Shown here piece by piece: positions 1 through 64,000 of a DNA stretch of 64,000 nucleotides. How positions within the stretch are numbered: position 1 is the stretch's first letter; each line of letters starts with the position of its first letter. The position numbers and the translations under genes are program-made. The DNA is taken from contig NC_092571.1 of the NCBI RefSeq assembly GCF_037975245.1, positions 22,387,564-22,451,563 of the forward strand. The letters are read 5' to 3'. Below the pieces are notes generated by a model. It ran no database searches, was not told the DNA's origin, and was given only the letters and a program-made list of their open reading frames with translations. Origin of the DNA: Apostichopus japonicus. Its lineage: Eukaryota > Echinodermata > Holothuroidea > Aspidochirotida > Stichopodidae.

Positions 1-606
1 AGCTGATGATCGAGACTCTCTTTTGCATCCGTGGTTCGAACCCCGGGTGATGACGTCTTTTGCCGATCTTTTACAGCAAGTGCCTACACGGGGAGCTGTA
101 AGTATTAGTTAATCCACCTAATATCTCAGTCCATACAGTGGCGCGATGGCTTGGCGCACTGTGCGAGCTGATGATCGAGACTCTCTTTTGCATCCGTGGT
201 TCGAACCCCGGGTGATGACGTCTTTTGCCGATCTTTTACAGCAAGTGCCTACACGGGGAGCTGTAAGTATTAGTTAATCCACCTAATATCTCAGTCCATA
301 CAGTGGCGCGATGGCTTGGCGCGTTGTGCGAGCTGATGATCGAGACTCTCTTTTGCATCCGTGGTTCGAACCCCGGGTGATGACGTCTTTTGCCGATCTT
401 TTACAGCAAGTGCCTACACGGGGAGCTGTAAGTATTAGTTAATCCACCTAATATCTCAGTCCATACAGTGGCGCGATGGCTCCGCGCACTGTACGAGCTG
501 ATGATCGAGACTCTCTTTTGCATCCGTGGTTCGAACCCCGGGTGATGACGTCTTTTGCCGATCTTTTACAGCAAGTGCCTACACGGGGAGCTGTAAGTAT
601 TAGTTA
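1..606 (+). repeat. 165-bp tandem satellite with tRNA-like B box, cut by window edge
   Basis: A 165-bp unit repeats head to tail, with unit starts at 1, 166, 331 and 496, about 3.7 copies and near-identical apart from changes around the sequence GGCTTGGCGCACTG. Each unit carries GGTTCGAACCCCGGG, a close match to an RNA polymerase III B box, and upstream TGGCGCGATGGCTTGG, which is A-box-like. The unit may therefore be a tandemly amplified tRNA-derived SINE. The array continues off the left edge. Confidence 0.85.
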
Positions 607-646
607 CAGCTCCCAGTGTAGGCACGAGCTGTAAAAGATCGGCAAA
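607..646 (-). repeat. inverted partial satellite unit capping the array
   Basis: This stretch is the reverse complement of part of the 165-bp unit (the segment from TTTTGCCGATC to GGGAGCTGTAA). The array therefore ends in a short foldback, and the last unit and this segment could pair as a hairpin. Confidence 0.75.
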
Positions 647-789
647 ACTGACTATGAACAATGAACCTTATGAATATATAACCTTATGAATATCGGGCTG
701 TCACCCACTGTGGTGTACCTCATACTTGTAATTGTCATATATTGTATCCGTAAAAAATTAACAGAAAACAACACATTGTTAGTAAAGGG

Positions 790-1015
790 ACCAGGTGCGT
801 ATCCAGCGGGGGGCGTTGGGGGCGCCCCCCCCCCCCCCCGATAAGGAAAAGAGGAGAGAAAAAATGAGAAGAAAAAAGGAAAAAGGAGGGGGCAAAAAGA
901 AAAGGAGGAGAGAAAGGAAGGGGAAAGAAAAAGAAAAGAAGAGAGAAAAAGGAAACAAGGAGGGAGTAGAAGATAGCCAGGACCTCGGGAAGAGAAAGAG
1001 GAACAGTCATAGTTA
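790..1015. repeat. poly-C dispersed-repeat end plus purine-rich tract
   Basis: A GCGTATCCAGCGGGG start followed by a long C run is the same kind of end seen near 2540-2585. From 840 the + strand is almost pure A/G (GGAAAAGAGGAGAG-type), a simple purine tract. ORFs on both strands here are low-complexity products of this composition. Confidence 0.5.
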
Positions 1016-1377
1016 AAGGGCTGATCCCTATAATATACACAGGGTAGCCAGTGACAGATCAAGGATTACGGAGTGGGTGTGCGCCTCATCCTACCCCTTA
1101 CACCGACAACTCCATTTTTGACGTTTCCATTTTCCCTCTCTCACTTATGTATCTATATAAATACTATATATGGTCTATCATAACGCGTGTGTGTGTATGG
1201 ACGCCTTAAACAATTGTACAATTGTGCTATATGGAGCCAACTGTGGCTGGTCTTGAACTCGACCGAGTCGTCGGGGTATACATGACGCATTTCGGGAAGG
1301 GGGCGACCGCCCCCCCCCCCCCGAGCAAATTTTCTTTATGACATCGCTAGTAATTTCAAAATAGACAATGCTTAGAT

Positions 1378-1500
1378 GCAACTTACAAGGCCTGGGAAGT
1401 GTCATTTCCAGCGATCTGGGAGGCAATTTCGGCCAAAATTTTTCTTGTACGCTTCGCGCCAACACATGGTGGCGCTTCGCTTAGATAGTTTGCCTACAGG
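1378..1500 (+). repeat. dispersed repeat family A, copy 1
   Basis: Shares with four other places in the window the order GGAAGTG, TTTCCAGCGATCTGGG, TTTTCTTGTACGCTTCGCG, CCAAC-ATGGTGGCGC and TTCGCTTAGATAGT. The family has a conserved near-palindromic GCGCCAAC..GGTGGCGC core. No coding capacity is recognised and the element type is unknown. Confidence 0.65.
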
Positions 1501-2424
1501 CTTCGCCCCTCCCTTGGCAATTACTCGCTACACGCCTGTTCGAATTTGTAAAGCAAAGAGCAGATATAACATCATTATCAGTAATCATTGGAATGCATGT
1601 TCCACGATGAACAGCCTCAAAAACTGTCTATGTGTGTAGTTAAAGGCGTAGGAGCCCAATTGGATTTGGGGGCTGTAATGACTTGCCCGAAAAAAAGCCA
1701 AATTGTTCAACAGTTCAATGCCAATATCATATAAGCAAGCATCGGTCATTACAGTGCATGGCATCGTGTACCGCACGGTCCGTGAAAGTTGCACAGTATA
1801 CCACTGGATGCTATGTAAACAACCAAATGTCTTATGTAGATGGAGAAAAATCATACAGATCCATTTATGTCAAAACTCTCTGATGTCGGCCAAGCTTAGA
1901 ACTTTATTTTAATTACCAAGGAGATCATTTTTAAGCTATTCATTGCTATTTATTTTTCTTTCCAAGGGCGTAGGAACCGGGGGGGGGCAATACTGGGCAA
2001 TACTTCTACACCAATAAATTAACTGTGTCTGAATTTTCGAAAATTTCCCGACCAACATTCTTCATCATACTTTCCTCTACTCTTGCAACTTTGACCTATC
2101 TGTTAGGGGTGCAAGGAGGTTTTTCTATATTGCTTGTCCGTAGATTGAATTTTCTGCAACATTATGGGTATGTTTTGAAGTGATTTTATTCACGAGAAAT
2201 GTGAATTTTTCAAATTCTCAACAAATGATGGGCTTAAAACCTTCGAAAGTGGGGCTTTCGGATATTGTGGGCCGTGACGTAGAATCACCTACAAAAGCAA
2301 TGATCCATAGGACATGCAAGAAGGTCGAACATGATGTGTGACTGGTGAAAATCTTCAAAAAGGTTATGGATGGAAAAAACTTTTGGGAAATACTTGGTTC
2401 TCAGGCAAAAGTGTACATCTGGTT

Positions 2425-2592
2425 GGTCATTTTCAAGCCCGAGAAGTGCTCTTTCCGGTGATCTGCGGGTATCAAAACCAGAAATTTTCTTGTACGCTGC
2501 GCGCCAACCGATGGTAGCGCTCCGCTTAGATAGTAACTCGCCCCCCCCCCCCCCCGGGTTAGAAAATCCTGGATACGCGCCTGGGGACCACC
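2425..2592 (+). repeat. dispersed repeat family A, copy 2
   Basis: Same block order as copy 1 (GAGAAGTGCTCTTTCCGGTGATCTGCGGG, then the CGCGCCAACCGATGGTAGCGC core and CCGCTTAGATAGT when read piecewise). It is followed by a C homopolymer and TCCTGGATACGCGCCTGG. The last part matches, in reverse, the repeat end near 797, which suggests C runs and this ending belong to one element. Confidence 0.6.
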
Positions 2593-3865
2593 AATGGATG
2601 GCACCGAAAAAAAAGTTGTTTCAAGGGGCATCTTGTTTGTAAGTTGATGTGAAGGCTTCGACTCTTGGATTCCCAGACAAGGGTCTACCTCTGGACCTAG
2701 TCAATGATTTGACGTGTGACTCGACCACAGTTGACTTGACTTGAGCCTTGACCCAAGAGTGATTCGGTAGTCGTTGCAACAGCTGTTTGGACAATATAGT
2801 GTATTGTTTGGACACTAACTACATAGCCTACCAGGAGCAATCTCCTAGCTTCCTGACTGTTCCATCGGCAACTTTTCTCTTTCTCTGGAATCCAAATATT
2901 TGCTCTCTTTATATTTACTCTAAATCGATCACTGATCTTGTGAGCAAAGCTGGCTTTTCTTCGCAAGTTCTCACCTTGGGAAAAATCTATGGTTACTGAT
3001 TGAATTGAACTTCAACATCCAGGGGCGGGATTTTAAGAAAGGAGAGATTTAGCCCTGAGGTCGTCGAATCCGTCTCCCATGTAGGGGGTCTGCGGTTGTG
3101 CTAATAAATACTTTTTGTGCAGGGTTGGAAAGAGAGGGTCCCCCTCCCTCCTGGTTGGGCGCCTGCGATCATTGGTTATTCCTTGACGTAAGGTTTACAT
3201 CAACCTCCTAAGCTCCTTGCATCAATTAGGCGGTGTGAAGCGTTATAGTGCCCGTAATATAACTGAGCACCCGCCGCTATGCAGCTGATTAAACTCGATG
3301 CAGTAGCATGCATGCGTGGTTCGTCCATATGTTTGGAGAAACGAATGCATTTTGTTTGTTAGTGTACCATACGAATAGAACAACGTGTCATTAACCGTAG
3401 CAGAATCATCTTGCAGAGTAAATTTTATTTATATTATTGCATATTGCTTATAAGGACTTCAAAACTTCTTTAGATAGGTAAGAACCAGGTATTGTTTCAT
3501 TATATTAGTCCAGCATAAGTGCGTCGTTCTATAATTCCGACAAACGAAATAAGTATAGGCCTAGTGTAAAAAAGCTTTGTGGAGATCATATTCATATTTA
3601 TCATAACATAAACTACTCCATAGAATTCATGTACGATTCAGTTCCGCGATATAGGCTTGGGTACTACAGTGTATGTTCTTAATCTATAGAGCTACAGTAC
3701 GTTAAGTTTAGTAGAAAACACGGCCTAACTTTAGAATCCGTACCATATGACTGGAAAAGCTTACTTCGAATCGGCCAAAAAACAAATGTATAGGCCTAAT
3801 CCGGTTAGGATTAGGAGATAGAAGAACGGAGGTGGAGATAGGGAGTGATTACATGAACGAAGTGA
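2593..3865. other. intergenic, no gene recognised
   Basis: Unique-looking AT-rich DNA with only short open frames, none with a recognisable motif. No splice-bounded exon with family similarity was found on either strand. Confidence 0.5.
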
Positions 3866-3922
3866 TTATTCGCAGGGCAGCCCGGCAAATAACGTACACA
3901 GACACCTTATTCGCAGGGCTGT
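3866..3922 (-). repeat. inverted outlying copy of the 42-bp palindromic repeat
   Basis: Contains ATTCGCAGGGCAGCCCGGC and, further on, CACAGACACCTTATTCGCAG. These are the reverse complement of the 42-bp unit found at 4435-4750. The opposite orientation of the two groups hints that 3866-4750 is bounded by inverted repeat-bearing ends. Confidence 0.6.
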
Positions 3923-4434
3923 GACGATTTTGAAAATAGGTTTATTATTAGGTTTTGCTATCTATACCAGTCAGTTTAGGGGCCTTGAAAAAGCCAACCT
4001 TTTGGGCCCAAATAGTCTTAGCCACTTCATAAGCTAATTTTTGGAACCCCAGCAATTCAATTTTAAAAGCTTTATTTTAGGGGAGCTTATCTTTGGATTC
4101 CCCAAAAGCCGATATTGCCTGAAGCCAATATGGTCAAGGGTGTGACACCCCCCCCCCCTCCCACACCTTTACATGCAAATGAGCAGTCACTCTGCAAAAA
4201 CAAAGGTGAAAATGAGGAATGACATTTTTTATGTTGGCGGTACTAATGCTAGACTGGTTCAATCTTAAGGCCCTAGGCTCCCAAAACCAATCCTAACAGC
4301 ATTAAGATAGGAATCCCAAAGGCCAATAAATTCCTCAAAATATAGAGGCTCCCAATTAAGACACAAAAAGATAGCTGGTGCTCAAGAGCAAACTCGAATA
4401 GCCCCAAAACTTACTAAGCCGTTAACCCAGTGTA

Positions 4435-4752
4435 AGGCTGCCCTGTAAATAAGGTGTATGTGTCTGGCTATTTCGCAGGGCAGCCCTGCAAATAAGATGC
4501 TTGTGTCTGGCTATTCACAGGGCTGCCCTGCGAATAAGGTGTATGTGTCTGGCTATTCGCAGGGCTGCCCTGTGAATAAGATACTTGTGTCCGGCTATTC
4601 GCAGGTATGCCCTGCGAATAAGGTGTATGTGTCTGGCTATTCGCAGGGTTGCCCTGTGAATAAGATACTTGTGTCCGGCTATTCGCAGGGCTGCCATGTG
4701 AATAAGGTGTATGTGTCTGGCTATTCGCAGGGCTGCCCTGCGAATAAGCCCC
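4435..4752 (+). repeat. 42-bp tandem repeat with palindromic core, ~7 copies
   Basis: The phrase GGCTATTCGCAGGGC recurs at about 4466, 4509, 4551, 4593, 4635, 4677 and 4719. Each unit holds TTCGCAGGGC-T-GCCCTGCGAA, a 21-bp perfect palindrome around one base. Units alternate between GTGTATGTGTCT and ATACTTGTGTCC spacers, a two-unit higher-order pattern. Because 42 is divisible by three the array gives an ORF of 14-residue repeats, which I do not take as a gene. Confidence 0.9.
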
Positions 4753-4859
4753 ACCTTACATGAATGTGGGAGAGAGATAGTAAGCGGGATATGGATTAAC
4801 AGAAACAGTCGAATGGTACGAATTCTAAATTGGTACCAAAAATCGGACCCGATTGCAAT

Positions 4860-6400
4860 GCTTAATGTCCTTTTCCAAAGCATTCGTAAATTCATTCACA
4901 CTAGGCCACTTAAGCCTACTTGCAAATGCAAGTACAACTTTCTCAGGCAAACCGTTCCACTCATTCACAACCCTATTAGAAAAAAAAGTTATGCCGAAAT
5001 ATAAATCCTACTTTGTAACTTTTGGAATTTAAGAAAATGACCTCTGGGTACAACTACTAGTACTATTAGCAAACATGAAAATGTCAGTGAAGGATAAATT
5101 GTCAAAACCATACACAATCTTGAAAACTTGAATCAAGTCATCATGTAACCTCCTAAGCTCCAGTGTGGTGAGATTCAGCAGCTGTAACCGCCTATAATAA
5201 GGAACACCCTTTAAGGAACTAATCATCCTAGTAGCCCTCCTCTGGACCTTCTCAAGTACTTCCTTCTCCTTAGCAAAATATGGGTTCCAAGCCTACACAG
5301 CATACTCCTGATGAGGCCTAACCAACTGCTTATAAAGCCTACAACTATATGTCCTCTTTCAGAAAACTGAATTCCTCTTGATCATACCTAAATTCCTATT
5401 ACCTCAGTTAGCAGCTTCGAAACAATTTTTAGAATGTTGCAGAGATGAGTCAATGTAGATACCTAGGTCTCTTTCAACAAATACCTCCTGTAACTCCTCA
5501 CTATTAATAGTGTTTTTGGTTACTACTACCAATATGCATCACCCCTGCATTTGTCAATAATAAAAAGCAATTGCCATCCCTGAGACAAGGAGAAAGCTTT
5601 ATCCAAATTCATTTAAAATTTCTCAGAATTGCTTTTGGAAGAGACCTCAGAATACAGTTTGGTGTCATCAGCAAGCTTCTTGGCTGTACACAAAATATCT
5701 CTGTCAAAGTCATTTGCACAACAAACAACAAGGGACCCAAACAGACCCTTCCTGTGGAACCCCTCTAGTAACGTCCTGCCAAGAAGAAGCACAGCCTTTT
5801 ATTACCACCCTCTGCTTTCTATTACCAAGTCAATTCTCGATCCAAGACAGTAAAGTCCCATTTATACCCATACACTGTACTCTTCAGCCTAAGTAAAAGA
5901 CGCTGGTGGGGAACTTTATCAAAGGCCTTCAGAAAATGCAGGAAGGCAACATCTACAGACTTCTGCCGATTTAGTGAGCTTGAAATTACATCTTCCATAA
6001 ACTCAAGAATGTAAGTGAGATAAGACCTTTTTGACAAAAGCCATGTTGAGACTCTCTGATCAAAGACTGACTACTGAAGTGACTGACCATAGACTTTTTA
6101 ACAATAGACTCCATGACCTTACAAACAATACTAGTGAGACTATTAAACAGGCCTAATTACTGGGCTTAGACTTATCACCCTTCTTGAAAATTGGGGTAAT
6201 ATTAGCTCATCTCCAGTCCTGAGGAACATAACCTTCATTCATAAATTTACTAAAAACCAATGAGAGTGGAACTCAGAAATGGTGTGCAAAAGTCTTCAAC
6301 AAATTCGGATGGATTGCATCAGGCATATTTTTTAAGATATATTCAGGGCTCATTTTTCAGAGAATTTTAAGGTTGTCCTTCGGACCACCTTGCCTTCATG
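4860..6400 (-). mobile_element. degraded CR1/Jockey-like LINE, reverse transcriptase remnant
   Basis: Read on the minus strand, the segment 5822-6037 encodes a reverse-transcriptase fragment with KAFDKVPHQRLLLRL, the usual block after RT domain A of CR1/Jockey-type LINEs. Further toward the 3' end, 5029-5226 encodes RRLQLLNLTTLELRRLHDDL followed by VFKIVYG, the typical carboxyl-terminal tail of the same polyproteins. Frameshifts and stops separate the pieces, and no intact ORF or endonuclease was seen, so this is a dead copy. Exact ends are uncertain. Confidence 0.75.
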
Positions 6401-7506
6401 TTGGTTGTCCGAAGGATTTTTTGGTTGTCCAAATGATAGCATCAAAAAATAACAAACATGTAAAAAGATGATGTGACAATTTTCATTATGTATTCACTGA
6501 AATCAAGTTTGGTTTTCAGTTGGGTATATACTGATTAAGCCCTTATTATGTCTGATGAAAGGCTACAGTATAATGCTGTTCTCTTGTTTCATTTGGAGAT
6601 TGGTTAGATCTTCTTACAGAACTGAGGTATCGCCACATATTAAAAGAACAAGTCTGGCCCATTATGGTTACAAAAGTATTCTACTGGAGTTGCCTTACGT
6701 GGTACATCACACACATTAGTGCATACAGTATGTACAGTATGCACATTCTGTCTAAACTAGTAATAACAAAACTTGCTAACTGCAAGTTAGTGATACCAAG
6801 GGGTCTGCATACAGCTAAAGTGTATGATTTTCCCCTCATTTCGGAACATAGCAAAATAGTGATTTATTTAAATTATTACCGTGTTTTTAATATGGAGGGC
6901 GATACCAACAATCTACTCTCACTTTTTTGGGGCATATTTTTATTTTACAGAATAGGGATTTCCCAAGTTTTGTTTAAGGTGTTGAACACTTATGGCTAAT
7001 AAGAGCTACAGTAGTCATCCGTTGGACAAGCTGAGCAGGGCTTTAGGAGTTTAGGTTGTCAGACGTGATTCTAAGTCATGTCGGGCAATCGTACGACCTT
7101 TAAATTTGAGCCCTGATATTGCTTGGCCTGTACATATATAAACAGCTGTTGTATACAAAGGTGAACAAATGTTTTTGTGGATTTTACATCATACTCACAG
7201 TAAGAGCTTGAATAACAGCTTAAGCTGCAGTCTATCTTTGAAGCATATGAAATATGATATCTCACCCAGCCTTACTGACATAGTATTACTAGGCTAATCA
7301 CAGGCCTTGTACGTAAAGAAATCCCAAGTAGTTCTTATACATGTATGTTTAACAACAGAATTTGTTTTACTGCAGATTCTGTCCATACTCCCAAATGATC
7401 GTCATCAGTGAATAGTTATATCGGTTTAAGACTAGTTTTGATTTTAAACTTTCATTTCCATCTTTACAGAAAAACTTGTGATAACATTCAAGGATCCTAC
7501 TCCAGA
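6401..7506. other. intergenic and upstream region of SLC33A1
   Basis: AT-rich DNA with no recognisable coding motif. The 111-residue frame at 6664-6999 has no family resemblance. The SLC33A1 promoter and 5' untranslated exon(s) probably lie here; the reading frame of exon 1 is open back to 7408, but the first in-frame ATG is at 7507. Confidence 0.4.
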
Positions 7507-9439
7507 ATGACAGCAAGAAGACGCAATGAATTGGAGGATTCGTCAGATATGTATGATTCACTCGAGATGGAAAGTACAGAAACCATGCCGTTATCAAATT
7601 CTCAGAACGATGTCTCGTCTCACAGATCGAAAAAAGATGACGAAAGAGATGAGAAGAGGGACAGGACGAATATCGCTGTCTTAGTATTCCTGTACGTATT
7701 ACAGGGCATCCCTCTAGGTCTATCCGGCAGCATCCCGCTGATTTTGTCCAGCCGTCACGTCAGTTACAAAGAGCAGGCCATGTTCAGCTTCGTCTATTGG
7801 CCGTTCAGCTTGAAACTATGTTGGGCACCCATAGTAGACGCTGTCTACTCGAATAGGTTTGGCAGGAGGAAGTCCTGGCTAGTGCCGACACAATATCTAA
7901 TCGGAGCGTTCATGATGATCTTATCGAGGAACGTACACGTCATACTAGGAGACGGCGACGAGACTGCTAGTCCGAACGTAGTGTATCTCACATGCGTCTT
8001 CTTCATGCTCAACTTTCTGGCAGCAACTCAGGATATAGCCGTCGACGGCTGGGCACTGACGATGCTCTCTCAGAAGAACGTCGGTTATGCATCTACCTGC
8101 AATTCAGTTGGACAGACTGCCGGATATTTCTTAGGAAACGTTCTGTTTTTAGCCCTGGAATCGGCACCTTTTTGCAACAAGTACTTACGCTGGGAGCCTC
8201 AGCCAACAGGATTAGTTACTCTGGAAGGTAGGTCTTTATTAACCAGCCATAGGTACTTTGCTATATATGATCAATAAAATAATTAGTGCGCTATACGGTA
8301 AATTATCAAAGAGAGTTTTAACTTTAAAAGATTTAGAATTAAAATACAAGATTTCCAGACTCCAAAGTGAAAAGGAGAAACTGGCCTCTCTTACTTCCAA
8401 GTGAAGCATATTTCTTGGCTTTTCTAGTCTCAGAGCATTACGTCCAATGATAGGTAAGAGAAATGCCGATACTATGGTGGTAATTGCTTAACTGAGTGTT
8501 GTGTTTACAGTCTTTGAACAGCCCACATGAATTTTTGTGTTATACTGAATAGGCAGAAATTGATAGCCACCGTATCTTGGATGTATTTCCAACTGTCTCG
8601 AAGAAACCTTACGTTTATTTTATTTAAAAGCTTCGTTGCTGAGGAGGCATGAATACCTTGTGAACATTTATTGGATATACAGTAGTCTTCATGAAAGTAT
8701 GGTAGTCCTTGCCTATACAGAAGTATGCCATTTATATTGTCACATCTGAAGTACTCTGTCAACTAGAATAAACTAAAATTGTTGACAATGTTTGGTACTC
8801 AATGTGAAACTTAACTAGTCACAAATCGCTTAGCTTTTTTCCCTGACACCTGTGTGTGACAGTTTCCATCTATAGCATAAGACATTGAATACTGCATCCA
8901 CTAAAAGAGACTAGGCACATATATGCCTCTTGCACAGCACACAGGCCTATTTCTTGATAGTCTATAGAGTGAAATGTGTTTCCTCCTTCGAGATAATAGT
9001 TGTTTTCATCAGACCTTCTCCTTTCCATTTATTTAATGAAGTTTCTTTTGTTTCTCAGACTTTCTGTACTTCTGGGGATGTGTTTTCTTCGTAACAACTA
9101 CGCTGGTGGCAGTGTTCAAAAAGGAAGCACGCACTTCCACTGATCCTCACTTTGATAATTTGGGCATTTTTAGCGCATACCGACAACTCTTAAAAGTTCT
9201 CAAACTGAAATATTTGCAGATCTTCATAGTCATAGCCATGACTGCTAAGGTAAGTTATCCATATTTTTATATATTTAAGAAATGAATGTGTAGCAAGTGG
9301 TATGACAGATATGTAGTAAATCAATAAAGAACAACACACCAGAAAAATTCCACTTCACGACGGCTTGAGTCATGAGTCCCAAAAGGACGAAACCGTTGGT
9401 GATGTGGAATTTTTCTAGTGTGTTGTTCTTTATTTATTT

Positions 9440-9508
<69 letters not shown>

Positions 9509-10935
9509 TCGCATGTCGTGAGTTGGGTACCCCAAAAGGGTGGAGGAATAACGCTTTTCCGAAAACTTAGTCACAAATTTGATTGGTATTTCACAACCCC
9601 TTATCCTACAGTGCTGGTTAATACCTCATTTTAAGCCTAATTTAATATGCTTTCAGTGTGGAGAAACATGAGATCATACAGTGCTCTGTAAAAAAAATGG
9701 CATCAGTTTGAATGAAAAATGCCAGGGGTGGAGGTGCAGGCGGATGCGGTGCAGGCGGGAGTGAACAATATATGAAAAATCATGGGCATAAGTTCAAATA
9801 ACTGGTTTCTTTTACCATGCTTTTACAAATTTTGACAGGAAGGAATGTAAAAACAGTATTTAAGTTGATTTTTTCAACAATTGATTCGCAATAAGTCGTG
9901 ACTTTTGGTTAGAGTGCATATTTCTGTAATTTTGGCTAAAAGTCCATATGCAATGATGGAATGGGCATTCATTACCTTAATTACTGGTAATCCTATAAGT
10001 GAGCCAATTTGAATATTAAAATAAGTTATTTGTTAGTCTATTCTTTCATTTTTAAATTCATTTTCATTACTTCAAGTGGAAGAACCTACTATTTTGCTTT
10101 AACAAAATAAGCCATACATCTGGGTTAGGAGTGGAAAATTTTGGTAATTTCAGCCATTGGTATTGTACGCAACAAAGGAATGGACATTCAGTACTTAATT
10201 AATCCCATAAATGAGCCAATTTAAATATTAATTGAGTTATTTGTTTGTCTATTCTTTAATTTCATAACTTCAAGTAGAGAAACCTCCTAATTTGTTTTAA
10301 AATAAGTCATGCATTTGGGTTGGATTCAAAATTTTGTTATTTCAGCCGTTGTATTGTGCGCATCAATGAAATTGATTTTCGTTACCTTAATTAATCCTAT
10401 TAATAAGCCAATTTGAATACTTTAATGAGTTATTTGTTCTATTTTTTCATTTTTAATTGACTGTAACATTAATTGCAGTACCTTAAGAACTTGCTGGTGT
10501 ATATATTTCTCTTCTTGACTTTAATTTCCTTAATGATAGAATAAACTGTTCATTAATTACACGTAAAAATGTCATTGACCTTGCTGATGTAATTAGCATA
10601 TGAACTTCTTAATGTAAAATATTTTGAATTATACCATTTGAAGTATTATCATGTTCAGAACAAATCCTCCAAATCTGGTAAATTTCTTGCATGAAATAAA
10701 AATTTGGTGAAAAGGTCCGATTTGAGAAAAACGTGTTTGAAAATTGAGATTTACATAGACAACTGTGTATTAATTAATTAGTAATTAAGGATTATCTCGA
10801 AAAATAAACATGTTTTATGGCTAAAAATGGTGTTAACTATTAGAGGCTATCAATATATACAAAATATCAAGAAATATGTTTTTTGCCATTTTTAACCCCG
10901 TTATTGAAAAGGTGCCCACCTTACGACATGCGACC

Positions 10936-10989
<54 letters not shown>

Positions 10990-11022
10990 ATCTGTATATA
11001 TATATATATATATATATTTGTA

Positions 11023-11059
<37 letters not shown>

Positions 11060-14000
11060 AGAAAGGACAAAACCGGTGGTAATGTGGAATTTTTCTAGTG
11101 TGTTTTTCTTTATGTATTTACTATATATATGTAAATATATATTTGTATCTGTGTATGTATATATATATATATACATATATATATAAATATATATATATAT
11201 TTGTATCTGTATATATATGTATATGTCCAGATTAGTCAAGTTTTATTTCTCTATATATTATTTTCCAGCATGCTTTCATAGTTTTTTCCACTACTTATTA
11301 CAAGTTTGTGATGATTAAAACTTGAACGTTTTCTTCACAGATCGGGTTCGCTGCTACAGATTCTGTCACCGGTCTAAAACTGATAGAAGCAGGAGTACCC
11401 AAGGAGCAGTTGGCTCTCTTAGCTGTACCATTGGTACCTCTGCAGATATTACTGCCATGGTTCATTTCAAAGTACACAGTAGGACCAACACCTCTGAATG
11501 TCTTCTTAAAGGCCATGCCATTCAGGTAGAGTATACTTTTTATACCCCAGGGTAGAGAGTAAGGTGTGGAGGGGGGTGGGGAGAAATGAGAGAACATTAG
11601 GGGGATGAGTGAAAGAGTAGCTTGGGATGGGGGGGTGGGCATACCCTTTCCTTTTACTTATTACACCAGTCATGATGGAAGACTTACAACGATCACACTA
11701 TTCTCTTTCTGGTGTTTCATATAATTTACAGAGTATTGCTTTCATTTGTTGACAGATCTATGATAAAAAAAGAAATAAGGAAAACTAAATAAAAGTTATA
11801 TAATACTCTTTTGTATTTTATCTTCTTTTTGCAGACTCTTAATGGGCCTTGCATTTGCATCCATTGTATGGATAACTCCCATGTTCCAGACAGAGGCGGG
11901 AACTTATCCTTATTACTATTATATAATACTGATTGTGAATTATGCTATTCATCAGGTATAGTGAAATAACTATCATATTTAAAGAATACTTCCATTTTCA
12001 TCTGGTTTCTTCATTTCTACCAATCACAATGGTTTGACTATGACCTGACGTACAAAAATGGTCACAGGGAAACAAATGTCAAAATTGGACAATTTATTGC
12101 AATTATAATGCCAAGCCTTTAAAAACTAGGGTATTTACTTGTTAGTCGTGATATTTTATAAATGGTCATTTGCAAATGTTCTGAACTTTCTGAGAAATTT
12201 CAGAACTACCTGTGCAATTTTACGTGTGAGGAATGTTTACAGAAAAACAGTTCATGAAATGATTTTTGGGATAAAAACATAACAGTAACCAGTGGGTGAG
12301 ACTGACAGTAAACATGAAATGTCTGTTGTTATTGTTAGTGAATCAGTTATTATTGTTTTATCTCACCCAGATTACGCTCTACTCCATGTATGTTGCAATA
12401 ATGGCTTTCAATGCAAAGATCAGTGACCCTAAGATGGGGGGAACTTATATGACCCTTCTAAACACTGTCACCAATCTAGGAGGTAACTGGCCCAGTACGG
12501 TAGCCCTGTGGTTTGTAGATGGGCTCTCTTGGAAATCTTGTCAAGGAGGCGAGGGCGAAGGCTTAGATTGCGACTGGAAGGAAGACGCCGAGGTAAGACA
12601 AATATGGGTGTGCTAGTCATGGAAGGGGGTGGGGAAGGGAGGTGGTGGGGAAGGGACTAATAGTGAGGGGGTGGGGGAGGTGGTGGAGAAGGGGAGGGAC
12701 TAATAGTGAGGGGGTGGGTAAGGGAGGTGGTGGGGAAGGGGAGGGACTAAAAGTGAGGGTGGGGAAGGGAGATTGTGGGGAATATGAGAGGGACTTACAG
12801 TGGGGGTGGGGAAGGGAGGGTGGGGAATGGAGGTGGTGGGGAAGGTATGTGGTGGGGAAGGGAGGGGTGGGGGAGGGAAGGGACTAATAGTGGGGAAGTG
12901 GTTCTGTAGAAGGTTGCCTCTGCGGAGTGGAAGTGAATTAAATGTTCTTGTTCGCAGTTGAGACTGTAGGGCACCCTGAATAATTGTTTCCTTAAACACT
13001 TAGAACACTTCCAACTTTCAAGATGGGTCAGTTCTGTCTTTTGTAGTGGAGTACGTTTATTACAGGGGACAAGTTATGCCATATCGCATTGCTAAATTGT
13101 CAAAGTGTTATAATACAAGATGTGTAGCAGTCTTGTACTCAGGAACCATAGTATTTTATAAGGAGACAAACGGTCAGAACTGTCAAAATCGCTACACACA
13201 ATTTTGAACGCTAACTTATATCCTGTATTAATATTTGAATGGCATTGTTTAATGGACCTCTACATTCACCATTCACTGTAGTGGCATTTACTGGAGTGTT
13301 AGCTGTTAAGGAGTGTTAGCTCAGTGGTTAACGCCAGTGCCTTCCAATCATAAGGTCCCCAGTTCGAGTCACTCCAAGATTAATGTATGTCGTCCAGTTA
13401 CAGAGTTGTTGACAATTGACAAGTCATAATCATGGACATTAAATATGAATCTAAGAGGCTTACTTCGGTCAGCTTGCGGCTTTTATAAGCCAATGAGGCT
13501 TCTTCGCGAGTTCCTGCTTGCAGGAGGATCTACAAAAAAAAATCATGTACCTCCTTTTTTTAAGCGTGAAGACCCTAGACAGCAGGCTCTGTAAGTTTCC
13601 CATCTTTGCAGGTTTGCATGGAGAAGGGTGGGTGGGGTTTGTATTAATATTTGAATGGCATTGTTTAAATGGACCTCTACATTCACCGTTCACTGTAGTG
13701 GCATTCACTATTAAGCAAGACACGTTGATTGATTGTCATTGTTGTATCATGTAGTATCTTAGTTGTATCTAGGGAGTGTTAGCTCAGTGGTTAACGCCGG
13801 TGTCTTTCAATCATGAGGTCCGGAGTTCGAGTAACTCCAAACTTAATGTATGTCGTCCAGTTACAGGGTTGTTGACAATTGACAATTCATAATCATGGAC
13901 GTTAAATATGAGGCTTCTTCATGAGTTCCTGCTTGCAGGAGGATCTAAAATACCTACAATACATACATACATACAATTAAGCAAGACACATTGATTCATT

Positions 14001-14233
14001 GTTGTATCACGTTCATCCTTTTTTTTGCGTGAAGACCCTAGACAGCACGCTCAGTAAGTTTTCCTTCTTTGCAGGTTTGCGCAGAGAAGGGTGGGGTCTG
14101 TCACACCGATATCGACGGCTACTACATAGAGGTAGTGTTCTGTACCATCATCGGCTTCCTCTGGTTACGGTGGAAGAGGAATTCTGTGAAGGACATGCAA
14201 ATGGCCGACAAGTCCGAATGGAAATGCCAATAG
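7507..14233 (+). CDS. SLC33A1: SLC33A1, acetyl-CoA transporter 1 (six exons, complete)
   Basis: Multi-pass transporter of the ACATN family, known to carry acetyl-CoA into the ER/Golgi lumen for acetylation of proteins and gangliosides. Exons: 7507-8227, 9059-9249, 11341-11525, 11835-11955, 12371-12592, 14075-14233; all have GT-AG junctions and phases join without a shift, giving 532 residues (human about 549). Residues 1-55 are an acidic, charged cytosolic tail; the first membrane segment starts at [20 protein letters not shown]. Family blocks seen include [50 protein letters not shown] (exon 1), [20 protein letters not shown] (exon 3) and [20 protein letters not shown] (exon 5). It ends in SEWKCQ, like the short basic tail of the family. 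ATG 7507 is chosen because the upstream open frame has no ATG. A variant ATTAAA lies at 14327. Convergent with ZMYND12. Confidence 0.95.
9300..9450. repeat. hairpin (foldback) element joined to a (TA)n tract, SLC33A1 intron 2
   Basis: The left arm, running from TGTAGTAAATCAATAAAGAAC to AGAAAAATTCCACTTCAC, is mirrored by a right arm running from GATGTGGAATTTTTCTAG to TTTATTTACTACATA. The two arms are about 55 bp and almost perfectly complementary around a ~40-bp loop with AAAAGGACGAAACCG. It runs directly into the (TA)n tract. Confidence 0.85.
9443..9506. repeat. (TA)n microsatellite
   Basis: About 32 uninterrupted AT dinucleotides directly abutting the hairpin arm; intron 2 of SLC33A1. Confidence 0.95.
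9890..10460. repeat. diverged ~200-bp tandem triplication, SLC33A1 intron 2
   Basis: The phrase GAGCCAATTTGAATATTA followed by GAGTTATTTGTT and CTATTCTTTCATTTT occurs near 9999, 10211 and 10403, each preceded by an AATTAATCCTAT-like block. Units are about 190-212 bp and clearly diverged, so this is an old local triplication. Confidence 0.7.
10936..11225. repeat. (TA)n / TTTGTATCTG compound microsatellite with a half copy of the hairpin element
   Basis: Long TA runs are interrupted by TTTGTATCTG phrases. Between them, at 11055-11128, sits AAAGGACAAAACCGGTGGTAATGTGGAATTTTTCTAGTGTG and on to TTTACTATATA when read in pieces, i.e. the loop and right arm of the 9300-9450 hairpin without its left arm. 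ORFs of tyrosine-isoleucine repeats here are artefacts. Confidence 0.85.
12608..12905. repeat. G-rich minisatellite, SLC33A1 intron 5
   Basis: Irregular repeats of GGTGGGGAAGGGAGG and GGGACTAATAGTGAGGGGG begin 16 bases after the exon 5 donor. The tract is almost all G and A on the transcribed sense strand and could form G-quadruplexes. Confidence 0.8.
13310..13540 (+). mobile_element. tRNA-derived SINE, copy 1
   Basis: Begins GGAGTGTTAGCTCAGTGG (A box TAGCTCAGTGGTTAACGCC) and has a B box AGTTCGAGTC, with a head closing in CACTCC that pairs with GGAGTG as an acceptor stem would. A ~150-bp body containing TATGTCGTCCAGTTACAG ends with CTGCTTGCAGGAGGATCTA plus an A run. It lies in SLC33A1 intron 5. 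The long body and multiple copies indicate a SINE, not a tRNA gene. Confidence 0.85.
13551..13637 (+). pseudogene. decoy copy of SLC33A1 exon 6 acceptor and exon start
   Basis: GCGTGAAGACCCTAGACAGC, a CTTTGCAG acceptor, then GTTTGCATGGAGAAGGGTGG closely matches the true exon 6 boundary at 14029-14096. If used, the decoy exon starting at 13612 would read [11 protein letters not shown] and then stop, removing the last membrane segment. It arose with a local tandem duplication (see findings). Confidence 0.75.
13773..13978 (+). mobile_element. tRNA-derived SINE, copy 2
   Basis: Same head (GGAGTGTTAGCTCAGTGG, B box AGTTCGAGTA) and body as copy 1, with an internal deletion removing the middle of the body, and ending in an (ATAC)n tail. 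It was probably carried along by the tandem duplication that also copied the exon 6 acceptor. Confidence 0.8.
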
Positions 14234-14699
14234 CTGCAACGGTAACAAGATGCTAAAACCAGATATCAATTCTCTAGTATTCTAGTATTGTTATGCCAAC
14301 ACTGAGCAAGAACAGGCGGCCTAGTTATTAAATACTCATTTATCTTTACCAGGTGTTCTCTTTACTGAAGAGGTACTCTGCCATTAGCACTTGTACTTGT
14401 AGTATTTCCAACAAGTTATAAATTACCAAAGTTAGTGAAGAGATACTGTAGGAACTTTTCGGTGTGTTGTGGTAATATTCCGTACATCAGAGAATCTACC
14501 TCAAATATTTAGAGGATGCCAAAGTCTATAGCCCAAGCTAGCTTTCAGATATTCAGACAACCTATTATGAGGGGCGGGGGATGTGGTGGGTCGTGGCCAA
14601 GTCTTGAAGGAAGCTCCTGGGTGGTTAGCCCCTAAAGTTTTGCTGTCTGCTGATTAAGACCATTACAGGTGTGATGACTAGTAGACTTCTGTACAAAAA

Positions 14700-15135
14700 T
14701 TTAAATTTTCCTTCAAGTCCTTAGTAGAAATAGTAGTAGTAAGTTGAGTCCCGTCTATCAGACATGCTCAGTGATTAACCTCCGCCATGTATCACAATCT
14801 TGAGCAAGGTTTATTGCTTCCTTGAAATTGTTAATGTTAACGTCCTTAAATTGGGACTTTATTTTTCCAAGCAAGGTAGTCAGGGGCCTTCCTACTGGTT
14901 TAGCAGTATGTCTCAATGGTCCTCCTGGAGCCTTGCTACATGACCGAAAAATCTCAATCTTCTATGTGCGACTATGGATGACCAAGGTGTTTGGTTGGTT
15001 TCATTGTAGAGCTCATCATTTGATAACCAATTGTTTTTGGTCCATCTAATGTTGAGAATATTACAAAGTAGTCTCCTTTGAAAAGTGTCAATTTTGCGAT
15101 CAAGATCCTTCGTTGTGCCCCACAGTTCAATCAAT
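14700..15135 (-). mobile_element. LINE reverse-transcriptase C-terminal remnant
   Basis: On the minus strand 14913-15134 encodes LDRKIDTFQRRLLCNILNIR followed by a W-containing NDELYNETNQTPWSSIV block and HRRLRFFGHVARL. This is the conserved carboxyl end of LINE ORF2 proteins (R-L-R-x-x-G-H-V-x-R). No upstream RT core is intact; it is a 3' fragment downstream of SLC33A1. Confidence 0.7.
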
Positions 15136-15175
15136 CAATCAGAAGACATTTATATAGCGCCAAAATCAACAAAAA
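15123..15175 (-). mobile_element. CR1/L2-like LINE tail
   Basis: The reverse strand reads TTGGCGCTATATAAATG followed by a (TGAT)n-like tail, the usual 3' end of L2/CR1-type LINEs. The same phrase appears on the + strand near 41010. Confidence 0.5.
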
Positions 15176-16270
15176 GTTGTTCAAATTGTACAAAAACCTA
15201 CTCTTTAATAAAGCCTCGAAAATCCTAAGCTTAATGTTTCGGCTTATGTTTTTGCTTTTGAAAATACTGGACAGTGTGTTGAAAGCACCGTTGGTTATGC
15301 CAAGTCCTTCTTCTGATTGAAATAAAATAATTGAAAAGTAACATACTGCTATGATTTACTGCTTTATATTAAAAAATGAAAAGAGGTGTGGTCCTTGTAT
15401 GGCTTGATAACTTTATATAAATACTGCACAATAAATTTGTTTGCTATGTAACAGAATGGTTAAAATGGTATTAACCAAAGAGTAATAAACTATAAAATAT
15501 TGAATAAACTATAATATATTGTCGACCAAATTATCAAAATGAAGCAACTGGTAAGGGTGCAATGATCAATATTTCTATCTCAACAAAATGAGACTGTTGA
15601 CCAAAATTCCTGCAGCTCAGGAAAGGAAATTTTTTCTTCCTCTTTATGTTTACATATTGTGCGAATTTTGCATGCGTTTCTATTGGTCTTACAGTAATTC
15701 TGCTATTTTTTAAAGTTTGAATGCTAATCCCAAGTTTGAAATGAAACTTGTTTTCAGATTAAGGAGCAGGTCAAGGTTGAAGCAAGGCATGCTGGGATAG
15801 AACATCATGTTCTCTCCTCTTGTATATAGAATTCAGAGGAGCAGAGGTTTACATCCTTACAGGATCTTCTTTAGATTGAAAAAGATGCTGCCAATTCAAA
15901 AGCCAGGCCCTATAACTTTTATATGATTCCCCGCACAAGCATTTTTGAACAAGCTTGATAACAGTTGTTTCCTTTTCTTCTTTCTCCATATAGTTCGTCT
16001 TAGAAAAGGGAATTAATTCAAATAGCAAGTCCTTGGTTGGGTATTTGTATTTGATACATCTCAGAGTGGTTTTAATATCTAGACTATCAAATATGAAAAA
16101 TGTTATCATGATTACCATAAAAAGAAATACCTGTGGCACTGGTTCCAAATTCTACGAGTGGAAACGTGCGATTAGCCCTGAAAACCCCAGGGATCTTGCA
16201 TAAAATACTCTGATTTTGATACACATTATCCAGTTTACATCCTTTGGCACACATGAGTGGCACACATAAG
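15176..16270. other. intergenic, no gene recognised
   Basis: AT-rich DNA with several AATAAA-like hexamers near 15323-15505, which may include SLC33A1 polyadenylation sites. No supported coding region; the 99-residue minus frame at 15849-16148 has no family resemblance. Confidence 0.4.
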
Positions 16271-16277
16271 TGGCACG

Positions 16278-16525
16278 CGTGGCTTGTTAGCTCAGTGGTT
16301 AACGTCGGTGCCTTTCAATCATAAGGTCCCCGAGTTCAACTTCTAGTCACCCCAAGATTAATGTATGTCCCCCAGTTACAGAGTTGTTGCCAATTCATAA
16401 TCATGGATGTTAAATATGAATCTAAGAGACTGACTTCAGTCAGCTTGCGGCTTGATAAGCCAATGATAGCGTCTTCCGAGTTCCTGCTTGCAGGAGGATC
16501 TAAAATACATACATACATACATAAC
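16278..16525 (+). mobile_element. tRNA-derived SINE, copy 3
   Basis: Head with TTAGCTCAGTGGTTAACG, the same body as the 13310 copy (TTACAGAGTTGTTG, GTCAGCTTGCGGCTT, CTGCTTGCAGGAGGATCTA) and an (ATAC)n tail. The B box is interrupted by a small insertion (GAGTTCAACTTCTAGTC), so it is probably transcriptionally dead. Confidence 0.85.
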
Positions 16526-18460
16526 CACATGTTGTTAATTTGGGAAAGTGTGGAAACCCCAAAACCTTGACAGGTTGACACAAGAGTCTGTGGCAAGTAA
16601 TACAATGTGTGAGTAATATGTGAACTACAACAGTAGTAGGCTGTTCTGTGACACAGAACTCTCCAACTTAAACGTTTATATTATTGCATCATTCTTGGCT
16701 TGGATGGTCTTCGGTTTGCCACAGGTAGAAATACACATTTTCAGAACATGCCAAATCCACACAATTTAGGTAGATGTGATAAAAATGTCTGTCATTTTAC
16801 CTGTGAAATTGGTTCCAAAAACACAGGTTTACCAAGTTTATGATTATATCTGTTGTCTTTAGTGTTTTTACATGTGATATTTCAGGTTACTGGAGGTTTT
16901 TTTAATTTGTTTTGGAAATTTTTGATTATTATTGTTTTATTATTATGAATAGTATCGTTCTTGGTTAAAATAGCATGTTTCCCAACTTAAGATGATAGCA
17001 TGTAAGTCTCTAGTTTAAAAAGTACTAGAAAACACATCATGAAATGGATTCATTTGGTCCAACTATTCAAACTTCATGAATGAAAGTGTTAAGAAAATAC
17101 TGAAATTCACTGTAAGAAAATATGCGGTAACGAATATAAAATATTGGACAATTTAAGAATAAAATACAAGGAAAAAAATTTGATGTTGTGATCGTATTTG
17201 ACATCATAGATTTCCACACAATCCAATGTATTCAAAGAAAGTGAATATTTGGCAGCATATCACAGCCAAATAAAATCATTTCATGCAATAATTTGTGAAA
17301 TCATGTTAGGTTCCTTCGTAAGTTAATGTAACACTGGATATTTACGAGTAGAGAAAGATAATTTTGTTATTATGTTTCACATCTAGATTGTTTTGCACAA
17401 TGCAACTACCATCCAAGAAAATTGGACAACTCATATCCACTCAGTATTAGATAACATATTCTAAATAAGAAATTTAAAAAATTGAAGCAATGAATTAAGA
17501 GTTCTGTGATGTACATTGTTTGCTTTTAAACAAAACCTTGAGATCTGGTTTTCCTCAATGATAAAAAGCTTTTATTTACAAGTTAGCATGTTTTATTTGG
17601 TAGATTTTGGGAAGAAAGAAATGTGGTGACTGTTGGAAAAATATTAAAGGCATGTATGGAAAACATTTTGTTTTGTGTTTTTTTATCTTTATTGATAATA
17701 ACTATAAAACACTAAACAAATTGGTAAAATGGATTATGCAGATATAAAAATGATGGTAGCCTATGTAAATATTGCATTTGAATTCAAGGTTTTATTGAAA
17801 TGGGTGGTGCTTACTATACCAAACAATGTGTATCAGTCTGTCCGGGAATATATTGGCATTAGAAATAGTTCATTCCCAAGTACGAACAGGTTTTCTATCT
17901 TGTACGGAAAATATATCAAACAGATGTTAGGTAATTACTCTACCTCAAGAGTATGACTACCATACATCGTAATTAATCAGGAATGTCCTGTTTTGGCAAC
18001 AAACATATATTGTCCCATCAGCACACTAAATTGTCCTGCTTTTCTAAAGGTCTCAGTGATGTATCAACATATCACTATTTTTATGATATGTAAAACTGAA
18101 AACTACAAATGATGTATGCATCGTTATAACGTGATCATTTAGGAAGCAGGATAGATAACCGTTTTCAGCTCACAGATATGATTGAGGGCCGCATACTAGC
18201 CCCACAAATTTGGCAGGAAAAGCTAAGCACTCCTCTTTATAAATGTTTCTTCAAAAGGAGAGGGGAGGGATGCAGTGTCCCACTTTTCAAGCAGAAATAT
18301 GGTATTTCTTTTCAAAAGGTCTTCTCTGCATACTTGAAGTGTAAATACTGTGAAGTTGAAAATAAATGTGACCCACAAACCTGATTGGTCCTGAAAAGCT
18401 TTGACCAATAGGCCAATATGTGAATTGAACAAGAGTGATTAGTTCCCTTTAGAAGATATT
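16526..18460. other. intergenic, no gene recognised
   Basis: Very AT-rich DNA with short unsupported frames on both strands. Nothing with a family motif or splice-bounded coding character was seen. Confidence 0.4.
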
Positions 18461-18464
18461 ATTA

Positions 18465-18730
18465 TTATTATTATTTTAGGTTTACAGTCTTGTTCAAGGC
18501 CAAGGCCCTCTCACACGGCTTAATCCCTGGTCATTGGTAACTTGTCACACCTACACACCAAAGTGCACAATTCAAACAATCTCTCCTGGGGCACCACAGT
18601 GCACCACAAGCCATGAGGCACTTCCCATAGGGTGCAGCCACAAACTGGCGCACGCAACTATATTTACAAGTTACCATGCAAGATACATATGGAACTGAAC
18701 GAGGGGGGGGGGGGGGGAGTAATGTGACTG
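18465..18730. repeat. probable dispersed repeat with (TTA)n start and poly-G end
   Basis: A (TTA)n run is followed by TACAGTCTTGTTCAAGGCCA and a GC-richer body ending in a long G run, unlike its AT-rich surroundings. The composition shift and simple-repeat ends suggest an inserted old SINE-like repeat. No second copy is in the window, so the call is tentative. Confidence 0.3.
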
Positions 18731-18857
18731 AGGATTGTATTTTTTTCTTCACACTTTAGGCAGTGGACATATGCATCCTTCACTAAATAATAATAATGCC
18801 ATTCCAGAATTCCATTTCAAATCTGCTTATTACTGCTAGAGTAATAGAACACAACAT

Positions 18858-18863
18858 TTTATT
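18858..18863 (-). terminator. ZMYND12 polyadenylation signal
   Basis: AATAAA on the minus strand, 108 bases past the ZMYND12 stop codon; a normal distance for a 3' UTR end. Confidence 0.6.
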
Positions 18864-18970
18864 CTTCTGGTTCTCTTTTCAAGGCTGCAAAGGTCTTCCT
18901 TTACAGTGCAGGACCATCCAGGGGCCCATCATAAAGTCACTGCATGTTGTAAATTCACACACTACTATGA

Positions 18971-21900
18971 TTAATATCCAGTGTTCATATAGTCGTGCTC
19001 CTTCTTGATCGGCATCCTTGAGATGACCTTGCTGAATTCGGAGATGTGATTCGCTAGAGGAGACCGGGAGTGGGTTGAAGAATCCATCAATGTCTTTCCT
19101 TTATCAGCAAACTCTTTGGCCTGGAAGGGAAAAAAAGAAGAAAAAAGATAAGATAAAAGGTAGAATGTAAACTAGCAAAATCTCATTTTTTTAAAGTAAT
19201 TTTTTTATGTTTATGCTAAATTAATTTAAAATGAGAAACAAAAGACTCCTTGCAGGAATAGTGTTTTCAAAAACCCATCTGAGAATGTTCAAGAAACGTT
19301 CTCATTGGAAGCAAATAAGCTTACATTTATTCACAGTTTGGCAAAGGTGATGAACTTCATACATAGATGGCAGGTTTAAGCACCTTTGTATTTTTTTGGC
19401 CATGCACCATTCACAGTCAACTCTTCTCCGTATATTTACAAAAGGCAATTTGACAAACCAAGTCTTGTGAAAATGTGAAGCAAACTGTCTAAGACTAAGA
19501 CAATACGTTTTAATGCAAGAATAACTCACTTTGGAAATATCTTTAAGTAGAAAGTAAAGCATAGCGAGGGCGTGCTTGACTTTAGCTATGATGATGTTAT
19601 CTTCATTTGCGGATTGCTCTCGGATGTCGTGAATGGAGTGAAGAACCTGCTTGGCTTCTGCTTCCTGAGCTTCATCTAAAGAGTTAAAAAATAAGACAGG
19701 GCAGAGGAAACTTTAAAGGAGGGAAGGAATCTGAAGCAATTATATAAAATAATAAAAATAAATACCATATATTAAAGTGCTGTTATCATGAATTAAAACA
19801 TGCTCAAGAGCACTGTACAAAACAATCAATACCTGGAATATAAAATTACCAAACTTAAGAAAACCTAACAGTAATAAAATGACCCCTGGTGACCTCAAAC
19901 TACCTTTGACTTCAACCAAAAACAATTGGCTTCTTGTACTCAATGTGGTACTTCTACCCAGAAATATGAAATTGGTCTGACCTGCCCTTCTTGAGATATC
20001 ATGTTTTCAAGCTGGGCGTCACAAACGCACTCACACATACGCCATCATGAATGCAAAGGTTACGATTATCATCGGAACTAAAAAGTAAACAAACCATCAG
20101 AATAATTTTGTTTTACCTAAAGATTCCGGTTCTTCCCTTTTCAATTCGACTGCAACAGCACCGACCCCTGCAGGTGTCTTTGGTCTTTGAGTCCTTGCTA
20201 AGACTAGCTTGAGGAGATGTTCGTGCCAAATGTCCGTCACCCTCGAATAAAGCGAGTCTGCAACATCCATTCTGTTCTGCCGGAAGAAAACATTGGCCAT
20301 GTGGAAGAAACCTCCCGATGTTCCTATGTCGTCTGTACCAAATTCTTCTGAAGCGTGGTAAATCTGATAAGAGAGAACAAGAACGAATTCATTTCTCTTT
20401 GTTTTGATTTTAATAACTGTAATGGTGATAATTCTGAAGTTTTAAGACATGGGAGCTTGAATTTTGGCTGCTTGAACATTAAACTTTCACTTTGTCAGCA
20501 GTAAACTTGCTTCCAAAATGCTTTGCCTCCATTTTTCAGTTTGAGAAAAGGTTAAGACCAGTATGGCAAATACCCCAGGGTTTGCATTTCTCATTTAATT
20601 TCTAACTTAAGTGCTAACAATACTACCTTCAATTCTGCAAAACACACTCTGCAGTATCATTAACACTGCTTGAAAGTTGCCAAATTTAGATTCATACTTG
20701 ATGACAATACAACACATACTTACTCCTTTACAGAACTATCAAATCCTGCTCATCCATTTTTGCTATTATGACCCTTAATGATAGAACATTGCCTTTTTTT
20801 TCAAGACAAATATTGTTCATAATTATTTCCCTGCATTTTACATGAAATAAATTTAAATACCAAGACTCCTGACAATTCTTTGGCTTTACTTTTATAAAGT
20901 GGAACATAAAATTATAATAATATTAGTTATTAATAATTAATTAATATTATATGAGGCTTACATCATCAGCAATATGTCTGAGAGCATCATCAAAGTTACC
21001 CTGAGCAGCACATAGAAGGCCCCAATTCCTGTAGAGTTTGGATTTAATGGCAGAACTACAGTCTGGTGTCTTTAAAACTGTCCACTGAGCCTGAGCTAAG
21101 TACTCTTCAGCTTGTGTCAGTTTGTGTAATCCTTAAAAGAAAGGAAATAAAAACGGATGTGAAATGAAAGAAGCAGTGGCGGCGGAACCGGGGGGGCTTG
21201 GGGGGGCTCAGCCCCCCCAATAAAAAAGTTGAGGGGGCAAATGCATGATAAGCCCCCCCAATATTTACCAAGGCTCCGAAACGTGCATCTGCCCATTTTT
21301 CAATGCATACTTGTCGATCTGTCCGATGCACACGTATACTCTATAGGTGTAATAATTTTAGTACTTGCTGGGGGACCCTCGGCCCGTCCCCTGGCTATAG
21401 ACCACATTGTCACCCCAACCGCGTCTTCACGCCCCGTGAAAAGTGGAAGCATTGAGTGTGAGTACCGGTAAGCGTAACACAACTTCGTCTTAGGCCAATG
21501 ACTTGCCTCATTTCAGCCAGTTCTCCAACATCCCCTTACTTAGGATGCCCCCCCCCCCTGACGGACTCAAATGGACTGCTGGCGCCCTTTTCAGCTTTTC
21601 ACTACTTTTTACTTATTCGCGATTTTTGACTATTTTATTGCGCTCTCATATACCTATTGACATTTGTCATATTCTGTTGGTGTAATTTTCCGACACAATG
21701 GCGACGACACCTATTTATTCTCCGTTTATCTGCAAATTAGCAAGGCCCCTGAAAGGGTCATTTCCTGCAATCTAGGGAGTATCTTTACTCAAAAATTTTC
21801 TGTACGCTCCGCGCCAACCTGTGGTGGCGCTCCGCTTAGATAGTGTCGAAAGCGCCCCTACAGACCATTCCGGCCCTCCCTGACCAATACTCTAGCTCCG

Positions 21901-24724
21901 CCACTGCCCTTACTACACTCAAAAACATCTTTGCGAGTACACTACGAGTAATAGCTACTCTCTTAAAAAAAAAACATCGAATATACAAATTACCATGTTT
22001 TTACAGACTTTTACGTGCAATCTGAGAAATTGCAGGCTTGAGACCCATATTTTAGGGCTAGGTATTCGCAGCATTAAACACTCGGAAAGTGCCGTTTCCG
22101 GCCATCTGGGGGTTTGAAAAAACCCAAAATTTTCTTGTACGCTCCGCGCCAACCGATGGTGGCGCTCCGCTTAGATAGTCTCCACACATTAGCCCCCCCA
22201 ATATTTTTTCCGTTCCGCCGCGCCTGGAAAGAAGTAGTACAACCATGTATTCTTCTGCTGGGGAGGGGGGAGCCACCACCTCCCCCACTGGTAGACAAAA
22301 TAATTACAAAATTCCTAGTGTAAAGTACATAAATATATAGCAGGAATAGGCTGTACAACCTAAACAATCGAAAAATTGTTCAACATTGGTTTAAAAGTTG
22401 CTAATATATACCACCATTATGCACATAAGTACCTTCCAATTTACCCAAATTGCAAAGAGATGGGGAAACCCCTCCCTTGGATGACTTCACATCTTAGAGA
22501 AGAGAAGGAGAGATTTAAAGTTCTGTAAGGTTTACCCTCAATTAATACTCAAAATTATGTCTTGATTCATACTCTACTCTTTCTTTTGAAAAATGACAAC
22601 ATTAAAAGTAACTAAAGAAATTACACAAAACCAAACAACCAAACCATAGCTCTAATGTTACTTAAATTATTAAAATACTACTAAATTCTACTATTGTGAA
22701 CTCCTGTCAAAAAAAAGAGATAATTCTGGACAACTACTGGAGTCCCAACTGTAGATGCTGCTAAGAGATATCAAAACCAAGACAGTTTCCTCCTTCAATG
22801 TTACCTTTTAGAGAGAGCAGTGAATAAAATTCTGATTTGCCGGACTTAAATCACTCTTTTCCTTATATGCAAACAATTCCAACCCATTAGCATTTATCAG
22901 TTTGTGTCACAGCGATGAGATGAACAAATTGGGTGCATACTTTACCCTGTCTTATTGACATTGCAAAATCAGTATGTAGTGTTATGCCTCCCCCCCCCCA
23001 CCCCCCTCCCCTGCACTTCCTCCTTTACTCAGGCCTGTGTCTTTCAGGATCCTTACCAATGCTAGCCTCTGCAAGAATAAGGTATGAAGGAACCAACTGA
23101 ATGCTGTCTAGGCCATGCACATCAATACTGAACCTCAAGGACTGCATAGCTGCTGGAACTGCCTGTTCATGTTTGCCTTCAAACAACAGCTTTTGGCCTG
23201 TTGTTCGTGTAAGTTCTACCATATGTCTCTACAAATAGAAAAATAGTGACATAGAACCACAATGATTTAACAAACTTGAAAAAAGCTTTGAAGAACACAA
23301 TAGGGACTGCAAGTCACTCAAAATCCAAATATGTGTGGAAAAGGACAAAAAGGCTTTTGCCTGATTTGCCAAGGACCTCAGCCAAGGTGAAATGTACCTT
23401 GTATTGAAAATTTACAATATATCTAACCTTAGACATGCATGAACTACAGACTTCAATCACACAGAAATATCTGGTGGAGACAAGTACACATTTGAGAGCA
23501 AGGAAGGGATTGGAGAGAGAGAGGGGCAAGGGAAGAAATAACATGAAAGTAATTGTGAATGAGTTTCAGACTATGAACAAATGAAAATCAGACCTTCCTT
23601 TTAAGTTGGGGAGGAACACCTTGATGGTAGTACAGTATATCCATCATAGCTAACAAGTACTATAGAAAAAAGTGGGATAGTATGATAGTAACTAGTATTA
23701 GTAAAGGTTCCAATATCACCACCCTCAAACCTTCCCCCTCCCCTTCCACAACACACAGACATCTGTGGCTCAATTTAATCCATGGTCAGCTGTTGCCTGA
23801 TACTGGAACAAGATGAAACAATTGGTTGAATGCCATCAAGTTTGTTAGGAATATTTTAATGAATTAATTCTGACTAAATGATCTGAAACTGGATTGTATT
23901 GTTTAAACTTACTCTCCTTTCTAACATCTCTTTCTCCTGCTTTTTCCTTTGTTCCTCTGATGACAAGAAGGACAGATGAACTGATCTAAGTGGAATGAGA
24001 AGCTGACAGATCTTCTCATGAATTCCAACCCAATCTGCCTGTTGGTGCTCTACACCACTGCAGAATGAATAAAGGAAAAGAAAGATTAGGCCTACATTGC
24101 AATTGATGCCAGCAAATAATGGAATGCATCACCTTATTCCTATCACAATGAGATGAGTAAGAAAACATTATCAATATTCCCCTTGCTACAATGTAAATAA
24201 GAAATGTTTCATATTATTCAGCTGAAAATAAGATTTCTGTCCTCACTGTACATCCGGTTAGGTCTACTGTACTGGACTATGTAATAACAATAAGTTAATA
24301 GTAGTTAGTGACCCTTGTTCACCCATCAAGTTGGTATAAATTATAATGGTGAAATTAACTTAGCCTAGTTGCTAATTAACTCTTTTCATGTATTTCGCAG
24401 ACATTGTAAAACAGACATATTAGCAAGATGACCTCAACTTCATATTGTAGCTTAGCCATGGATGCTATGAAACTACTAATCGCCCTGCCAGCCTAACGTT
24501 GCGTATGACCTACCCCCCACCCCCCCCCCACCCTCCCAAACAGTTTCGGCACTCTGTTTCGTGGAACCAGACCTTACATAATGACATTGTAACGTTTGCA
24601 ATAACTGTCCAACTTACCAATAGTAAGTTACTCGACATCGTGTGCATTGAATAAAAGCTGGCTTTTGACAGAGTTCACAAAGAAGTTTAACTCCTTTTGG
24701 ATTCGAAAGCGGGTTTAGTGACAT
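18971..24724 (-). CDS. ZMYND12: ZMYND12, MYND zinc-finger and TPR protein (seven exons, complete)
   Basis: Orthologue of the ciliary/axonemal-associated MYND-TPR protein ZMYND12. Exons in transcription order: 24724-24618, 24057-23913, 23228-23057, 21131-20962, 20363-20117, 19675-19530, 19120-18971. Junctions are GT-AG and frames join, giving 378 residues (human 365). The MYND finger spans residues 16-53 with all eight ligands: C16, C19, C27, C30, C36, H40, H49, C53; intron 1 splits the C36 codon. TPR-like helices follow: LLFEGKHEQAVPAAMQSLRF, LVPSYLILAEASIG, AQAQWTVLKTPDCSSAI, GNFDDALRHIADD, then HMANVFFRQNRMDVADSLYS. Exon 5 carries a proline/lysine-rich insert (TQRPKTPAGVGAVAVELKRE) that looks family-variable. 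The start is the first ATG ahead of the MYND motif. A possible flagellar role is known from the family, not visible here. Confidence 0.93.
21172..21908. mobile_element. possible hAT-like non-autonomous element in ZMYND12 intron 3
   Basis: Left end GCAGTGGCGGCGGAACC and right end (reverse strand) GCAGTGGCGGAGCTAG form short imperfect terminal inverted repeats of the CAGTGGCGG type common in hAT elements. Inside are poly-G/poly-C stretches and copy 3 of dispersed family A. No clean 8-bp target duplication is visible, so type and ends are uncertain. Confidence 0.4.
21745..21850 (+). repeat. dispersed repeat family A, copy 3
   Basis: Reads GAAAGGGTCATTTCCTGC, then TTTTCTGTACGCTCCGCG, CCAACCTGTGGTGGCGC and TCCGCTTAGATAGT: same block order and + orientation as the other copies. 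It lies in ZMYND12 intron 3. Confidence 0.65.
22070..22305 (+). repeat. dispersed repeat family A, copy 4
   Basis: Reads GAAAGTGCCGTTTCCGGC, TTTTCTTGTACGCTCCGCG, CCAACCGATGGTGGCGC and TCCGCTTAGATAGT. A CCGCGCCTGG phrase and an AGGGGGGAGCC stretch follow. Together with copy 3 it makes ZMYND12 intron 3 a nest of this family. Confidence 0.65.
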
Positions 24725-25406
24725 TTTTTTTATGAAACTCCAAGATAATGTTTGAAATACGTGTGTATGCACAACGTAATATCTTCTGCAGGAAGTTCAA
24801 TGTGAAGCGTTGCATGGCAACAATAAGCTAATTCGTGACATATACACTTGGGGTAACGCTTAACTTCTAAAATATATTTTTTTCGTTTCATAGTATTTTA
24901 TTGATGCAATTATACTTTAAATATTTTAATAATTGTATATTGAACCAAATAAACCGTATAAATTAGTGACAAGAGAGATAGAGAAAGAAAAAAAGAATTA
25001 TGAATAACATTGCATCACTTTCAATTAGTGGTCCAACCGTGCGCCAGATGACAAGCGTCACCTGACATTACGAACAAAGCCAAAACACGAAAGTGTGTCA
25101 ATTCCGGAACTGTGTTTGACCGGACTGAACCTGGCCGACAGAGCTAGCAAACAGCAAATTATACTCTAAAGTAGGTATAATGCGGTCATCTGGCAGTAAC
25201 GTGACAAACCATGTGAATGATGAAGGCAAAGTGGGTAATATAGGATAGTATACAGTAACACTTGGAAGAGTCCACGTTAACGTGTTTTCTATTTATGCAA
25301 GTGCGTTGATTGTCCAAACAATTCAAATTACAATTCTCAGTACTGGCGTACACATGATTGACAAGGTGGAGAAGGGGTGGGGAGGGGACTTTTTTCACGA
25401 ATGATT
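24725..25406. promoter_or_regulatory. left side of the ZMYND12/arylsulfatase divergent upstream region
   Basis: No coding region is supported. Because ZMYND12 reads leftward from 24724 and the arylsulfatase reads rightward from 38944, this stretch should hold the ZMYND12 promoter. No TATA box at a convincing position was identified. It ends where tandem-monomer similarity begins. Confidence 0.4.
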
Positions 25407-28192
25407 CAATACAAACCTTAATACTACCCGAAGCAAGCAGAACAGCAAAAACTGTGCACTTCCAATAATTGCTAAGTAAATTAAACAGTATCACAATTTT
25501 GTCTAATTAAATGACCATCATATATGTATGCAAGGCACATTTTTCTTTAGTTTTGTTGAGTTTTCATGACAATCGAAGTGGGTCTACTATCAGCAGCAGG
25601 CGGATTCCGGCAGCGCCCTTATCGGCTCAATGCAAAATAATACACTAAAGAGCGAAAACAGCAAAAATGACAACCCCCATTAATTGCTCAATTTAACCCC
25701 GTGATAATTTTTGTGCCATCAAATGACTATCATAAATGAATGTAGGGGACATTATTCTTTCATTTTCATGACTTTTCATGACAATCGAAGGGGGTCTACT
25801 ATCTGCAGCAGGCGGATTCCGGCAGCGCCCTCATCGGCTCAATGCAAAAATACTACACTAAAGGGCGAAAACAGCTATAATGGCAACCCCCATTAATTGC
25901 TCAATTTAACCCCGTGATAATTTTTGTGCCATCAAATGACCATCATAAATGAATGTAAAGGACATTATTCTTTCGTTTTCATGACTTTTTTATGACAATC
26001 GAAAGGGGTCTACTACCAGCAGCAGGCGGATTCCGGCAGCGCCCTCATCGGCTTAATGCAAAAATACTACACTAAAGAGCGAAAACAGCAAAAATGACAA
26101 CCCCCATTAATTGCTCAATTTAACCCCGTGATAATTTTTGTGCCATCAAATGACCATCATAAATGAATGTAAAGGACATTATTCTTTCGTTTTCATGACT
26201 TTTCATGACAATCGAAGGGGGTCTACTATCAGCAGCAGGCGCATTCCGGCAGCGCCCTCATCGGCTAGTTGCAAAAATTATACACTAAACAGCGAAAACA
26301 GCCAAAATGACAACCCCAATTAATTGCTCAATTTAACCCCGTGATAATTTTTGTGCCATCAAATGACCATCATAAATGACTGTAGGGGACACTACTCTTT
26401 CTTTTTCATGACTTTTCATGACAATCGAAGGGGGTCTACTATCAGCAGCAGGCGGATTCCGGCAGCGCCCTCATCTCCTACTTGCAAAAAATACTACACT
26501 AAACAGCGAAAACAGCCAAAATGACAACCCCAATTAATTCTCAATATATGTAGGGGACATTATTCTTTCATTTTCATGACTTTTCATGACAATCGAAGGG
26601 GGTCTACTATCAGCAGCAGGCGGATTCCGGCAGCGCCCTCATCGGCTCAATGCAAAAATACTACACTAAAGGGCGAAAACAGCTATAATGGCAACCCCCA
26701 TTAATTGCTCAATTTAACCCCGTGATAATTTTTGTGCCATCAAATGACCATCATAAATGAATGTAAGGGACATTATTCTTTCGTTTTCATGACTTTTTAT
26801 GACAATCGAAAGGGGTCTACTACCAGCAGCAGGCGGATTCCGGCAGCGCCCTCATCGGCTTAATGCAAAAATACTACACTAAAGAGCGAAAACAGCAAAA
26901 ATGACAACCCCCATTAATTGCTCAATTTAACCCCGTGATAATTTTTGTGCCATCAAATGACCATCATAAATGAATGTAGGAGACACTATTCTTTTATTTT
27001 TATGACTTTTCATGACAATAGAAGGGGGTCTACTATCAGCAGCAGGCGGATCCGGCAGCGCCCTGATCCGATCCATGCAAAGTACTACACTAGGAGCGAA
27101 AACGGCCAAAATGACAACCCCAATTAATCGCTCAATATAACCCCGTGATAATTTTTGTGCCATCAAATGACCATCATAAATGACTGTAGGGGACACTACT
27201 CTTTCTTTTTCATGACTTTTCATGACAATCGAAGGGGGTCTACTATCAGCAGCAGGCGGATTCCGGCAGCGCCCTTATCTCCTACTTGCAAAAAATACTA
27301 CACTAAACAGCGAAAACAGCCAAAATGACAACCCCCATTAATTGCTCAATTTAACCCCGTGATAATTTTTGTGCCATCAAATGACCTTTCTCAATGCATT
27401 TAAGGGACATTATTCTCTCGTTTTCATGACATTTCATGACAATCGAAGGGGGTCTACTATCAGCAGCAGGCGGATTCCGGCAGCGCCCTCATCCGATCCA
27501 TGCAAAGTACTACACTAAACAGCGAAAACAGCTAAAATGACAACCCCATTAATTGCTCAATTTAACCCCGTAATAATTTTTGTGCCATCAAATGACCATT
27601 CTCTATGCATTTAAGGGACATTATTCCCTCGTTTTCATGACTTTTCATAACAATCGAAGGGGGTCTACTATCAGCAGCAGGCGGATTCCGGCAGCGCCCT
27701 CATCGGCTTAATGCAAAAATACTACACTAAAGAGCGAAAACAGCAAAAATGACAACCCCCATTAATTGCTCAATTTAACCCCGTGATAATTTTTGTGCCA
27801 TCAAATGACCATTCTCTATGCATTTAAGGGACATAATTCCCTCGTTTTCATGACTTTTCATAACGATCGAAGGGGGTCTACTATCAGCAGCAGGCGGATC
27901 CGGCAGCGCCCTGATCCGATCCATGCAAAGTACTACACTAGGAGCGAAAACGGCCAAAATGACAACCCCAATTAATCGCTCAATATAACCCCGTGGTAAT
28001 TTTTGTGCCATCAAATGACCATTCTCAATGCATTTAAGGAACATTTTTCTCTCGTTTTCATGACATTTCATGACAATCGAAGGGGGTCTACTATCAGCAG
28101 CAGGCGGATTCCGGCAGCGCCCTCATCGGCTAATTGCAAAAATACTACAATAAAGAACAAAAACATTAACAATGACATCCCCCATAATTGCT
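25407..28192 (+). repeat. left ~212-bp tandem array, ~13 units
   Basis: The anchor ACAATCGAAG, followed by GGGGTCTACTATCAGCAGC and CCGGCAGCGCCCTCATCGG, recurs at 25569, 25781, 25995, 26208, 26421, 26589, 26802, 27014, 27225, 27439, 27650, 27863 and 28073. Spacing is 210-214 bp except for one 168-bp unit (26421-26589) with an internal deletion. The outermost part, 25407-25568, is much more diverged than the inner units. Sub-variants include TATAATGGCAACC units at about 25870 and 26690. Confidence 0.95.
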
Positions 28193-30070
28193 GTGAGACT
28201 TAACTATGTTGTTTGAAAGATAAGTTATTCGAAACGGGTTAACAAATTACTATCACCAACCGTTGTGGAGTTATCAGCGTTTAACCGAAATTGGATAATT
28301 GGAACCGTTCACTTTAACTTTGAAGTTGCCTGAAAACTAGAGCTGTGGATGTAAAAATTGCCCCAATCGTCTTTGTCGTTTATTGATCTACGAATTTATA
28401 TTTTAATACTTTTCCTCTAAGTGAGGGCGCTATTTCATACAGCAATTTCCTATTTAATGAAATCATTAGAAATTTACGCAGGATATGTAAAATGTTTTTC
28501 CGTATCTGATGAGTGTATTTTAAAGTAAATTAAGACTCAGAATACTTTCTTATTAAGTGCACTTTATATTAAAGTAAAGTAACTACTAATTTAACATACT
28601 TTCTTTAGAGATGCCTTGGCACAAATTAATTCATGACACCATTAATACAAAATGTATGCGGTGAAAGTGTTGTGAAAACTTTCATAATGAACTACTCCGG
28701 TCTTCTACATAATCTGCATACACCATCCTATTGGCAGCCGTCGGGGAAAAGAAGACAACACTGTGAAAATTAGTTTTCAAACATGCTTTCGGAGGTGGGG
28801 GATGTTGAGCCCATTCCATTTTAAAGTAGGTGTCTAGAAGTGCATGAGTGTCGTAGTTGATTACATTTGTCATTTTTCTTCTGTAAATTTAAAACGAGGT
28901 GGGAGGGGGGGGGGTGGGTTGCACAATACATCCATAAAGGTGAATTTTCAAAACCTCCCAAAAGAAAGAGATTCTGTAGTAATTTTGTAATAGACAGAAA
29001 ATGAAATGAAAAAGACATACTCAAATACACTCAAGAAAGATACAGTCGACGAAGTAATAAGCTTGCTACAGTTGCATTTATGTACAACTACTTTAATTAG
29101 TTCTTGCCACATACGCCATGCACGTTTCTGGCTTTATGTACATTACACAAAATGAAACTCGTTTCAACTTCTAGGTGCTGTTTTTTCTGCATTATTTAAA
29201 GTAGCACACCTTGTGAGGATACTCACATCATAAAATCAGGCACAAACTATCCAGGTATACTTATTGAAACCACATCTCGGGAGCATGCTGGATGAGGAAG
29301 ATAACAAATATTCAACATATTCATTTCACGGCAGTACATTGCATGATGGGAAATATTCGTTTCACATAAAATTTGTTGATCAAAGCCTTTGTTTTTCTGT
29401 ATTATCTAGACACACACGTAAATGGCACGTGTAAACACTTGGGTGTCTGTTTTTTTTTTAAGTTTACTAAATCTAACCTGACACGGGGTGTTGTAAAATT
29501 CCGATGTCAAATAATGCATAACATTTAAGAAACAGCAAACATTTTGGTTGTATTTTTTGTGATATTATACCATGTAATAACCGTGCAGAAAGATGAATGA
29601 GGATGGAGGGCCCAAAGGCAGTCCAAAAATGAAATAAATGCAGAATGTAAACCACCTCCATAAATTCTACGATCTTCTTTTTTTGCGTCGTTATTATTCT
29701 TCGCAAAGAACTATAGTCTTTGAAGATAGTTAAGATAGATACTTTGTGAAAAGAGAAAAGCAAATTACCATAAACATTATACTAGCATGAAGAAAACCTT
29801 CTTAAACATGTTTTCCTACCCACCCTGCAGGTTAGACCAGTAAACCGGTCTTAACTGAAGTCCTGCCTGTAAGACAGCTGATATTTGCAGACCTCATTGT
29901 AGCTTTTAATACGGTTTCTCTTAGTGTAATTTTCGATCTTAAGAATAAAGTTAATTTTACAGTAGAAATACACAGGACTTAAATGATTAATTCAGCGTGT
30001 TTACATGTACGATGCTTGTTGCAAAGTTGACATCAGAGTAAACAAGGTACTATATAGACCAAATAAGGTT
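28193..30070. other. core of the candidate element, left part, no gene recognised
   Basis: AT-rich DNA downstream of the protease gene. Short minus-strand frames (28682-29030, 29473-29763) show no family motif. A duplicated AAAGTA-rich stretch occurs near 28540-28590. No transposase signature was seen on either strand. Confidence 0.4.
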
Positions 30071-30074
30071 AAAC

Positions 30075-30155
30075 AATTTTGCCATTAAATTACCGTCATA
30101 ATCGAATGTAAGGGATATTATTGTTTTGTTTGTTTTGTTTTGATAATCAAATCGG
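30075..30155 (+). repeat. isolated, decayed array monomer inside the core
   Basis: CAATTTTGCCATTAAATTACC then GTCATAATCGAATGTAAGGG and ATATTATTGTTTTG parallels the monomer stretch ATTTTTGTGCCATCAAATGACC, CATAAATGAATGTAAGGG, ACATTATTCTTTCG. It is in the left-array orientation, 1.9 kb inside the left array and just past the protease gene 3' end. Confidence 0.6.
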
Positions 30156-30279
30156 ATGTTTTTCTTTCGGTTACAAACGCTGGCCACACATACAACACAC
30201 TACAAGGGGTTGCTCCCGTATACATAGCGCAGATGCTTAGTTTATAGTTTGACCTCTTATGTATTGATCATGGAAGCGC

Positions 30280-32742
30280 CTAACTACGGGAAAGTATTGT
30301 TGTCGCTATGCGTCGTCTCTCGTAAGGTATATCATTCCATTTGACGTCTTTATTCAAACCCGTTGCGCTTTCGGCCAAGAGGCAAGTAAATACGCCGCAG
30401 TCACTCATGTTTCCTTGTTTGGCTGCGTCAGTTTTCATTCGAAAACACCATTCATCTAGATTAAGAGATCTCTCAGTATTTGCGATCAATAAAAATTGTT
30501 TGATATGGTCGAGGTGTGTTTTGTTGTTCGTATTATTAAGAGAATCGTAGTAGACAACCTCGCGCTGAATGTTATCCACCACCACTAAAGTCCAATGAGA
30601 AACAGAATTTATGGGAATTAATAAGAAATCTTGCTGAAATATATCGGAATTGCTACACCACCTATAAGCTTTGTCGTACCCATCGTTCAACAGGCTAGAA
30701 AAAAAGAATGTTGAGAAGGGGAATACCTTTGTGTTTAAAGATTTCTGAGCTGCCTCTGATAAAAGATTAAGATAAAAGTTAATGATATTGTCGTTTAATC
30801 ACCCGTCCGGCTCCATCAGCAACTTCAAGTCGTTCACCATAACGTTAATGCCAAATCCCCTGGTCACGGGTCGTCGTTGTGGGTCAAATAGGTCTTCGGC
30901 TACCTCGTCCTCCGTCGTCAAATCGATAATATCATCGGCACATTCTATATTTTTCTCAATGTTTTCCGTTGATCGATCCTGCTCAATAACAGGTGAGCGA
31001 TTGTCATGTTTACCTTCTTTAGTTATCTGTGAATGTCCAGTGGTATGGTCAGATGTGCTAGTAGGGTTGCATACTTTCTCGTGGTACATGTCGTCCTTGG
31101 TCTGGGTTTTGCACTTACCAATACCGCAATAAAATGTTACATTAAAACCAGACTTTACCGTTGAAGGAATACGCATACAGCTGTAATGGTACCATTCATC
31201 ACATTGCTTGCAATGGATGTACTGTCGTTTGTTATCATAATACGTTTGACAAGTGCAATACTTTCTTTTCATATTAATGTCGACCCAATTACTTGAAAAT
31301 CTTACTGGCTTACGTTTCCTCTTTTCCCTTGGTTTCGTTCTTGTTGCTCCTTCTCCCGATTCTACCAGTAATCGTATGTTTCCTCTGTTATTACACCATA
31401 TGCTCCGGAGGACCTTCACTGACCTCTTGAGATTTTTTGTCGACCAGCCCAGCTCCATAACGACACTCTCCCAGAAAGCTTTTGATGGTGATGAGGTAAC
31501 CGTCACCTTTTTTCTCACTGACGAAATTGCGGCAGAGATCTTGGCATACTCGGTACACGCAGGTCGTCCTCGCTTGTGAGCACCGCCCTTTAGCTGAGAG
31601 AAATCCCTTGTCGGTGATCGTTCCAGGAAATGTTCGTGTGACTCTTTCTATGAAAGGATAAATTGTATCGCAGGTTATTTATCATTTCGGTTCTTGTTTC
31701 GTACCACATTCGCATGACTACACAGCAGCTTCACTTAAATGAAACAAATTTTGCACACATTGTAATAAATGATAACTGAAAATCAGGTAAATACTGCTTT
31801 CATGCCGATAGTATACGATCATTTCTTCTCCCTTTCAGGCTTCAGGGCGTAATAGACGTAATAAAAAGAATATTTCAGTGGGATTTGAAAGCAGCTTCTA
31901 ATTGTAACGCTGCCTTCGTCCTCGGATGTTATGCTGATACATGCAGTGAATTCACCTTTACTTTCGGAGAAAGATAAAGAAGGGATAGGGCATATTCCTC
32001 TGGGCCGAAAACATGCAGGGTTAGGGTATGGATTGAAGCTGAAACACTTAATACCAGAACCGGTTCTCTGTGTTTGCATCTGTTTATGTACTAGTACGTA
32101 CAACGTGAAATATGTTACAAACACTGAACCCGGGACCTTGGTGGAGAGCATGGCTCGCGCTGCTATAAATTTGCGCCGTGACCTTGACGGGGGACTCTAT
32201 AACCAGCGCCGATATAAACTTAGCGGCTCACATTGACTCGCGCCGCTATATATGACCTTTTGCCGCGCACCGACTAGCAACGCCATGATCGTGGCGGCGC
32301 ACAATCACAGCTCAGAATTCAGGCGATCAAGTAGCCAGTACAGCAGAGGGAAGAGAGGGGGAACCACGCGACAACCACGTTAGCCTAACCGACGCGCCCT
32401 TCTTCACTACAACTCACCTCCCGCACCCAAAACACTGATCCAAATGTAATTCCAATTGCAAAAGCCAATGAAAGGTCTAAAAATTTCATTCAATACGAAG
32501 CGTTATCTTTATGGTAGTGAACTGACTCTAGCCACGCGTTGATAATCAAAGTTTGGTAAAAGAACCTCGTTGGGAAACCACTAGCATTCAATTGATAAAA
32601 AAATGCTCACCGGACGTTCGTCGCCATGATTCTGAGTTGGCCGTTTGAAGCGAATTGGCGTTGTATTAAACCCACTTGCCGTAATTGCGTGGTTCCATTG
32701 AACCTCCAAGCAATCTTCCTTTCCACCAGTGCGTTCTCCCAT
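30280..32742 (-). pseudogene. AT-hook-like / PHD finger / Ulp1 (C48) protease gene with one internal TGA
   Basis: Exon 2 (31647-30280) is one reading frame of 456 codons interrupted only by TGA at 30801-30799. In order it encodes KRGRP (AT-hook-like), a basic KREKRKRKPV-like stretch, a C4HC3 PHD finger (31257-31111) with ligands C,C,C,C,H,C,C,C, an acidic linker, then a Ulp1/SENP-type SUMO-protease domain (30798-30280). That domain begins LNDNIINFYLNLL and keeps the catalytic set: His 30597-30595 in SHWTLVVVD, Asp 30546-30544 in YYDS, Gln 30417-30415, Cys 30399-30397 in DCGVF. A plausible first exon, 32742-32611 (ATG GGA GAA...), has a CCG/GTGAGC donor in phase with the TTTCATAG acceptor before 31647. 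PHD fingers read histone tails and C48 proteases cleave SUMO-like conjugates; the biological role here is unknown. Without readthrough the product would lack the protease. Confidence 0.8.
32150..32265. repeat. CGCxGCTATA-type short repeats in the protease-gene intron
   Basis: CTCGCGCTGCTATAAATTTG, CAGCGCCGATATAAACTTAG and CTCGCGCCGCTATATATGACC are three imperfect ~40-bp repeats containing TATAA-like cores. They may be a decayed minisatellite or promoter-like sequence; no function is shown. Confidence 0.4.
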
Positions 32743-32800
32743 TTCCGTCGTTACCTGGGATGAGAAAGTTGAGTATAGGTCGATACATAAACAACCACAC

Positions 32801-32875
<75 letters not shown>

Positions 32876-32938
32876 ACGCGTGAAACTCCGAGTTACAACT
32901 ACTAGTGTTCCACTAGTCTCATCTAGTATCAACATATA

Positions 32939-32971
<33 letters not shown>
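32801..32971. repeat. two (TA)n tracts
   Basis: Uninterrupted TA runs at about 32805-32868 and 32940-32971, the latter followed by (TG)n. They lie ~60 bp upstream of the proposed first exon of the protease gene. Confidence 0.9.
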
Positions 32972-32973
<2 letters not shown>

Positions 32974-32979
32974 GTGTGT

Positions 32980-33515
32980 GTGTGTGTGTAGATATAGCAG
33001 CAGTAACTATATTCGTTAATTTAAAGTAAAATAGGGCCTATATATATAGAACAACGACATTTCAGATGAATTATAATTTGTACAACTTTTGCGATTGGGC
33101 GCTCCCAATCTACGAAAAGCATGTATCTCCTATGAAACCAGTTAACTTTAAACATTCCTTACTAAGACCAATTAAAGGCAAAAACTAGCTACCAAGTGAT
33201 ATCAGGTTTATTAAATGCATTTCTCTGCGCATTCCGTATGGGTTTTTTCACGTAATGATATAGACATGATAAAGTAAGAAGATGGAAATAACATAAAATG
33301 AAAGCCACGATTTGCTCTGATTACTTACGGATATGTAGGAGGTTATTTTTTCTTCTTGTTGCTTGATAAGTCACCCCATCATACCTCTACATCCTCGTCA
33401 TCTGGCGTTTGGTATCGCACTTTCGTTAACATTGGATTTATTCATTAACAACTAAAATATCGAAAAGAAACGGCTTGCTCCGCTAGGGGAAAGTGCTTCC
33501 ATATTACTGACTATC
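32980..33515. other. core of the candidate element, right part
   Basis: No coding region or second copy of other repeats recognised; AT-rich DNA between the microsatellites and the right array. Confidence 0.4.
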
Positions 33516-36500
33516 TATTTTAAGTATTTAGTGTAGCACTATCTGTTCATTGAGCTATTGAGGGCGCTGCCGGAATCCGCCTGCTGCTGATAGTAGACCC
33601 CCTTCGATTGTCATGAAAAGTCATGAAAATGAAAGAATAATGTCCCCTACATTCATTTATGATGGTCATTTGATGGCACAAAAATTATCACTGGGTTATA
33701 TTGATCAATTAATGGGGGTTGTCATTTTTGCTGTTTTCGCTCTTTAGTGTATTATTTTGCAATGAGCCGGTGATGGCGCTGCCGGAATCCGCCTGCTGCT
33801 GATAGTAGACCCCCTTTGATTGTCATGAAAAGTCATGAAAATGAAAGAATAATGTCCCCTACATTCATTTATGATGGTCATTTGCTGGCACAAAAATTAT
33901 CACGCGGTTAAATTGAGCAATTAATGGGGGTTGTCATTTTTGCTGTTTTAGCTGTTTAGTGTAGTATTTTTTGCAAGTAGGCGATGAGGGCGCTGCCGGA
34001 ATCCGCCTGCTGCTGATAGTAGACCCCCTTCGATTATCATGAAATGTCGTGAACATGGAAGAATAGTGTCCCCTACATATATTGAGGGTGGTCATTTGAT
34101 GGCACAAAAATTATCACGGGGTTATATTGAGCAATTAATGGGGGTTGTCATTTTTGCTGTTTTCGCTCTTTAGTGTAGTATTTTGCATTGAGCCGGTGAG
34201 GGCGCTGCCGGAATCCGCCTGCTGCTGATAGTAGACCCCCTTCGATTGTCATGAAATGTCGTGAACATGGAAGAATAGTGTCCCCTACATATATTGAGGG
34301 TGGTCATTTGATGGCACAAAAATTATCACGGGGTTATATTGAGCAATTAATGGGGGTTGTCATTTTTGCTGTTTTCGCTCTTTAGTGTAGTATTTTGCAT
34401 TGAGCCGGTGAGGGCGCTGCCGGAATCCGCCTGCTGCTGATAGTAGACCCCCTTCGATTGTCATGAAATGTCGTGAACATGAAAGAATATGTCCCTTACA
34501 TATATTAAGGGTGGTCATTTGATGGCACAAAAATTATCACGGGGTTAAATTGAGCAATTAATGGGGGTTGTCATTTTTGCTGTTTTAGCTGTTTAGTGTA
34601 GTATTTTTTGCAAGTAGGCGATGAGGGCGCTGCCGGAATCCGCTGCTGCTGATAGTAGACCCCCTTCGATTGTCATGAAATGTCATGAAGATGAAAGAAT
34701 AATGTCCCCTACATATATTGAGGGTGGTCATTTGATGGCACAAAAATTATCACGGGGTTATATTGAGCAATTAATGGGGTTTGTCATTTTTGCTGTTTTC
34801 GCTCTTTAGTGTAGTATTTTGCATTGAGCCGGTGAGGGCGCTGCCGGAATCCGCCTGCTGCTGATAGTAGACCCCCTTCGATTGTCATGAAATGTCGTGA
34901 ACATGGAAGAATAGTGTCCCCTCCAAATATTGAGGGTGGTCATTTGATGGCACAAAAATTATCACGCGGTTAAATTGAGCAATTAATGGGGTTTGTCATT
35001 TTTGCTGTTTTCGCTCTTTAGTGTAGTATTTTGCATTGAGCCGGTGAGGGCGCTGCCGGAATCCGCCTGCTGCTGATAGTAGACCCCCTTTGATTGTCAT
35101 GAAATGTCGTGAACATGGAAGAATAGTGTCCCCTACATATATTGAGGGTGGTCATTTGATGGCACAAAAATTATCACGGGGTTATATTGAGCAATTAATG
35201 GGGGTTGTCATTTTTGCTGTTTTCGCTCTTTAGTGTAGTATTTTGCATTGAGCCGGTGAGGGCGCTGCCGGAATCCGCCTGCTGCTGATAGTAGACCCCC
35301 TTCGATTGTCATGAAATGTCGTGAACATGAAAGAATATGTCCCTTACATATATTAAGGGTGGTCATTTGATGGCACAAAAATTATCACGGGGTTAAATTG
35401 AGCAATTAATGGGGGTTGTCATTTTTGCTGTTTTAGCTGTTTAGTGTAGTATTTTTTGCAAGTAGGCGATGAGGGCGCTGCCGGAATCCGCTGCTGCTGA
35501 TAGTAGACCCCCTTCGATTGTCATGAAATGTCATGAAGATGAAAGAATAATGTCCCCTACATATATTGAGGGTGGTCATTTGATGGCACAAAAATTATCA
35601 CGGGGTTATATTGAGCAATTAATGGGGTTTGTCATTTTTGCTGTTTTCGCTCTTTAGTGTAGTATTTTGCATTGAGCCGGTGAGGGCGCTGCCGGAATCC
35701 GCCTGCTGCTGATAGTAGACCCCCTTCGATTGTCATGAAATGTCGTGAACATGGAAGAATAGTGTCCCCTCCAAATATTGAGGGTGGTCATTTGATGGCA
35801 CAAAAATTATCACGGGGTTAAATTGAGCAATTAATGGGGTTTGTCATTTTTGCTGTTTTCGCTCTTTAGTGTAGTATTTTGCATTGAGCCGGTGAGGGCG
35901 CTGCCGGAATCCGCCTGCTGCTGATAGTAGACCCCCTTTGATTGTCATGAAAAGTCATGAAAATGAAAGAATAATGTCCCCTACATTCATTTATGATGGT
36001 CATTTGCTGGCACAAAAATTATCACGCGGTTAAATTGAGCAATTAATGGGGGTGGTCATTTTTGCTGTTTTAGCTGTTTAGTGTAGTATTTTTTGCAAGT
36101 AGGCGATGAGGGCGCTGCCGGAATCCGCCTGCTGCTGATAGTAGACCCCCTTCGATTGTCATGAAATGTCGTGAACATGAAAGAATAGTGTCCCCTACAT
36201 TCATTTATGATAGTCATTTGATGGCACAAAAATTATCACGGGGTTAAATTGAGCAATTAATGGGGGTTGTCAGTTTTGCTGTTTTCGCTCTTTAGTGTAG
36301 TATTTTGCATTGAGCCGGTGAGGGCGCTGCCGGAATCCGCTGCTGCTGATAGTAGACCCCCTTCGATTGTCATGAAATGTCGTGAACATGAAAGAATAGT
36401 GTCCCCTACATATATTAAGGGTGGTCATTTGATGGCACAAAAATTATCACGGGGTTAAATTGAGCAATTAATGGGGGTTGCCATTATAGCTGTTTTCGGT

Positions 36501-38225
36501 CTTTAGTGTAGTATTTTTGCATTGAGCCGATGAGGGCGCTGCCGGAATCCGCTGCTGCTGATAGTAGACCCCCTTCGATTGTCATGAAAAGTCATGAAAA
36601 TGAAAGAATAATGTCCCCTACATTCATTTATGATGGTCATTTGCTGGCACAAAAATTATCACGCGGTTAAATTGAGCAATTAATGGGGGTTGTCATTTTT
36701 GCTGTTTTAGCTGTTTAGTGTAGTATTTTTTGCAAGTAGGCGATGAGGGCGCTGCCGGAATCCGCTGCTGCTGATAGTAGACCCCCTTCGATTGTCATGA
36801 AAAGTCATGAAAATGAAAGAATAATGTCCCCTACATTCATTTATGATGGTCATTTGCTGGCACAAAAATTATCACGCGGTTAAATTGAGCAATTAATGGG
36901 GGTTGTCATTTTTGCTGTTTTAGCTGTTTAGTGTAGTATTTTTTGCAAGTAGGCGATGAGGGCGCTGCCGGAATCCGCCTGCTGCTGATAGTAGACCCCC
37001 TTCGATTATCATGAAATGTCGTGAACATGGAAGAATAGTGTCCCCTACATATATTGAGGGTGGTCATTTGATGGCACAAAAATTATCACGGGGTTATATT
37101 GAGCAATTAATGGGGGTTGTCATTTTTGCTGTTTTCGCTCTTTAGTGTAGTATTTTGCATTGAGCCGGTGAGGGCGCTGCCGGAATCCGCCTGCTGCTGA
37201 TAGTAGACCCCCTTCGATTGTCATGAAATGTCGTGAACATGGAAGAATAGTGTCCCCTACATATATTGAGGGTGGTCATTTGATGGCACAAAAATTATCA
37301 CGGGGTTATATTGAGCAATTAATGGGGGTTGTCATTTTTGCTGTTTTCGCTCTTTAGTGTAGTATTTTGCATTGAGCCGGTGAGGGCGCTGCCGGAATCC
37401 GCCTGCTGCTGATAGTAGACCCCCTTCGATTGTCATGAAATGTCGTGAACATGAAAGAATAGTGTCCCCTACATATATTAAGGGTGGTCATTTGATGGCA
37501 CAAAAATTATCACGGGGTTAAATTGAGCAATTAATGGGGGTTGCCATTATAGCTGTTTTCGGTCTTTAGTGTAGTATTTTTGCATTGAGCCGATGAGGGC
37601 GCTGCCGGAATCCGCTGCTGCTGATAGTAGACCCCCTTCGATTGTCATGAAAAGTCATGAAAATGAAAGAATAATGTCCCCTACATTCATTTATGATGGT
37701 CATTTGCTGGCACAAAAATTATCACGCGGTTAAATTGAGCAATTAATGGGGGTTGTCATTTTTGCTGTTTTAGCTGTTTAGTGTAGTATTTTTTGCAAGT
37801 AGGCGATGAGGGCGCTGCCGGAATCCGCTGCTGCTGATAGTAGACCCCCTTCGATTGTCATGAAAAGTCATGAAAATGAAAGAATAATGTCCCCTACATT
37901 CATTTATGATGGTCATTTGCTGGCACAAAAATTATCACGCGGTTAAATTGAGCAATTAATGGGGGTTGTCATTTTTGCTGTTTTCGCTCTTTAGTGTAGT
38001 ATTTTTGCATTATGCCGATGAGGGCGCTGTCGGAATCCGCCTGCTGCTGGTAGTAGACCCCTTTCGATTGTCATGAAAAGTCATGAAAATGAAAGAATAA
38101 TGTCCACTACATTCATTTATGATGGTCATTTGCTGGCACAAAAATTATCACGGGGTTATATTTAGCGAAACATTGGGGTTGTCAAATTACCTGTTTTCGC
38201 TCTGTAGTGTAATACTTCTGCATTG
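33516..38225 (-). repeat. right ~212-bp tandem array, ~22 units, inverted relative to the left array
   Basis: GCGCTGCCGGAATCCGC, the reverse complement of the left-array anchor, recurs at about 33565, 33776, 33990, 34202, 34414, 34627, 34839, 35051, 35263, 35476, 35688, 35901 and then every ~212 bp to 38025. Units come as CGCCTGCTGCTG or CGCTGCTGCTG (3-bp) variants. A four-unit block (34200-35050) is repeated almost exactly at 35050-35900, and a five-unit block at 36324 recurs at 37385. The outermost unit (38150-38225) is the most diverged, as in the left array. Confidence 0.95.
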
Positions 38226-38943
38226 CGATTTTATAAAATACCTTATTAAATCATATTCAATCCTCATCATTTTTCAGACCATCAGTAATATCCAAGCATA
38301 AAAAAGTAATGTGATGACTCACAAAATCTCCCCAAAATCAATAAAGCAGGTTAGTTTAGGGTTATTTTCCGAAGTTTAACCTCTCAGGTCGACGTACACT
38401 AATCTAACTTTTTAGTGATACGTCAATAACCCCGGAGTTTATTTTCCAATCTCCTACGAGCAAAAAGACGAAGAATATCTAACATCAATACAAACTTCAC
38501 TTGTCAATTGAGAAATTGAGCGTAAAGAATGAGGTACAGTTTGCGCTTTCTTTTAATTCCTTAAAATTAACAGACTAAAAACTTCGCCAATTTTGTCTAT
38601 TTCCCCTGTCCCTTCGTTCTCAAAAGCATCTCACTTCGCATGGTAACGTTTTTGCTGTTAACAACATTTACCGCATATTTCACATAATTTGCGGTCAACC
38701 TTTGACCCCAAAAGCCAACCTCCGCGGCTACAGTGTTGAACTTTAGCGACGACGTTTTTTTTCGAGATACCTTCCTTTGCTTCCTTGGAATGCTCGATTG
38801 TCTGTGCAACCTGCATGAATTCAATACCCTATTCGAGGTAGACGCTGTTCATTTTCAGCGATCTGTCAGAGGTCTGTTGGCCAGCTTCAGCCCGGTCTGT
38901 GTTTGGGTTGAACAAAATCAACTACAAAGTCGAAGTAGCGAAA
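38226..38943. promoter_or_regulatory. upstream region of the arylsulfatase gene
   Basis: The reading frame of exon 1 is open upstream to 38899 but without an ATG before 38944. No coding similarity is seen on either strand. It should contain the arylsulfatase promoter; the element's right end lies 718 bp upstream of the start codon. Confidence 0.4.
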
Positions 38944-41900
38944 ATGCAGTTCATATCACTTGTTGCTGTTTTGCTTGTTTTTGTCAACATTTCTGTTGCA
39001 AAGCCTCCTCATATTGTTTTCATTCTCGCTGATGATTATGGCTTCCACGATATAGGGTATCATAACAACAAGGTTTTAACACCCAACCTTGACACTTTGG
39101 CCTCGACTGGTATAAGACTAGACAACTACTATGTTCAGCCGATATGTACGCCCACAAGAAGCCAGTTGATGAGTGGTCGGTATCAAGTGAGTGAAACTTG
39201 CATCCATCCCAAGGGTGAAAAAATGAAAAAGAAAATACGATATGAGTGATGACTCACTCAAGCTAGGCCTATACTCAGTCAGATTTTCCAACTGACGTAG
39301 ATATTTCTGCTAGTTTGGTTCATTTTTAGCTTGATATGTGTTAAATTCTTATGTTCGCATATAATGAGTGGACAAACCAACCCTATGCAGCATGGTGGGT
39401 TCGGTTCTGGTGCAATTAAAGGTTTCCAGAATAGACCCTAAATACACAACAAAGTCAAACCATGGACACTCATGCTTAGAACTGACAAATTTCACTCCTT
39501 GTCTATTAAGTAGGCTATATTTGTCTTATTCTCACATAGCCCACTGTAGGTTATTGTAATGTTATTGAATATGCATTCATATGTACGTGTGCAAACGATG
39601 CACTACATTATATAATCTGCACCTGTATGCTAATGAGCTGTGTATTTGCATATTGATATATAAGTTAAAGCATGCCGTTTGCTCGTCCTTGTTCACCCTG
39701 TCTCTCCATCTGTCAACAAGTAACCTTGGACATATCGTCCTATATGTCCTGTACAGCATGATGTAACGCAATAAATAATAACATGTTATATGTTAATACT
39801 CTACGTCGACTGTGTTCTACTTGATTGTTTGAAAGAACTCATATACCTAAACAAGGAAACATGACAGTTATGTAGCTTTTGCAATGTGGTAATGTTTATG
39901 TTGACAAAAAAACCTAGGCCTATGAAACTCTAGGCAATTTCTGGAGGAGTATTTGTATGGCAAAGTCTACAGAAAAAGAGTGTGATGCATCTTGCATTCA
40001 CTTGGATAATCTCAAATGAGTTACAAATACAAAGTTACCATGCTTATTAGTACAAATTTATATAACAAATATGTGTGGTCATAGTATGACTCATGGTGTA
40101 AATGTAGCAATTAGTATCCGTCTCACAAATATTCACAGTCTCATTCAATATCATGATATTTGCACAGAATTCCATCATCTAGACTGTTGGCTTAATAATA
40201 CAATGTTTCATAAATTTCTCATGCAGATTCACACAGGTTTACAACATGGTATCATCTGGCCACCGCAGCCTCATTGCCTGCCCCTCACAGATCCAACATT
40301 GGCTGATAAATTGAAGGAGGCTGGATATGCAACTCATGCTGTCGGGAAGTGGCACCTGGGAATTTATAAAAAAGCCTGTTGGCCAACACAGCGAGGTTTT
40401 GACTCCTACTTTGGTAAGAAAAATTGAGCCTATTTTTACAGGTGTGTCAAATATATACACAAACTTAGAATGTTAACTTAAACTGTTTGTTGTGTATCAG
40501 TTGCAGTTTATACTGTCAACACATCTTTTTGATGAACTGCTCAAGGCCGCTCAATAAGGAGACAAGTTTCAGATTATTGGCTCAGCTGTTGCTGTCATCA
40601 TTTCTGTCATCATTCCATTCATATTGTGACCGACTTTCTATCATCTTGCATATTTTATCTTGAAACATAGTCCATGAAACATAGTGATCCATGGAGTCTG
40701 TATAGAGCTTATTTACAGCCTGTGTACCTGTTGCAGCTTCTCTTGCCATATTCCAACTCGCACACTTCGTTCCTCCAACAAACTGTATTTAACTGTTCCT
40801 AAACCATGCTAGAAGACCTATGGTTACAGAAGCTTCAAATACTCTGGCTCTTATCTCAGGAACAAGTTACCAGATCACATTCGAACATGCTCTAAACTTT
40901 CTACATTCAAAAGTCTACTTAAGACCCATCTTTTCACTTGTTCTTATGTAAATTAATCTGCTTTCTTTGTAAAGCGCCTTGAGCAGTGACTTTTGTCTAC
41001 TGATTTGGCGCTATATAAGTCTCATTTATTATGATTATTATTTAAAGAAACTTTTCAACACATACATAAACTTTGTGGCATTAACAAAGATATATACTGA
41101 TGGAACATCTGATTTCACTCATGGTCTCAACTAGTTGTCCATAATGTAGAGTATTAGTTTAAGTGTTGCATTTTGTTTTGTTTTCAGGCTATTTGACAGG
41201 TAGTGAAGACTACTATACTCATAGCAGAGGCTGCGGAATGCCAAACTTTCCAACATGTAAGAAATGGAATGGTCTTGATCTTTATGAAAATGAAGAACCA
41301 GCCTGGGATTACAAGCAAAATTACTCAACATTTCTGTTTGTTGATAAAGCTAAAGATGTGATCAGCGCACATGACAAAACCAAAGTGAGTAAAACTGATT
41401 TTTTATATCATTCTTTTCGATTTGGGTTTTGATGATAATTGTATCCTATGCAATCATGATGGCATATATGTGTGTGTGTGTGTTTAAATTTGAATTGAAT
41501 ATGAATTTATTGTCCCAATCGGAAATTTGGCTTACACAGGTCGTAAACGAAAAAAGGAACAATAAAAAGCAATTTAGTATAAGTATCAATAGACTGCGAT
41601 ACACATACAGTAATACAAACAAATATGCAGCAAGTCCTACAAATAAGAAACTTATCTTCTCACTTGTGAATTAAATATATGGATAGAATTAGGCACAAAT
41701 GAGTATCTGTAGCGGTCCCTAAGTGTACATGGTGGGCATAAATGCAGTCCAGAGCGGTTGTAATTATAGTGCTCAAACAAAGGGTGTGTTGGGTCTTGCA
41801 TGATATGTTTCAGTTTATTGCAGACCCTCTCATGATACAAGTACTCTAATGATGGTAATTGAGCACCGATTACATGCTGAGCAACTGTTGCCTTGTTTGT

Positions 41901-44244
41901 AAACATATCTCTAGACAGGGAAGCTTGTACAAATGTCATACTTGAATAAAGCAAAGCCTATTGTTTTTGAGGACAAAGATCACATAAGGGAACCTTCAGG
42001 TATTGGATCTATAAAGGAATAAAAATAATTGCATCTTCGAAACCGCAGTTGTAATGTCTCATTTCTTGCATTTGCATGTGCTCCAAGACAACAACATTTA
42101 AACTAAGATGAAAATTAATATAGCGTATAACGATTGATCAGGAGAAATATTACTGTTCAATTCTTGAATAAAGCAATGTGGTTTGGTCTGATTTACGGGG
42201 AATATCTTGTAATCCGGCGAATATGTTAAAGCTTATCCCTAGCAACCTCCTCATTTCTAACTCTTCTCCATTTTCATGAAGTATTTTTAAATATAATTAA
42301 GTATTTGAATGCATTTTCACTTTGTTTCATTGTCTTCAATTTGTCACTTTTTTAATTAGCCCATGTTCCTGTATCTACCATTCCAAGCAGTTCATGGCCC
42401 TCTACAAGTACCACAGAGTTACAAGGACCTCTATCCAAACATCACCAACAAAGCCAGACAAACATTACTGGGAATGGTGACGTGCATGGACGAAGGTATC
42501 GGTAATATCACCCAGCATCTGAAACAGGAAGGTTTATGGAATGACACTGTTCTTGTCTTTTCCACAGGTAATTGTAGCCAAAGTTTTCTAAGGCAATGAG
42601 TAGACAATCTCTCAGATCTTGCAAAAGAATGTAGATGTTTTAATGTCGTAGGTTTTGCTTTTAAATATTGGTGAGGGCATCGTTGGTCAAATGGCTAGGG
42701 CAATGGACTTGTGATGTCAGGATTGCAGGTTTGAGTCCTGGCCAGATGATTACATTGTGTCCTTGTTGGACAAGGCACTTTACCTCCATTTCCTCTCTCT
42801 CTCCAGGTGTATAAATTGGGACCTGCGAGGTAACTTGTAAATATAATTGTGACAAGCTACCAATTAACACATGGTTCCTGTTACTATTCCCAGTCACTTG
42901 CGAAATTTCTTGTTGGTCTTCTTGTTGCTTTTGTATGTTCTTTAATCTCTTTCTTAATTACCCATTCCTTACTCCCTTGCTAACATACTAGTGTCTTTCT
43001 CATAGATAATGGCGGTCAGATTTTGGTCGGAGGGAGCAACTTCCCTCTCAGAGGATGGAAAGGTAGTTTATGGGAAGGTGGACTTCATGGAGTTGGTTTC
43101 GTGTCCGGAGGTATCATTCCCGAATCAAGAAAGGGAGTCTTCAGTTCGGAATTAATCCATGTATCTGATTGGTTCCCGACTCTTGTCAAGGGTGTCGCAG
43201 GATGGGATCTGAATGGTACATCTTTGGATGGATTCAACCAGTGGCCTACAATAAGGTAACCCCATTAATACTCGTTCTCGACTTAAGTTTCTCCAAAAAG
43301 TTCAACGACAAAAAAAGTTAAGACTGATTAGTCTCCTTTTATTATATTGATGTATCTGATAATATATGACAAGAAACAATGCATTTTCAAGATTTTTTAC
43401 CCCCTTCCATTTTGAATAGTCAAGGGGCATCCTCACCACGAATGGAACTCCTGCACAACATAGATCCCATATTCAACTCGTCCTCAAAGCCGTCCATGAC
43501 AAGGAAAGAGCCGGTCAGTTTCGATCAGAGTATACGAGCAGCTCTCCGTCTGGGAGACTGGAAAATAGTGACAGGAAATCCAGGTCAGTGTTCTTAAAAG
43601 TTGACAAACAAATAAGAATAAATAAAATAAATAAATAAAAAATAAAAGTTAATAAGTCATACTGTATCCTTCCAATAAAAGAAGGACTTATTACTGTCTG
43701 GTTCATGTTTGACTTTTTAATCAAGTTTAGTTTTCCTGAATATTCCATTCCATTGATAGTCATAAAGAGCTCAATCATCGTACGAAGACACTTAAATCGG
43801 TAAAGGTGTTGGCAAGTCGAACGATTCCATAGAAACAGGTTCAATGGAAGGAGGAATGGACACCATCCTCTCACAGGATAATATTGTAAAGGATTGGCTC
43901 CCTTGAAAGTGCCTTCTTACTCAATCTATGGCTCTTTTATACGTCGTATTTATAATCATGGGTCTACTTCATTTCCAGGTAATGGGAGCTGGATTTCTCC
44001 TCCTGAGGACGGAACACCCTCTGTTCACCCCAACGAGCCCGCGTCCAAAAATTTGTGGCTTTTCAATATTAAACAAGACCCTTACGAGTACTTTGACCTC
44101 TCTGAGAGTCAGACCGATATAGTCAAGGAGCTGTTGGGGAGATTAGACTTTTACTACAAAGGAGCTGTACCCGTCGAATACCCCGATGGGGACCCAAATT
44201 GTGACCCCGCTTTGCATAACAATACGTGGTCCAGTTGGGAGTGA
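38944..44244 (+). CDS. arylsulfatase B-like lysosomal/secreted sulfatase (seven exons, complete)
   Basis: Hydrolyses sulfate esters, in this subfamily typically N-acetylgalactosamine 4-sulfate of glycosaminoglycans. Exons: 38944-39186, 40227-40413, 41188-41384, 42360-42567, 43006-43255, 43420-43583, 43979-44244; frames join to 504 residues (human ARSB 533). Residues 1-19 ([19 protein letters not shown]) are a signal peptide. Metal ligands D30-D31 (ADDYG); formylglycine precursor C68 in [15 protein letters not shown]122 and H124 in GKWHLG; D279-N280 in STDNGG, encoded across intron 4. The spacings equal those of ARSB (for example D31 to C68, 37 residues). The tail [20 protein letters not shown] and PDGDPNCDP match ARSB/ARSI/ARSJ. 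Sequence resembles ARSB most, but lineage-specific duplications are common, so no symbol is assigned. Several N-x-S/T sites (NIT, NDT, NGT, NNT) fit a glycosylated lumenal enzyme. Confidence 0.93.
40740..41040 (+). mobile_element. CR1/L2-like LINE 3' end, arylsulfatase intron 2
   Basis: In one frame with a single stop it encodes [34 protein letters not shown] and [10 protein letters not shown], the standard carboxyl end of L2/CR1 ORF2 proteins, followed by the tail AAGCGCCTTGAGCAG and TTTGGCGCTATATAAGT. It is a 5'-truncated, sense-oriented insertion. Confidence 0.8.
41480..41990 (-). mobile_element. LINE 3' end, antisense in arylsulfatase intron 3
   Basis: The minus strand encodes [33 protein letters not shown] and [17 protein letters not shown], the carboxyl-terminal block of several LINE ORF2 families (HPL..RSG..SF.P.AI..FN). 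It then ends in GGGACAATAAATTCATATTC, a typical adenylate-rich LINE tail. It is 5'-truncated and inactive. Confidence 0.75.
42672..42890 (+). mobile_element. tRNA-derived SINE of a second family, arylsulfatase intron 4
   Basis: A box-like TGGTCAAATGGCTAGGGC and B box CAGGTTTGAGTCCTGGCC are spaced as in a tRNA head. A body with TGTCCTTGTTGGACAAGGC and ACTTTACCTCCATTTCC follows. The head and body differ from the 13310/13773/16278 family. Confidence 0.75.
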
Positions 44245-44335
44245 GAGAGATTCTGTACCCATTCCAAACGGCGATGAAAGTATATTAACAGCTCTGCAGA
44301 TGGAGATCAAGTATCTTAAAATGATTTGTATGCTA

Positions 44336-44341
44336 AATAAA
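44336..44341 (+). terminator. arylsulfatase polyadenylation signal
   Basis: AATAAA 92 bases past the stop codon, followed by a T-rich stretch. Confidence 0.6.
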
Positions 44342-47300
44342 TATTTTTAATATTTTATTTTTCACTGGGTAAAAACTGCCTGGGATTTTAAGTGGGGACA
44401 TGGACCTAACCACACATTTCCCGGCATGTAGGATGGAGAGACCCAGTGAGTCCCCCCCCTCCCCCAAAAAAATCTAATGTAAATGTTCTTCACTTGCCAA
44501 GGAAGCCGCTAATTTGTCTCTTGTGTGATGTTATTGTACCATTTAAGGAGATGGAATGTTTTAGTTTTTCTGTCTGTGTCTTCATTTTGATATCAAATAT
44601 TTGAATGTTGAGGTTGTCGAGAATGGTGGTGTTAACAAGTTTATAGAATTTTCATAATGAAAGTAGTTGAAAGAAGTGTTGCTACCAATGAATTAGACAA
44701 AACACTGTAGAAAATGGAAACACAAGTGTCTCTGTGATGTCAATCGTAGACATCAAAACCATATTTCCCATATGAATAACGATGTTAGCTTAGCTGTCCT
44801 GATGATGGTAACGAAGGGTGGGGGGGGGGGAGGGGGGAGGAAGTTTATCAACAGTGCTTGAATTCCCAAGTGAATAGAGTTTGGTTTAACTGAGATGGTG
44901 GTGCTGATTGTGGGGGAGGGGGTTCTTCATAGTCCTTCACTTCCCCAAATGAATAAAGATTTTTGGCATAGCTGTGTGAAGGTGAGCGGGAAGGAGGGGG
45001 TGGGGGAGTTGGATGGGTAGATATTGTTCTTCAATTTTGGTTTATGTGTATGTTTGGCTTTATTTCATCTAACACTGAAATCATTTTCTTCCTAATATTA
45101 AGCAATAAACTAGTAACAATTAATATATTATCTAACTTTTATAGTTTTAACTTTGTGATACCAAAGCCTGCTGGATTCTTGATATCCCATCTATGTGATA
45201 ATCATGAGTGAAAGTCATCTGTTGACAGTACCTCTACAGAGAAAATTAGGTGAAGTGTGTGACAGCAGCCATTTTCTTTGTTCTTGATTCCCTTTTGCTC
45301 CTAAATCATGGATAAAACCTATCAATAACATCATTTTGTTCATTGGTGAAGTAGAAAAAGTTAAAGAAAGAAAAAGAAAAAACATTATGAGGATCACTGG
45401 TCAACATTTTAAGAAGATCTCACAATTCTGTGTATACCAACCAACAAATAGCACGCGACAAAGAGAAAACATCGCTAGATAGGCAATGCACAGTTCCTGT
45501 TACATGCATTATACTGCAAAAGTATATAGTCTTGAAGACATCATATCATGGTGAAATATTAACTGTGGCTGAATAATTGTCTTTACCAAGGCATGATTTT
45601 GAATTTTTGAAACCTCTTCCAGAATGTACTCATATTTAAGTTGTTATAATTATTTTTACATCATTTTGGTATCACCTGAAATAACTTCTGTTTGTCTAAA
45701 TTCACTGTCATCATACCAAGTCTTTCACAATAAATGAACGGGACATAAAAAATTGACATTGTTTTTCTTTTATGCTTGTTTATTGAATATTTCGTATTTC
45801 TCAACATTTACAACCCTCTCATGTGCCCGGAAATCACATCCCATTTTCACCAAATAAATTGATCAAAATATTGCTCTGCACATAAATGATTTTTTTATGC
45901 CAGCCTCTGAAGCAATGTCTTCACCACTAACTGCACTGACTGTGCCATATATACATATTACATGGCCACAGAATATTGTGCAAACTTGTCAGTTGCGCCA
46001 GTCTAATACACAGTATAAGTATTGTAAGGGAAGCAAGTAGAACAGATGAATGATGGGTCAAACCGCTCCTACAATAATGCCACCCAAATTGTGTCAGACA
46101 ATATCAAAATATTTTCATCAGGAATGTTCTTACAGATATGGATATCAGCGTCCATACAAAAATTACCTCAAAACTATCGATGAAATCTCAAAGTATGTGC
46201 ACTGATCATTTTTTAAGTCTCAGTACGTGTTTGCTAAATTGAAACTGAACTTTCTAGCTTACTGCACTAAAAGCTCAGTGAAAATGACACCGTTCTATGC
46301 AATTTCCATTTCAATATTCATTATTTTTATTGATTTACCTGTCGTTAAACAATTTTAGCTGAATAAAATTCGCTAGATTTATAAACGAGTCCATAGATTC
46401 TACCAACTTCAATCAAAATTTGCAAGCCCCGCCCAACAGATCATGGGGCAATCAAATCTCTTTGTTTTGTTTACGACGTTAGGCCTAGGGCTACAATACT
46501 TTCACTTTTGTGGCTAGCCTGTGTTAGGTCCCTTCTCTTAAACAGTATCTTTCTTTACCAATGTAGCTTGCAAAATTGTGTCATTTCCTTCAATTGCAAT
46601 GAAGAAACGGGTGTTTCCAGATGTTTCCTCCGTGGAATTGGGTAAAAAAAAGTGGAAGATACAAGTATACAGGTTACATTTGTGTAATGAACATGCTGAT
46701 ACCGGCGGCAGCAGTGATTTTACGGTAAACCGTTTGCGCCATAAGTGTAACAGAAAATAAATTTCGATTGCGACAGCCTTTCTCCATTAAACCCACCTGG
46801 TCAGAGGGCATTTAGAATGAGAAATGTTGAATCTGCTTCTGAAGTTTGTTTTCCAAATTCATACAGCAAACACGTATTGAGGCTTTAAAACACTGGGCCT
46901 CTTTTAAAGGGTCATTATCTATACCGCAGAATTTTTTTTTTGACATGACTATAAGCACACAGAAGGAAATTTACCTTCAGTCTGTGTTGTTTCATCAATA
47001 TTTGGTATTATACCAGTTTCTGTTTTTGATGGAAATTTCAAATACATGTAATTACTGCCCAGAGTAGTAGTAAGTGGATGAAACATTTGATTCAAGATGT
47101 TATGAGAGAGGTGTACAAAAGCTAACTGTCCTCGGACTAGTTGTTGTGACTAAAAAGTGGATCCTGAAAATGTTTTGGTGAGTGGCAGGGAACTTTTGGA
47201 ATGTTGGAAAACTTATCTAGTATGCAGAGCTTCCCGATGAAGATTGAGCTAATTCTTTAACATCACTTCTATAGTCCATGTTAGTTTTCTCGGGTTATGA

Positions 47301-47452
47301 GCATCAACTCTGAGGAATGAGGATCTGGTGGTTCGTGGCTCAGTCCTTGTGGAATGCAGTGTCCCTAAGAGTTTGCGGACCCCTTTACTGTACGATCCAA
47401 AATGCTGTGATTGGTTCCACTTGACAGTCAGCGCTCTCCCTCAGCCCGATCC
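44342..47452. other. intergenic between convergent arylsulfatase and FTSJ1
   Basis: G-rich runs near 44815-45010 and AT-rich unique DNA. The 60-residue frame at 46578-46760 starts with ATG but has no recognised family. No RNA gene or supported CDS was seen. The FTSJ1 3' UTR must lie in the right-hand part, but no clear AATAAA was identified. Confidence 0.4.
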
Positions 47453-50400
47453 CTAATCGACATGACGTTCATTTTCTCCTTGGGAATTATCTGTGGGATT
47501 TACTTCATCTGTGTCAACTTGGTCTTCTGTGATTGAGTCGTTTTCTTCAGAAACCATGGCGGCAGCCCCGTCTGCCTGTAGTTCCGAACATTTTTCTAGC
47601 AGGTCCTTCTGTTTCAAAGCTTTTGCAGTTTTGTACGGAGGATTTATTGGAGCTTGGGTCGGTGGTAAAGTGGTGTAACCATCTCCTGGCTCTAACTGTA
47701 ATGAAAAGGATCATGTTATAGTCTGTGATGTTTCCTGTGACTTGAAAGGAAAATCATCGTGAAATTGTTTGCTCAAAACGTTTGCTCAAGACTTAAAAGT
47801 GAAGCAAAATGATGCATCACTTCACTTGTTAATTGGTACAAAAATATTCAGTTAAATATTCAGATAAATAAAAAATAAATAAATAAAAAAAATAAAAATA
47901 AAATAAAATAAAATAAAATAAAAAATAAATAAATAAAAAAATATTCAGTTAAAACAGCCTTGCTCAGTTCATGACACCATCATTGAAACCTTTCAGCAGA
48001 ATTTGTCACTGAATAATAAGTAACATAAATGCCGTAGATTGTATTGTGATGTTTTGAAAAGTTACTGGATATTTGAGCATACATAGCCTGGTTTACATCA
48101 CTATGAAAGAACTTTAAATATGATGCAATAAATACATTCAAGATCCTCTGGCAAGGTGACCATATTTTTTTCCTGGAATTCCGTGCACAAGATAGTTATG
48201 TTTATGATGATTTTCATGTAAATTACACTGTATAAAATTATTCAGCGATCTGGCTTGCCATAACACCCAGTTAGGACAATTTTTTCTATACTGTCCTGTC
48301 ATGTCCTGCTTCAGAACACTGGTGTTGTCAGTACGAGCAGTATGAATATCATGTTACTATCAGATCAAGGTTAGGAACTGTTTGTATTGACAATACCAGT
48401 GCTTTGAAGCATGATATGGGAGGACAGTTTACAGAGGTAGTAGCATTAGGAAATTGTCTAAACTGGCTGGCATTAATGAGTCATGCATAAATAAACTTTG
48501 CAGTTGTAGAGCAATCACAGATTTAATGGCCTAGGTTCAAGCTGTCTCTACGAACCAGAGTCCAAACTTAGTCTAAACTTGGAAAACTTCCAGGGTCTTT
48601 TTTTGCAAAATTCCAGTGATGGTACATAAAATCAGAGGACATTTCCTGGGACACTTTACACCAGGAAGCACATGAAATCCGGGGACTGTCAACGGAAATC
48701 GGAGACGTCTGGTCCCCCTTATTCTAGGGTGGTATGTAGCATTACTCATCATGACATCTTAATAAATACTCCATTTACTTGTGACATCATGAGGAAATAA
48801 ACCCAGAAATCACCTGTAGAGGGTAGGTTTTATCCGAGTCGTATGCACTCAGATCCCCACATGCAAGAAAAGGGACAATCACTCGGTTAGGACCTTCTAA
48901 GTTGTTAAAGTTTGCATCTGCAGAGAAAAAGGAGTAGTGAAAGGAGCAATGTTTTTTTTCTGAAAACAGCTTTTACTTGAATACAAAACTTTTGTACATT
49001 TACAGGGATTGATAGAATAAAATGAACCTCCAACTTACTAAATATCATTGCATCTGTAATTGCCTCAAGAGGTGTACTTGAACTTTGAAATGACTTTTCA
49101 TTATACTTTTAATCACATTTTGTTTGCACAGTATCATTATTTCTGGTGTTTTCATTTTTAGTCCATTAACTAGTATGTTGTAACTGACATGAATGTCAGC
49201 ACTCAGCAGAGAAAATCCAGTGGGGGAGGGGGGGGGGGTGTTAGGGGTGATACTTTTTGGGCTAACTGTCCTAAAAATTAACCAGTTAACAGGTTCACAA
49301 TTACAATCATTCACCTTTTCACTGTCAAAATTGAGCTGCTAAACCTTATGTGTTACAAGAGGGCACAGTTTTTACTACTTTGATTTTCCAGGCAAGTTTC
49401 CCACTTTGCCATGCCCATCTCCCCCCCCCCCACTCCCCTCCCTGCAGACACCCATGGTAACACTCAAAAGTATTTCTTCTCTCTCTAGATTTTGCAATAA
49501 ACTGGCACCTAGTCACATCAACTTGTGATAATAGTAATCACGAATCATTAATTATTTTCTCTGTAATCTTTATTTGGTGAAAACGTCTCCGATGTAAGCT
49601 ACTTTTAAGTGATGTACATGATGATTTCTATGACAATGATATATTAAAATGATTTGCCAAATATAATCTCCCTTTTCCGATATATTTTTCTAGTTTATGT
49701 TTATAAGCCTAAAACCAGCATTTTGCATGCTTCAAGAGTTTGCTATAGTTGATGCTGGTGATTAGGATGCCATTTTCACATCCAATGAACTTACCATAAT
49801 GATGGTCTAAAAGAGGGTTAGACATATTTGGTACATAACCCTTAGGTGGAGCATAGTTCTGACATACTACAAAGGATTCTGCAAGGCAATAAAAAAGAAA
49901 GGAAAATATATTTGCTGTAAATTTATAAACATGGACTCAGTCAATAATTTTATCACCTAAAGTAAAAAAAAATTATCTATTTGTAACTCAAGTAAAAGTG
50001 ATCGATTTGAAGAAATCTGTATAGTGTGAGTTATTACTTACCAATGCTTGAATTTCTACTGCTCTTTGGTTTGGCTACTGTCACATTAGGGAAAAATATC
50101 TTCAGTTGTGAATATAGTAAGGTGACGTCCTTTCCTCGAAAAATCTATTGGGAAGGGTGAGATGGTAACATTAATGACGTTGTGAGGAGTGTTGATTGAT
50201 CGGGACAAAATAAATACCTTATCAGACGATCAAACTTCCAGTTTAAGGATGTTGGCTCCAGAACTGTTAAAATTTACAATAAATGTACTCTTCCATGGAA
50301 GAATTTGAATTTTGTGTTCATATATCAAGTTTAGGAGATGAATTTCATTTAATTCTGTGAAAGTCCTGATTTTTCAAAGGAGAGAAATAATGGAAGAATG

Positions 50401-53400
50401 CACTATTTATGTTCAAATATCAAGTAAGGAGATGGATTTCATTTCAAAGGAGAGAACTCATTACCTTAAGTTTTAGTTAAGAAAGTAGACCAAGCTCTTT
50501 GAAAATGGAATTACCATTACATCTAAGAGTAAAGTCGCTTCTTTAGAAATCAAGTACATTCTGAAGTGAAAAATTCACATTTTGTTCTTTTTCTTGTTGA
50601 TTTCGTCCTTGTCATTCACGAGACATTACTTTCCTTGGGACTAATTATGTTTCAATAAAGTGTTTTGTAAGTTGATTTCATCTTCATTTCATAAATATTA
50701 ATATTAATAATAATGGTGATTTATAACATCAGCAATATCCACCTGGAAGGGTGCTCAAGGCGTGGAAGACGCAGATAGAAAACAAAGGAAAAGTGAATGA
50801 ACAAAAAGAATTATTGGTGAACATAGATGAAAGCTTGACACATAAGATGAGTTTTCAGAAGTGTTTGGAACAAAGGGAGGGAAGCACAACATATGAGTTC
50901 TCATGGTACTCCATTCATGCTATGTTTATCATCATTGTTAAGTCTATTAATTTCAATGAATAATTGAGTATGTAACAAATAAACTAGAACAGTCACTGTA
51001 GTAGTTTTACTTCATGTTTATCCTTCTTGTTGTTTATACAGTATTTTACATATTAATTAGACATAACTGTTTCTAGTACCTACCTTAGCTACAAATGCAC
51101 CACCTGGTTTCAGTACATGTGTCGTGATGTTCAACGCCTATGGAAGAATGATGAGAACAATATTATAAATGTAATGTAAAAACAAAAGAAGAAAATTTTA
51201 TTTAATATAAACAACAAATTTGGTAAAGCACATGATTGTATGAGATCGCTGATTGAAATCACAAGCTAATGCAAAGTTTCAGAGCTATTTTAAAAAGATT
51301 TTCAATAGATCTGGGTATCTGATGCCTGAAAATAAAAGTGCTTTTAGCTAACAGGAGGCATAGCAATATACAGTTCAGGCAGTTCATTGAACTACGGCCT
51401 CTGATGTCCAGGGGTCCTTAACGGTTGGATCCAAAATTTCAAAACCATGTTTTTGCATGAATGATTAAATAGGTATCAATAACATCTCAATGTTTTAGTC
51501 TTTTCTATTTCACTAGCAACTGTTTTTGTCTAATTGACAAATTAACTGCCGGCCCAGGTGAATACCAGATGTATCATGGCACTTTAGCTCTAATATTACA
51601 TATTTTCATAAAGCAGTACAAAAGTATTTCCATTTGTTGCTAGGTAACAGATAAATCAGGTATATCAAAATATATACCAATTTAATCAAATAATCTAGGT
51701 TCATCAGTATATTGCATATGCATAAACAATACAAAAGTATTTGTTTGTTGCTAGGTAACAGATAATCCAGGTTTATCAAAACATCAACCAAGTTATTTCC
51801 ATAATCCAGGTTTATCAGTATATTTCATTTGCATAATCAGTACAAACGTATTTCTGTTTGTTGCTAGGTTGTTTATCACTCGATGCATCAAGTTATTTCT
51901 ATAATCTAAATTTATCAGGCAATAAATCTGGAATTATCACAGGAAAAACTGGATTTTTCAGTGATGGTCCTAGTTTATATCAAATTATTTTAATAATTCT
52001 GGATCATAGGTAAAAATTCTGGTTTATCACTGAGAAACTGGACTTATCAGCTGATAATTTGGCTTACAATATATGTACCAAGTGCAACTGACAAAAGCTA
52101 TGAGACTTACTGCAAGTAACAGCTGTGCTTGAATGTATTCATCTATATCATGGAGGCCTGTCACTGAAATCATGATAAAAGTAGAAAAATCTTTAAAAAC
52201 AATTCAATATCAATCCTGTGTTTAACAGCGACCATCCTCAAACATATTTTTTTTTTTTTAACTGAAACCTTATAAACAGATATTTAGGAATCATTTTTTG
52301 TGTGTGGCAGAAACATAAAGTTTGGAGTGTTGAAGGCTGTGAGGTTGGAAACTGGTAGCAATGAATCAAATTTAATACATGAAGTTTGGCGCTTAAAAAA
52401 TGGTTTGTTTTTAATTAAACACAAAATACCCAAATAAAAAAGGTTTGATATTACTTATGACAATTTGTGCCTTTGTTTTTGCGAACAAGAAAGTGACTAA
52501 AGATAGCTTTCTTCGTGAATTACTTTAAGTAGTATAAAATATTCAGCTAGAGTGTTTGCCTAAAATGTAATATTAACACTGTTGCCCATTGACTAGGCAT
52601 AACTTTTACAATCACGTCAATTGATGGATGTTTATATTAAACTATTGTACAAGGATCAGTATTCTCTTGATACATCTATGGATATTAATTGATATTGTGT
52701 CTTTATTTATCTTTTCTCATGTATATCTAATTTATTTAAATATTACTAATCTCCCCCCTCCCCCAAAGCAGGAACAAAATGCCAGGGATGCTAACTTTTA
52801 AGCATTTACATCAAAGAAGGCGCTTTTCTCGGTAGAACAGCTGTATCCCAGCTCTTTAAAAGTTAGATACTGTATAAACAAATATATGTTTCCACCAAAT
52901 ATCCATATGAAACAAGAAATGGTAGAACCAAGTCAGCAGACACCCTCTTATAGTGTATGAAGAGCAAAGCCTTTACATTAGACCACATGTAAGGTAGTCT
53001 TCCAATGACTGATTGGGAGGGGGATATCAGGAAAGGGGGATGTCGGAAGGGGGGTATCTGGGAAGGGGATATCTGGGAAGGAGATAACTGGGAAGGGGAC
53101 ATCAGGGAAGGGGGATATCGGGAAGGGGGTATCTGTGAAGGGGATATCCGGGAAGGGGATATCTGGGAAGGGGTATCCGGGAAGGGATATCTGGGAAGGG
53201 GATATCAGGGAAGGGGATTTCCAGGTAGGGGGATATCAGGGAAGGGTAATATCGGGAAGGAGGTATCGGGATATCAGGGAAGGGGTTATCAAAGAAGGGG
53301 GATATCACAGAAGGGGAATAACAGGGAAGGGGATATCAGGGTACGGTAATATCAGAGAGGGGGATATCTGGGAATGGGGTAATCAGGGAAGGGGATATCA

Positions 53401-55260
53401 GGGAAGGGGATATGAGGGAAGGGGGTATCAGGGAAGGGGATATCACAGAAGGGGAATAACAGGGAAGGGGATATCAGGTAGGGGATATCGGGAAGGGGAA
53501 TATCAGGGAAGGGGGTAATCAGGGAAGGGGATATCAGGGAAAGGGGATATCAGGGAAGAGGGATATCACAGAAGGGGAATAACAGGGAAGGGAATATCAG
53601 GAAGGGGAATATCTGGGAAGGGGGTAATCAGGGAAGGGGGATATCAGGGAAGGGGATCAGGGTAGGGGAATATCAGGGAAGGGGATATCAGGAAGGGGAA
53701 GGGGAGGTAGGACTCCCCTCAGTGCGACCTTACCATCTGGTGCACCATCACAAACCACCAAGTCGGCATGTTCCCCTTCAAAGTGGCCGACAATTTCACG
53801 TGCAGTTGACTCCTGAAAGGGGGGGGGGGGGAGGGGACGAAGAAAGAGATGGAAGGATTAATATTAAAGATGTGGCATTGAATATGCGGATAAACATGAG
53901 CATTAACTTAGAGAACTAGAATATATAACCAAAACAGGTCAAAACAAAATACTTGCATCGTATGACAAGTTTTTAATTTCATCCAGCTCACAATTTCATT
54001 GTTAACAGTCCACACAGAGATAAACAGAATACCTATTACACATTAGAGAAAAAAGTCACAAAGTTAATCAAATCTTTGCCTCATGTTGCAGTTTAAATTT
54101 AAGCAGCAAAAAGTGTAAATTTCTTCATAACTTTAAAGATCAAAATCAAAATGATGACATGGGGGGGGGGGCAACTTTCTACATCACTCGTCACTGAACA
54201 TATACAGTAGAGACCCTGGCGTTTGTTCTGCTTACCTTTGTGATATCTCCCTGCATCTGAATGACACCGGGGAGAGGGGCCATAGCCTGAAGATCAATAG
54301 CTACTATTTTCACTTTGGAATCATCATCATCATCTCTGAAAAAAAAAACAATTAGATGAACACAGATCAGAATATTGACTGATTTTGCTATCATAAAATT
54401 GTTGACAAATTGTAGGTTGTCATAGAAACAGTTTATTTCTGAAACAATGATCACTTTCATTTCAGCTATTTTGTTCTAATTTCCATTTTCTTTTTCCTGT
54501 ATCTGTATCGGAAAGAAAAGAAATGACATACCTCAGCCGTCGACTCAGAACTTGACTCCAACTTCCAGGTGCGGCACAAAGGTCAACTGCTTTGGTAACG
54601 CCTAAAGCAAAGGACACATAAACACACTCAGAATGATAAACTTTCCCTAATGAGAGATGACACTCCAAGGAAGCTCTTATAAACTATAACAAAGTAGTAA
54701 TAACGATATTATTGAGGATTTATATCACGCAGATATATCTACCTAACCCATGTGCTCAAGGCGCATGACAATATTACCCTAGTCAATAGGATACTACACA
54801 TTATAACAGCATAAATGCCAACATCTCATACCCTTCAAGGCATTGAAGACTCACCCCAAACCGCGGGCCGCACTCTGAAAAAGTTAACTTTCCGTTGCTT
54901 GCAAGTGAAGTTTACTTCTTGTCGCTGCAAAGTGCAGACAGTATAAATGAAACGTGATACCTTGTTATCTAATATCTAGACCTGAGATGTCCATCGCTGC
55001 TATGTACACTGTGCTGTGGGTCCAAATGAGCTTCTGCTAGCTTCTCAACTCTAGGGAAATAATCAGCTAAACTATGGTATATAGGTATGTGCCCTACAGA
55101 TTTTAGGCTGAGATGATGGCCATGTATCGTTAACTGTACCTTTAAAGATGTCAAACTCTTCATTAATTTGTATCAATTTGAAAGCACTTCTTGCCCTCCA
55201 TCCTTCCTCTTTGGCTAATCTGTAGTAGATGTCTCTTTTATCTTTAGAAGAACGTCCCAT
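47453..55260 (-). CDS. FTSJ1: FTSJ1 (TRM7-type) tRNA 2'-O-methyltransferase (ten exons, complete)
   Basis: SAM-dependent enzyme that, with partner subunits, 2'-O-methylates anticodon-loop positions 32 and 34 of cytosolic tRNAs. Exons in order: 55260-55140, 54601-54532, 54335-54236, 53812-53734, 52163-52111, 51137-51084, 50144-50042, 49878-49795, 48917-48814, 47695-47453; all GT-AG and in phase, 336 residues (human about 329). The N-terminus [20 protein letters not shown] is nearly invariant in the family. SAM motif I is [13 protein letters not shown] (residues 47-59). The K-D-K-E catalytic tetrad is present: K28 (SAFKL), D119 (VVCDGAPD), K159 (GGAFVAKIFRG), E194 (SSRNSSIES), the last split by intron 7. 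A run of five Asp (residues 65-69) sits where vertebrates have a short linker. The C-terminal ~80 residues are acidic and variable, as usual in animals. Confidence 0.95.
48266..48468. mobile_element. MITE-like foldback, FTSJ1 intron 9
   Basis: CTGTCCTGTCATGTCCTGC, TTCAGAACACTGGTGTTGTC is mirrored by GACAATACCAGTGCTTTGAA, GCATGATATGGGAGGACAG. The arms are ~65 bp and imperfect, also pairing at CCAGTTAGGACAATTT with AAATTGTCTAAACTGG, with a ~50-bp loop. Divergence of the arms implies an old insertion. Confidence 0.65.
51600..51925. repeat. ~120-bp tandem repeat, FTSJ1 intron 5
   Basis: CAGTACAAAAGTATTTC, TTTGTTGCTAGGTAACAGAT and CCAGGTTTATCA recur about 2.7 times with a period near 120 bp. Copies are moderately diverged. 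Confidence 0.75.
53008..53712. repeat. GGGAAGGGGATATCA minisatellite, FTSJ1 intron 4
   Basis: About 700 bp of a ~15-17 bp unit, GGGAAGGGGATATC(A/T)G, with the palindrome GATATC at the centre of most units and length variants such as GGTAATC and GGAATAAC. It ends 22 bp before the exon 4 donor on the transcribed strand. Glycine-rich ORFs here are repeat artefacts. Confidence 0.95.
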
Positions 55261-55579
55261 GGTGTAAGTCTAGGTTGCACCAAAATGGACTTAAGTAGCT
55301 AAAGAACTGTAGTAAAGGAAGAAAAAAGAATAATCTTAAAGTAACCTAGTAAATTACATAGCTATTAAAGATGACACTATAATTAATGTAAACATTGCGG
55401 CTAGATATTGAGAATTTGACAAGAATTATCCCATATCATGAAACAAAATTGATATATTGATCAAAATTGATATATTGGGATTTATCTGCAAGATTCACAT
55501 GTATGATTGTATTATCTGAATACAACATCTTATGATTATATGGCTGACAGCTAAGGCAGCAGCAGTGGAATAGTGCCTC

Positions 55580-55750
55580 TCCCAGTGCTGCCAAGTCACC
55601 CGCTTTGGGCGGGTGTCACCCGCATTTTCGGGTCGTCTCCCGCTCACCCGCCCACCTGTCCGAATCTCCCGCATTTTCCAAAAAACTCCCGCATTTTTGA
55701 AGAATCTCCCACATTGTAGGCCCACAGAGTTTTTCCTGTGAAAGTGTATC
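55580..55750. repeat. CCCGCATTTT-type GC-rich repeat
   Basis: CAGTGCTGCCAAGTCACCCG opens a stretch in which CTCCCGCATTTTC-like phrases recur at least five times (for example near 55618, 55668, 55687 and 55704). It looks like the end of a DNA transposon carrying short internal repeats; no partner end was found. Confidence 0.4.
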
Positions 55751-56016
55751 ATTGCTAGCGTGAAATTCATTTCATCACACCAAAATGCCAATTATCTCAG
55801 AACCGCCAGGATCGGAAATTACTCAAAGTCGATCGTGCTAAATATGCCCGGCTGAAAGCAACGTTACCTATACGATTCATAAAAAATAATACCGTTACGA
55901 CACACGTGAACGCTACAGCGTCCGCAAAATTTCAGAGATTTTTTTATTTCAAGATATTTTTTCCTCTGGAATGAAAAAAAAATAGACACAATACCAATAT
56001 GGAGACAGTATAGATT

Positions 56017-56135
56017 CAGCTTAGATGACCCGGGAAGTGAAGTTTCCAGCCATCTGAGGGGCCGTAAGATCCCAAAATTTTCTTGTACGCTCCGCGCCAA
56101 CCCATGGTGGCGCTACGCTTACATGGTGTACGTAA
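56017..56135 (+). repeat. dispersed repeat family A, copy 5
   Basis: GGAAGTGAAGTTTCCAGCC, TTTTCTTGTACGCTCCGCG, CCAACCCATGGTGGCGC and TACGCTTACATGG follow the same order and + orientation as copies 1-4. Confidence 0.65.
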
Positions 56136-56163
56136 GCAACAGCACCAGACAATTTTCACCCAC

Positions 56164-56410
56164 CTAAAGAAAATCTGACCTTGGCATCTCTGCTCTCCCT
56201 GTATATATTTTCTTAGGACACGTCTTCCATAATAATGAGTTAAAACTTTCACAAGCATCTAGGCCTAGGCACTTCTTCAAAAGCTCTTCTTTGCAAAGTT
56301 TGTCAAAGACTGGCTTTATGGAAGTTACCACTACATGGTGCAGGCTGTGACTACTGTATAATGATAGTTGTTGGTTCCTGCAGCCTGGTCTTTTTGCAAG
56401 CAACACCAAC
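56164..56410 (-). mobile_element. possible Mutator-like transposase C-terminal remnant
   Basis: The minus strand encodes LCKEELLKKCLGLDACESFN followed by SLLWKTCPKKIYTGRAEM. A block of the form N-E-S-x-N-S-x-x-W-x-x-C/L-P-K-x-x-x-x-G is familiar from transposase-like proteins of the animal Mutator group. Only ~80 residues survive and the upstream DDE core was not found. It lies ~0.9 kb from the 9-bp-TSD element at 57300. Confidence 0.4.
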
Positions 56411-57299
56411 CGTCAGCTGTTTTTAAGTACACTGCGTCATTGTACTTATGTACTGTTGGTCCAGGTAAGGGGCAATTCTTCATGGTGATATTCCCACAGG
56501 AATTGCCCAAAATTTCATCAAAATTTTGTCAAAATGAGAAGATTTTAGATTGCATGTTTGCTAAAATATTTACAAAAGCTAGCTGTGTAGAAATTACTAC
56601 AATTTATTAAAACATATTCTGGACAGTACATCATAATATTATATAACTTGTAGTTGTACAATATGACCAAAAGTTAACATACTTTAAGTTTAGGAGCAAA
56701 TCATCTATCTGACATTGACCAATGGAGAGAAACATTTTAAATTGGTTAGGCATTGCATTCTGCCACACTTGTCAATGGCTCAACGCTGGGGTTTTATTTC
56801 TTCATTGGCATCATCATGTTACTATACAAAGAAAGAAAAGTCCATGCTTGCGTTCATCGGTCGTAATGCTGTTACATGATCAACATTTACTTTTCGTGAC
56901 AACCTTGAACATTCGCAGAACTAGTGCAAAATACAGTGATAAACGCCATTCCTGGTACCCACGGCAGAACTTAGCCGGTGCTTACGGCAGGAATGTGTCA
57001 TGTAGCGTTTGACGAGTACAGTAAGCATTATCAAGGCATAGGCCTTGACCTACATCATCTTTCTAGATTTTTTAACTTTTTTATGAATCTTAAGATTACA
57101 ATTCGGATGTATGGTAGACTCTATCTTTGCCATAAACACCAAAACTTAAAACTTACAATCCAGTTACCTATCTGGTACCAGTAGTTTCTTGTTCAGTTCA
57201 TCAGTAAACAAGAAGCAAGACTTTATAGTAGTAATATAAGATGAATGCGTACGTGAAAATAAATTCGCTGACCCAAGTACTACGTCGTGAGTCCGGCAG

Positions 57300-58156
57300 G
57301 CGTATTTTTTTTTCCTAGGAGGGTTAGGGGTAATTATCATATATAGGCGTATCCAAACCCTAGCGCATGCGTGATACCCATAGACACTCGTTACTCATCG
57401 CTCGCTGCAATGCACATGTGTGGGCCGGTGTACGTGGGCAGTATGTACGCTGTACAACGCAATAGATCTCCGCTGTACAGTTTTACAATGCAGTTTGCCT
57501 TTTTGGCCAAGGATTACCAAGTGAGAATTGAAGAAAATAAGTGAAAGAAATACAAATTAAAGCGCGATCAAATCGTCACCCTCAATATCATCACATAATT
57601 ATTTTTCATTTGTACAATTAAACAATGATGCAAAGCAGATAAAGTACCGAATGACTGATAGTTCATAAAAGCAGGCTTAAGTTTGTATGTAGGCCTACTA
57701 TATTAGTACCATGTACATGTTACACTTTACCGTAACATTAAAGTTTACCGTGAAGCTAGAAATACATGTAATGTAGGCTAGCAGATTGACATTAACCAAA
57801 TCATTAAATTAATGTCAGTCGCGCACAATGATGACGACAGATGAAATCCGTACATTGTGTCTAAAATCTGGGTGAGAGAATTACTTTAGTAAATGCAATT
57901 GTATCGAGTAACTTTACATCTAGGGCGAGATTCCAGCTGAAGATTGGCGCAAGGATTGTCAGTCGAACAGGTCTCCATTGTTGCACGAACGCATATACGT
58001 ATATATGTGTGCAAAACGTGAATCGCGTCGTACACACTGTATGTACGACTACTACTACTAGCTATAAACTTTGTACGAGTAACACGCATGCGCTAGGGTT
58101 TGGATACGCCTATATATGATAATTACCCCTAACCCTCCTAGGAAAAAAAATTACGC
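57300..58156. mobile_element. 857-bp MITE-like element with 9-bp target duplication
   Basis: Terminal inverted repeats of ~75 bp: the left begins GCGTATTTTTTTTTCCTAGG, continuing through AGGGTTAGGGGTAATTATC and GGCGTATCCAAACCCTAGCG to CATGCG; the right is the reverse complement, starting (reverse strand) GCGTAATTTTTTTTCCTAGG. Both sides are flanked by GTCCGGCAG (57291-57299 and 58157-58165), a perfect 9-bp target-site duplication. The interior has no transposase. A 9-bp duplication with long inverted ends is typical of Mutator-like elements; that assignment is inference. Confidence 0.85.
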
Positions 58157-58228
58157 GTCCGGCAGCTGTCAACAATTAAGTCTTAGTCAATTTCATCGTC
58201 TGCTGGATTGAAGCCCAATTTGACGATT

Positions 58229-61200
58229 ATGTCAGAAAAAGCCGTTAGAAGGAAGAAGAAAAAGGTACATGGAAACATAGTTAACTTGGAAAGAAAATTT
58301 GTTTGTACGCTGTTAAGCTAGGCGTAGCGTGAAAAACCGCATACTAAGTATTATTTACTTGGGCTAGGCTACTGTGATGTACAGTTGTTGTAGCCTAAGT
58401 TATTTAGCATTAGTCGCGACAGTTTGAATAACGTTCGTCAATTTTACTAATTCTGTTAACACGGAAGGCCTGACATTAACTACTGACTTAATTCATGCCT
58501 ATATTAGGCCTAGTGACAAAGTAAGTGGATTAAGCTTTAGCATTACACAAGGATACTGTAGTAATTAGTATTAGTAATGTATTGTAAAAAATGTAACATT
58601 ACCCCTATGAAGTATGATGATGTACCGTAGGCCTAGGTGTAACTTGTAAGTCTTTACTTTAGTTGTCATGTTTAAAAGGCAGCCATTTTTAACCCAGGTT
58701 TTATCCACACAGTCTCAATGAAAATGGCTTAATTCTATATCAATCAAGTCCCACCTTGAGGCTTTTAGTTTTACCTTTGACTGGTCAGATTCCTCCATGA
58801 ACTTGTACAACATTATCATCTTTTTTCTTACAGCAGTAAAGTTGTTTTGTTGAACTCAAATTATTTTGAGAACAACACTTCACATCCCTTTCTATTCCAA
58901 TTAATGAATTAATGATAGTAATACATATCTTACACAATTACAGTATATTCAGGGATTTTGTATCTCTCATTTTAATAAACAGGGATTTTGTATCTCTCAT
59001 TTTAATAAACAACAGTTCACATGTACCTCGTAGTTGCAACGATAATTAATGGAAGAATCCCACTGAGGAAACATGAAACTTGATCCGTTTGTTTTTTGTG
59101 GCAATACCATGAATTCATTCTCAGGTAACTGTCATGATTCATCCTGCACTGTAACATAGCATTTGTACCAAACTCAACATTTACACCTTGGGCTGAATTA
59201 TACCCCAATCAAATGATTGCTCCATGTTTGGCTATTCAGATTTAATATAAAATTGCTAGGAAAAATGTATTGCAGTTGTTACTCAGACTGCCAATTTTCA
59301 CACTGATTTGACAGCATGAAACATTAAATTAAGACTTCACACTTATTAGCTACAGTATGTAACCTGATTTAAATCTGATTTAAATATTAGTTAGAACTAA
59401 TTACTCTAATTAATCAATCTGCAATCATTTCCTGCCTGCATATTTGGACTGCAATACTCACAATACCCACAACTGATTTATAAACTCTTGCAATTTTGAA
59501 AAAAAATACCAGTAACAATTGCCATGCCCTTTATAATTTTGTAATAAATTAGAATATAATTCCTCATGTCACTTGTGTGTGTGTGGACTGTTCCTCATTT
59601 ATCTGAGAGAGGAAACTTGTATGTTAGGATTTTATTTCCATGCCAACAATCATGTGACAGATGTATGTTTGTCTGAGGCTCTGAGCTAACAGAGCTCCTA
59701 GTGGAATTTGGTTCGGGATAAAACATGTGAGATGTGGAGATGATGTAGAGTTCTAATGCAAAAATGTAGAACTGAATTTTTCCTCCCTTCTTCTTTGTGA
59801 CATGCAGTTTGGATTGAGCTCTACAGTATAGCTATGTACACATTAGTGTCTCATTTAAATATTTTGTTAAGTACTGTACATAGTAGTGTACAGTAAGCAG
59901 ACCAGCCCATACAGTACCTCGCCTGAATCCTGATATATAGCATCTTCACCATCATCTCAGTTTGTTGGCATTTTTGTTCCCTTTTCTTTTGTTTATTCCA
60001 GGATGATCAAGATGAAGGCAAACCTACAGACGAAGAAACTGCCGTTGCAAAATACCTGCGTTTTAATTTGTCCACAAAGTCATGCAACTTTATGGGGAAT
60101 AAAGTGGAATATTTTACAGGTACAGTAGTACAGGAGGCCTTTTACCTAGAAGTCAACAAACTGCCCTTCAGTCTGTTTTTGTAAAATATCAAGTGCTGAA
60201 ACCTTTTTTGTACTTTCAGCAGAATGTGATAGCAAAAACTTCAAATGTTTTGCATTCTATGATAGTAAAAATTGTTCAATCAGTTTCTTCATCTACAAGT
60301 CACTCTGTTTTTATTTATTTATTATTATTTTTTTCATTTGTATTATGTTCATTTTCTTGTATTACTTTTGTGAGCTTTCAAACTGAGGTTCACAAACAAG
60401 CATGTTTTAACTTAATAATCATAATAATCAGGCAGTTATTTTTACAAAACTTAAGCGACCACGAATGTGGGAGGGGCCCGCAAGGGGTTATGAATTACAA
60501 CTTTCACGTCGGGTGGCTTCCAATTCAACATTTTAAGTCAAATTTGGAAACTTTTCAATCTAGTCGTCATTTCGTATGGGAAAACAGATTGCTTTTGCAT
60601 GAAAACCCATGTTACCATGAACAGGCTGGGGATCAAACTCGAACTGCCAGATTGCTAAGCCTCGTTCCTTTAAATGCCACCAGTCCTGCCATTATCCACT
60701 TGGCCAAAGCACCAGTTAAATGTTATACAAACATACTGTGGTGTAAGTTGTCTCAAGGAATGATTCAGCAAGATTCTGATTCTTAGCATCTGTTCCTCCT
60801 GGAGTAATACAATATCCCAGATTACGAATTTGGGTTACTTACTGCTACATGCCAGTGGACTTCATCATTTGCGAGTAGAAAAAAGAAGGCACTGGTATCT
60901 TTCTGCCATAAGACATTAAGAACATACTGTATACAGATGGTTAAGTTGTTAACCAAATGTTCAGTCAATAAATCAGCATGGTTTCTACATATCACTGCAT
61001 ATAGTAATTTAATATCATCATGTTGCGCTCAAATGTTTGTACAAAATTCAACTGATGTGTGTGTTTTAAATCAGGAAAATGCCAGTGAGAATTTTATTTT
61101 AGCTGGTTGACTTTTTAAGCACTCACATATTTTAATAAGTGGCAAAATATTTCAGAATTCTAGGTCTGACCCTATCCTGAACTACAGTATCCTTTAATGA

Positions 61201-63801
61201 GAATGAAAGTTTATAACCTAAACCATGTGTTTCTAATCTTAGCAATTCTTGTATGAAACTATGTCATTTTGCACATTTTGCAGGGTCAAAAGCTGTAGAC
61301 TTTCTGCTGGACTCAAAATGGGCTTCTGGGGCAAAGAAGACACCTATCATTTTCACAACCAGAGAGTCAGTGGCCAGATACTTGGATGTGTAAGTAGATG
61401 GTTATAAAGTACTGCAGTAGCTGTTAAAATTTAAAGCTTTTTTCATGCCTTTATCTTGGCCATATATCAATGTCTTCGTCACTGCATACAGTATGTAATC
61501 ATGCCAATTGCTTCTTCCTTAATTTATACTGAAAAAACTGCAGCAAATTTGTAGATTGATTAGAAGAGGTTACTGGAGAGTTCCTTTAACAATCTATATG
61601 TTTTTATGTAAAGTTCTGCAAAATAAAGATAAAGTATCACCACTGTATACCAAAGTGTGCTCTCATGATCTGAAAGACAAATTGGAAGAAAGAAGTGTTT
61701 GAAATAATCCTTACCCAACAAGTTTTTAACGAAAACTAGTAAGATAGGTGTGATACTGTGAAGCCCTTATTATGTCACTTAGCAACAGTGATACCCCAGG
61801 TATAAACATTGAGGATTCTGCTACTGGTTGAATTCTACATTTTAAAAGGCAGTACAAGGGGTTTTACAATCCCTCAAGCTCTGGACATGTTAAGCTTCAA
61901 AGTTTTGTTTCAATTGTCTGGGCCAGCTCATCTTATTTCATCTGGTGGGTTAAGTAAGTAATGTGTCTAAAGTAATGTGGGGTATGCTTCCAGGAGAAAA
62001 CCCTGGGTTTTCCACTTGAAACAGTCTATCAAATTTCAGAATATTACAAAATGAGCTAATAATGATAATGATAGCATCCCGAAGTGTAAGTATGGAAATG
62101 CTGAAAATGTCTCTCTATTCTATAAAATTTGTAGATAATTTATTCAAAGAGCAGAAGAATATTTCAACCAAAATTATACATTTTCATGAAATTCTAAGTA
62201 CAGAGGATTTTGACAGCTGTGCTAACATTCCAACTATATCAGGTTTCAAGGATAAATCGACAGGAAGATTATAATAGCCAATTTATGTAAATCTCTTTAA
62301 GAACATTTGCCCAGATGACATCACAGACCCCCCTACTGTGATCCAACTTTCTGATGTAGCCAAAGGTTTAGCCAATCAAAATAGGTTACACCCATTCATG
62401 CATATCTGTATAGGTTTCTTATTGTTTGTAAACAGACAATCTTTTTAAGGTTTATTGCAGGAGACCTTGAAGGCATTCATTTCTATTTGATTGTCAAATA
62501 ATTTTACCAAATCTCACAAAACCGAATATCGACCAAGAGAAACGTTTTCAATTAATCAAAATATTTTCACTAAGTGAACAATTAAATTCTTGCTATTCAA
62601 TTCTAAAATTCTACTATCTGGTCACCTTTGCATACTAGTGTTAAAAATATCTTAGAATAATCTTATAAACTTATAAAATTCAGCTTCCTTTCTTGCAATG
62701 ATCTTTTGCCTGGTCAAACCAATTAACTGCATTTTTCAGCGATATAATGATAAAATGATTTCAATTTTTTTTGGGGGGGGGTTCAAAATTAATGCCAAAA
62801 GCCACCTAAATGGTGAGTCTTTTACAAAACAACCATGTTCAATATTTTCATAGTCGGGAAATATTCAGTTGCTATTGTAATAATGTGAAAATTTAACTAA
62901 ACAGAAGATTTTTAACTCATTTACTCTACCTGTAGGCATTAAGTTATCTGACGGAAAGATATACCATGTGGTTAAATCCTGTGAATAGACATTAATGCTT
63001 CATTTAATTTTACAGTGAATATAACAGTGAAAGCTTATAACTTTTATACAAAATCCACAACAATTTAAACTAATCCTGATCTGTTTCGTTTCTTTTACCT
63101 CTGATGCTCTCTTATTCTGTAAATGTGAAGTTTGTTGCAAAAAGGTTTCTACCTGAGAGCTCTGAAAGTGGCTGTGAAGAAAAAGGAGAAAGAAGGGAAA
63201 GAATCCGAGGGAAAGAAGAAGTCCAAGAAATCAGAGAAAGAAAAAGATTCTACTCAAGAGGTGAGCCAAAGGAATGTTTAGCAGGCCCTGCAGAGATGGG
63301 AGGGTCAGGGCCCAGGTGCTGCATAGGTGCCTGTCAGAAACAACAGTACCTTTACTTGCGCATGTTTAACGAGGGATCCCAAATCCAGTTTTCATTTCTT
63401 ACAGACCAGAAAGTGGCATTGAAGGGGTCTCAAGAGAAGTTTGGCTTTTTGTGTGTGTATGATTGTTACAAATAAAATCAAGAACAGACACTGACTAAGA
63501 AATATGAAAACTCAGTTTTTGTAGAACAAAGCAATTATTAGCTCAGTAGTATTCGAAGAGAAAATCCACCACCATCGCTATCCAAGTCTTCCCCATCTGT
63601 TTGTTGACCTCCATTTCTCTAACATTTGGAGGTGTTTTCTTTTTGCAGGGAGGTGAGAAGAAAGAGAAGAAGGAAGATAAGAAGGATGAAAAGAAGGAGA
63701 AAGGAAAGAGTGAGGAATCTGGTGATAAGAAACAGAAGGAAGGGAAGAGGAAAATCAAGTTAGAAGGGACCAATGAACAGCTATTTGTCGACGGCAGTGA
63801 C
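58229..63801 (+). CDS. SEC62: SEC62, ER preprotein translocation factor (5' five exons, continues past window)
   Basis: Membrane subunit of the Sec61-Sec62-Sec63 complex that aids post-translational import of short precursors and acts as an ER-phagy receptor in animals. Exons seen: 58229-58264, 60002-60119, 61284-61389, 63131-63260, 63649-63801, all GT-AG and in phase, 181 residues. Exon 1 encodes the basic start MSEKAVRRKKKK. Exons 2-3 give the conserved cytosolic domain: AVAKYLRFNLSTKSCNFMGN, KVEYFTGSKAVDFLLDSKWA and IIFTTRESVARYLDV. Exon 4 continues LLQKGFYLRALKVAVKKK. Exons 4-5 form the Lys/Glu-rich linker, then IKLEGTNEQLFVDGSD, the block just before the two membrane segments, which lie off the right edge. 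The start ATG is the first in frame and matches family length. Confidence 0.93.
58951..59010. repeat. 30-bp exact tandem duplication, SEC62 intron 1
   Basis: The unit AGGGATTTTGTATCTCTCAT plus TTTAATAAAC occurs twice in a row without a mismatch, so it is recent or a replication slip. Confidence 0.85.
60480..60720 (-). mobile_element. tRNA-derived SINE, minus strand, SEC62 intron 2
   Basis: On the reverse strand, GCTTTGGCCAAGTGGATAAT (A box) is followed ~75 bp later by GGCAGTTCGAGTTTGATCCCC (B box region, read piecewise), then a body to about 60480. It is antisense to SEC62 and the + strand ORF crossing it is an artefact. Confidence 0.65.
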
Positions 63802-64000
63802 GTAAGTATCCACCAGTCTGTATCTCAGTTTGGTCCAAAAATAAAACAAGCAAAAGTTTTATGATTGGACGTCATTCACCTTCAAAATATTTTTGTGATG
63901 AAATGTGTAAAAAAAAAATTTTGAAAGTAATTTTCAAAGTAGAGATTTCCTTGCCCCTAGAATAATTCCCCATATACATCCAAATGCATTGAGATTGGTT

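What the first reader, a model, noticed from the sequence alone, without database searches (positions are those of the whole stretch)
25407..38225. Giant foldback-like element: two opposed arrays of one 212-bp monomer enclosing a PHD-Ulp1 protease gene
The same monomer forms ~13 units on one side and, in inverse orientation, ~22 units on the other, with ~5.3 kb between. Outer ends stop at the same monomer phase (CAATGCAAA..), and the outermost units on both sides are the most diverged. This is what a transposon with tandem-repeat inverted termini would look like, in the style of Drosophila FB and sea urchin TU elements, but with a SUMO-protease/PHD gene as cargo or element gene. I know of no described family with this exact combination, though I could not search.
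Basis: partly seen in the sequence, partly recalled or inferred. Interest (0 to 1): 0.88.

Follow-up and report, generated by a model that had tools for sequence, protein, structure and literature searches.

The report
Foldback transposon with satellite-array arms
The two facing repeat arrays and the gene between them are one jumping gene that is present in many copies in this genome; the copy in the window has lost the middle of its gene, and the kind of element was already glimpsed in insects and worms under the name Rehavkus.

Summary
Paired, opposed arrays of the 212-bp monomer occur at 16 of 17 genome loci listed at 80% identity or more, and all 17 carry the same terminal sequence outside the array. 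The true ends lie beyond the arrays (window 25119 and 38896): a 24-bp imperfect inverted repeat, flanked by the 9-bp duplication CTGTGTTTG. Perfect 9-bp duplications flank 9 of 10 elements read at both sides. The window copy is internally deleted. Four copies keep an unbroken 1509-codon frame: PHD finger, DDE core, ubiquitin hydrolase, Ulp1 protease. The core's predicted fold is closest to ISCth4 transposase. A second family, ~40% identical in the core, has the same layout with an unrelated 172-bp monomer around 3 of 3 long-frame copies found. Elements of 76 and 81 kb with different target duplications share foreign sequence, so the ends may move very large segments. Known kin: Rehavkus-1_TC (PHD, 9-bp duplication, 164-bp arrays in inverted termini) and Tetris. 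It is a new variant with two fused proteases. Homology to Rehavkus itself could not be tested.

The parts
25110..25118 (.). 9-bp target-site duplication, left copy (CTGTGTTTG)
   Evidence: identical to 38897-38905
25119..25142 (+). terminal inverted repeat, A end (ACCGGACTGAACCTGGCCGACAGA)
   Evidence: 21 of 24 identical to the B end
25119..25408 (+). A terminal region, unique sequence outside the array
   Evidence: 94-99% identical over 225-354 bp in the 6 other copies compared; flanks beyond it differ
25409..28195 (-). A-side array, about 13 monomers of ~212 bp (orientation is that of the monomer profile)
28196..33547 (-). internal region; its main blocks are 97-99% identical to other copies (91-98% in the last block, next to and into the B array); lacks ~3.16 kb and ~1.3 kb present in the full copy E22
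30077..30131 (-). single degenerate monomer inside the internal region
   Evidence: also a 52-bp match at 83% to the monomer consensus
30280..30798 (-). remnant of the element protein: Ulp1/Peptidase_C48 domain, cut off from the upstream frame by a premature in-frame stop
30799..31647 (-). remnant of the element protein: N-terminal part with PHD finger, fused in frame by the deletion to the linker before Ulp1
31106..31112 (-). junction of the ~3.16-kb internal deletion that removed roughly residues 181-1233 of the full protein (DDE core and ubiquitin hydrolase)
33548..38225 (+). B-side array, about 22 monomers, inverse to the A-side array
38226..38896 (-). B terminal region, unique sequence outside the array
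   Evidence: 18 places in the genome at >=88% identity, all next to an array
38873..38896 (-). terminal inverted repeat, B end (ACCGGGCTGAAGCTGGCCAACAGA on the minus strand)
38897..38905 (.). 9-bp target-site duplication, right copy (CTGTGTTTG)

Best explanation
Window 25119-38896 (13,778 bp) is an internally deleted, probably non-autonomous copy of a cut-and-paste DNA transposon related to Mutator/Rehavkus elements. SHOWN: a defined element with 24-bp imperfect inverted ends, 9-bp target duplications, two unlike terminal regions (290 and 671 bp), and subterminal opposed arrays of a 212-bp monomer around an internal region that in full copies is ~10 kb with one 1509-codon frame (PHD finger, DDE core, ubiquitin C-terminal hydrolase, Ulp1; a WRKY-like fold before the DDE core is suggested). 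INFERRED: the DDE domain binds the ACCGG... ends, excises the element and inserts it with a 9-bp staggered cut. Copies such as the window's are moved in trans by the intact ones. The arrays travel with the element, expand and shrink by unequal exchange, and give a platform of repeated binding or pairing sites that helps bring the two ends together. The PHD finger reads chromatin, and the two proteases strip ubiquitin and SUMO from the transposase or from silencing complexes.
For: Multi-copy layout: 17 loci with arrays at >=80% identity, 16 of them with a minus array followed by a plus array (listing truncated, counts are lower bounds). All 17 have the B terminus next to the array, 18 termini in all because one locus has it at both ends.
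Target duplications: perfect 9-bp repeats in 9 of 10 elements read at both sides, all different. The miss, E17a, lacks the last 88 bp of the B terminus.
Coding: 1509-codon frame unbroken in 4 copies, 99% identical. Pairwise pN/pS is 0.30-1.06 over six pairs, so constraint is only weakly indicated.
Domains: PHD, UCH, Peptidase_C48. D495, D571 and E816 are invariant in the 10-member alignment, with a Cys-x-x-His between the second D and the E (His invariant, Cys at 90% or more).
Arrays are inherited with the element: B-side arrays of different copies differ by 0.067-0.098 per site, A against B by 0.080-0.120. The nearest neighbour of a monomer is in the same array for 241.0 of 358, on the same side of another element for 108.3, on the other side for 8.6, ties shared.
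Second family: 3 of 3 long-frame copies found with a ~39-41% identical core are enclosed by opposed arrays of an unrelated 172-bp monomer.
Against: No Pfam MULE match in any of 10 aligned members and no credible PDB sequence match (best E 0.93), so the Mutator link rests on fold, motif pattern, PHD and duplication length. The ISCth4 lead over Hermes and P element is 2-3 Z units at rmsd 5.6, not decisive. A-side arrays of different copies are not closer to each other (0.078-0.109) than to B-side arrays, so side-specificity is clear for B only, apart from the nearest-neighbour counts. No motif shared by monomer and termini stands out: the best are 10-11-bp matches at E 0.5-1.9, so the binding-platform role of the arrays has no direct support. 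One intact-frame pair shows pN/pS above 1 (E4-E8, 1.06). PHD is listed for only 1 of 13 and Ulp1 for 6 of 13 relatives, so these domains are not general in the group. No transcript, protein or excision was seen. The start of the frame lacks an obvious ATG, so an upstream exon is assumed.
Confidence: 0.9

Rival explanations
1. Ordinary satellite DNA that happens to lie in both orientations around a host PHD-Ulp1 gene.
For: The monomer is a typical satellite length, and arrays vary from 5 to 42 units per side.
Against: Every array listed at >=80% identity sits beside the same terminus sequence: 17 of 17 loci. Target duplications in 9 of 10. The 'gene' lies in blocks 97-99% identical to element copies elsewhere. 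The listing is truncated and only 40 of 63 candidates were scored, so free arrays elsewhere are not wholly excluded.
Confidence: 0.02
2. A cut-and-paste element of another DDE superfamily (P/Galileo-like, hAT-like or KDZ/Zisupton-like) that acquired foldback arms and a 9-bp duplication.
Against: 9-bp duplications rather than 8 (hAT, P: recalled). Cys-x-x-His between second D and E (that this is a Mutator trait is recalled). ISCth4 fold first. PHD plus inverted satellite arrays matches Rehavkus.
Confidence: 0.1
3. The 76-81 kb versions are not mobile units but ordinary elements enlarged by nested insertions after they landed.
For: A degenerate transposase of another family lies inside the C8 giant. 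E8 carries a ~12.7-kb insert. Only small samples of the giants were read. The sampled cargo piece also occurs at many other places.
Against: Giants on two chromosomes share the same array-to-cargo junction (365 bp at 96%, L043 of the second C9 giant against L044 of C8) and an internal piece at 92-94%, while the C8 and first C9 giants have different perfect target duplications; so the insert was there before one of them moved.
Confidence: 0.3
4. The window copy is a domesticated host gene (PHD-Ulp1) born from the element.
For: The deletion fuses the PHD part in frame to the linker before Ulp1.
Against: A premature in-frame stop separates the fused frame from the protease domain. No sign of use was seen, but conservation in other species was not testable.
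Confidence: 0.03

Closest known systems
Rehavkus DNA transposons (Repbase; Rehavkus-1_TC of Tribolium castaneum, Rehavkus of annelids)
   Same: 9-bp target duplication, PHD finger, one frame, minisatellite next to a terminal inverted repeat; in Rehavkus-1_TC (9.5 kb) a 164-bp satellite forms arrays of mostly 5 and 8 units in the inverted termini (PMC6446971 and PMC10218199, passages read).
   Different: Hosts given in PMC6446971 are arthropods and annelids; here the named relatives come from a sea cucumber, a mussel and rotifers. Longer arrays (up to 42 units), longer elements, and a ubiquitin hydrolase plus Ulp1 in the same frame; the passages read do not say whether Rehavkus has these. No Rehavkus sequence could be compared here.
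Tetris / DAIBAM of Drosophila virilis and D. americana
   Same: Outer flank domain, then ~220-bp tandem repeats, then inner domain in inverted termini; 8-10 bp duplications; arrays vary in copy number (PMC4079207, passages read).
   Different: No transposase was found for Tetris; its repeat also forms long arrays of up to 66 copies. Here four copies with intact frames exist and no free arrays were seen in the matches listed.
Tm1 of Meloidogyne (Mutator/foldback, Phantom type)
   Same: Composite internally repetitive inverted repeats with unlike outermost motifs, 9-bp duplications, Mutator-type transposase (PMC3169594, passages read).
   Different: ~14-bp repeat motif, 496-aa transposase with FLYWCH and a Pfam MULE domain; no PHD, ubiquitin hydrolase or Ulp1 mentioned in the passages read.
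Galileo (P superfamily foldback) and Drosophila FB, sea urchin TU
   Same: Long internally repetitive inverted arms.
   Different: Galileo has a P-type transposase (PMC3573991, search listing; PMC3169594, passage). FB and TU are compared from memory only; arms there are built of short repeats.
ISCth4 transposase (PDB 6xgx, 6xg8, 6xgw)
   Different: 11-12% identity over the aligned residues; bacterial and without PHD or protease domains (recalled).

Membership tests
Cut-and-paste DNA transposon | inverted terminal repeats flanked by a target-site duplication of fixed length | tested here: met
   24-bp inverted repeat, 21 of 24 identical; 9-bp duplication in 9 of 10 elements read at both sides
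Cut-and-paste DNA transposon | multiple copies at unrelated sites | tested here: met
   17 loci listed; at least two are probably segmental duplicates of another locus, by shared outer flank (C9) or shared truncated end (C17)
Mutator-like (MULE) superfamily | DDE catalytic core of RNase-H fold with helical insertion, Cys-x-x-His between second D and E | tested here: met
   D, D, E and His invariant, Cys at 90% or more, in 10 members; fold closest to ISCth4. That ISCth4 is of the IS256 family is recalled; that Mutator and IS256 transposases share the MULE domain is in PMC3169594 (passage)
Mutator-like (MULE) superfamily | sequence match to the Pfam MULE domain | tested here: inconclusive
   no match at E<=10 in 10 of 10 members; divergence may exceed the model's reach, and the search of the genome with PF10551 did not complete
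Mutator-like (MULE) superfamily | 8-11 bp target duplication | tested here: met
   9 bp
Mutator-like (MULE) superfamily | N-terminal zinc domain of WRKY/FLYWCH type | tested here: inconclusive
Rehavkus | PHD finger in the element protein | tested here: met
   Pfam PHD at 131-174, 25.9 bits against a cut-off of 24
Rehavkus | 9-bp target duplication | tested here: met
Rehavkus | tandem repeats in or next to the inverted termini | tested here: met
   unrelated monomer in a second family
Rehavkus | terminal inverted repeat of 26-400 bp (published range) | tested here: inconclusive
   24 bp outside the arrays; far longer if the opposed arrays are counted
Rehavkus | transposase sequence falls with Rehavkus in a tree | not testable with these tools
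Foldback (FB-type) element | internally repetitive inverted arms | tested here: met
   opposed 212-bp arrays
Foldback (FB-type) element | inverted repeats of the two arms reach the ends of the element | tested here: not met
   beyond the first 24 bp the terminal regions (290 and 671 bp) are unlike each other; Tetris also has an outer domain. So it works like a foldback element but is not filed as FB

The most novel reading that the evidence does not exclude
The same ends and arrays can mobilise segments of 76-81 kb. Two giant versions (C8:36962927-37038928 and C9:36358889-36439478) have the family's termini, opposed arrays, different perfect 9-bp target duplications, and shared foreign sequence. 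Part of that sequence also occurs in a multi-copy cluster at C9:26.3-28.2 Mb. If so, a Mutator/Rehavkus-type foldback element captured tens of kilobases of genomic sequence and transposed it as one unit, a natural counterpart of the very large foldback-bounded units of Drosophila, with satellite arms that may hold distant ends together.
Probability: 0.5. Interest if true: 0.82.

Novelty: new variant of a known kind. Interest (0 to 1): 0.63.

Why it matters
Some foldback elements with satellite-like arms are orphans without a known transposase (Tetris; from memory sea urchin TU). This family gives intact candidate transposases together with the arms, in a genome whose nearest named relatives lie outside the hosts given for Rehavkus. 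Two families whose catalytic cores share ~40% identity keep the same opposed-array layout with unrelated monomers, so the layout itself seems to be maintained while the repeat turns over; that makes the question of what the arrays do directly testable. The frame joins a DDE core to both a ubiquitin hydrolase and an Ulp1 protease, which points to host ubiquitin/SUMO control of the element. Such genes carry protease names in databases (for example 'Sentrin-specific protease 2' and 'Ubiquitin carboxyl-terminal hydrolase 36' entries returned). The giant versions would show a route by which large genomic segments move.

Tried and rejected
Rejected readings: plain satellite; host gene between satellites; array as the terminus (terminal sequence continues 290/671 bp beyond). 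A shared binding motif between monomer and termini was sought and only chance-level 10-11-bp matches found. Pfam, NCBIfam and PDB sequence searches did not name the catalytic core. The 50 rows shown by the fold comparison name no eukaryotic Mutator transposase; that absence means nothing. Pieces of the giants (L040, L049) had no clear coding content by inspection of their open frames; L048 holds a degenerate transposase of another family. Paper searches: 'transposon, transposase, Ulp1, ubiquitin carboxyl-terminal hydrolase, PHD finger, DDE' with at least 5 of 6 terms gave 0 papers; 'Rehavkus' gave 8; others. The library lacks most subscription papers, and Repbase itself was not available, so 'not in print' is not claimed. 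Whether the ~31% family (L036) has arrays was not tested.
Full report
OBSERVATION.

COPIES. A 901-bp piece of the right array searched against the window's own assembly (G000, 671.6 Mb in 35 contigs; the window is C11:22387564-22451563) gave 171 matches, not all listed, with 40 of 63 candidates scored. At 80% identity or more the listed matches fall into 17 loci, by my reading of the list. At 16 of the 17 a minus-strand array precedes a plus-strand array; at C22:16.57 Mb only one arm is listed. Two further loci match at 71%. I read six other copies (E14, E22, E3, E8, E4, E17a) and later a seventh (L033/E17c). The main blocks of their internal regions align with the window's at 97-99% for the first six, falling to 91-98% in the block next to the B array, and at 93% for the first 2.2 kb of E17c. 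Monomer counts per side range from 5 to 42 (units covering 150 or more model positions).

TRUE ENDS. Conserved sequence continues beyond the arrays on both sides and stops at ACCGGACTGAACC... (A end) and ACCGGGCTGAAGC... (B end). The ends form a 24-bp inverted repeat with 21 identities. In the window the element is 25119-38896, flanked by CTGTGTTTG. Perfect 9-bp repeats flank E14, E22, E3, E8, E4 and E11, E17c beside a duplicated 13-bp piece of its A end, and two giant elements: 9 of 10 elements read at both sides. The exception, E17a, lacks the last 88 bp of the B end. The B terminal region searched against the genome gave 40 matches, 18 of them at 88% or more. All 18 lie next to an array: 0-75 bp from an array match, or 10 bp or less where maps the monomers further out. 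C10:4.29 Mb has a B end on both sides. In E17c the internal segment is turned round relative to the ends. Both are what recombination between opposed arrays would give (inference).

CODING. Full copies carry one frame of 1509 codons on the same strand as the window's remnant. It is unbroken in 4 copies, C14, C4, C3 and C8:17.3 Mb, split into two frames in E22, and partial with a stop at C10. Pfam finds a PHD finger (131-174), ubiquitin C-terminal hydrolase (934-1206) and Peptidase_C48 (1337-1502). The window copy lacks ~3.16 kb between them, roughly residues 181-1233, and has a premature in-frame stop before the protease domain. Pairwise pN/pS among the four intact frames, by simple counting, is 0.30, 0.32, 0.50, 0.47, 0.63 and 1.06: a weak hint of constraint, with few differences.

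ARRAYS AS PART OF THE ARCHITECTURE. B arrays of different copies are close to each other (0.067-0.098 per site), A against B is 0.080-0.120; A arrays among themselves (0.078-0.109) are no closer than A to B. Nearest neighbours are in the same array for 241.0 of 358 monomers, on the same side of another element for 108.3 and on the other side for 8.6, ties shared. So arrays are carried along and also turn over locally. The own-genome protein search also showed other families. The three long-frame copies found of the ~39% family (C12, C8:40.4 Mb, C20:28.4 Mb) are all enclosed by opposed arrays of a 172-bp monomer without detectable similarity to the 212-bp one. Layout kept, repeat replaced: this argues that the arrays are a working part, although what they do is not shown. 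I think it most likely that they are repeated binding or pairing sites that assist synapsis (probability about 0.5); a passive by-product of unequal exchange or of repair during transposition is the main alternative.

GIANTS. Three array pairs span 75-82 kb. C9:36358889-36439478 (80.6 kb) has B end, B array, foreign sequence, A-side internal sequence, A array and A end, with GAATAATAG on both sides. C8:36962927-37038928 (76.0 kb) has CAATTTATG on both sides. The second C9 giant shares 975 bp, outer flank included, with the first at 97.6% and is therefore read as a segmental duplicate; only its left end was read. The second C9 giant and the C8 giant share the array-cargo junction (365 bp at 96%). 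A 1.1-kb cargo piece matches all three (100, 94, 92%) and also a cluster at C9:26.3-28.2 Mb (81-97%), C7:13.9-14.1 Mb and, in part and at lower identity, many other places. In the first C9 giant this piece lies directly beside the B array, in the other two 3-4 kb further in, so that copy has probably lost the part between. The cargo was therefore present before one of the two insertions. About 6.3 kb of the C8 giant and 3.2 kb of the first C9 giant were read, so cargo content is unknown apart from a degenerate transposase of another family. I put the probability that the giants moved as units at about 0.5.

KNOWN KIN. Rehavkus: 9-bp duplication, 26-400 bp inverted repeats, PHD finger, minisatellite, arthropods and annelids (PMC6446971, passages). 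Rehavkus-1_TC: 9.5 kb with a 164-bp satellite in arrays of mostly 5 and 8 in its inverted termini (PMC10218199, passages). Tetris: flank domain plus ~220-bp repeats, no transposase found (PMC4079207, passages). Tm1: Mutator/foldback with 9-bp duplications (PMC3169594, passages). The review of giant transposons mentions very large units between foldback elements in Drosophila (PMC6431247, passages). The element works like these. Membership in Rehavkus is likely (about 0.65) but untested by sequence.

VERDICT. It is a new variant of a known, poorly described kind. The points of interest are the intact multi-domain frame with two proteases, an array layout that outlasts its repeat, and giant derivatives.

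Noticed in passing
window 38897-39032: The insertion lies ~40 bp upstream of the apparent start codon (38944) of a frame with a Pfam Sulfatase match (E 5.5e-11), so it sits in the 5' region of that gene.
   Followed up: partly
window 32801-32971: AT dinucleotide tracts where the full copy E22 carries ~1.3 kb more; the second difference between window and full copy is bounded by these tracts.
   Followed up: partly
C17:1418129-1425564 and C17:1478020-1483913 (own assembly): Two short copies 60 kb apart with the same truncated B end, probably a segmental duplication.
   Followed up: no
L036 (C3:10484501-10490500): By eye, a ~31% relative has a ubiquitin-hydrolase-like stretch before, not after, the DDE core; several rotifer relatives look the same. 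Domain order seems to have been shuffled within the group (not tested by Pfam position).
   Followed up: no
E8, C8:17.31-17.36 Mb (L018-L022): About 12.7 kb of foreign sequence sits inside the internal region between the array and the gene; not identified.
   Followed up: no
L038, C12:23379580-23380000: A further minisatellite (49/168-bp units) to the right of the second-family element.
   Followed up: no
window 4449-4763 and 52863-53900: Low-complexity tandem coding-like repeats in the open-frame list (e.g. SQGCPANK..., GKGISGRG...), probably non-coding minisatellites.
   Followed up: no
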